A DNA stretch of 32,737 bases, from NCBI RefSeq assembly GCF_000472665.1, contig NZ_AXAC01000045.1, positions 1 through 32,737 of the forward strand, given 5' to 3'. Each line of letters opens with the position of its first letter. Within the stretch, counting starts at the first letter, position 1. A program made the translations under genes and the position numbers. Of this stretch, positions 1 to 32,737 are shown in pieces. The DNA is from Acetobacterium malicum subsp. dehalogenans DSM 11527. GTDB lineage: Bacteria > Bacillota > Clostridia > Eubacteriales > Eubacteriaceae. A model generated the notes under the pieces. The model had not been told where the DNA came from and made no database searches. It worked only from the letters and a program-made list of their open reading frames with translations.

Positions 1-168
1 TCATATATACCATCACTGGTTCACTTGCGTTCCGTTCCAACAACCGCCATCAGCTTCCTTCAGACCCTTCCGTCGCCGGAAACGCCCTTGCTTACAGCTT
101 GTCTTCCCAATTAGCCAGGTGACAGGTCTTCTTTCAGACCATTAGCTCGGCAACATGCCTCGCAAACC
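1..168 (-). mobile_element. 5' end of a group II intron (partial, runs off left edge)
   Basis: Read on the minus strand, this block carries strings I recognise from domain I of bacterial group II introns: CTGTAAGCAAGGG near 90-105 and TCTGAAGGAAGC near 50-62, followed by GGAACGCAAGTGAACC near 14-30. It begins right behind the U-tract of the terminator at 169-198, the insertion habit of class C introns. The 5' boundary is near 161-168 (GGTTTGCG), which does not perfectly match the usual GUGYG start. The remaining ribozyme domains and any reverse transcriptase would lie to the left of the window. What is seen is the sequence similarity from memory and the position; class assignment is inference. 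Confidence 0.6.
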
Positions 169-198
169 AAAAAGAACCGTCATTCGACGGTTCTTTTT
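169..198 (-). terminator. Rho-independent terminator (works on both strands)
   Basis: Eight-pair stem GAACCGTC (174-181) and GACGGTTC (186-193) with loop ATTC, flanked by five A and five T. It lies 17 bases behind the stop of the zinc-ribbon gene and ends that transcript. Confidence 0.85.
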
Positions 199-214
199 AT
201 TATTGGTGTGATAT

Positions 215-799
215 TTAATAATAGTACATGGACTGCATCATGGATGCAACAATAGCCATCACGATGCTGGAGAAGATGATCGAAAGGACAATACCGATTC
301 CCATAAAAATCAATGTCGCCCAGGCAAAGTGTTTTTTGGTTGCGCTGGTTTTGGAATCAACACTCCAGATAATCAGCATGACAATATTGACAATCGGGAT
401 GTACAGCAACAGCAGCGTCAGCATCCAGTCCCCCAGGGTCATGGGTACTTCGGCATTTTCCGGGGCCATCTGACGTTGGTTTGGGGTCTGATATTGTGAC
501 GTGGTCTGACCAGGATCTGGGGTGGTTGTGATGGTTTCGGAGATAATGACTTCCTCCTCAACAATACCATCAGCAATGATTTCGTCAGCGACAATTTCGT
601 GAGACAAGATTTCTTCATCTGGGGTTTCACCCGGAATCTCTTTGCCGGAAACATCATGAGAAAGATTTTCGTTGTCGAATACACCGGCTGTGAAATCTTC
701 TACCCCACCGGCATCTTCCTTCAATACATTTCCACAATTACCACAAACTGCATCATCTGGACCGATACCGGCGTAACATTTGGGACAATACTTTGCCAT
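215..799 (-). CDS. Zinc-ribbon protein with acidic DEII-type segment and two C-terminal membrane helices
   Basis: Function unknown. With the ATG at 799 the protein has 194 residues. Cys5, Cys8, Cys19 and Cys22 form an N-terminal zinc ribbon. Residues about 25-110 are acidic and low in complexity, with runs such as EIVADEIIADGIVEEE. Residues about 123-190 hold two hydrophobic helices separated by a short basic loop, so the ribbon and acidic part probably face the cytoplasm. I prefer ATG 799 to the GTG at 808 because AAGGA sits 10 bases before the ATG but only two before the GTG. The gene has its own promoter (823-851) and terminator. It is a paralogue of the gene at 5946-6437: same cysteine positions, same KYCP start and the same acidic motif. 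A scaffold or membrane-stress role is possible but not shown. Confidence 0.8.
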   Translation of the reverse strand: MAKYCPKCYAGIGPDDAVCGNCGNVLKEDAGGVEDFTAGVFDNENLSHDVSGKEIPGETPDEEILSHEIVADEIIADGIVEEEVIISETITTTPDPGQTTSQYQTPNQRQMAPENAEVPMTLGDWMLTLLLLYIPIVNIVMLIIWSVDSKTSATKKHFAWATLIFMGIGIVLSIIFSSIVMAIVASMMQSMYYY

Positions 800-822
800 T
801 GCGCTCACATCCTTTTTATTTT

Positions 823-851
823 ATTTTATCATAAAAACATGATGATTTCAA
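823..851 (-). promoter_or_regulatory. Sigma-A type promoter of the zinc-ribbon gene
   Basis: On the minus strand TTGAAA (846-851), 17-base spacer, TAAAAT (823-828). The last part of the spacer plus the -10 (TTTATGATAAAATA) is identical to the promoter at 6461-6489 of the paralogous gene. Confidence 0.65.
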
Positions 852-859
852 AATATAAT

Positions 860-1354
860 TCAGGATACAACTTCAATTTTCTTAATAACCTGATCTTCAC
901 GCGGTTTGTCTGATCGATCCCGAGCAACCGCAACGATTGCATCCGCTGTTTCGATTCCTGAAATCACCTTGCCAAAAGCTGCATATTGACCATCTAAAAA
1001 TGGCGCATCATCGACCATGATAAAAAACTGGGAACCAGCCGAATCCGGCATCCCGGAACGAGCCATGGAAATTACTCCCTTAACATGTTTCAGATCATTG
1101 ACCACACCGTTGCCGGAGAATTCGCCTTTAATGGTGTGTCCGGGGCCGCCCATACCGCTACCCTGGGGACATCCGCCCTGGATCATAAAACCGGGAATGA
1201 CCCGATGAAAGATTAAACCGTTATAGAAGCCATCATTGACCAGAGTTAAAAAGTTTTCTACGGTTATCGGGGCAACTTCTGGATAGAGCTCCACTTCCAT
1301 TGTCTGGCCATTTTCCATTTCAATTTTTACAATTGGATTTGCTGTTTCTGACAT
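860..1354 (-). CDS. Cyclophilin-type peptidyl-prolyl cis-trans isomerase
   Basis: Cytoplasmic proline isomerase of the single-domain bacterial cyclophilin type, 164 residues with no signal peptide. The family core is intact: FHRVIPGFMIQGG carries the catalytic Arg and the Phe and Gln of the pocket, followed by SQFFIM and LDGQYAAFGKV. The position of the cyclosporin-binding Trp is Tyr here, as in many bacterial members. ATG 1354 is chosen because GGAGG lies five bases upstream; the longer frame starting at TTG 1366 would put its start inside that ribosome site. It precedes the zinc-ribbon gene, which has its own promoter. A housekeeping folding role is likely. Confidence 0.93.
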   Translation of the reverse strand: MSETANPIVKIEMENGQTMEVELYPEVAPITVENFLTLVNDGFYNGLIFHRVIPGFMIQGGCPQGSGMGGPGHTIKGEFSGNGVVNDLKHVKGVISMARSGMPDSAGSQFFIMVDDAPFLDGQYAAFGKVISGIETADAIVAVARDRSDKPREDQVIKKIEVVS

Positions 1355-1463
1355 TATTTCCTCCAAATTTTTCTTATAATTTTTACTTCAATGTAGTATA
1401 CACCAAATGAAATAAAATGAAAAGAGGTTCGCCAGAGTCTTAAGCTTTTTGATAATTGGGCTT

Positions 1464-2696
1464 TTAAACAGCGTAGCGATATTCGCCGGTATTTTGATCC
1501 TGATCATAAAAATCGGCATAGCTGAGGCTGAAGACATCTTTGTTGATGCCGGAAACATCGATTTTATTTTTGATCAGGTATTGCCAAAATCCGGTGCCGC
1601 CGATATTCCCCTGGATAATGACACCCTGAACAACACCTTTTTTCAAAACGACTTTCTGGTAATTATAGCGGTCTTCGCGCATCAAGATCTCGCAGTTTTC
1701 TTCCGGTTCCGGGTTAATGTTCCCCAGGGACAAGGTCGTGAGTCCATAGAAATTAACGGTATTTTTAAGGGCATAGCGATCTTCATATAATAGTTTTTCG
1801 CCCAGCATGTTAATCGCAGCAATCCGTCCCTGTTTCATGGCATTAGGCCAGATCCCGGCGATACCGGTAACATCGCCAGCCGCATAGATATCGTCAATAT
1901 TTGTTTTAAGATCATCTCCGACCAAAATAGCATGGTTGGTATCAATTCCGGATCCTTCGGTAAAGTTAAAGGCCGGCCGCACTCCGGCAGCAATCACAAT
2001 GACATCGGCCGGAACCGCTTTGCCACTGGCAAGATGGATGGTTTTCCCCCGCCCCACTTCATCGACGTCAACCGACACGACCTTGTCATTTAAAATAAAC
2101 TCCGCGCCGTGTTCTTCAAACAGTTGCTGGTAGGCCTGGGCCGATTTTTGATCTAGCTGTAAACTCATCACCGCTTGGGTCATTTCGATCACCGTTACCT
2201 TTAATCCCCGCTCCAGCATCGCTACTGCAGCATCCATACCAACCAGGCCAGCACCAATGACCACAGCGTTTTGGGCCGTATTACATTCGTTATCCAACAA
2301 TTGGGCGTCTTTTAAATCACGGAACCCATAAACATTTTTTGACTCCCGGAGACCCGGGATCGGTGGAATAAAATAGGATGCACCGGTGGCAATCAGCAGC
2401 TTATCATAGCTGATATCCTGATTGTCATGGGTTTTTACCGTCTTTTTCTGAGCATCCAGACCAATCACGGTGGTATTATTAAGCCAGGTTATTCCGCTGG
2501 ACTCAAAAAAGTTGTCTGCGATAAAACTGATCCCCTTGGCATCTCGTTCATGACCCAAAAACTTATGGAGCATACAACGGGAGTGAACACTATCCTCTTT
2601 GGAAATAATGACCACTTCAGTATCCGGTTCTGAGGTTTTGATTGTTTTGGCCGCGCTGATTCCGGCCGCACTGGCTCCGATAATAACGATTTTCAT
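1464..2696 (-). CDS. FAD/NAD-dependent oxidoreductase of the CODH-linked FNOR type
   Basis: Predicted flavoprotein, 410 residues, passing electrons between NAD(P)(H) and the neighbouring CooF ferredoxin. An FAD-binding GASAAG motif is at residues 7-12, an NAD-binding GAGLVG motif near 148-153, and the second FAD contact YAAGD near 270. The pattern HSRCMLHKFL near residue 37 matches the NADH:rubredoxin/ferredoxin reductase branch rather than thiol-disulfide reductases, since there is no CxxxxC pair. The start overlaps the cooF stop by four bases (ATGA), so translation is probably coupled. Known family context: CooS-CooF-FNOR clusters occur in several Clostridia and in Carboxydothermus, where they are proposed to link CO oxidation to NAD(P) reduction or to peroxide reduction. 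Confidence 0.88.
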   Translation of the reverse strand: MKIVIIGASAAGISAAKTIKTSEPDTEVVIISKEDSVHSRCMLHKFLGHERDAKGISFIADNFFESSGITWLNNTTVIGLDAQKKTVKTHDNQDISYDKLLIATGASYFIPPIPGLRESKNVYGFRDLKDAQLLDNECNTAQNAVVIGAGLVGMDAAVAMLERGLKVTVIEMTQAVMSLQLDQKSAQAYQQLFEEHGAEFILNDKVVSVDVDEVGRGKTIHLASGKAVPADVIVIAAGVRPAFNFTEGSGIDTNHAILVGDDLKTNIDDIYAAGDVTGIAGIWPNAMKQGRIAAINMLGEKLLYEDRYALKNTVNFYGLTTLSLGNINPEPEENCEILMREDRYNYQKVVLKKGVVQGVIIQGNIGGTGFWQYLIKNKIDVSGINKDVFSLSYADFYDQDQNTGEYRYAV

Positions 2697-3142
2697 AGGC
2701 TTACCTCTTTCACTTCAATGGCTTTCTTAGGACAGGCTTTAACACAGCTGGGTCCATCCGGCTTATCTTCGCAGAAATCACATTTGATGACCTTGGTCCG
2801 GGTTTGTTTATCTGGTTTTAAAACCCCATAGGGGCAATTCATTACGCACATATAGCATGCTGCACATTTACTTTCGTCATACTGCACATGCCCGGTTAGT
2901 GGGTCTTTTTCCAGAGCGCCGCTCATACAGGACAGCACACATTCTGGTTCGTCACAGTGACGGCAGAAAATCGGCAGGTATCCCTTTTGAGCATCAAATT
3001 TAATAAAGTTGCGAGTTTCCGCTTCAGGACTTTGCATATTCACGGTGTAAAAATTACTGCCTTCTTCATGGGCACTGATACAGGCGATGTTGCAATTCAG
3101 ACAGCCATCGCATTTTTCACGATCAATGATGATTCGTTTCAT
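2693..3142 (-). CDS. cooF: CooF-like four-cluster ferredoxin
   Basis: Electron carrier between CO dehydrogenase and a partner enzyme, 149 residues, cytoplasmic. Sixteen cysteines in four groups (11/14/17/21, 60/63/68/72, 93/96/99/103 and 121/124/133/137) predict four [4Fe-4S] clusters with the crossed arrangement typical of CooF, HycB and DmsB proteins. It starts 12 bases after the cooS stop with a good AAGGAGG site and overlaps the downstream FNOR gene by four bases. No hydrogenase genes follow, so electrons probably go to the flavoprotein instead of to proton reduction. Confidence 0.9.
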   Translation of the reverse strand: MKRIIIDREKCDGCLNCNIACISAHEEGSNFYTVNMQSPEAETRNFIKFDAQKGYLPIFCRHCDEPECVLSCMSGALEKDPLTGHVQYDESKCAACYMCVMNCPYGVLKPDKQTRTKVIKCDFCEDKPDGPSCVKACPKKAIEVKEVSL

Positions 3143-3154
3143 GATTACACCTCC

Positions 3155-5038
3155 TTAGATGTTTAATTCCTTGCGTTTCTTTTCAATGATCGCATCCAAA
3201 GTTTCAGCTGCTGATTTAGCATTGTCATCAATGATCAGTTGTCCACCGGTCAAATTCAACATATCCTGGGTGAACACCTGAACCGCCACGGGACTGCCGG
3301 TAACAAACGGTGGTAATCCTAAATGGAGTGGTAGTCCCAGTGCTAAACCAAAGGCCCCATCGGCCAGTGCTTGTTCTTCCAGCCACTGTGGTGCTGATAA
3401 AACCAGCGGTAATTGCGGTAAATCGACGCCGATTGCTTCGGCCAGTTCGGTAGCCACCAATTCCAGTCGGCCAATGGCCAGACAGGGGCCAAAGTTTAAG
3501 ACCGGCGGAATCCCCAGACTTTCACAAACCGCCCGCAGTTTTGGTCCAGCCAGAGATGCCGCTGAAGGTGACATCAAACCGACATTTTCCAATCCGCCGG
3601 ATGAACATCCCGCTGATAAAACCAGAATATCTTTGGCAATCAATTCTTTAACCAGATTAATCGTCAACACATCATGGCCACCGGCAGTTAAGCTGGAACA
3701 TCCGACCACGCCGGCAATCCCTTTGATTTCACCCTTCACGATTAGATCAATCAGTGGTTTCCAGGTTCCACCCAGAAATGATTTCAGCGACCCCTCACTG
3801 ACACCGGTTAAGGTATCGTCGTTACCGTGGTCAGCATCCATATTCAGAGTAACAACGCCTCTTCGGGCCTGATAGGATTCGATCACGGCATCGATAATTT
3901 CATTGCTCTGGCTTTCTTTTTCTTCAAAAACAAATGGTTTCATTTCGGCATTGGCTTTTTTAGAAACATCATCCAGGCAGATTTGCTTGATTTTTAATTC
4001 ATCACAGATTGGCTCGATCCCCGGCAAAGTACAGTTAAATTCTGATAATACCGCATCAATGGCGCCGGTGGCCAGAATTGCCTCGCTGGTAAAATTGTTA
4101 CCGGCATGGCCGTTAAATACCTCTTTGTAATGTTCGCCGCGCAGCTGCAAATCCTGACCAACACAGGTACATCCAACCAGTTTAAATCCTTTGGCACCGA
4201 CAGCTTTAGCTTTCTCAATAACATCATCTTGAATCAGGCGATCCTGTAAGTAGGAAAAGATAGAATGTTGATGGCCAGTAATCATGATATTAATATAGTC
4301 TGTGTCGATAACCCGTAAGCCCACTGGTGCCAAACGGATCGATGGTTCGCCCAGCATCACATCGTTTAACAGATTAGTCAGCGTTAAACCGTAAAGACCA
4401 GTGGAAATCCCCAGTTTTAAACAATTTAGATACATATCAACGGGATCAGAATTGAGATTAGTGGATGTTTTAACAACTCCGGAAAATACCTCAGATTTTG
4501 CGCCACCTGGTAGTATCCCCAGTTCTTTCCAACGATCAAAGCGTGGTTTATAGGCCATTTTTTCAACCAGTTCCATTTTTATATAGTCGGGCTTATATAA
4601 ATCGGCTAAAACCATGTCGGCAATTTTTTCAGCACAGACATGTTCATCAGCTTCATTGATTTCAAAGATTTCGGCCAGTTTTGCCAGTGCCACCTTGCCT
4701 TTTAAGACCCCTTTGCTGGCTGCTGTTTTTTTGAGCATCAGCGCAGTGTTTTCAACAATATGGATATAACATCCGGAACCTGCGGAAACGGCCCTCAGGA
4801 AATTTCTGGCCACCATGGTATCGGCGGTAGCACCGCAAACCCCTTTGGGTCCGTCCGGGGTGATTCGACATGGCCCATTGGAACAGAGACGGCAGCAGAT
4901 TCCCTGCAGTCCGAAACCGCATTTGACACTTTGTCCTTCCATCCGGTGATGGGATGTGTCGACACTAAGATTAGAAATAAAGGTTTCCAGTTTCTGGTCC
5001 GCACTTGCACAGGTTTTGCAGCTAAAATTTGAATTCAT
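3155..5038 (-). CDS. cooS: Carbon monoxide dehydrogenase catalytic subunit CooS, divergent form
   Basis: Ni-Fe CO dehydrogenase family, 627 residues, predicted homodimer. Cys40 and Cys48 match the D-cluster and Cys49, 52, 57 and 68 the B-cluster. The C-cluster ligands are all present by alignment from memory with Carboxydothermus CODH-II: His256, Cys292, Cys336, Cys447, Cys478 and Cys519. Two features differ: the catalytic lysine (Lys563 in CODH-II, in a HEKA motif) is Gln556 in EEQA, and most of the histidines of the proton path near residues 90-100 are missing (GCYIHIVEN). The motif around Cys519 is NFGPCLAIGR where CODH-II has HMGSCVDNSR. An extra CKTC pair is at Cys7/Cys10. No acs genes adjoin, so this is not the acetyl-CoA synthase partner. 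GGAGG lies seven bases before the ATG. Confidence 0.9.
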   Translation of the reverse strand: MNSNFSCKTCASADQKLETFISNLSVDTSHHRMEGQSVKCGFGLQGICCRLCSNGPCRITPDGPKGVCGATADTMVARNFLRAVSAGSGCYIHIVENTALMLKKTAASKGVLKGKVALAKLAEIFEINEADEHVCAEKIADMVLADLYKPDYIKMELVEKMAYKPRFDRWKELGILPGGAKSEVFSGVVKTSTNLNSDPVDMYLNCLKLGISTGLYGLTLTNLLNDVMLGEPSIRLAPVGLRVIDTDYINIMITGHQHSIFSYLQDRLIQDDVIEKAKAVGAKGFKLVGCTCVGQDLQLRGEHYKEVFNGHAGNNFTSEAILATGAIDAVLSEFNCTLPGIEPICDELKIKQICLDDVSKKANAEMKPFVFEEKESQSNEIIDAVIESYQARRGVVTLNMDADHGNDDTLTGVSEGSLKSFLGGTWKPLIDLIVKGEIKGIAGVVGCSSLTAGGHDVLTINLVKELIAKDILVLSAGCSSGGLENVGLMSPSAASLAGPKLRAVCESLGIPPVLNFGPCLAIGRLELVATELAEAIGVDLPQLPLVLSAPQWLEEQALADGAFGLALGLPLHLGLPPFVTGSPVAVQVFTQDMLNLTGGQLIIDDNAKSAAETLDAIIEKKRKELNI

Positions 5039-5088
5039 ATGATACCCTCCGGTAATTTATTCGTTGACATTCGCAACCGATCTTAAGT

Positions 5089-5119
5089 TAATTAGTTTCT
5101 TTAAAAGAATCACTCTTAT
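5089..5119. promoter_or_regulatory. Candidate operator region in the cooS leader
   Basis: Two signals lie between the promoter and cooS: an imperfect inverted repeat AAAAGA (5103-5108) / TCTTAT (5114-5119), and the 13-mer TAATTAGTTTCTT (5089-5101), which recurs with one change at 5738-5750 in the leader of the PerR-like gene. Either could bind that regulator. The canonical PerR box is not seen, and AT-rich chance matches are possible. Confidence 0.3.
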
Positions 5120-5134
5120 TAAAATCATATCTAA

Positions 5135-5163
5135 ATTATAGAGCTGGAATAAATACTTGTCAA
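5135..5163 (-). promoter_or_regulatory. Consensus sigma-A promoter of the cooS-cooF-FNOR operon
   Basis: Minus strand TTGACA (5158-5163), 17-base spacer, TATAAT (5135-5140): a perfect match. The odd palindrome GAATGATTC (5164-5172) abuts the -35 box and may be an operator. A perfect promoter suggests control by a repressor rather than by an activator. Confidence 0.85.
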
Positions 5164-5211
5164 GAATGATTCATGATAAATATTTGTCTTTTTACAAAAT
5201 CTCAAAAAATT

Positions 5212-5243
5212 GAAAAGCCTGATGCCAAAGCATCAGACTTTTT
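5212..5243 (-). terminator. Terminator of the PerR-like gene
   Basis: Stem CTGATGC (5219-5225) / GCATCAG (5230-5236), loop CAAA, flanked by AAAAG and CTTTTT so it can act both ways. It separates the regulator transcript from the cooS promoter. Confidence 0.8.
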
Positions 5244-5300
5244 AGATGTTAAAATTATTCATTTTTACGGTTAGATTAAGAGCTACTTTCTTAATGTTGA

Positions 5301-5714
5301 TCAGGCAAAAAGCGACACTTCCATACGGTTCAAAGAAATATCTTCAGGTAGTTTATTTCTAAAATAATCCGCGAGTAGAATCTCCAGTTCCGGATCGTAG
5401 TAATCACAGATACCGTTATTCTCCTTGTTGTATATATGCACATGAAACTGAGTGTTTGCATCAAAACGCATCACTTCTTGATTATCCTTGAGTTTTTGAA
5501 TCAGGCCTTTTTCAGAGAATGTTTCCAGGATATTGTAAATGGTCCCTACCGACATCACATATCCCTGATTTTCAAGGGCTTCCATCAGCATGTCGGCACT
5601 GGGATGAGAGGTCATTTCTGACAACACTTTTAGCACACTGATTCGTTGCGGTGTAGCTTTTAATCCGGCACCACGGATCACGTCTGTATACATTTGGATC
5701 TTTTTATTTTTCAT
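5301..5714 (-). CDS. Fur-family regulator, PerR-like, without the structural zinc cysteines
   Basis: DNA-binding metalloregulator, 137 residues. The winged helix spans about 15-75 with LKATPQRISVL and the recognition segment SVGTIYNIL. The five residues that hold the regulatory Fe/Mn in Bacillus PerR (His37, Asp85, His91, His93, Asp104) are all present at the same numbers. The four cysteines of the structural zinc site (96, 99, 136 and 139 in PerR) are all absent; the only cysteine is Cys103. This suggests a peroxide or metal sensor stabilised in another way. It lies directly upstream of the cooS operon, on the same strand but with its own promoter and terminator. AGGAG is 12 bases before the ATG, rather far, so translation may be modest. 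Confidence 0.85.
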   Translation of the reverse strand: MKNKKIQMYTDVIRGAGLKATPQRISVLKVLSEMTSHPSADMLMEALENQGYVMSVGTIYNILETFSEKGLIQKLKDNQEVMRFDANTQFHVHIYNKENNGICDYYDPELEILLADYFRNKLPEDISLNRMEVSLFA

Positions 5715-5737
5715 GATTAAGAATAACTCCTAACTAA

Positions 5738-5750
5738 TAATTTGTTTCTT
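5738..5750. promoter_or_regulatory. Shared 13-mer in the leader of the PerR-like gene
   Basis: TAATTTGTTTCTT here against TAATTAGTTTCTT at 5089-5101 before cooS. It sits just downstream of the -10 box, where a repressor could block transcription. Proposed autoregulatory site; weak evidence. Confidence 0.3.
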
Positions 5751-5751
5751 A

Positions 5752-5780
5752 ATTATAGTACGATTATCCAGTTTTGTCAA
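5752..5780 (-). promoter_or_regulatory. Consensus sigma-A promoter of the PerR-like gene
   Basis: Minus strand TTGACA (5775-5780), 17-base spacer, TATAAT (5752-5757), again a perfect match. Confidence 0.85.
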
Positions 5781-5801
5781 ACTTCTTTTGTTTTTTCTAA
5801 T

Positions 5802-5901
5802 AAAAAAAGCATCCGGTTTACCATTATCTTAAAATCACTTTAAACTGTTTTTAACAATTATTGTAATCAGATAAGTGCATCACCGGATACTTCGTTTTTT
5901 T
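5802..5901. repeat. Long-loop inverted repeat with nested inner stem
   Basis: Outer arms ATCCGGT (5811-5817) and ACCGGAT (5882-5888), bordered by seven A on the left and a T-run on the right, enclose 64 bases. Inside, TTATCT and AGATAA form a second stem. It lies behind the zinc-ribbon gene ending at 5946 and could be its terminator, though the loop is much longer than usual. A small structured RNA or a miniature mobile repeat is an alternative. Confidence 0.45.
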
Positions 5902-5945
5902 ACTGCATTATTTTGATTAATCATCATTTAGCCATCTTTCACTTA

Positions 5946-6437
5946 TCACAGTCGCATCGATTTGGGAAGATTATAGGGACGATTTTTAAGCGCCATAAAT
6001 CCATCTGCGATTATTTCATCGCCAATCATTTCTTCTGCAAAAAGTTCATCGTCTGCTGTCAGGATTCGGGTTTCAACTGCTGGTGTCATTTCTCTGCCTT
6101 GATCCAATAATCCTCTCGCTAAGCTTTCAACTTCAAAACCTTTTTCGGTTTCGTAGCTGAATAATTTGTCACCGATAATTTCGTCTGCGATAATTTCATC
6201 AGTCAGTGCTTCATCGTCTGTTTGGAGCTGTTTTATTTCTTTTGCTGGCATCATATCCCTGCCGCCATCCAGAAATGCTCTTGGGAAACTTGTTTTTTCT
6301 ACCATTTCCTCTTTAAGGAATTCATCAGCGAACTTCTTATCAACAACAACTCCCGTTGTTATTACCATGCCGCAAAACCTGCATTTTGTATCGTCAATAC
6401 TCAAAATGTAAGTACATCTAGGACAATACTTTGGCAT
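5946..6437 (-). CDS. Zinc-ribbon protein with tandem DEIIADEII repeats, soluble
   Basis: Function unknown; 163 residues from the ATG at 6437. Cys5, Cys8, Cys19 and Cys22 form a zinc ribbon at the same positions as in the protein at 215-799. Two clear tandem repeats of about 38 residues follow, near 56-93 and 111-148: each starts LDxGR(D/E)M(M/T)PA and ends in TDEIIADEIIGDKLF or AEEMIGDEIIADGFM. A degenerate third copy may lie near 35-50. There is no membrane segment, unlike the paralogue. ATG 6437 has AAGGAAG eight bases upstream; the longer frame to 6470 would run through that site. It is a single gene with its own promoter. The repeats suggest protein binding, but nothing identifies the partner. 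Confidence 0.8.
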   Translation of the reverse strand: MPKYCPRCTYILSIDDTKCRFCGMVITTGVVVDKKFADEFLKEEMVEKTSFPRAFLDGGRDMMPAKEIKQLQTDDEALTDEIIADEIIGDKLFSYETEKGFEVESLARGLLDQGREMTPAVETRILTADDELFAEEMIGDEIIADGFMALKNRPYNLPKSMRL

Positions 6438-6460
6438 TTTACTCACTTCCTTCCATCTGT

Positions 6461-6489
6461 ATTTTATCATAAATTCACAATCTTTACAA
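6461..6489 (-). promoter_or_regulatory. Promoter of the second zinc-ribbon gene
   Basis: Minus strand TTGTAA (6484-6489), 17-base spacer, TAAAAT (6461-6466). The spacer end and -10 match the promoter of the paralogue at 823-851, so the two genes may be expressed together. Confidence 0.65.
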
Positions 6490-6549
6490 ATGAAAGCAAG
6501 ATTAATCGCCTGGGTAATAACGAAATAAAGGTTTGGTTAAGTTATGTAA

Positions 6550-6588
6550 ACAGGCTGTTACAGAAATTTCCATTCTGCAACAGCCTGT
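6550..6588 (-). terminator. Hairpin behind the sulfur-fusion gene
   Basis: A 16-base stem with one mismatch, ACAGGCTGTT.CAGAA (6550-6565) / TTCTG.AACAGCCTGT (6573-6588), 45 bases after the stop. Only a short T-run follows on the minus strand, so it may be a weak terminator or a 3'-end stabiliser. Confidence 0.6.
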
Positions 6589-6632
6589 CTGATAATATTC
6601 ATAAAATGATCTGAAATTAATGTAATTTTGTT

Positions 6633-9134
6633 TTATACAAATAAGGTTGTTCCGGCATTTTCATTGCTGGCAATGTAGGTTCCAACCCCAGCGTACTCAA
6701 TCCCGTCAATCAGTTCTTCTTCCTTGATGCCCATCAGATCCATACTCATGGTGCAGGCAATAAAACGAACCCCTGCCTTTTGGGCTTTTTGGATCATCGT
6801 ATCGAGATCATCAACATGTTTCTTTTTCATAATGCCCTTGATCATCGCCGGACCGGCTCCTAACATATTCATCATCGATAAAGGTAGTCTGGCTGCTCCT
6901 TTTGGCATCATGGCACCAAACATTTTTTCGATAAAGGTCTTGTTATGGCCCTTTCCATCTCTTCTTCTGAGGGCATTGAGTCCCCAGAATGTGAAAAAGA
7001 GGGTGACGTTTTTACCTTGGGCGGCTGCCCCCTGGGCAATAATCATCGATGCCAGGACCTTATCCAGTTCCCCACTGAAGACCACCAGGGTAGCATTTTT
7101 CTGGGTCGAGACGGCTGGCATCAAACTACAGGTTTCCCCGGCATCACCTTTTCGAATCACGCTGATATAGCTTTTGCCCTGGGTTTCCTGCGATATCAAG
7201 GTATGTCCATTGGTTTCGCACCAGCTTTTAATATCGCTGACGAAACCAAAATCAGTGGCGATAATCTGAACCAGATCACCAGCATTGACACTTTGAATCG
7301 CCTCATAAGTCGCCATTAACGGTCCTGGACATTGGAGTCCGGTAACATCAACCTTTTTCTTGATCACCTGCGTTCCATCGCCACCCTGATCGATATTTCC
7401 ACTATTTGAGTCGTCTTTCTTGGGAACGCACTCACCGACGGTGAAATCGGGCTGAGCCAGCTGATAGTGGGCTGTTTTGTAGGTACTGTAACCACCCGAT
7501 AAATTATAGACATTAGTAAAACCGTGACCTTTTAAAATCCGGATCCCCAGGTAAGCCCGCTGACCGACCTGACAGGTCACATAAATGGGCATATCCGTAG
7601 TGATGTTAATTTCGTCAATGCGATCTCTTAAAGTATCCAGTTCGATGTTGACGGCGCCTTTGATAGCCCCGGCGCTGAATTCAATCGGAGTTCGCACATC
7701 CAGCAAAAATCCGCCGTTAGCGACAATCTCGTCGATTTCAAACCATTCGACGGTCTGATAGACGCCTTCTTCAATGTTACTGGCGATATACCCCAGAACA
7801 TTAATGGGGTCTTTCGCTGAAGAAAAAGGTGGTGCATAACATAATTCAAAATCTTGAAGATCTAATACCGTCGCACCCGTTTTCATCGCAGTGGCAATGA
7901 CGTCAATTCGTTTTTCGGTGCCATCCTGGCCCACGGCCTGAGCACCAAGGATTTGCAGACTTTTAGGATCATAGAGCAGCTTTAAGGCGATATTAGTGGA
8001 GTTGGGATAATAACCAGCATGATTGGCCCGATGTGCCATCACGACTTGATAGGGGATTTTTTTCATATCCAGCTGTGCTGCATTATTGCCCGTTGATGCG
8101 ATTGTTTTGCTAAAGACCTTGGCGACTGCGGTTCCCTGAATACCGACATTCTTTGTCTGGATATCATTGATATAATCGGCAACGACCCGACCCTGGCGGT
8201 TTGCCGGCCAGGCCAGCGGGATGGCAGTCTGATTTTTAGTGACAAAATCCTGCACTTCAATGGCATCGCCAATGGCAAAAACATCCGGATAAACAGCATC
8301 CGTTTCGTCATTGATAACTTCATAATTGGCTGTCGTGACAATGTGGCCCCGGGGACCGCATTTGAGCCTGGCATTTTTCGCCAGGCCATTTTCAGGAACA
8401 ACCCCAATAGCCAAAATAACTAGATCTGCCTGTAGTACCATGCCACTTTCTAAAACTACTTCGGTTCCCTGTTTTTGGAAATGATCCACACCATCTTCCA
8501 AAATCAGATTCACGCAATTGGCATTAATTTCCTGATGGACCAGTTGAGCCATTTCAAAATCCAGGGGTTTCAAAACCTGATTCATTTTTTCCACCAGGGT
8601 AACATTGATGCCTAGCTCCTGGAGGTTTTCAGCCATTTCAACACCGATAAAACCACCACCAATAACAACCGCACGGCCCACCTTGCCGGCATCCACGATC
8701 GCCTTGATTTTATCGGTATCAGGGATATTACGCAACGTTAAAACATTTTCCGCTTCGGCGAATCCAGGAATCGGGGGGGCAATAGGTTTTGCTCCGGGTG
8801 ATAAAATAAGCTTATCATAGGTTTCTGTATAAACCTGATCAGTCTGATGGTTTTTAACTTCCACTGTTTTAGCCGCCGGATCGATCCCAATGACCTCACT
8901 GAAATTCCGGATATCGAGATTAAATCGTTTTGACATTCCCTCGACGGTTTGTACCAGTAATTTCTGACGATCTGTAATCACATTGCCAATGTAATAAGGT
9001 AAACCGCAGTTTGCAAAAGAAATGTACTCATCGCGTTCGAACAAGATGATTTCATCTTCTTCACTCAAACGACGCAACCGCGCAGCAGCAGTGGCGCCGC
9101 CGGCGACACCTCCAACAATTAATATCTTTTTCAT
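6633..9134 (-). CDS. Multidomain sulfur enzyme: CoA-disulfide-reductase-like + rhodanese + TusA + DsrE-like
   Basis: 833 residues combining four sulfur-handling modules. Residues 1-450 form an FAD/NAD oxidoreductase (GGVAGG at 8-13, GGGFIG at 159-164, AIGD at 287-290) with the redox Cys43 of CoA-disulfide, NADH-oxidase or polysulfide reductases. Residues 460-560 are a rhodanese domain with Cys521 in TCQVGQRA. Residues 592-662 are a TusA domain with the CPGP motif at Cys602. Residues 675-833 are DsrE-like, with Cys794 in ACTMSMDLMG. Together they probably reduce per- or polysulfides and relay sulfane sulfur along the cysteines. The ATG overlaps the stop of the ArsR gene by one base (TAATG), so the two are coupled. 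Related fusions are known; the substrate here is inferred. Confidence 0.88.
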   Translation of the reverse strand: MKKILIVGGVAGGATAAARLRRLSEEDEIILFERDEYISFANCGLPYYIGNVITDRQKLLVQTVEGMSKRFNLDIRNFSEVIGIDPAAKTVEVKNHQTDQVYTETYDKLILSPGAKPIAPPIPGFAEAENVLTLRNIPDTDKIKAIVDAGKVGRAVVIGGGFIGVEMAENLQELGINVTLVEKMNQVLKPLDFEMAQLVHQEINANCVNLILEDGVDHFQKQGTEVVLESGMVLQADLVILAIGVVPENGLAKNARLKCGPRGHIVTTANYEVINDETDAVYPDVFAIGDAIEVQDFVTKNQTAIPLAWPANRQGRVVADYINDIQTKNVGIQGTAVAKVFSKTIASTGNNAAQLDMKKIPYQVVMAHRANHAGYYPNSTNIALKLLYDPKSLQILGAQAVGQDGTEKRIDVIATAMKTGATVLDLQDFELCYAPPFSSAKDPINVLGYIASNIEEGVYQTVEWFEIDEIVANGGFLLDVRTPIEFSAGAIKGAVNIELDTLRDRIDEINITTDMPIYVTCQVGQRAYLGIRILKGHGFTNVYNLSGGYSTYKTAHYQLAQPDFTVGECVPKKDDSNSGNIDQGGDGTQVIKKKVDVTGLQCPGPLMATYEAIQSVNAGDLVQIIATDFGFVSDIKSWCETNGHTLISQETQGKSYISVIRKGDAGETCSLMPAVSTQKNATLVVFSGELDKVLASMIIAQGAAAQGKNVTLFFTFWGLNALRRRDGKGHNKTFIEKMFGAMMPKGAARLPLSMMNMLGAGPAMIKGIMKKKHVDDLDTMIQKAQKAGVRFIACTMSMDLMGIKEEELIDGIEYAGVGTYIASNENAGTTLFV

Positions 9135-9421
9135 TATAAATCCTCTCCGTATAAAGCCTGAATAATATTTTTGGCTGGCTTACTGATGACTTCATAATAA
9201 ATTTCATTTCCCGTCCGATATCCCTTAACAATCCCGGCATTTTTCAGCTTGGATAAGTGTTGCGAGACCCCTGACTGAGAAACCTCAAGACACTCTTCCA
9301 TATAGGAAACGTTACATCGCCCATTCGCGATCAGCCCTTTAGTAATACAAAGCCGTACCGGATGGCCCAAAGCTTTTAGAATCTCAGCCGTTATCTCGTG
9401 ATCTTTCAAATCCATTTCCAT
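9134..9421 (-). CDS. ArsR-family repressor, likely redox or persulfide sensing
   Basis: Small winged-helix repressor, 95 residues from ATG 9421. The HTH is ALGHPVRL ... VSQSGVSQHLSKLKNAGIV, with the recognition helix near 48-65. Cysteines 25, 36 and 44 are the only ones. They do not form the ELCVCDL metal site of classic ArsR, and the C-terminal cysteine used by SqrR/BigR persulfide sensors is missing, so the sensing chemistry is open. ATG 9421 has AGGAG eight bases upstream, which the longer frame to 9445 lacks. It is the first gene of the operon with the sulfur fusion enzyme, and its promoter carries a perfect palindrome, so autorepression lifted by reactive sulfur or thiol stress is likely. 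Confidence 0.88.
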   Translation of the reverse strand: MEMDLKDHEITAEILKALGHPVRLCITKGLIANGRCNVSYMEECLEVSQSGVSQHLSKLKNAGIVKGYRTGNEIYYEVISKPAKNIIQALYGEDL

Positions 9422-9464
9422 GAAACTTTCTCCTTGTGTTAACATAATAAATCAGCCTAACATT

Positions 9465-9492
9465 ATTATATTAGACTTTTCTAATATGTCAA
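9465..9492 (-). promoter_or_regulatory. Promoter of the ArsR-sulfur operon with operator
   Basis: Minus strand TTGACA (9487-9492), 16-base spacer, TATAAT (9465-9470). A perfect palindrome ATATTAGA (9468-9475) - CTTT - TCTAATAT (9480-9487) fills the spacer and touches both boxes, so a bound ArsR dimer would exclude RNA polymerase. Confidence 0.85.
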
Positions 9493-9765
9493 GCGTAAAT
9501 TTTACTTGCATATCAATATATTCAAACACAGCATCGAAAATCTGACCTTCATTTTAGAATTATTTTATTGTCGTGCAACTCTTGTAAAATCATCATCAAA
9601 TACTGCTTTAAATGGCTGGTTTCTTGACCAACCGGGTTTTTTCCTCCTTTATTTAGTTTCTAATTGCTAATTGATTACACATTAACACATTCTAATTCAT
9701 TAATCAAGAGGATAGTTTTGTTATTTTTGTTTAACAAACTAACCGTTTTTAAAATTAAGTGTATT
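9493..9765. other. AT-rich intergenic stretch
   Basis: No supported gene. It holds a small hairpin GG.TGGT / ACCA.CC near 9613-9631 followed on the plus strand by GGGTTTTTT, with no plus-strand gene to end. A minus-strand AAAGGAGG at 9643-9650 has no convincing reading frame after it. Confidence 0.4.
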
Positions 9766-9798
9766 AAAAATGCCCAGTTTTAACAACTGGACATTTTT
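9766..9798 (-). terminator. Terminator of ohrR (bidirectional)
   Basis: AAAAATGCCCAGTT (9766-9779), loop TTAAC, AACTGGACATTTTT (9785-9798), with one mismatch. It lies about 70 bases behind the ohrR stop. Confidence 0.8.
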
Positions 9799-9866
9799 AT
9801 GGGCCGTTTACACAAAAATAATTTGGTTAAATTCTGCGCCATTAAGCCGCACGATCCCAATGGCGT

Positions 9867-10292
9867 TTAGTTACTACCCAGTAATTTATATAATAATCGG
9901 TATAAGGTAATTGCTTCCTCCTCGGTGATGGGTAGGCATTGCTTAATTTTATCAGGAATCAGGCTGGCCGGTACCTTAAGTGCCTCGCCGGCCGGAGTCA
10001 GTTTGATAATCACATTGCGCTCGTCATTGGAATCCCGGTTACGTTCAATAAATCCCGCCGCTTCCAGGCGTTTCAGTAAGGGGGTAAGGGTTCCGGAATC
10101 CAGATATAAATACTCTCCCAAGTTTTTTACATTGATGGTTTCGTGTTCCCACAAGACCATCATGGCAATGTATTGGGTGTAGGTCAGTCCGATTTCATCT
10201 AAATAGGGTTTATAGCGTTTGACCACCTCTTTAGCACTGGCATAAAGGGGAAAACACAATTGGTTTTCCAGTTTCAGTTGTTCATTGTTCAA
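9867..10292 (-). CDS. ohrR: OhrR, organic-peroxide-sensing MarR-family repressor (two-cysteine type)
   Basis: Dimeric winged-helix repressor inactivated by organic hydroperoxides, 141 residues. The OhrR signature is strong: LENQLCFPLYA, YKPYL, LTYTQY and YLDSGTLTPLLKRLE. Counted from TTG 10292, Cys13 is the reactive cysteine and Tyr27 and Tyr38 are the tyrosines that contact it. A second cysteine, Cys119, lies 106 residues on, close to the 105-residue spacing in the two-cysteine Xanthomonas OhrR, so a disulfide switch is likely. TTG 10292 is preferred because AGGAG lies eight bases upstream; GTG 10301 would overlap that site. No ohr gene is adjacent; the next gene upstream is a glutathione peroxidase that shares promoter elements. 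Confidence 0.92.
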   Translation of the reverse strand: MNNEQLKLENQLCFPLYASAKEVVKRYKPYLDEIGLTYTQYIAMMVLWEHETINVKNLGEYLYLDSGTLTPLLKRLEAAGFIERNRDSNDERNVIIKLTPAGEALKVPASLIPDKIKQCLPITEEEAITLYRLLYKLLGSN

Positions 10293-10324
10293 GTCAATCA
10301 CTCCTTTGAAATAATTTATAAGTC

Positions 10325-10353
10325 ATTATACCTCACAATGCCATTGCCGGCAA
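10325..10353 (-). promoter_or_regulatory. ohrR promoter with candidate operator
   Basis: Minus strand TTGCCG (10348-10353), 17-base spacer, TATAAT (10325-10330). A palindrome CAATG-C-CATTG (10336-10346) lies in the spacer. The block TTATACNNCACAAT (10326-10339) recurs at the gpx promoter (10887-10900). Confidence 0.65.
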
Positions 10354-10368
10354 TTTTTCAAAAGGAAG

Positions 10369-10848
10369 TTACTCACTTAGTAGTTTTTTGATATCATTCT
10401 CGATTTTTTCAGGAACGTCAGTCGGTGCAAAACGTTTAACCACTTCGCCTTTTTTATTCACTAAAAATTTAGTGAAATTCCATTTAATATTGGAACCCAG
10501 CATTCCGCCTTTTTCTTTTTTCAAGTAGGTAAACAGCGGATCAGCATTGTCGCCGTTAACATCAATTTTATGGAAAATCTTAAAAGTGACTCCGAATCGG
10601 GTTTCGCAGAAACTCTTTATCTCATCATCGCTACCTGGGGCCTGGTTAGCAAATTGGTTGGAAGGAAAATCGAGGATTTCGAAACCCTGATCCTGATATT
10701 TATCATATAGATCCTGAAGTCCTTCATATTGTGGGGTCAGGCCGCAGCCGGTGGCCGTATTCACGATCAGCAGCACCTTACCTTCGTATTCTTTGATCGA
10801 AACATCCAGGCCACTGGCATCTTTGACGGTAAAATTATATATGCTCAT
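10369..10848 (-). CDS. Glutathione-peroxidase-family thiol peroxidase (Cys type)
   Basis: Reduces H2O2 and organic hydroperoxides, most likely with thioredoxin as in other Cys-type members; 159 residues, cytoplasmic. Peroxidatic Cys35 is in ATGCGLTPQYEGL. Gln65 in SNQF and Trp123-Asn124 in KWNFTKF complete the catalytic tetrad. Cys81 in SFCETRFGV is at the resolving position of two-cysteine enzymes. The ATG at 10848 has AGGGAG seven bases upstream; the frame to 10899 has no such site. Its promoter shares the TTATACNNCACAAT block with ohrR, so OhrR control is plausible. Confidence 0.93.
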   Translation of the reverse strand: MSIYNFTVKDASGLDVSIKEYEGKVLLIVNTATGCGLTPQYEGLQDLYDKYQDQGFEILDFPSNQFANQAPGSDDEIKSFCETRFGVTFKIFHKIDVNGDNADPLFTYLKKEKGGMLGSNIKWNFTKFLVNKKGEVVKRFAPTDVPEKIENDIKKLLSE

Positions 10849-10885
10849 TTTATTTCTCCCTTGCGTTATTTGATTGTATGAAATT

Positions 10886-10913
10886 ATTATACACCACAAT
10901 TTAATTTCGTCAA
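10886..10913 (-). promoter_or_regulatory. gpx promoter with OhrR-like site
   Basis: Minus strand TTGACG (10908-10913), 16-base spacer, TATAAT (10886-10891). The spacer holds ACAATTTAATTT (10896-10907), close to the ACAATT-AATTGT type OhrR operator, and the block shared with the ohrR promoter. Confidence 0.65.
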
Positions 10914-10940
10914 GATCTTTTTAAAATTTCTGCCAAATTC

Positions 10941-11657
10941 TTAATAATCTGATGATTTAAATGAGCGTACCGCCAGAAATAAGGCAATCCCGAGAAAAAT
11001 CAGTAGCGTAATCGCACTGATCGCCCAATCCCGATTATTACTGTTGAACCCGCTGCGCAGACCATTTAGCAACCACTGAAAGGGATTAAGCAAGATCACC
11101 GTCTTGATCCAGTCAGGTGCAGCTTCCAGGGAGTAGAAGGCATCGCTCCCCAGCAATAAGGGCATCGCAATCAGATTGGTGGCAATGCTCGTCTGCGCTT
11201 CGGTTTGAAACAATCCGGAAACAAAGAAACTAAAAAAAACATATCCCATCGCTCCCAGAACGCAGACCGTTCCCATTTTTAAGACGCTGGCAAGGGCTAG
11301 ATCGAGATGGAAAAAGATCCCGCCGACCATCAACACCAACATCGCACAAATCAGTGACACCAGCGTCCAGGCCCCGGACACACTGATGATATAACGGGAT
11401 AGAGGCATCGGTGTTACTTTTAGTAATTGGTAAACACCCCGTCGTCTTTGACCCAATAACGAAAACACTGTGGTGGTAAAGGCATAAAACAAAATCCCCA
11501 TTGCCATCATGCCGGTGGTGATATTGATGGCATAGTCAGAGGTACCAACCAGAAAACCCAATACCAGGGTTCCGCCAATCGGAACGAGAATTGACCAGAA
11601 CAGTAAGAACGGCTCCCGGGCTGCTGATTTGAGTGATAAACTAAAAATCGTATTCAT
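10941..11657 (-). CDS. ABC-2 type exporter permease
   Basis: Integral membrane half of an ABC exporter, 238 residues with about six hydrophobic segments (near 20-37, 45-65, 92-115, 128-150, 158-175 and 212-230). The soluble stretch LGQRRRGVYQLLKVTPMPLSRY after the second helix is typical of ABC-2 permeases, where it couples to the ATPase. It starts 10 bases after the ATPase stop with AAGGAG upstream. The substrate cannot be told; PadR-controlled pairs of this kind often export drugs or peptides. Confidence 0.9.
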   Translation of the reverse strand: MNTIFSLSLKSAAREPFLLFWSILVPIGGTLVLGFLVGTSDYAINITTGMMAMGILFYAFTTTVFSLLGQRRRGVYQLLKVTPMPLSRYIISVSGAWTLVSLICAMLVLMVGGIFFHLDLALASVLKMGTVCVLGAMGYVFFSFFVSGLFQTEAQTSIATNLIAMPLLLGSDAFYSLEAAPDWIKTVILLNPFQWLLNGLRSGFNSNNRDWAISAITLLIFLGIALFLAVRSFKSSDY

Positions 11658-11667
11658 TTTTTTCTCC

Positions 11668-12366
11668 TTAATTCTTTTCGGTAAATTTTAAATAAAGCAA
11701 TTCCAGATTTTCAACCTGATGTTTATCAATCAACTCTGCCGGACTTCCCTGATCGATTATTTTTCCATTGTTCATGAAAATCAGACGATTCGCCAATTTT
11801 TCCACCTCCTCCATATCGTGGGATGAAAACAAGACCGTCTGATTATTTTTGGCCAGATCATTAATCATTTCTTTGATTTCGTATCGGGACCGGGGATCCA
11901 GCCCCGCCGTCGGCTCGTCGAGAACAACCAATTCGGGTCGATGAACAGTGGTAACGCCGATGGCCAACCGTTTCTGTTGACCGATCGACAGTTTAACTGC
12001 CGGGGTTTTACCGGCCTCCTCCAAGTGGCAATCAGTCAGCTTCTTTTCAATCTCCACATCATTGAGATTAATATGATACAAGGCTGCGAATAATTTGAGA
12101 TTTTCTCTAGCCGAATAGCCTTCGAAAAACGGGGTACTCTGGAGCTGGGTACCGATATGTTCCTTATAATCGGACCGCCAATAAGAAATTGTTCCTTCAT
12201 CTGGTGGCAATATCCCCAGCAACATCGCAATTGTAGTCGACTTTCCCACCCCATTGGGACCAACCAGAGCCAGGATCTCACCCTGCCTGATTTCGAAATC
12301 AATCCCCTGAATGACCGGGTTGTTCTTGAAATTTTTGACCAGTTTTTTTCCTTCAATTAAATTCAT
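11668..12366 (-). CDS. ABC exporter ATP-binding protein
   Basis: Nucleotide-binding subunit, 232 residues. Walker A GPNGVGKST is at 36-44, the Q-loop at Gln76, the signature LSIGQQKRL at 126-134 (Ile replaces the usual Ser, as in many ABC-2 ATPases), Walker B LVVLDEPTAGLD at 146-157 and the H-loop His at 183 (SSHD). It pairs with the permease directly downstream. AAGGAGG precedes the ATG. A perfect palindrome upstream (12389-12410) matches one at the padR promoter, so the operon is probably repressed by that PadR protein. Confidence 0.93.
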   Translation of the reverse strand: MNLIEGKKLVKNFKNNPVIQGIDFEIRQGEILALVGPNGVGKSTTIAMLLGILPPDEGTISYWRSDYKEHIGTQLQSTPFFEGYSARENLKLFAALYHINLNDVEIEKKLTDCHLEEAGKTPAVKLSIGQQKRLAIGVTTVHRPELVVLDEPTAGLDPRSRYEIKEMINDLAKNNQTVLFSSHDMEEVEKLANRLIFMNNGKIIDQGSPAELIDKHQVENLELLYLKFTEKN

Positions 12367-12388
12367 CTTATCCTCCTTATTTATCTTT

Positions 12389-12410
12389 GTATACTCATTG
12401 TTGAGTATAC
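12389..12410. promoter_or_regulatory. PadR operator before the ABC operon
   Basis: Perfect palindrome GTATACTCA (12389-12397) - TTGT - TGAGTATAC (12402-12410). Its core ATACTC-N6-GAGTAT is the same as at 13012-13029, including the inner GTT. The TATAC half may overlap the -10 box; no convincing -35 was found. Confidence 0.8.
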
Positions 12411-12417
12411 GGTTATT

Positions 12418-12450
12418 TTTTTCTCCCCCATTTCGGAGGGAGAAGTTTTT
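12418..12450 (+). terminator. Hairpin between padR and the ABC operon
   Basis: TTCTCCC (12420-12426) pairs with GGGAGAA (12438-12444); a GTTTTT run follows on the plus strand only. No plus-strand gene precedes it, so it may just limit antisense transcription. Confidence 0.4.
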
Positions 12451-12997
12451 AATTACCTGTCTGCTGGGATTCCAGCAGTTTTATGGCATTTTCAACAAAC
12501 GCGCGTTGCTGATTAACAATCGCATACATATTGTCAAAGATCAGTTTTGTCATCGGCGGGATATTCTGGTGCATCGCGATGTCTTTGAGGCGAAAACCAC
12601 TCTCAAGCGCCTGGTATTCTTTTTCCAGTGCCACCAATTGACTGTTCAGTGCCGCCAGTGCTTTTTCCGGCGCTACTTTTTCGATAAAAGACAAGCCGGA
12701 ATACAGGGTTGAGGGATAATTAACGGATGAGTTTGCCAGGGATTCCCCAACCAATTGGCTTAAGTGTTCTCTGCCTGTCGCAGTTATCTTGTAAATCGCC
12801 TTTTGCCGATGTCCAGTTTGTTCGATACTTTCAACAGCGACCAAACCTTCCTTTTCCATTTTTTTTAAGGCATGATATATGGAGCCAATGAGCACCCCAC
12901 CCCAACGTTCCGCATCAGATATTCGCAACATCTGCTGAATATCATAGCCGGACATCGGTTGTACATCAAGAAGTCCCAGTACAAGTACACGTGTCAA
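12449..12997 (-). CDS. PadR-family transcriptional repressor
   Basis: Winged-helix regulator, 182 residues from TTG 12997. The N-terminal domain (about 1-85) has the PadR pattern LVLGLLDVQPMSGYDI ... GSIYHALKKMEKEGLV; the C-terminal part (100-175) is helical and probably dimerises (Vir_act_alpha_C type). TTG 12997 is chosen because GGAGG is eight bases upstream; a start at 13012 would lie on the ribosome site. The matching palindromes at its own promoter and at the ABC operon suggest it represses both and is released by a substrate of the exporter. Confidence 0.9.
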   Translation of the reverse strand: MTRVLVLGLLDVQPMSGYDIQQMLRISDAERWGGVLIGSIYHALKKMEKEGLVAVESIEQTGHRQKAIYKITATGREHLSQLVGESLANSSVNYPSTLYSGLSFIEKVAPEKALAALNSQLVALEKEYQALESGFRLKDIAMHQNIPPMTKLIFDNMYAIVNQQRAFVENAIKLLESQQTGN

Positions 12998-13010
12998 TTT
13001 ACACACCTCC

Positions 13011-13056
13011 AATACTCTACGTTGAGTATTCTACATTGTTTGTTCTATTTTGTCAA
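13011..13056 (-). promoter_or_regulatory. padR promoter with operator
   Basis: Minus strand TTGACA (13051-13056), 17-base spacer, TAGAAT (13028-13033). The palindrome AATACTC (13011-13017) - N6 - GAGTATT (13024-13030) overlaps the -10 box and matches the operator at 12389-12410. Confidence 0.85.
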
Positions 13057-13063
13057 GACTTAC

Positions 13064-14347
13064 TTAAACATTTTCGATCCCTTCGGTGACACTTCGGATG
13101 TTACGCAGACCATTTTTTATCTCTTCCGGCGAACAGACATGGACGCTGTGGGGCAGATAATTAAAAAATTCTCTGAAGACCAACACAATACCTATTTCCT
13201 TGACCGTTAGTTTCAGGATGCTTGGTTTTGTCTCATTGATCAGAATAAAATCAACCCGTTCCTCATTGACCAGATATCGGATACACAGGTTTCGGTTCCC
13301 TGTAATTAGGCCATCGCGCAGGACAAAGGTCTCCGATATCCGGACACACCCTTTCTCTGGCGACTGTAACTGAGCAGTGAGGGTAGCTTTTTCGCCCGAA
13401 TTGTGATCCTGATCAATAAGACTGTCAAGCCGATCAAAAGCAATATATTTTTCGGTTATGTTATTTTTCATGATTTTTTCAAATGATGACGGGCTGTAAA
13501 TGATCGTATTGAGTAATTCTTTTTCGACAAAGAATTCGCATTTACTGAGAATGGATTGAGATTTCTCCCGATAGTATTCCAGAATCTCCGGATCTTCATA
13601 AATGATGGCACTTTCAAAATCACGATCGATGGTAATCACCTGTTTCGAGGTAATAAAATAATTGGGGACAATGATACTGATATCATCATATATTTTGGTT
13701 CCTGAGTAAAAATAATAGGGCTCATAGTCAATGTTATCCAGACTTTTTAATAACAGAACTGTTTTGAGGATATCCAGATTGTTGCCCAGTTTTTTCTTGT
13801 TGACTAACGGAATAATATTTTGAATCTTTCCGCCCTGGTTTTGACCATTGACTCGCATGATCAAATCATAGAGAAAATAATGTTTAAAATTGACTGACAT
13901 AATTACATGGGCATTTGCGCCCCTACCCATTTCTTCCATAAAACAGCTGCGAATAATCCCCTCAATTTTTACCTGACCTTTGATAATCCGAGCTTTTTCC
14001 GAAACCAATTGATTTTTCACGAGGTATTCTTCGGTTTCAACCCATTCTTTTTCGGGATTAAGCTGATCGATTTCACCAAAAAGAGAAAAAATATCCTGGC
14101 TGTTTTTTAACACTTCCCGATCGTCATATTCATTTTCATAGAGTGTATATAATTGCTTTTTTTTATCTTTGCTCAGATTCAAAGCGATCATTATTTTCCG
14201 AAGATCTTCCAAATTCAGTTTGCGCTTACCCGACAGAAAATGCTGAAAAGTTGAGCGATCCACATCCACCTCTTTAGCGAGTGAAAAAACTGTCATGTTC
14301 TTTTCCTTGATCATGTCTTTTAATACATTACCGATTTCCTGGCTCAT
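13064..14347 (-). CDS. XRE-type helix-turn-helix protein with large unknown C-terminal domain
   Basis: 427 residues. Residues about 5-62 form an XRE/Cro helix-turn-helix (MTVFSLAKEVDVDRSTFQHFLSGKRKL). The remaining 360 residues are mixed, without membrane segments or a motif I recognise; the hydrophobic pattern suggests a folded sensor or effector domain. GGAGG lies six bases before the ATG. The padR promoter starts right behind its stop codon, so the two are separate units. It may be one of the lineage-specific HTH regulators common in Clostridia. Function unknown. Confidence 0.8.
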   Translation of the reverse strand: MSQEIGNVLKDMIKEKNMTVFSLAKEVDVDRSTFQHFLSGKRKLNLEDLRKIMIALNLSKDKKKQLYTLYENEYDDREVLKNSQDIFSLFGEIDQLNPEKEWVETEEYLVKNQLVSEKARIIKGQVKIEGIIRSCFMEEMGRGANAHVIMSVNFKHYFLYDLIMRVNGQNQGGKIQNIIPLVNKKKLGNNLDILKTVLLLKSLDNIDYEPYYFYSGTKIYDDISIIVPNYFITSKQVITIDRDFESAIIYEDPEILEYYREKSQSILSKCEFFVEKELLNTIIYSPSSFEKIMKNNITEKYIAFDRLDSLIDQDHNSGEKATLTAQLQSPEKGCVRISETFVLRDGLITGNRNLCIRYLVNEERVDFILINETKPSILKLTVKEIGIVLVFREFFNYLPHSVHVCSPEEIKNGLRNIRSVTEGIENV

Positions 14348-14680
14348 TTTATCCCTCCGTCACTTTTCTTAGCCCTATTCATCATTGTATGGACTTGCTT
14401 GTTTCTTCACGGCGCTAGTTAATCTGTTCTGCGATACCTTCTTGCCGTTTATGATTGTTGCTATTATTTTAACAGTAAGATGCAAAATAATCAATATGTG
14501 TTATCGAATATGCATATTTAAAAATGACGTAACAAAACTTGATTCCTGTTTTATTAAATAAAAAAGCGTACGTCAGCCTCAAGGCAACGCACGCATTGAT
14601 AAAGTTTTATTATAAATGTGATTTAAAAGCGGTCGATTCTGGTTATCAGCCAGTTATTTTCGAAACGACTTCTTGGCTAG
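14348..14680. other. Intergenic region between the GGDEF gene and the XRE-type gene
   Basis: Apart from the terminator at 14557-14594 I see only a short hairpin CTGG / CCAG near 14639-14653 and AT-rich sequence. No promoter for the XRE-type gene could be placed with confidence. Confidence 0.4.
14557..14594 (-). terminator. Terminator of the GGDEF gene
   Basis: Stem GCGTACGTCAGCCT (14566-14579) / AGGCAACGCACGC (14582-14594) with small mismatches; the minus-strand transcript ends in a U-run from 14565 down. Confidence 0.8.
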
Positions 14681-15673
14681 CTAAATGTCATCTATTTCTT
14701 TTTGTCGTTCTAGCTGTCGCTGTGCTGTTTTGATAACATCCTCAGTTTTATCTGTTTCATCATACTTGGTATAAAACCCGAAAGAAACTGACAATTTTAT
14801 CGATTGGACCTTAATTTCGTCCATGTTCTTTTTAAAGCGTTCCAACGCCCGCTCAACCTTGGCACCTTCAGTTCTTGGCATTAGAATGACAAATTCATCG
14901 CCTTCATGACGGGCTACAACATCATCGCCCCGCACCCCGTATTTGAGCACCTGTACCGCTTTCCTCATTAAAATATCACCCACCGCATGGCCATATTCGT
15001 TATTGACCTTGGACATGCCGTTGATATTCATGAAAATGATGGATAATGGATAATACTGCTCTTCATCCATGCGTTCCAATTCTTTTTCATAAAATCGGCG
15101 ATTATAAACGCCAGTCAGCTGATCATAGAAGGATAATGATTCCATATTCTGATCGAGGCTGTTTTTCTCTTTTAACATATCTTTGATAAAATTCTTATTC
15201 TCAGTCACATCCTGAATAAAACAGACGATGCCGATTATTTCACCATTGCTTTTTTTGATCGGAGCCCAATGGTTTTTTCCCACCACCACATTGCCTTTTT
15301 CACCTTCGTATTCTTCCAGGGAAGAAAACTGCTCGCCTGCCAGAACCCGGTCAAAAAAAACTTTTAGGTTCTCGCGTTCTTCATTATTGTCAATAATATC
15401 CAGAATCCGGGTTCCAATGGTTATATTGGCACCCCATTGTTCTTTTGCCATCGCTTGATGGCGATTATTAAAGCTCAGGTAACGGTATTCCCGATCCAGC
15501 CCAAAAACCAGAAATTCATGGGTTGTTTCAAGGATCGTCTTTAGCAGACTATTTGCCAATTCCAACTTTTCAGTCAAAGCTAGGACGGCTTCTTCAAATG
15601 ATTGCTCTTCTAGTTTTTTTCTATTATCCTGATTTATTGTATCAATATTAACTACGCTCATATTTTTACTCAC
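14681..15673 (-). CDS. PAS-GGDEF protein with altered active-site residues
   Basis: 330 residues, soluble. A short coiled region (15-45) leads to a PAS domain (about 45-160, ending VCFIQDVTENK), then a GGDEF domain (180-325) starting FYDQLTGVYNRRFYE. The signature is EGDEF at 257-261, and the Asp that binds metal in the DxDxFK motif is Asn216 in MNINGMSKVNN. The inhibitory RxxD site is intact (Arg248-Asp251). The protein may therefore be a weak or inactive diguanylate cyclase that senses c-di-GMP. The GTG start has GGAGG ten bases upstream; no ATG is better placed. Confidence 0.88.
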   Translation of the reverse strand: MSKNMSVVNIDTINQDNRKKLEEQSFEEAVLALTEKLELANSLLKTILETTHEFLVFGLDREYRYLSFNNRHQAMAKEQWGANITIGTRILDIIDNNEERENLKVFFDRVLAGEQFSSLEEYEGEKGNVVVGKNHWAPIKKSNGEIIGIVCFIQDVTENKNFIKDMLKEKNSLDQNMESLSFYDQLTGVYNRRFYEKELERMDEEQYYPLSIIFMNINGMSKVNNEYGHAVGDILMRKAVQVLKYGVRGDDVVARHEGDEFVILMPRTEGAKVERALERFKKNMDEIKVQSIKLSVSFGFYTKYDETDKTEDVIKTAQRQLERQKEIDDI

Positions 15674-15894
15674 TAAGCCTCAACCTCCAAAATTATTTTA
15701 ATCTTAGATTCAATTAAAATGCATTCCAGAATAATCTGAGAACACTTTATACATTGTAACATTTCCATGGTTAAGATTCTACTTTTTTCTCCTGTAATTT
15801 TTATAACCAGATATCGTTGTGGCACAATGGTCTGCCGCATAACTGTATTTTTTTGCTTTTATAAATACCGTCCAGCCTGCCGATATTTTGACGG

Positions 15895-17796
15895 CTAAAG
15901 TTTGATGCCTTCGGGAAAGCCCACTGAAAAACCCGGTTGTTTGAGTATTTTTTGATTGGAAAAATCAATTTTTTCCAGAGCATTGCAGCCAAAGAAGGCA
16001 TATTCACCGATGGTCTCCAACTCCCTGGGAAGATGAATTTCAATCAAATTTTTACATCCATAAAAGCAGCTGATGCCGATGTGTTTTAGCTGATCCGGGA
16101 GAATGATTCGGCTGATTTGATCACAATCCTTAAAAACATGACTTCCGAGCATTTCCAGCTGGCTGTTTCCATAAAATTCCACCGACTTAAGGCCCCGGCA
16201 GCCGAGAAAAGCAGCTTCTTCGATTTCGATCAGGGCGTCCGGAATAATCAGTTCTGCCAACGACTGGCAGCCTTCAAATGCCGATGTGCCAATCACTTCC
16301 AGCATCTTGCAGTGGTTCAGGTCGATTTTTTTTAATGCCTCACAGCCATAAAAGGCGAAGTCTTCAATCGCTTTGATAGTGTTAGGAAAGGTGATCGTTT
16401 CTAGTTGGCTGCATTTATAAAACATGCTTCGCTTGATGATCTCGACACCCTCGGGGATATGTACCGATTTTATCTCGTTGTCGTGACGATAGCCATGGTT
16501 TGCCGCTGCCTGAAATGAGGCTGCATCTTTAAAGACCAGTTCCTGATTTCCGGCAAGGTCAGTAAAGGGCTCCGGGTCATTTCCAAAATTGAGGCCAGGA
16601 TTTTTTGGGAAAAATGGTTTTGGTTCATTTTTCGAAAAAAAACCCATCCCCTTTTCATTGATTGTGAAATCTGTTTGGTTCGTGCTAATGAACTCCTGTT
16701 CCGGTTGGTAATCCCAGCTTTCCGGTTCCGCCTCTGCTTCTTTATCCGTTACGATGATTGTCTCCGCTGCAAATTGGTTTACTGGATCAATTTCCAGGTC
16801 CGCTTCCGGCGCACCATCGGTTAACCCGCTGGGTAAGGTGGTGTCAATTATATCCAATTTTTCCAGGGCTTCTTTTTTTTCTTCCAGGGCCTGATTCGCC
16901 ATAAATAATTCATTTTTGATGACATCCAGTTCTTCCCGGATCGGAAGCCGGTCTGGGTCGATGGTTTGTTCAACTAACCACTTGGCAGCGTGTTCGTTTT
17001 TGGCGGTTAATAATTCATCGCCAAGAATTTCCAACTCGTCTTTAGACGCCTGAACTTTTTCCATAAGGCTTTGCAAGTCAGTTTCAGACCCGTAAATATT
17101 GGCTTTGACCGCGTGCAGTTTATTTCTGGCAACTTCCAGTTCCTGACGGGTATTTTCCAATTCGGTGTTAAGCTGCGACAATTCTGTTTTTTGCGATTCG
17201 ATTTCATCATTGATCTGAATCAGATCCTGACTGACTGGAGATAGTTCACTGTTTTCCGAACGGTTGCCAGCCAATGCCGGGATCCCCTGCTGATCTGGAT
17301 TTTGTTCAAAAATGACCAGAAAGAAATCCTCATTCTGACCAATCGACGCTTGTTTGAGAAGTGGAGTCACCCGAATAGTAAGCCCCATAGTTTCCCCGTT
17401 TCGTCTTACTGTCACAACCGGGGAAGCACTGGCTGAGCGACTGGTAACGGCGTGATACAAGGTGGTATTCAAGTCACGGCGCAATTTTTTCCGGGCCATC
17501 TTCAGGATATTGTTTACTCCCGTATAACCCTGGGCGGGCTCCAGAAATAACCCGGTATGTCCATGAACATAGCGGATATTCCCCATCTGATCAACCAGCA
17601 CCGCCACCGGTGCATAAGCTTTTAATAATGCCTCCTGGGTCAACTCCTGAAAAGTTTTCTTTTTAGGCCCCACCCGTCGGACAATCGTAAAAAAGAGGGG
17701 CCACTCAAGGGCCCCCGATAATGGTAAAAATCGATCCTTCAGCAGATATTTCTTTTTATTTTGATTCCGTAATGTTGTTCTTTTCTGGTCTTCCAT
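15895..17796 (-). CDS. PAS / coiled-coil / BspA-type leucine-rich-repeat protein
   Basis: 633 residues, no signal peptide. Residues about 53-165 form a PAS-like domain whose pattern (LLKAYAPVAVLVDQMGNIRY, GHTGLFLEPAQG, NILKMARKKLRRDL) is that of the PAS region found in CheB-CheR-PAS fusion proteins. Residues 190-312 are a heptad-rich coiled coil (ELSQLNTELENTRQELE) like the linker of those fusions. An acidic low-complexity stretch (320-430) leads to about eight LRR_5 repeats (440-625) with the FxGCxxL ... IxLPxxLxxIGxxAF pattern. The neighbour upstream is cheR, 48 bases away, so it is probably co-transcribed. BspA-type LRRs are usually on the surface; here no secretion signal is seen, so it likely acts in the cytoplasm as a scaffold for signalling. 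AGGAGG precedes the ATG. Confidence 0.85.
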   Translation of the reverse strand: MEDQKRTTLRNQNKKKYLLKDRFLPLSGALEWPLFFTIVRRVGPKKKTFQELTQEALLKAYAPVAVLVDQMGNIRYVHGHTGLFLEPAQGYTGVNNILKMARKKLRRDLNTTLYHAVTSRSASASPVVTVRRNGETMGLTIRVTPLLKQASIGQNEDFFLVIFEQNPDQQGIPALAGNRSENSELSPVSQDLIQINDEIESQKTELSQLNTELENTRQELEVARNKLHAVKANIYGSETDLQSLMEKVQASKDELEILGDELLTAKNEHAAKWLVEQTIDPDRLPIREELDVIKNELFMANQALEEKKEALEKLDIIDTTLPSGLTDGAPEADLEIDPVNQFAAETIIVTDKEAEAEPESWDYQPEQEFISTNQTDFTINEKGMGFFSKNEPKPFFPKNPGLNFGNDPEPFTDLAGNQELVFKDAASFQAAANHGYRHDNEIKSVHIPEGVEIIKRSMFYKCSQLETITFPNTIKAIEDFAFYGCEALKKIDLNHCKMLEVIGTSAFEGCQSLAELIIPDALIEIEEAAFLGCRGLKSVEFYGNSQLEMLGSHVFKDCDQISRIILPDQLKHIGISCFYGCKNLIEIHLPRELETIGEYAFFGCNALEKIDFSNQKILKQPGFSVGFPEGIKL

Positions 17797-17844
17797 ATCC
17801 GGTTCCTCCTAAATTGTTAAGGTACTGCCCACTATATCTTTGCC

Positions 17845-18672
17845 CTAAAAAGGCTTCTGATACACCGCTGGCATAATAAATTTATAGTTTGTTTGTTTCA
17901 GATTCAGGGATTCTGCGTGACCAATAAACAGATACCCTCCGGGTTCGGTGTAATTGTACATTTTTTCCACCAACCGATCCTTGGTAGCCTGATCAAAGTA
18001 AATCATCACGTTTCGACAAAAAATCACATCAAACTTCTTTTTAAAAACAAAGGTCGGGGTCATCAGATTGAAACGGCGATAAATCACTTCTTTCTTGATC
18101 TCATCGACCACCATCATCTGGTTGCTGTCATAGTTCTGAAAATATCTCAGTTTCCAGTTGGGGGGCAGCACCTGAATCCGCTCTTTGTCATAAACTCCCC
18201 TTCTGGCCATATCCAGAACCTTATTTGAGATATCGGTAGCTAACAGCTTTTTGTCCCAATGATGGCCGTCCGATCCGAAAAACTCGGCCATGATCATGGC
18301 CAGGGTATACGGTTCTTCTCCAGTGGAACTGGCGGCACACCACAATCGAATATCGCGATTGTTTTCAGCTTCCTTTTTTTTCTTGAGATAGGGCAGAACC
18401 GTATTTTTAAAATAGTCAAAATGTTCCGGTTCGCGCATAAAAAATGTATGATTAGTCGAAACCTTGTCGATGAGTACCGAACTGGCTTCCCCGGTTTTAT
18501 CTGAAATCAAATAATGATAATAGTCTGTAAAGCTATCAAAGCCCAGCTCCACCAGCAGTTTATGAAGACGGCCCATCAGCAGGAGCTGCTTTTCTTTTTT
18601 TAACTCGATGCCATATTCGCTATGAATATATTCCGTTAACATGGCAAATTCTTTTTCGGTGATTTGAATCAT
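17845..18672 (-). CDS. cheR: CheR, chemoreceptor glutamate methyltransferase
   Basis: Transfers methyl groups from S-adenosylmethionine to receptor glutamates, 275 residues. The N-terminal helical domain (1-75) is followed by TNHTFFMRE at 73-81, the SAM site LWCAASSTGEEPYTLAM at 110-126, ATDIS at 145-149, CRNVMIYFD at 219-227 and GHAESL near 250. Length and motifs are complete. No cheB methylesterase is in the window. It sits with the PAS/LRR gene and apart from the cheA operon, divergent from the hemerythrin gene. Confidence 0.95.
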   Translation of the reverse strand: MIQITEKEFAMLTEYIHSEYGIELKKEKQLLLMGRLHKLLVELGFDSFTDYYHYLISDKTGEASSVLIDKVSTNHTFFMREPEHFDYFKNTVLPYLKKKKEAENNRDIRLWCAASSTGEEPYTLAMIMAEFFGSDGHHWDKKLLATDISNKVLDMARRGVYDKERIQVLPPNWKLRYFQNYDSNQMMVVDEIKKEVIYRRFNLMTPTFVFKKKFDVIFCRNVMIYFDQATKDRLVEKMYNYTEPGGYLFIGHAESLNLKQTNYKFIMPAVYQKPF

Positions 18673-18988
18673 TCTTCCACATCCTCAATCCTGTTTATCA
18701 TCGCTTCACCCATGGCCTGAAATGGCAACACATCAGGTAAAACCTTAGAATAGTTTACCCCAGCCCGCGGTTAATGTAAATACTGAATTTTTGAGTTGTT
18801 CCCCATGCTTTATGGGAATTAAGCTTTCTTTTTTTCAATGCTGAGGCCAGTAAAATCACTGGTCTTTAAATTTGCCGATGATGGAAAATCTGTACTCCAT
18901 TTTATTGACGTTGCCAGGAATCGCAGCTGATTTAAGCTGCTGTCACAAAAACTACCCCAGGAAAGCCGAATTATCCTTGATAATTTTC
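18673..18988. other. Divergent intergenic region between cheR and hemerythrin
   Basis: It holds a possible cheR promoter (18752-18780) and three short hairpins: CCCAT/ATGGG near 18809-18823, CCAGT/ACTGG near 18847-18862, and GCAGCT/AGCTGC at 18923-18940. None has a U-run or matches a riboswitch class I know. No gene is supported. Confidence 0.4.
18752..18780 (-). promoter_or_regulatory. Possible cheR promoter
   Basis: Minus strand TTTACA (18775-18780), 17-base spacer, TAAACT (18752-18757). Moderate match only. Confidence 0.4.
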
Positions 18989-19017
18989 TTGTCATCCGAC
19001 TCGAAAAGGGCTATAAT
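18989..19017 (+). promoter_or_regulatory. Hemerythrin promoter
   Basis: TTGTCA (18989-18994), 17-base spacer, TATAAT (19012-19017), 31 bases before the ATG. Confidence 0.8.
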
Positions 19018-19048
19018 AGAATAAATCTAATTTAGAATGGAGACAATC

Positions 19049-19450
19049 ATGGCAATTGTATGGACACCAGCATTATCAGTCGGCGTAGAAAACATTGATT
19101 CACAACATAAAATCTGGTTTGAAAAAGCAGATCAGCTTTTTGAAGCCGGGAAAACCGGAAAATCAAAGGAAGTTATTGCCCAGATGTTTGATTTTCTCGA
19201 CGACTATACCAAACAACATTTCAGAGATGAAGAAGCCTATATGACAAAAATTAACTATCCTGATATTGAAGAGCAAAAGAAGTTGCATAAGAACTTTATT
19301 GCCGAATTAGCAAAACTGAAAAAGGATTTTCAGGAGTCCGGCGGCAACATTACCCTGATTATCAATGCCAATCAGATGATCGTTGATTGGCTGACTAAAC
19401 ACATTTCGACCATGGATAAAAAAATCGGTACCTACGCCCAAACCCTATAA
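19049..19450 (+). CDS. Bacteriohemerythrin
   Basis: Di-iron oxygen-binding protein, 133 residues, single domain. The ligands appear in order: His in NIDSQHKIW, His and Glu in KQHFRDEEAYM, His in LHKNF, then His and Asp in TKHISTMDKK. Start ATG 19049 has GGAG six bases upstream; ATG 19037 would lie on that site. It is the only plus-strand gene, with its own promoter and terminator. In anaerobes such proteins scavenge or sense O2, or deliver it to chemoreceptors and reductases; beside chemotaxis genes a sensing or protective role is plausible. Confidence 0.93.
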   Translation: MAIVWTPALSVGVENIDSQHKIWFEKADQLFEAGKTGKSKEVIAQMFDFLDDYTKQHFRDEEAYMTKINYPDIEEQKKLHKNFIAELAKLKKDFQESGGNITLIINANQMIVDWLTKHISTMDKKIGTYAQTL

Positions 19451-19455
19451 AAAGC

Positions 19456-19490
19456 AAACCGCAGTCTCGTCGGAGAATGCGGTTTTTTTT
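19456..19490 (+). terminator. Terminator of the hemerythrin gene
   Basis: AAACCGCA (19456-19463) and TCTC pair with GAGA and TGCGGTTT (19478-19485), followed by a T-run to 19490. Confidence 0.9.
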
Positions 19491-19516
19491 ATCCGCAGAC
19501 CTGATTATTTAAAAAT

Positions 19517-19942
19517 TCAGTTCTGCTGCCTGCTGCTATCAAGATTTTCAAGAAAACCGATTTTTTTCAGCACCGCTGTTAGTTTTATCATATCAATGGG
19601 TTTTGATGCATAGGCATTGCAGCCATAGTCAAAGGCCGACTGAACTATCTGAGTTTCCCCCAGCACGGTGGTCATGATAATTTTACACGTTTTTGCTTCA
19701 TCGACACCATTTTGCCGTTCCAGATCCCGGATCGTTTTTAAAACCCGGATCCCATCAATTTTTGGCATCATCACATCGAGACAGATCAGATCATAGGGCA
19801 AACCATCTTTAGTGGCTAAAAGATAGGCATCGATGGCTTCCAGGCCATCAACGACCAGATCGCAGTCACCATATCGACTCAAAAATTTTGACAAAAATTT
19901 TCGGCTGACCATATCGTCTTCCACAATTAAAATTCGTTTCAT
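19517..19942 (-). CDS. Single-domain response regulator (CheY-like)
   Basis: Receiver domain only, 141 residues. Acidic pocket Glu8-Asp9-Asp10, phosphoacceptor Asp56 in CLDVMMP, switch Thr91/Thr92 and Lys114 in SKP are all present. It follows the hybrid kinase with one base between stop and start, so it is the likely phosphorylation target of that kinase or of CheA. No DNA-binding or enzymatic output domain is present; a role as CheY or as a phosphate relay is inferred. Confidence 0.92.
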   Translation of the reverse strand: MKRILIVEDDMVSRKFLSKFLSRYGDCDLVVDGLEAIDAYLLATKDGLPYDLICLDVMMPKIDGIRVLKTIRDLERQNGVDEAKTCKIIMTTVLGETQIVQSAFDYGCNAYASKPIDMIKLTAVLKKIGFLENLDSSRQQN

Positions 19943-19943
19943 C

Positions 19944-22900
19944 TCAATTCTCCCATTCGTTCCCGGTATTCATCAGCAGCCAGATTTCCTCGATTCGTTT
20001 TAAATACTCGGTCACTTTTTCGACCCGGTCTTTTCGGATTTCCAGTTCCATTTTAAAAACCAGACTTTTCAATTCGGCGGCATTCATTTGTTCAAATATC
20101 TCTTTCAGCTGATGGGCGATGACTTCCATCAAAATCAGGTTTTCCTGTTCCAGCAACAGCTTGAGACTATCAATTTTTTGATTGATCTCCCACTTTATTT
20201 TTTGATTTATCGTTAACGGCCCGGCCAAACCAATTGTCGTCATTTGCTGCTCTGGTTGATAAAAATTGCTGATCATTGTCTCCAGCTGAGAAGTTTCTGG
20301 TTTCTGCCGATCGCCCAGATATTCTTTTAGCAGCAACTGCATCTGATAGCGATCCAATGGTTTTGATAAATAACCATCCATACCGCTGGCCTTAAAAATC
20401 GCTTCATCACCTTTAAGGGCAAAGGCTGTCAGGGCGATGATGGGGGTTTTCTGATTCGGGGACTTTGGCGATACCGGGTATTCCAGAAAGGGCTCGGTTC
20501 TGTCTGACCTGCCGCGAATCATCTGCGCCGCCTGGATCCCATCCATGACTGGCATCTGCACGTCCATGAGGATGATGTCATAGCTTTTTTTTGACGCCGC
20601 CCTAACCCCTTCCACCCCGTTGCCGACCACATCAACCGTTGCACCAAAACTTTCAAGCATCTTTGCGATAACGATCTGATTGACCCGGTCATCTTCAACC
20701 AATAACACTTCCTCACCGGAAAAACTGACTTCCTCGCCGGACTCCGCTACTGTTTCACCCGGTTTCTTGGTAATCACCATCGGCAGAAAAATAGAAAAGG
20801 TACTCCCCACCCCCAATTGGCTGGTAAAGGTCACGCTGCCGCCCATCATTTCAAGGAGCTGTTTGGTAATCACCAGACCCAAACCCGTACCACCATACTC
20901 CCGGGTATATGAGCCATCGATCTGGGTAAAGCTCTTGAACAACAGTGAATAGTCTTTTACATCAATCCCGATGCCGGTGTCGGTGACAGAGATCTTCTGA
21001 ATGACTTCCGCGGGTTTGTCAGGCTGAAGCTCCTGACTGACCGTGATTTTAACCGACCCGGCATTGGTAAATTTGATGGCATTGCTGAGGATATTGTTGA
21101 TAACCTGCTTGAGCCGCATACTGTCCCCAATGACGAAATTAGAGCTAATTTTTTCATAACTCACTGACATTTCCAGGCATTTTTCCAGGGCGTGTTTCTT
21201 ATGGGTTTTAACTGTCGACTCGATGAGATCCATAAGATTGAAACTCATCGGCTTGATCATCAGTTTACCGGCCTCGATTTTGGCAAAATCAAGAATATCA
21301 TTAATAATCCCGATCAGCGAGGTCACACAGCCTTTGGCGGTTCTCAAATTGTCCTTCTGTTCCTCGGTCAACGGTTCCAGGGCAGTCAAATCAATCATCC
21401 CGACAATTCCGTTTAGCGGGGTACGGATTTCATGGCTCATGTTAGCCAAAAATTCGCTTTTCGCCCGATTGGCTTCTTCAGATCGTTCGATGGCCTGTTT
21501 CAGTTTGATTTCGGTTTTTTTCTTGACATCAATGTCCGCTGACAGCACCGCGATATATCCGGCTTCAGGACTGTAGATGGAACCTTCCACCCACTTTTTC
21601 AGTCGGATCATATAATATTCTTCCAAATGGATATTTTCGCCGTGGGCAAGAACTTCCTGAAAGCGGTTGAACAGTCCCTGACTTTCTTCGGTTTCGAGAA
21701 ATCCCATTTCGGATAGTTTGTGGCCAATTACCTCATCCCGTTTAATCCCAAACAGTTTTTCAGTGGCCAGATTCATTTCCACCAGTTCGGCATCCACCAG
21801 ATTGCGATCTCGGTCATACAGGGCTTTGAAGTATGAAATACTGCTGTCCATATATTTAAACAACGAAAAGTATTTCTTCTGACTTTTGATAAACAGTTCT
21901 TCGGCAAACCGTTCATCATGAATATCCAGAAACAAACCGATCATTCCGGCGTATTCCTGATTTTTGTCATAGAACGGCCGGCCCATCCCCCGGAAGGTCC
22001 GGTAGGTATTGTTCGGAGCCAGCAGTTCCAGTTCAATATTAAAATTGATTTTCTCACTGAGGGAGCGATTCAGAGTATCAATAAAACGGCTGTGATCGTT
22101 ATTTTTCATATGGTTGCTCAAGTCTTCCAGAAAGGATTCCCGGGAGATATTCATAAATGCTTTAAAGGTCTGATTGATAAAATCACAAATCTGATTGTGG
22201 TCGATCCGATAAATCATCACTGGCAAGCTGTCTAATATCGAGAGGCTTGATTCCCGGGCTTCTTTTAAACCACGTTCATAATAGACCTGCTCGGTAATAT
22301 CTTCCAGGGTAATGATATACTCTGAGTGATTGGCGGAAATAATTGGCAGGACACTGACATTAAGATAGCGGGTGTCTTCACTGCCGCCATTTATAAAATT
22401 TACTTTAACAGATTTGTCCCTGACCATCTTTTGATCTTCCAGAACTCGGGTGACGATTTTGCGGAACAGACAATAACCACAATTCAGCGAATAGCCACAC
22501 CCTCCATTGACACTGAAAACGCATCCCAGAGCGTCACCAAAAGCCTTGCCGAGAACCCGGGATTCGTCCAGATTAAATGTTTTGAGAAACGCCCGGTTGA
22601 CCCGGTTGATCAAAAAGCGGTCATCAATAACCAGCATGCTGGTGGGCAGCAGATCAAACATCATTTTTAAATTATTTCGTTCTTTTTTGATGGTTTTTTC
22701 AGCGGCGATGATTCGGGAGATATCCCGAAATACCACCACCTTGCCCAGATAGTCTCCGCTTGCTGATAACAATGGTGACAAATGCGCCGACAGGTAGCAT
22801 TTGCTGCCATCCGGTTTTAAATAAAAAGAGTGTTTAGGCAAACCCACACTTGCGCTGAGTTCGGTATTTTTGCCCTTGGCCCAGAGCTCCACGGGCGCTT

Positions 22901-23111
22901 CCTGGCCGTCCCGATATAATTTGAAAATATCGCCAAAGGTCTTGCCCAGTATTTCAGATAAATTCAAACCGAGTATCTTCAAAGCTTCAGCATTGGCAAA
23001 ATCCAGCCGATCACCCAGATCACTGGTCATGATTGCATCGCCGGCGCTGTTCAGCGTTGATACCAGCCAGGCTTTGTCTTTATTTTCAATATGCTGTCTC
23101 ATTTGGTCCAT
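19944..23111 (-). CDS. Hybrid sensor histidine kinase, four PAS domains, receiver and Hpt-like tail
   Basis: 1055 residues from ATG 23111, no clear membrane segment. PAS-like domains lie near 15-135, 150-275, 285-400 and 415-535. HisKA has His560 in FLANMSHEIRTPLNG; the ATPase part shows NNILSNAIKF, TDTGIGI and GGTGLGL. A receiver domain has Asp850 in LMDVQMP. The last about 100 residues end in a helical segment with AHQLKE (His1000) that resembles a degenerate Hpt. The second PAS carries Cys197, 205, 211 and 214 in a GCG..LNCGYC pattern that could bind metal or an Fe-S cluster. GGAG precedes ATG 23111 by seven bases; the frame to TTG 23129 lacks such a site. It follows the MCP gene and is coupled to the response regulator gene. 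Confidence 0.9.
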   Translation of the reverse strand: MDQMRQHIENKDKAWLVSTLNSAGDAIMTSDLGDRLDFANAEALKILGLNLSEILGKTFGDIFKLYRDGQEAPVELWAKGKNTELSASVGLPKHSFYLKPDGSKCYLSAHLSPLLSASGDYLGKVVVFRDISRIIAAEKTIKKERNNLKMMFDLLPTSMLVIDDRFLINRVNRAFLKTFNLDESRVLGKAFGDALGCVFSVNGGCGYSLNCGYCLFRKIVTRVLEDQKMVRDKSVKVNFINGGSEDTRYLNVSVLPIISANHSEYIITLEDITEQVYYERGLKEARESSLSILDSLPVMIYRIDHNQICDFINQTFKAFMNISRESFLEDLSNHMKNNDHSRFIDTLNRSLSEKINFNIELELLAPNNTYRTFRGMGRPFYDKNQEYAGMIGLFLDIHDERFAEELFIKSQKKYFSLFKYMDSSISYFKALYDRDRNLVDAELVEMNLATEKLFGIKRDEVIGHKLSEMGFLETEESQGLFNRFQEVLAHGENIHLEEYYMIRLKKWVEGSIYSPEAGYIAVLSADIDVKKKTEIKLKQAIERSEEANRAKSEFLANMSHEIRTPLNGIVGMIDLTALEPLTEEQKDNLRTAKGCVTSLIGIINDILDFAKIEAGKLMIKPMSFNLMDLIESTVKTHKKHALEKCLEMSVSYEKISSNFVIGDSMRLKQVINNILSNAIKFTNAGSVKITVSQELQPDKPAEVIQKISVTDTGIGIDVKDYSLLFKSFTQIDGSYTREYGGTGLGLVITKQLLEMMGGSVTFTSQLGVGSTFSIFLPMVITKKPGETVAESGEEVSFSGEEVLLVEDDRVNQIVIAKMLESFGATVDVVGNGVEGVRAASKKSYDIILMDVQMPVMDGIQAAQMIRGRSDRTEPFLEYPVSPKSPNQKTPIIALTAFALKGDEAIFKASGMDGYLSKPLDRYQMQLLLKEYLGDRQKPETSQLETMISNFYQPEQQMTTIGLAGPLTINQKIKWEINQKIDSLKLLLEQENLILMEVIAHQLKEIFEQMNAAELKSLVFKMELEIRKDRVEKVTEYLKRIEEIWLLMNTGNEWEN

Positions 23112-23165
23112 CAGACTTCTCCAGATCAATAGATTTTAAGTGTTAAGGTGACATCATTGAGTTGG

Positions 23166-24890
23166 TCAATATTTACCAAATTCATCATCACTGAGGATGA
23201 TCGTTCTGGCGGCTGGTGCCTGGCTGCTATGACCGCTTCGTTTTTTAACGGCCTGACGGTTCTGTTCTTTCATGTTTTCGAACATCCGCATCATTTCCGG
23301 GTTCATGTTTTCGTAGCTTTCGGCGCCCATAAAGCCACCTCGTTTTAATTTAAAGCGGGCTACCTGTTCTTTAAGCATTTCTGCCTGACTGGCCAGCTCT
23401 TCGCTGGCGGCGGCAGTTTCCTGCGAAGTAGCCGAGGTGGCCTGAACCACATTGGCAATCTGAGCAATACCCTGGTTGATCTGTTCCACTCCAATGGCCT
23501 GTTCATTGGAAGCCACCGAAATATTGGTAACCAGACCATAGACCTTTTCGATCGAATCGACAATCCGGACCAGTGCTGCAGCGGTTTCATTCGCAATTTT
23601 GGTACCACCTTCGACCTTTTTGATGGAGCCTTCAATCAGCGCCGTGGTTTCCTTGGCGGCACTGGCTGAACGGGCGGCCAGATTTCTGACTTCCACCGCA
23701 ACCACTGCAAAACCCTTGCCGTTCTGTCCGGCCTTGGCCGCTTCAACTGCCGCATTCAGGGCCAGAATATTGGTCTGGAAAGCAATTTCATCAATCACTT
23801 TGATGATTTTGGAGATATTATTGGATGATTCGCTGATGTCTTCCATGGAACCCAGCATCTGCTGCATCCGATTATTGCCCTGGTTGGCATTTTCTTTGGT
23901 ATCTTCGGCCAGCTGATTGGCCTGATCGGCATTTTCGGCATTGAGCCGGGTCTGAGACGCAATTTCTTCTATCGAGGCAGTCAGTTCTTCAATCGAACTG
24001 GCCTGCTCGGTGGCGCCCTGTGACAGCGAAATACTGGAATCAGAAACCTGTCGGGAACCTGAGGCGACCTGTTCGGTGGCTTCATTGATATTAACCATCA
24101 CCTCATTGATATTTGAAGCCATGCGATTAAAGGCCCCCGCCAGTTCACCCATTTCGTCCCGGGTGCTGATGTCAATGGCCACATCCAAATCGCCGTCGGC
24201 CATCCGTTTGGAAGCGTCCACCATCTGATGCACGGGTTTTTTAATGGTTGACGCAATAAAGATTCCCAGCAGAATCGAAAGTATCATCCCGACCACAATT
24301 AACACAATCGTCATTAGGGTTGATGAACTGGCAACGGCAGTATTGCCGGCAGCAGTTTCCCCAGCCACCTGGAGCTTGATTTCGATCATCCGGGCAATAT
24401 CACTTTCCATCTGGGCAGCAGCACTGGCATAACTGCCGTTTTTCATCAGCGCGATGGCTTCCGCCTGTTTACCTTGGCGAGCCAGGGCAATAATTTCTGC
24501 CGCGGCCTGGTTCATCTTTTCCTTTTGGGCAATGGCACTTTCGACCAGTTTTTTCCCTTCCTCCGAAATCAACGTCGTTTGAAAGCTTTCCATATTGGTT
24601 TCAAAAACTGTATTCTGCTCTTGAATACTGGCTTCAAACCGGGCGATTTCATCGCCGTTGCCGGATAGAATAATCGCATCCACATCATTGGTAATGCCTT
24701 TATAGGCATCGGTGATGTAAATCAGTTCTCCCAGAGGAACGGTCATTTTTTCATAAAGATAGTTATCCTGCCGGTCCACAGTCCGGATATTAATCACGCC
24801 CATCATCCCAATGCCACCAGCAATCAATGCAACCACAACAAAACCGAGAATCAACTTTGTTCCAATTTTCAGATTATAAAACCACTTCAT
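23166..24890 (-). CDS. Methyl-accepting chemotaxis protein with four-helix-bundle ligand domain
   Basis: Transmembrane chemoreceptor, 574 residues. TM1 is near 12-34, the extracytoplasmic helical domain (4HB type) 35-188, TM2 near 191-213, HAMP 214-267, then a long methylated coiled coil with the hairpin tip [22 protein letters not shown] at 367-388. The C-terminal tail (515-574) is flexible, without a clear CheR-binding NWETF pentapeptide. The start overlaps the end of cheW by 17 bases in another frame, showing tight coupling. Ligand unknown. Confidence 0.95.
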
Positions 24891-25395
24891 CCCTTAACCT
24901 CTCTTCTTTCTCATTCGTTAATATTTCAATTTCCTGATTGGATAATAATTTGTCGCAGTCCAGCAGCAACTTGACCTCATTGCCCACCTTGCCGATGCTT
25001 TTGATAAACTGGTTGGAGACCCCGGAGCTAAGCATCGGTTGTTCGATAATATCTGCCTCTTCAAAGGAAATTACCTCCGAAACACTATCGACGATCAGTC
25101 CGACGGTATTTTCCGCCACATCAATAACAATCACGCAGGAGCGTTCATCATATTCCACAAATTCTTTTTGAAAACGTAGCCGCATGTCCATTAACGGAAT
25201 AATCCGCCCCCGCAGATTAAAGATTCCCCGGACATAGGACGGCAGCTCAGGTACTTCGGTAAACGGCAAGATCCCGATAATTTCGGTGACATAGCCAATC
25301 CATAATCCATAATATTCATTGGCCAGCTCAAAGGTTAAATACATCCCCTGCTGATCGTCATCCTGATCAAGCTCTTCAGCTACTTCTTTGATCAT
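24874..25395 (-). CDS. cheW: CheW adaptor
   Basis: Couples receptors to CheA, 173 residues. A single CheW beta-barrel domain (about 18-160) with [35 protein letters not shown] and [15 protein letters not shown] 25395 has AAGGAG eight bases before it; the longer frame to 25458 would start inside cheA. It begins 34 bases after the cheA stop and overlaps the MCP start. Confidence 0.95.
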
Positions 25396-25429
25396 CTTCA
25401 CAACTCCTTTTAGCTCAGAATCAATACTG

Positions 25430-27562
25430 TTATTGTACCCGCAAACCGGTGAGGCCACTGATATCCATGATCAGGCTGATGCTGCCGTCGGGAAGCAGGG
25501 TGCAGCCGGCCAGTCCAAGAATTTTTTTCATCGAATTGACATAATTAGGCAGGGCTTTGACCACCACCTGCTGTTGCCCCAAAAGCTCGTCGGCAAAAAC
25601 ACAGATTATCTTTTCTTCCTGCTCGACCATGATCAGAATACCCTTAGTTAAATCGGTTTCGGCATTTTTGATGTGGTAGTGCTGGTGGAGTCTGAGGATC
25701 GGAAAGCACTGTCCCCGGATCATTACCATCTCATTATTGTCCGGATCCATCAGGCAGTCATTTTGATCCGGCCGGAACGATTCGGAAATGGTGGTAATCG
25801 GGATGGTGTACCGGGATTTTCCGACCCGGATATTCATCCCTTCGACAATCGCCAGAGTCAGGGGAATTTTCAGGGTAATGGTGGTACCGCGGCCCATTTC
25901 ACTGTCGACCAGTACCGTGCCACCGACCTCCTCGAGGTTTTTGGTGACGACATCCATCCCCACTCCCCGGCCGGAAAATTCGGTGATGCTTTCCTTGGTC
26001 GAAAACCCCGGCAACAGGATCAGCTTGAAAATTTCGCGGTCACTCATTTCGTCCTCTGGTTTGGTCAGCAAGTTGTTTTGGCGGGCTTTTTCAAGAATCC
26101 GGGCCTTATCAAGTCCGCGACCGTCATCTTTAATCACGATCAGAACATCGCTGCCGACATTTTTAGCCTCCAAAATGATATGGCCGGCTTTGTTCTTGCC
26201 GCTGGCCAGCCGTTCTTCCTCACTTTCAATGCCATGATCAATGGCGTTGCGGATAATATGCATCAGCGGGTCCGAGATGTGCTCGATGATATTCTTATCG
26301 ACTTCGGTTTCTTCACCATACAGATCCAGAACAACCTCCCGGTTCAGCTTTTTGCACATATCCCGGACAATCCGGTTCATTTTGACAAAGGTGGTTGATA
26401 GCGGCACCATCCGGATCGACATCACCATATCCTGGAGTTCCACGGTGATCTTATGAAGCTCGATCGAGGCTTTGTGAAAGTTCTCCGATTGAATCACTTC
26501 CACCTCGGGACACTGGGTCACCATCGATTCTGTAATCATCAGTTCCCCGACCAGATTCATTAGATTATCCAGCTTATCAACGTTAACGCTGATCATTTTC
26601 TGGGCCGCTCCGGTGTTGTTTTTCTGGGTATCCTCCGAAAAAGCAACGGCTGGTGGTGGGGTGACTGGCTTGCAGCGTTCCTGGTCGGGCAGGGCGAAAG
26701 TCTCGCTTGACTGAAGCGCTTTTTGTTCGCGGCGGAAGACATCCAGTCGTTCATCTTCGATCTCCCGAAACAACAACTGTTCGATATAGATAATATTTTC
26801 AAAATGAGCTTTGATTTCGTCATAGCCGATTTCAGTTTTAAAATAAATTTCAAAACCATTTTCCCGGATATAGGCCGCGGTTTCGGGATTTTCGGCAATA
26901 TCGGCAGGCAGATAATAGACCTCTTCCGCCAGCTCCGCCAACCCGAAGACCAGGGTGTAAGCGCGGATATTCTCCATTGTGCAATCGTCTTCATATTGAA
27001 TAATTACCTGATAACAGGAGCCATTTGAATTAGCCCCGGGCTCTTGATTCGACTGGGCTGCGTCGGAGGGTAGGCCCGGTTTTTTCTCCTGAGGAATATA
27101 ATACTGCTGTTTTTTTTGCTGGCTGCGGTTTTGCGTATCCTCAGCGCCAAAGATCCGCCGCAACTCATCTAGGAACAATTTTAATGATTCAATCAGAAAA
27201 GAAGGGTCACCATCAGCATCATTTTTGTTGACAATTTTATTGACCTCTTCCTTAATAAAATCGACACATTCCAGCACCAGATCGGATACCGCCGAAAAAT
27301 CCAGACCCTCCGGTTTTTGCTCGCGGATAAAATAGAAAATATCTTCAACTGCATGAGCCACCTTTTCGATGTTGTCAAACAGCATCATCGCCGAGGAACC
27401 CTTGATGGTATGCATAAACCGGAAGATCTCGCTGACATCGTCAGGGCTGAAACCGCCGCTTTTTTCACTACAAATAATAACCTGCTCCAGCTGCTCCAGG
27501 TTTTGGGTCGTTTCAAAGATGTAGACCTCCATCATCGGTTCGTTTTCGAAATTTTTCGTCAC
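25430..27562 (-). CDS. cheA: CheA chemotaxis histidine kinase
   Basis: Signal kinase of the chemosensory array, about 710 residues. The P1 domain has the phospho-His in MHTIKGSSAMM (His51 from this start). A P2-like domain with alternating strands spans about 165-260, preceded by a Gln/Pro/Asn-rich linker. P3 dimerisation and the P4 ATPase follow (MHIIRNAIDHGIE, KDDGRGLD, GRGVGMDVV), then P5, the CheW-like C-terminus. Start: GTG 27562 has GAGG eight bases upstream and places P1 near the N-terminus as in other CheA proteins. TTG 27649 would add 29 residues but lacks a ribosome site. It heads the operon cheA-cheW-MCP-kinase-regulator. Confidence 0.92.
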   Translation of the reverse strand: MTKNFENEPMMEVYIFETTQNLEQLEQVIICSEKSGGFSPDDVSEIFRFMHTIKGSSAMMLFDNIEKVAHAVEDIFYFIREQKPEGLDFSAVSDLVLECVDFIKEEVNKIVNKNDADGDPSFLIESLKLFLDELRRIFGAEDTQNRSQQKKQQYYIPQEKKPGLPSDAAQSNQEPGANSNGSCYQVIIQYEDDCTMENIRAYTLVFGLAELAEEVYYLPADIAENPETAAYIRENGFEIYFKTEIGYDEIKAHFENIIYIEQLLFREIEDERLDVFRREQKALQSSETFALPDQERCKPVTPPPAVAFSEDTQKNNTGAAQKMISVNVDKLDNLMNLVGELMITESMVTQCPEVEVIQSENFHKASIELHKITVELQDMVMSIRMVPLSTTFVKMNRIVRDMCKKLNREVVLDLYGEETEVDKNIIEHISDPLMHIIRNAIDHGIESEEERLASGKNKAGHIILEAKNVGSDVLIVIKDDGRGLDKARILEKARQNNLLTKPEDEMSDREIFKLILLPGFSTKESITEFSGRGVGMDVVTKNLEEVGGTVLVDSEMGRGTTITLKIPLTLAIVEGMNIRVGKSRYTIPITTISESFRPDQNDCLMDPDNNEMVMIRGQCFPILRLHQHYHIKNAETDLTKGILIMVEQEEKIICVFADELLGQQQVVVKALPNYVNSMKKILGLAGCTLLPDGSISLIMDISGLTGLRVQ

Positions 27563-27809
27563 ACTCGTCACCTCACGTACATCAATTTTTCTGAAACTAT
27601 CTTTGCCGCTAAATAAATTTTCTTGTTCTATCTGATTAAATATGCTCAATATTTTAATGCCGGAAGCTGCCCCTGATTGCGCAAATCTACATGTCTACGC
27701 AGTAAGGGTCTTTTCCCTGTCTTTTATACACATATTTATTCATTTTAAACAAAAAAAATGATTTGGTCGTTAATATTTCGTCCAATTCAGTATTTTTATT
27801 TCATATTAT

Positions 27810-27842
27810 CAGACAACCATGATCCAGAATCATCGTTGTCTG
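27810..27842. repeat. Strong hairpin upstream of cheA
   Basis: CAGACAAC (27810-27817), C, ATGAT, loop CCAGA, ATCAT, C, GTTGTCTG (27835-27842): 13 pairs with one mismatch and no T-run on either side. It lies between the terminator of the MCP-like gene and the possible cheA promoter, so it may be an operator or an RNA structure. Confidence 0.5.
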
Positions 27843-27874
27843 ATGCTCAAAAACCAGTTTAAAATCATTTACCA

Positions 27875-27929
27875 AAAAAAAGACGTTTTTACCACCCTGA
27901 TCCTCTTACCCAGATCAGCCGTAAAAACG
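27875..27929 (-). terminator. Terminator of the soluble MCP-like gene
   Basis: Outer stem CGTTTTTAC (27884-27892) / GTAAAAACG (27921-27929), inner stem CTGATC (27897-27902) / GATCAG (27913-27918), then a U-run on the minus strand from 27880 down. Confidence 0.8.
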
Positions 27930-28011
27930 CCTCTTTATAAATTAAACCGATACTACTTTCTAAACGCTTATTTGATAATCCCGGGACCAGCCGGCATTCA
28001 GGGTCGATTGA

Positions 28012-28968
28012 TCAGTCTCTGACTAATTCTGTCAGCATGTTTTCCATCTGTTGCAGGAAATCAATGACGCTACAGATAATACTGGATTTCTTGCTCATTT
28101 TAACATTCAGATTTTCTATTTTCTCACCAAAGGAATCGACCACTTGAGAAATGGCACCAAAACCTTCCGCGGCGCCATTGATTCGCTCGCTGGTGGCGTC
28201 GATGCCTTTGATAATTTGTTTACTGAAATTTTTGACCTCATCGGTGCATTCATTGACTTGCTCAATATTATTTTTAACCGCATTGACTTTTTGCAAATTT
28301 GTGACACTTGTCGATTTTGACGCCTGGATCTCGACATTGACATCTTTGATGCTTTTAAACAGTGCTTTAACACTATCGTCAATGCCATCCACCAGTTCTT
28401 TTGTGGAGGTCGACAAGACCCGCATTTGCTGCGCAACAACTGCAAAAGCGCGGCCGGCCTCGCCCGCCCGTTCCGCTTCGATCGAGGCATTAAATGCCAG
28501 CAGATTCGATTGCATCGCAATGCCATTGATACCGTTGGACATGTTCTTAATATTGGCAAAGTCCTTTTCCAATTGTTGAAAGACATTGGCAATGGTGTCT
28601 AATTGTTCGTTGGTATGCAGAATATTGTCTGCCAGTTGGGTTACATTTGTTTCCGTCTGCTTAATCATGGCATCCGAACTGTCGATAACCTCATTAATCT
28701 GGTTGGCATAAGAACTGAAATTCTTAAAATCGTCATTGATATTGGTGGTCATTTCGCTGATATTAGTGATTTGCGAATAGGTTTGGGCAACATCATCCAA
28801 ATAATTTGAAACTTCGACTTCTTCCTGCATCAACAGTTCGATTTTTTCTTCAATGTGCCGGACCCCAAACTGAATACTTTTTACCATCGTTTTATCACGC
28901 TTTTGGGTAATAAAATCGTTCGCATCGATATTAATGTTATTCACACGATTATTTTCTAACACGTTCAT
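28012..28968 (-). CDS. Soluble MCP-like signalling protein
   Basis: 318 residues, no membrane segment, no HAMP. A long helical N-terminal half (about 35-140) leads to the MCP signalling tip GINGIAMQSNLLAFNASIEAERAG, a variant of the usual DEIAxQTNLLALNAAIEAARAG, then a descending helix. It starts 11 bases behind the FIST gene and probably takes its signal from the FIST protein. It is short for a methylated receptor, so it may form small cytoplasmic arrays with CheA or CheW. The ribosome site is modest (AGG eight bases upstream). Confidence 0.88.
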   Translation of the reverse strand: MNVLENNRVNNINIDANDFITQKRDKTMVKSIQFGVRHIEEKIELLMQEEVEVSNYLDDVAQTYSQITNISEMTTNINDDFKNFSSYANQINEVIDSSDAMIKQTETNVTQLADNILHTNEQLDTIANVFQQLEKDFANIKNMSNGINGIAMQSNLLAFNASIEAERAGEAGRAFAVVAQQMRVLSTSTKELVDGIDDSVKALFKSIKDVNVEIQASKSTSVTNLQKVNAVKNNIEQVNECTDEVKNFSKQIIKGIDATSERINGAAEGFGAISQVVDSFGEKIENLNVKMSKKSSIICSVIDFLQQMENMLTELVRD

Positions 28969-28979
28969 CTCCCATACCT

Positions 28980-30080
28980 CTACTCAAATACAGCCAGAAC
29001 CATGGTCTGGTTAAAATGCTGCTGATTCAACTGTTCGCCATATCCCGCAAAACCCACATAATTACCCAGAGCGTTTCCAACGGTGGTAGCAAACTGATTT
29101 AGTTCACCATTAGATTCAAAGAGGATTGAACGGGCCAGACAATTGACCATCAGTGTCAAACTGGGGCGGTTACATTCCTGCCGGGCCTGACTCAAGGTTT
29201 TCTGAAGAACCGTTTTATAATCATCGGGCTCCAGCAAGACCATTTGCGAATTATTGTAGATGCGGGCATGATATTCCATGCCACTGCCATTGACAACCTG
29301 GTTATTGGCGACAATAAACATCTCATTTCCAATAATCCGTCCCAGCGGATAACTATCCAGATATTTGGGCAATTCGCTGACGTTGACCCCCAACGCATTG
29401 GCCATTACTGTGGCAGCCGGTTTGTTATCATATTCATAAACGATTCGTTTTCGGACGTCAACCTTCGTTGATTTAAAATAGTGCCGGGTCGGCTTATAAA
29501 TGTTTTCGCGATATAATCGGATCTTGCCACCGAGGTTTTCAATGATCACGAAAACGCAGGCATTTTGATAAACCGCTCCATTTAAAGCGATAATTGTTTG
29601 TTCAGCCCGGCCCCGATCCCCGGCGGAACCACCGAAAACAGGGATCTTCTTTTTTGACAGCACAGCGTTGAGCGTCGATAAGACTAATTCCTCGCAGCTG
29701 ATCAGGGCACTGGAAAACTCCAGACAGATGGTGCTATCGGGCTTTTTGAACCGTGCCGCAGTTTTTTCAACCTGATCCACATATTTAAGGGGATACTTGT
29801 CCGCATCTTTTAACAGGCCGGCTTCACAGCGGATGCCATCTTCAAAACCAATGACCATCAGGGTATCTTTATAGGCCCCCTCCTTACAAAACGCCGCAAA
29901 GGTGGTGGCACCCATCGAAACAGCATCCGGAAATTTCTCCTTCATTTCGCTGGCATAATGGGTGAAAGCTTCCACCCCCGAAAAGAATAAAATTAATTTG
30001 GGGTTGTTGAGCTGGGCGGTTGCCTCACGTATGGCGGTATCTGGATTACTGTTATTGCTTTTTCCAATCTTATAATTCAT
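28980..30080 (-). CDS. FIST-domain sensory protein
   Basis: 366 residues from ATG 30080. FIST-N covers about 20-210 (LILFFSGVEAF, AVSMGATTFAAF, PVFGGSAGD) and FIST-C about 215-350 (YLDSYPLGRIIG ... NCLARSILF ... GFAGYGEQ). FIST domains are proposed to bind small ligands and are often fused to MCP, kinase or GGDEF outputs. Here the protein has no output domain; the next gene, 11 bases on, is a soluble MCP. AAGGGAG lies five bases before ATG 30080, while the frame to 30206 would run through the promoter. Confidence 0.9.
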   Translation of the reverse strand: MNYKIGKSNNSNPDTAIREATAQLNNPKLILFFSGVEAFTHYASEMKEKFPDAVSMGATTFAAFCKEGAYKDTLMVIGFEDGIRCEAGLLKDADKYPLKYVDQVEKTAARFKKPDSTICLEFSSALISCEELVLSTLNAVLSKKKIPVFGGSAGDRGRAEQTIIALNGAVYQNACVFVIIENLGGKIRLYRENIYKPTRHYFKSTKVDVRKRIVYEYDNKPAATVMANALGVNVSELPKYLDSYPLGRIIGNEMFIVANNQVVNGSGMEYHARIYNNSQMVLLEPDDYKTVLQKTLSQARQECNRPSLTLMVNCLARSILFESNGELNQFATTVGNALGNYVGFAGYGEQLNQQHFNQTMVLAVFE

Positions 30081-30133
30081 CGTTACTCCCTTTCGCATAA
30101 TTTTAATGTCAATGTATACAAATTCTAAAGATA

Positions 30134-30162
30134 ATATTACACTACTGAAAAAATTAATGCAA
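30134..30162 (-). promoter_or_regulatory. Possible promoter of the FIST-MCP pair
   Basis: Minus strand TTGCAT (30157-30162), 17-base spacer, TAATAT (30134-30139). Confidence 0.5.
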
Positions 30163-30194
30163 TCTAACAAATGTAAAGTTTTTATAAAAAACAA

Positions 30195-30241
30195 AAACTC
30201 AAACAACCAAGATTCATGCTAATCTCTGATTATTTGAGTTT
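30195..30241 (-). terminator. Second hairpin behind the AraC-type gene
   Basis: AAACTCAAA (30195-30203) / TTTGAGTTT (30233-30241) with an inner GATT/AATC stem; a T-rich stretch follows on the minus strand. It insulates the FIST promoter. From 30242 to 30391 I see nothing else. Confidence 0.55.
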
Positions 30242-30391
30242 AATTTTTAAAATCACCGGTCCGTGTTCGGATTACCCGGCTCTGATTGCTTATTTTTCAA
30301 GACTGACGACCGTCTCAACGTGGAAAGTACTGAATATGATAGTTCAGCCAAAATTATCTGCCATGTTGCATCGCCTCTTGTTTTAAATATG

Positions 30392-30418
30392 AAAAAAGAC
30401 ACTCATTGAGAGTGCCTT
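30392..30418 (-). terminator. Terminator of the AraC/GyrI-like gene
   Basis: AAG.CACTC and GAGTG.CTT (30398-30418) form the stem, followed on the minus strand by six U (30397-30392). Confidence 0.8.
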
Positions 30419-30422
30419 CGGT

Positions 30423-31316
30423 TTAAAACTCAAAAAATTTGTTGCTGCTTTTCTTTACTGGAATCCAGATTTCACTTCTGTATTTAGGATTATCCAAATC
30501 TGTACTTTCGTTCCAGAGTATTTCAGGGCCGTTTACGGATTCATATCCTGATGACGGGAACCATTCTGAATATATTCGGCTCCAAATGTTCTGCAGTGTT
30601 TCAGGAAATGGTCCAATTGATTCAAAAACTGCCCAGGTATTGGACTCAACTTCCAGTACATCAAAATCTCCGATATCATTTCTTGCGGTTGCAACACCAA
30701 TATAGTGATCCAGTTCTCCTTTTTCTTCCATTCTTCCTTCGGAAAAATTTGTCGACGCACTAATAATTCCGGCTGGTTCAATATTGGATAAGCTTTTTAA
30801 TTGAACGATTACTTCCGGAGTTAGCAGTTCATACATTTTAGCAATCTCTGGATTAACCCCACTAAAAACGATTGGAACTCTCTTTTTATACCCCACCAGT
30901 CTAAACGGTTCTTTTTCAATAATTCGATAATTCATTTCACATCCTCCTTGAATTGATAATTGGAAGGTCATTCTGGGAAATGCTTTAATTTGGGCACTTT
31001 CGTTTCTTGCTTCAGAAGGCAAAATACCATGTACAGAATAAAAAGCTCTCGAAAATGAATCGGCTGATCCATACTCATATTTCATAGCAATATCGATGAT
31101 TCTTAAATTTGAATCCTTTAATTCCAATGCCGCCAAAGTCAGCCGTCTTCTTCGAATATACTCAGATAAGCTGATACCAGATAAAAAAGAAAACATCCGT
31201 TTAAAATGATACTCCGAACAGAGTGCAATTTTTGACAGTTCTTTAAAGTCAATCTCATCTGTCAAGTGACATTCAATATAGGCCAGAGCATGATTCATAC
31301 TGCTTAAAGAATCCAT
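30423..31316 (-). CDS. AraC-family regulator with GyrI-like effector domain
   Basis: 297 residues. The N-terminal AraC domain has two helix-turn-helix motifs (about 8-105: [21 protein letters not shown] and [21 protein letters not shown]). The C-terminal GyrI-like domain (128-290) starts [16 protein letters not shown] and ends [11 protein letters not shown]; such domains bind drugs or other lipophilic ligands (Rob/BmrR type). GGGGGG lies five bases before the ATG. A palindrome GGATGG-N6-CCATCC at 31349-31366 lies just upstream. No obvious target gene adjoins, so the regulon is unknown. Confidence 0.93.
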
Positions 31317-31348
31317 TTGATCCCCCCTTCCAACAACATATTATCAAA

Positions 31349-31366
31349 GGATGGCTTCAACCATCC
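31349..31366. promoter_or_regulatory. Palindrome before the AraC/GyrI-like gene
   Basis: GGATGG (31349-31354) - CTTCAA - CCATCC (31361-31366). It could be an autoregulatory operator or a weak terminator of the fragment upstream. Confidence 0.35.
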
Positions 31367-31383
31367 GACAATTCGTGCACCGT

Positions 31384-31610
31384 TTAGTCGTTTCTTACGA
31401 TACATTCTTTGATTGTATCAAACAGGGAACTGTCGAAAAGTGCACATGCCTTTGATTTGCTCTTCCAAGCGATCGTTTCATCGTTATAACTAAACCATTT
31501 AATAAAACGATGTGTCTGTTTGCTTGGAAATTTTTCGCATATTCGATGATGCTGTCATAATCAAATGTATCTGTTGGATATTTTTTCCCGTCGGCAGCTG
31601 AATATTTCGG
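31384..31610 (-). pseudogene. Frameshifted gene fragment of unknown family
   Basis: One frame reads KYSAADGKKYPTDTFDYD and on through SIIEYAKNF up to about 31530; then the protein-like reading moves to another frame, QTHRFIKWFSYNDETIAWKS and on through ALFDSSLFDTIKECIV, ending at a stop at 31384-31386. Both parts look like real protein, which suggests a frameshift in a decayed C-terminal fragment. I do not recognise the family. It lies between the AraC-type gene and the IS21 debris and has no start codon of its own outside the terminator at 31625-31658. Confidence 0.35.
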
Positions 31611-31624
31611 CTGAAAAAACCAGG

Positions 31625-31658
31625 CTGTCCGGAGGTTCGTGTCTCCGAGTCCGGACAG
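31625..31658 (-). terminator. Terminator behind the truncated istB
   Basis: Perfect nine-pair stem CTGTCCGGA (31625-31633) / TCCGGACAG (31650-31658), and TTTTTT follows on the minus strand (31619-31614). Confidence 0.75.
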
Positions 31659-31695
31659 TGGTTTCAAACGTTTCGGCATGGTGCCAATTGGCTAT

Positions 31696-32184
31696 TTAAG
31701 TGTTTTTAGAATCAATTCCGTAAATTTCCCGCATGGAGCGATCATGCTCCTTGTCGATATACTGAATCTCAATGCTATGTGAATCGTGAACAATCCGATC
31801 AAGAATGGCATCGGCGACAGTGGCTTCAGGAAATTTGGTGTACCAGCCGAGTGGAGCGAACTGAGAGCAGAAAATTGTGGAAACCTTTTTATGACGGGCG
31901 TGGATAATCTCCAGTAAGTCCCTGGCTTCCGTTTCGGTCAGTTTGATGAGTAACCATTCATCGAGGATCAGGAGGGTGTACTTCTGATAGTGCCGGATCG
32001 CTTCTTTGAACTTGCCCTCACCCCTGGCTACCGCCAGTTCAGCCAGTAGTTCCGGCAGACGGATATATTTAGTGGCGTAGTAGTGTTTGCAGGCTTCCAT
32101 TCCCAGAGCACAGGCAATGTAGGACTTACCGGTACCCGTTGCCCCGGCAATAATAATATTGTGTGCTTCCCGGATGTATTCACA
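31696..32184 (-). pseudogene. IstB-like ATPase of an IS21-family element, 5' part lost
   Basis: Helper ATPase of IS21-type transposition. The frame is open from the junction at 32184, beginning CEYIREAHNIIIAG, with Walker A GATGTGKS near 32120-32143, Walker B LLILDEW near 31960 and the IstB tail AVADAILDRIVHDSHSIE. The N-terminal 80 or so residues are missing: a stop lies in frame just beyond 32185, where the end of another IS begins. The ATG at 32100 is internal and follows Walker A, so the shorter frame would not be a working protein. It differs clearly from the second istB at 32237, so these are two distinct elements. Confidence 0.8.
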
Positions 32185-32196
32185 GTGTCAAACACA

Positions 32197-32233
32197 TTTC
32201 AAAAATCCCCTAAAAAATCGGTCGAAAAATCCC
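32197..32233. repeat. Terminal direct repeats of the IS21-type element
   Basis: TTCAAAAATCCCC (32197-32209) and TCGAAAAATCCCC (32221-32233), 24 bases apart, just inside the IS end. Confidence 0.65.
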
Positions 32234-32236
32234 CGC

Positions 32237-32737
32237 TTATTCGGTAGGTTTTTCGTCAAACTTGCTGGTGTCATAAAAACCAGCTTTTTTCTTTTCCCGG
32301 ATACGAAAGCTATCACCTTTAATATTAATGGTTGTAGAGTGATGAAGCAGACGATCCAGGATGGCTGTGGCAACGACGTTGTTCCCGAATACCTCACCCC
32401 AGCTGCCGTAGGATTTATTGGACGTAAGAATGATCGAGCTTTTTTCATATCGGTTTGAAATGATCTGAAAAAAGTAATGAGCCACTTCCTCATCCATTCC
32501 AGCATAGCCTACTTCATCGATGATCAGAATTCCGGGCTTGGACAAGGTTCTGATTTTACGATGAATCTTGCCGGTTGCGATGTTTTCCTTGATCATTGAG
32601 ATCAGTTCATGAGCACTGAGAAAATAGGCAGTATAGCCATTTTTAATGGCTTCCACGGCCAAACCGACAGCCAGATGGGTTTTCCCAACTCCAGGTGGAC
32701 CAAGAAAAATGACATTCTCACTCCGCTCAACAAAATT
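32237..32737 (-). CDS. istB: IstB-like ATP-binding protein (5' end outside the window)
   Basis: Partial; at least 167 residues visible. The frame is open to the right edge, starting NFVERSENVIFLGPPGVGKT with Walker A GPPGVGKT near 32679-32702. Walker B ILIIDEVGY follows, then SSIILTSNKSYGSWGEVFG with the sensor-1 Asn, and the IstB end AILDRLLHHSTTINIKGDSFR. It assists the IstA transposase in target selection. The ATG at 32662 is internal, since Walker A lies upstream of it. Confidence 0.9.
   Translation of the reverse strand, partial: NFVERSENVIFLGPPGVGKTHLAVGLAVEAIKNGYTAYFLSAHELISMIKENIATGKIHRKIRTLSKPGILIIDEVGYAGMDEEVAHYFFQIISNRYEKSSIILTSNKSYGSWGEVFGNNVVATAILDRLLHHSTTINIKGDSFRIREKKKAGFYDTSKFDEKPTE

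Follow-up and report, generated by a model that had tools for sequence, protein, structure and literature searches.

A clade C CooS of Acetobacterium malicum subsp. dehalogenans with glutamine and tyrosine in place of the Lys563/His93 pair

The cooS locus and its surroundings

The window, i.e. the whole stretch of 32,737 nucleotides analysed here, belongs to the genome of Acetobacterium malicum subsp. dehalogenans (4.05 Mb, 76 contigs) and carries on its minus strand the gene cooS (3155..5038), which encodes the 627-residue catalytic subunit of a Ni-CODH. A first-pass annotation had recognized a CooS at these positions, and this holds for the minus strand, the plus strand being interrupted by many stops. 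The protein reaches 750.9 bits against the NCBIfam model of the anaerobic CO dehydrogenase catalytic subunit (TIGR01702, cut-off 478) and contains the Prismane domain (PF03063); with 22.7 bits against the hybrid cluster protein (HCP) model TIGR01703 it stays below the cut-off (360.8) and is thus no member of that family. Its membership in clade C (structural group C-1) is firm: all six C-cluster ligands are present together with Tyr91 and Gln556, and its clade stands apart from clades D, E, and F with 100/100 support. The type II D-cluster motif C40-X7-C48-C49 matches the group C-1 pattern Cys-X7-13-Cys-Cys, and the N-terminal motif C7xxC10 matches the group C-1 feature (Cys x2-4), with CxxC in 80 of the 80 named rows. 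Placement in the CODH tree and a structure model had been proposed as checks; the tree separates the protein from clade D, to which CooS-V of Carboxydothermus (D-1) belongs, and AlphaFold2 yields a confident fold (pLDDT 90.5, pTM 0.91), although its best match is CooS-V, which is not a CODH.

The gene was found in 18 of the 19 Acetobacterium genomes searched, split into two pieces in one, and the window copy is 98% identical to those of two MAGs (one labelled Acetobacterium sp.), 95% to its counterpart in a MAG of A. wieringae, and 91% to the A. bakii gene. The same genome holds a canonical CODH (L002) adjoining a CooC-like gene, and two further members of the prismane family (L001, L003) that resemble HCPs.

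cooS heads a three-gene unit of the CODH/CooF/FNOR type. It is followed by the genes for a CooF-like 4Fe-4S dicluster ferredoxin of 149 residues (2693..3142, minus strand; Pfam Fer4_11 and others) and for FNOR, an FAD/NAD(P) oxidoreductase of 410 residues with a rubredoxin-reductase C-terminal domain (1464..2696, minus strand; Pfam Pyr_redox_2, Rubredoxin_C). CooF adjoins cooS in 77 of the 80 named loci and FNOR is present in 77 of 80; both lie 3' of cooS in 76, with three of the four misses located at contig ends. A predicted sigma-70-type promoter, TTGACA-17-TATAAT with a 12/12 match, precedes the unit (5135..5163, minus strand), and an exact TTGACA-N16-18-TATAAT occurs at most 300 bases upstream in 10 of the 16 Acetobacterium loci with a located start, the window included. 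Alignment of the upstream regions of 14 of the 17 Acetobacterium loci (three starts were not found) showed a promoter common to several and no discernible operator, and no Rfam family reached its gathering score in the window.

Upstream, a terminator-like hairpin (5213..5242, minus strand) lies between cooS and the gene of a Fur-family (PerR/Irr-like) regulator (5301..5714, minus strand; PF01475) with its own promoter-like site (5780-5752), such that the latter looks like a separate transcription unit, as judged from sequence. This regulator has a single cysteine and hence presumably lacks the usual Cys4 structural zinc site. A close relative is found upstream of cooS in 12 of the 17 Acetobacterium loci (window included) and is absent in four, while L008 offers only 106 upstream bases. 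A search with a PerR-box consensus (up to three mismatches) gave seven matches in the window vs 3.7 expected and none in the cooS promoter; therefore, no regulatory link from the Fur-family protein to cooS is claimed. In 34 of the 80 named loci a regulator of the Rrf2 type is encoded directly upstream of cooS; five examples scored above the Rrf2 superfamily cut-off and below every equivalog cut-off.

Several other genes of the window deserve mention. Two zinc-ribbon-like proteins (5946-6470 and 215-808, both minus strand; below Pfam cut-offs), with acidic repeats that look similar by eye, flank the operon region. An 833-residue fusion (6633-9134, minus strand) of CoA-disulfide-reductase-like, rhodanese, TusA, and DsrE2-like domains, suggestive of a device for handling persulfide or carrying sulfur, adjoins an ArsR-family regulator gene (9134-9445, minus strand). 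A second oxidative-stress pair is found nearby (9867-10899, minus strand), formed by an OhrR/MarR-like regulator (below the model cut-off) and a glutathione-peroxidase-like gene. The region 15895-30206 (minus strand) contains signalling and chemotaxis genes, for a BspA-type LRR protein, a hybrid histidine kinase (1061 residues), two MCPs, CheW, a CheA-like and a FIST protein; a CheR-like gene at 17845-18672 was recognized by eye only.

The active site and the spread of its residues

Alignment with the AcsA of the same organism and with relatives places the C-cluster ligands at H256, C292, C336, C447, C478, and C519, as the first-pass annotation had claimed for all six. The replacement of Lys563 of CODH-II by Gln556 (codon 3371..3373, minus strand) likewise stands, in the ungapped block EEQALAD (window 3359-3379), as does the change of HMGSC to NFGPC. 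The reported loss of proton-path histidines is real, but it concerns all four positions and not three: His93 of CODH-II aligns with Tyr91 (codon 4766..4768, minus strand), and what we take to be the remaining histidine positions of the path, 96, 99, and 102, align with Ile94, Asn97, and Leu100. The protein does have a histidine at its own position 93, one residue off register, yet invariant among the rows with Gln.

Three changes had escaped the first-pass annotation. Ile567 is replaced by Asp560 (codon 3359..3361, minus strand); Glu554 (codon 3377..3379, minus strand) precedes the Lys/Gln position by two residues and corresponds to the cluster glutamate of HCP (Glu494) and of CooS-V (Glu556); and Cys294 of CODH-II, equivalent to Cys301 of DvCODH, is replaced by Thr291 (codon 4166..4168, minus strand), within a Cys-Thr-Cys stretch that leads into the ligand Cys292. 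Cys301 of DvCODH was reported to be needed for nickel and called strictly conserved, its loss giving a nickel-free, inactive enzyme (PMC6168284). The protein shares the fold and the C-cluster ligands with the canonical E/F enzymes (CODH-II, DvCODH, and its own AcsA), whereas the 17 canonical E/F rows have His93, Cys294, Lys563, Ile567, and Ser/His561; the defining triad His93/Cys294/Lys563 reads Tyr, Thr, Gln in the window protein. Neither is the CooS-V type matched, which has Glu at the position of Cys295 and retains Lys563, in contrast to Cys292 and Gln556. By sequence, Lys39, Lys190, and Lys361, which hardly vary within clade C and seldom occur in E/F rows, may be considered candidate substitute lysines.

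How widely this pattern is shared was read from an alignment of 168 prismane-family rows, with identity measured against the window protein (L004, the same as L005, and the broken copy L026 were dropped). At least 50% identity was reached by 134 rows, and 133 of these have Gln at the Lys563 position, the one exception (L094) being an open reading frame that ends short of the site; among the rows with Lys, none exceeds 41% identity. Of the 133 Gln rows, 54 were obtained by searching the proteins of whole genomes and 79 by scanning for the motifs PVLNFGPC and QWLEEQAL, an approach biased for Gln; eight scan rows repeat genomes of the protein-search set, and comparison of the last 300 residues leaves 120 distinct rows. 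Thr291, Cys292, Glu554, and Asp560 occur in 133 of 133 Gln rows, and Tyr91 in all 131 that reach the site. Cys294 and Ile567 are constant in the 17 His/Lys rows of the E/F type, whose Glu site is occupied by Ser or His; in ten further His/Lys rows, some of them clade-B-like, Cys294 is likewise present, the Glu site is Ala, Ser, or Asn, and position 560 is Ile, Gln, or Ala. In the trees one change suffices for each signature, and the Gln clade is supported at 100/100, the window protein falling in a clade of 27 rows at this support that also includes T. kivui CooS and is uniform in Gln, Cys295, Glu, Thr, and Asp. Clade names of rows were assigned by residue signatures and not by the tree of Inoue et al. 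2019, and groups C-3 and C-4 are not knowingly part of the sample. A local oddity, i.e. decay or a sequencing error in one gene, would account for the departure from CODH-II and for nothing more; since Gln recurs in 133 of 134 rows of at least 50% identity, chance and sequencing error are excluded, and the recurrence of Tyr, Thr, and Glu across the clade, along with the presence of the gene in 18 of 19 Acetobacterium genomes, leaves this explanation practically untenable.

The loss of the Lys/His pair is not peculiar to the window protein, since the available part of the work of Inoue et al. 2019 (PMC6344411) prints it as a trait of clade C: in all four structural groups His and Lys give way to Tyr and Gln, the set of C-cluster ligands is complete, and groups C-1 and C-2 are tied to CooF and FNOR. 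The ligands, Tyr/Gln, D-cluster motif C-X7-CC, N-terminal CxxC, and partner genes of the window protein agree with groups C-1/C-2, and none of the features tested separates it from clade C as described there. Table 2 of that paper does not list Thr291, Glu554, and Asp560; on the strength of the alignment, the signature of the clade as sampled is wider than listed there, which is new here.

Comparison with clade D and HCP gives weight to another explanation, namely an HCP-like stress reductase, in which NADH would reduce, via FNOR and CooF, a modified and possibly nickel-free C-cluster that acts on hydroxylamine, NO, or peroxide and not on CO. Glu554 occupies the position of HCP Glu494 and CooS-V Glu556, the Tyr at the His93 position is shared with CooS-V and the greater part of clade D, and Cys294 has given way to Thr. 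In Foldseek, the predicted model matched CooS-V best (TM 0.94, 2.3 Å), with CODHs at 0.88-0.92 among the 50 matches listed. According to the accessible text of PMC6344411, HCP too has the Tyr, as well as the Glu ahead of the Lys site; HCP and CooS-V, on the other hand, have Glu where the window protein keeps Cys295, and both retain the Lys. HCP forms a separate branch in the tree, and CooS-V carries an Fe-S-O cluster and shows no CO/CO2 activity. The available part of the Ca. Galacturonibacter paper (PMC7000372) is about HCP-like genes. Asp560 is shared with the 17 clade-D-like rows, which have Met, Ile, or Val at position 294 together with Glu, Lys, and Asp. Two sets of rows stand out beside these: 11 CODHs (L051-L061) with Tyr91, Met294, Cys295, Glu, Lys, Asp, and N-terminal Cys residues (D-3-like), whose pocket represents another uncharacterised type between canonical and CooS-V; and three clade-B-like CODHs (L159, L160, L161) with Asp for the second Cys that keep His93, Cys294, and Lys563.

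CooS of T. kivui as a reference enzyme

The cooS gene of T. kivui (TKV_c08080) was located as L180 in genome G828, where nine of nine published primer stretches match exactly, inside the gene and in both flanks. Another candidate, L178 of G540, was rejected; three of its four in-gene primer sites are mismatched, and it is a close relative with 96% identity. At the positions of Tyr91, His93, Thr291, Cys292, Glu554, Gln556, and Asp560, T. kivui CooS has the same residues as the window protein, from which it differs in overall sequence (50% identity), in the lack of the N-terminal Cys motif, in a longer CooF, and in its thermophilic host. FNOR was not among the plus-strand open reading frames of at least 150 residues in the 4.8-kb T. 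kivui locus, and CooF is the only operon partner reported in the available part of PMC13056359. The genome has a CooC-like gene beside acsA. That T. kivui CooS lacks Lys563, His93, and Cys294, as read from the alignment, is new here; our literature search, which left subscription papers mostly outside its coverage, found its residues stated nowhere.

Jain et al. purified CooS with CooF1 from DSM 2030 cells bearing a plasmid-borne gene, and the accessible text gives 13.9 U/mg for CO:methyl viologen (MV) and 0.5 U/mg for CO:ferredoxin, with a Km(CO) of 5 µM, vs 213.9 and 111.5 U/mg for AcsAB (PMC8683389). Arithmetic on these published values gives CooSF1/AcsAB ratios of 6.5% (CO:MV) and 0.45% (CO:ferredoxin); since the two differ, carry-over of AcsAB does not explain the CO:MV activity. 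In the CO-adapted strain, deletion of cooS abolished sustained growth on CO (late and weak growth, and none after the second transfer in mineral medium) and left 14.9 U/mg of activity in extracts, down from 178.6 U/mg, while re-introduction restored growth on CO with 76.9 U/mg (PMC8683389, available part). In glucose-grown cells, according to the same text, CODH activity was unchanged by the deletion (about 51-54 U/mg, values swapped between the paper's text and table), and re-introduction gave 107 U/mg vs 53.8 U/mg in the mutant. The purified CooSF1 (13.9 U/mg) stays far below the extract that it supposedly dominates (178.6 U/mg), a discrepancy without explanation in the accessible part of that paper. 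In work by another group, expression of cooS and cooF1 was lowered in a CO-adapted strain growing on CO, and transformation of that strain led to loss of a megatransposon needed for growth on CO (PMC12056078, accessible part); because of this loss the deletion work could be confounded, though the re-introduced strain argues against it.

Since T. kivui CooS, with the same residues, oxidises CO in these reports, a Tyr/Gln/Thr site does not preclude CO oxidation, and by this comparison loss of the Lys/His pair does not by itself mean that CO chemistry is lost; the same activity speaks against the HCP-like reductase. Bohm and Land 2026 regard T. kivui CooS as the only isolated example of clade C, suspect low or absent CO activity in the clade, and set this enzyme aside on account of its early-branching sequence and presumed origin in a CO-adapted strain (PMC13056359, available part). 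The doubt over a laboratory-evolved enzyme seems at odds with plasmid-based production in DSM 2030, as far as the accessible account of that work goes.

Nickel insertion, genetics, and the proposed function

The distribution of the nickel insertase CooC bears on whether the site holds nickel. The published survey counted CooC within operons only, whereas whole genomes were searched here: 44 clade C genomes and 30 more, which after removal of one repeat and of one entry with the coordinates of an earlier genome left 72 distinct ones; some MAG loci and the majority of the other Acetobacterium genomes lie outside this set. CooC was scored above 100 bits with a query from the window genome (P0002, labelled CooC by its look and its place beside acsA, not by a family model), with listing limits of E <= 1e-25 in the first search and E <= 1e-12 in the second, and canonical CODH above 450 bits to the organism's own AcsA. 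CooC is present in 35 of the 36 clade C genomes with a canonical CODH (the exception is the MAG G493), and in one of the 36 without, namely G106, where it adjoins a clade-B-like CODH; it occurs in none of the 28 genomes with a single CODH match, taken as the clade C gene itself, counts in which related species are not independent and completeness of genomes reached via named loci is not established. In the second search G499 and G493 gave no more than weak CooC matches (50-56 bits), and His93, Cys294, and Lys563 were present in the CODH sequences inspected from nine genomes of the canonical group. This pattern across clade C genomes is new here. Lachnotalea glycerini, for instance, yielded a clade C CODH as its sole CODH and no CooC. 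The absence of CooC from 35 of 36 genomes without canonical CODH, together with Thr at the position of DvCODH Cys301, disfavours a normal nickel site, and CooC in 0 of 28 genomes with clade C as the only CODH matched favours the HCP-like reductase. It does not prove absence of nickel, since CODH-II itself works without CooC and CooC is not needed by every CODH (PMC13056359, available part), a point that counts against the reductase in turn. Further circumstances in its favour are the Rrf2 (IscR/NsrR-type) regulators upstream in 34 of 80 named loci, the Fur-family genes in 12 of 17 Acetobacterium loci, and the O2 response of C-1 genes in C. ljungdahlii and C. acetobutylicum, as cited in the accessible part of PMC6344411. 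Taken with the retained Cys295, we regard the HCP-like reductase as a somewhat unlikely, if still serious, alternative.

Genetic data are also available for C. autoethanogenum. The mutant in cooS1 (clade C) showed on CO a lag longer by 2.9 days and a 42% lower OD. On H2/CO2, loss of cooS1 removed the lag and doubled the OD, which, along with the regulator genes close to cooS, would suit a redox or CO sensor, or a regulatory protein with little catalysis, as suggested for clades C and D by the 2026 eLife survey. The neighbours of clade C genes counted by Bohm and Land 2026 fall under the headings FeS (72%), oxidoreductase (71%), and transcription (58%) (PMC13056359, available part). The NAD(P)-linked electron chain kept in 76 of 80 loci suits turnover over sensing, however, and sustained growth of T. 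kivui on CO needs CooS (PMC8683389, accessible part), such that a sensor is quite improbable. The acsA mutant of C. autoethanogenum, with only cooS1 and cooS2 left, made CO (2.03 mmol); as CooS-V (clade D) lacks CO/CO2 activity, the clade C enzyme is the likelier source.

From these data we lean, by a modest degree, to the view that the window protein is a slow, reversible CO/CO2 oxidoreductase linked to NAD(H), in which the acid-base system has been replaced; we infer the reaction, its direction, the new base, and nickel in the cluster. Slow CO/CO2 chemistry is favoured because the T. kivui pocket matches, the cooS1 mutant grows poorly on CO, and the CO of the acsA mutant is assigned to the clade C enzyme. 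The enzyme would work with CooF and FNOR, with electrons passing from the C-cluster via the B/D clusters to CooF, the FAD of FNOR, and NAD(H), and its role may be CO scavenging or the venting of reductant beside the main CODH/ACS. The Lys563/His93 pair would be replaced by a coherent set of residues, Tyr91, His93, Thr291, Glu554, Gln556, Asp560, and Asn515, in which Glu554 and/or Asp560, with the invariant His93, may take over proton transfer, as their invariance and position suggest. The first-pass annotation had suggested a little-known variant that performs slow CO chemistry or acts on a different substrate; this agrees with clade C and with T. kivui CooS being slow on CO, though the loss of the Lys/His pair is not special to the window protein.

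Against the CO/CO2 oxidoreductase it must be said that T. kivui CooS is only 50% identical and comes from a genome with a CooC-like gene; that the glucose-grown deletion gave a null result and cooS was down-regulated in the other CO-adapted strain (PMC8683389, PMC12056078, available parts); that the acsA mutant consumes no CO despite an intact cooS1, and cooS1 is not required on CO according to transposon data (PMC9004356, accessible part); and that the predicted model finds its closest solved fold in CooS-V.

In accounts of CODH mechanism and nickel loading, Lys563, His93, and the non-canonical Cys count as indispensable, and clade C as sampled lacks all three. It can be proposed, tentatively and as a possibility short of an expectation, that clade C represents a second solution to nickel-based CO/CO2 catalysis, in which Glu554 and Asp560 with His93 and Gln556 replace Lys563/His93, and nickel is loaded without Cys294 and, in genomes with only this enzyme, without CooC. 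If true, three residues and a maturase held to be necessary for a working C-cluster would not be general requirements. With the CooC pattern it becomes possible to probe for nickel use by clade C in organisms where no other CODH was found, several of them gut bacteria, and the clade itself is a natural triple variant for testing the roles of Lys563, His93, and Cys294, with one member, the T. kivui enzyme, that oxidises CO.
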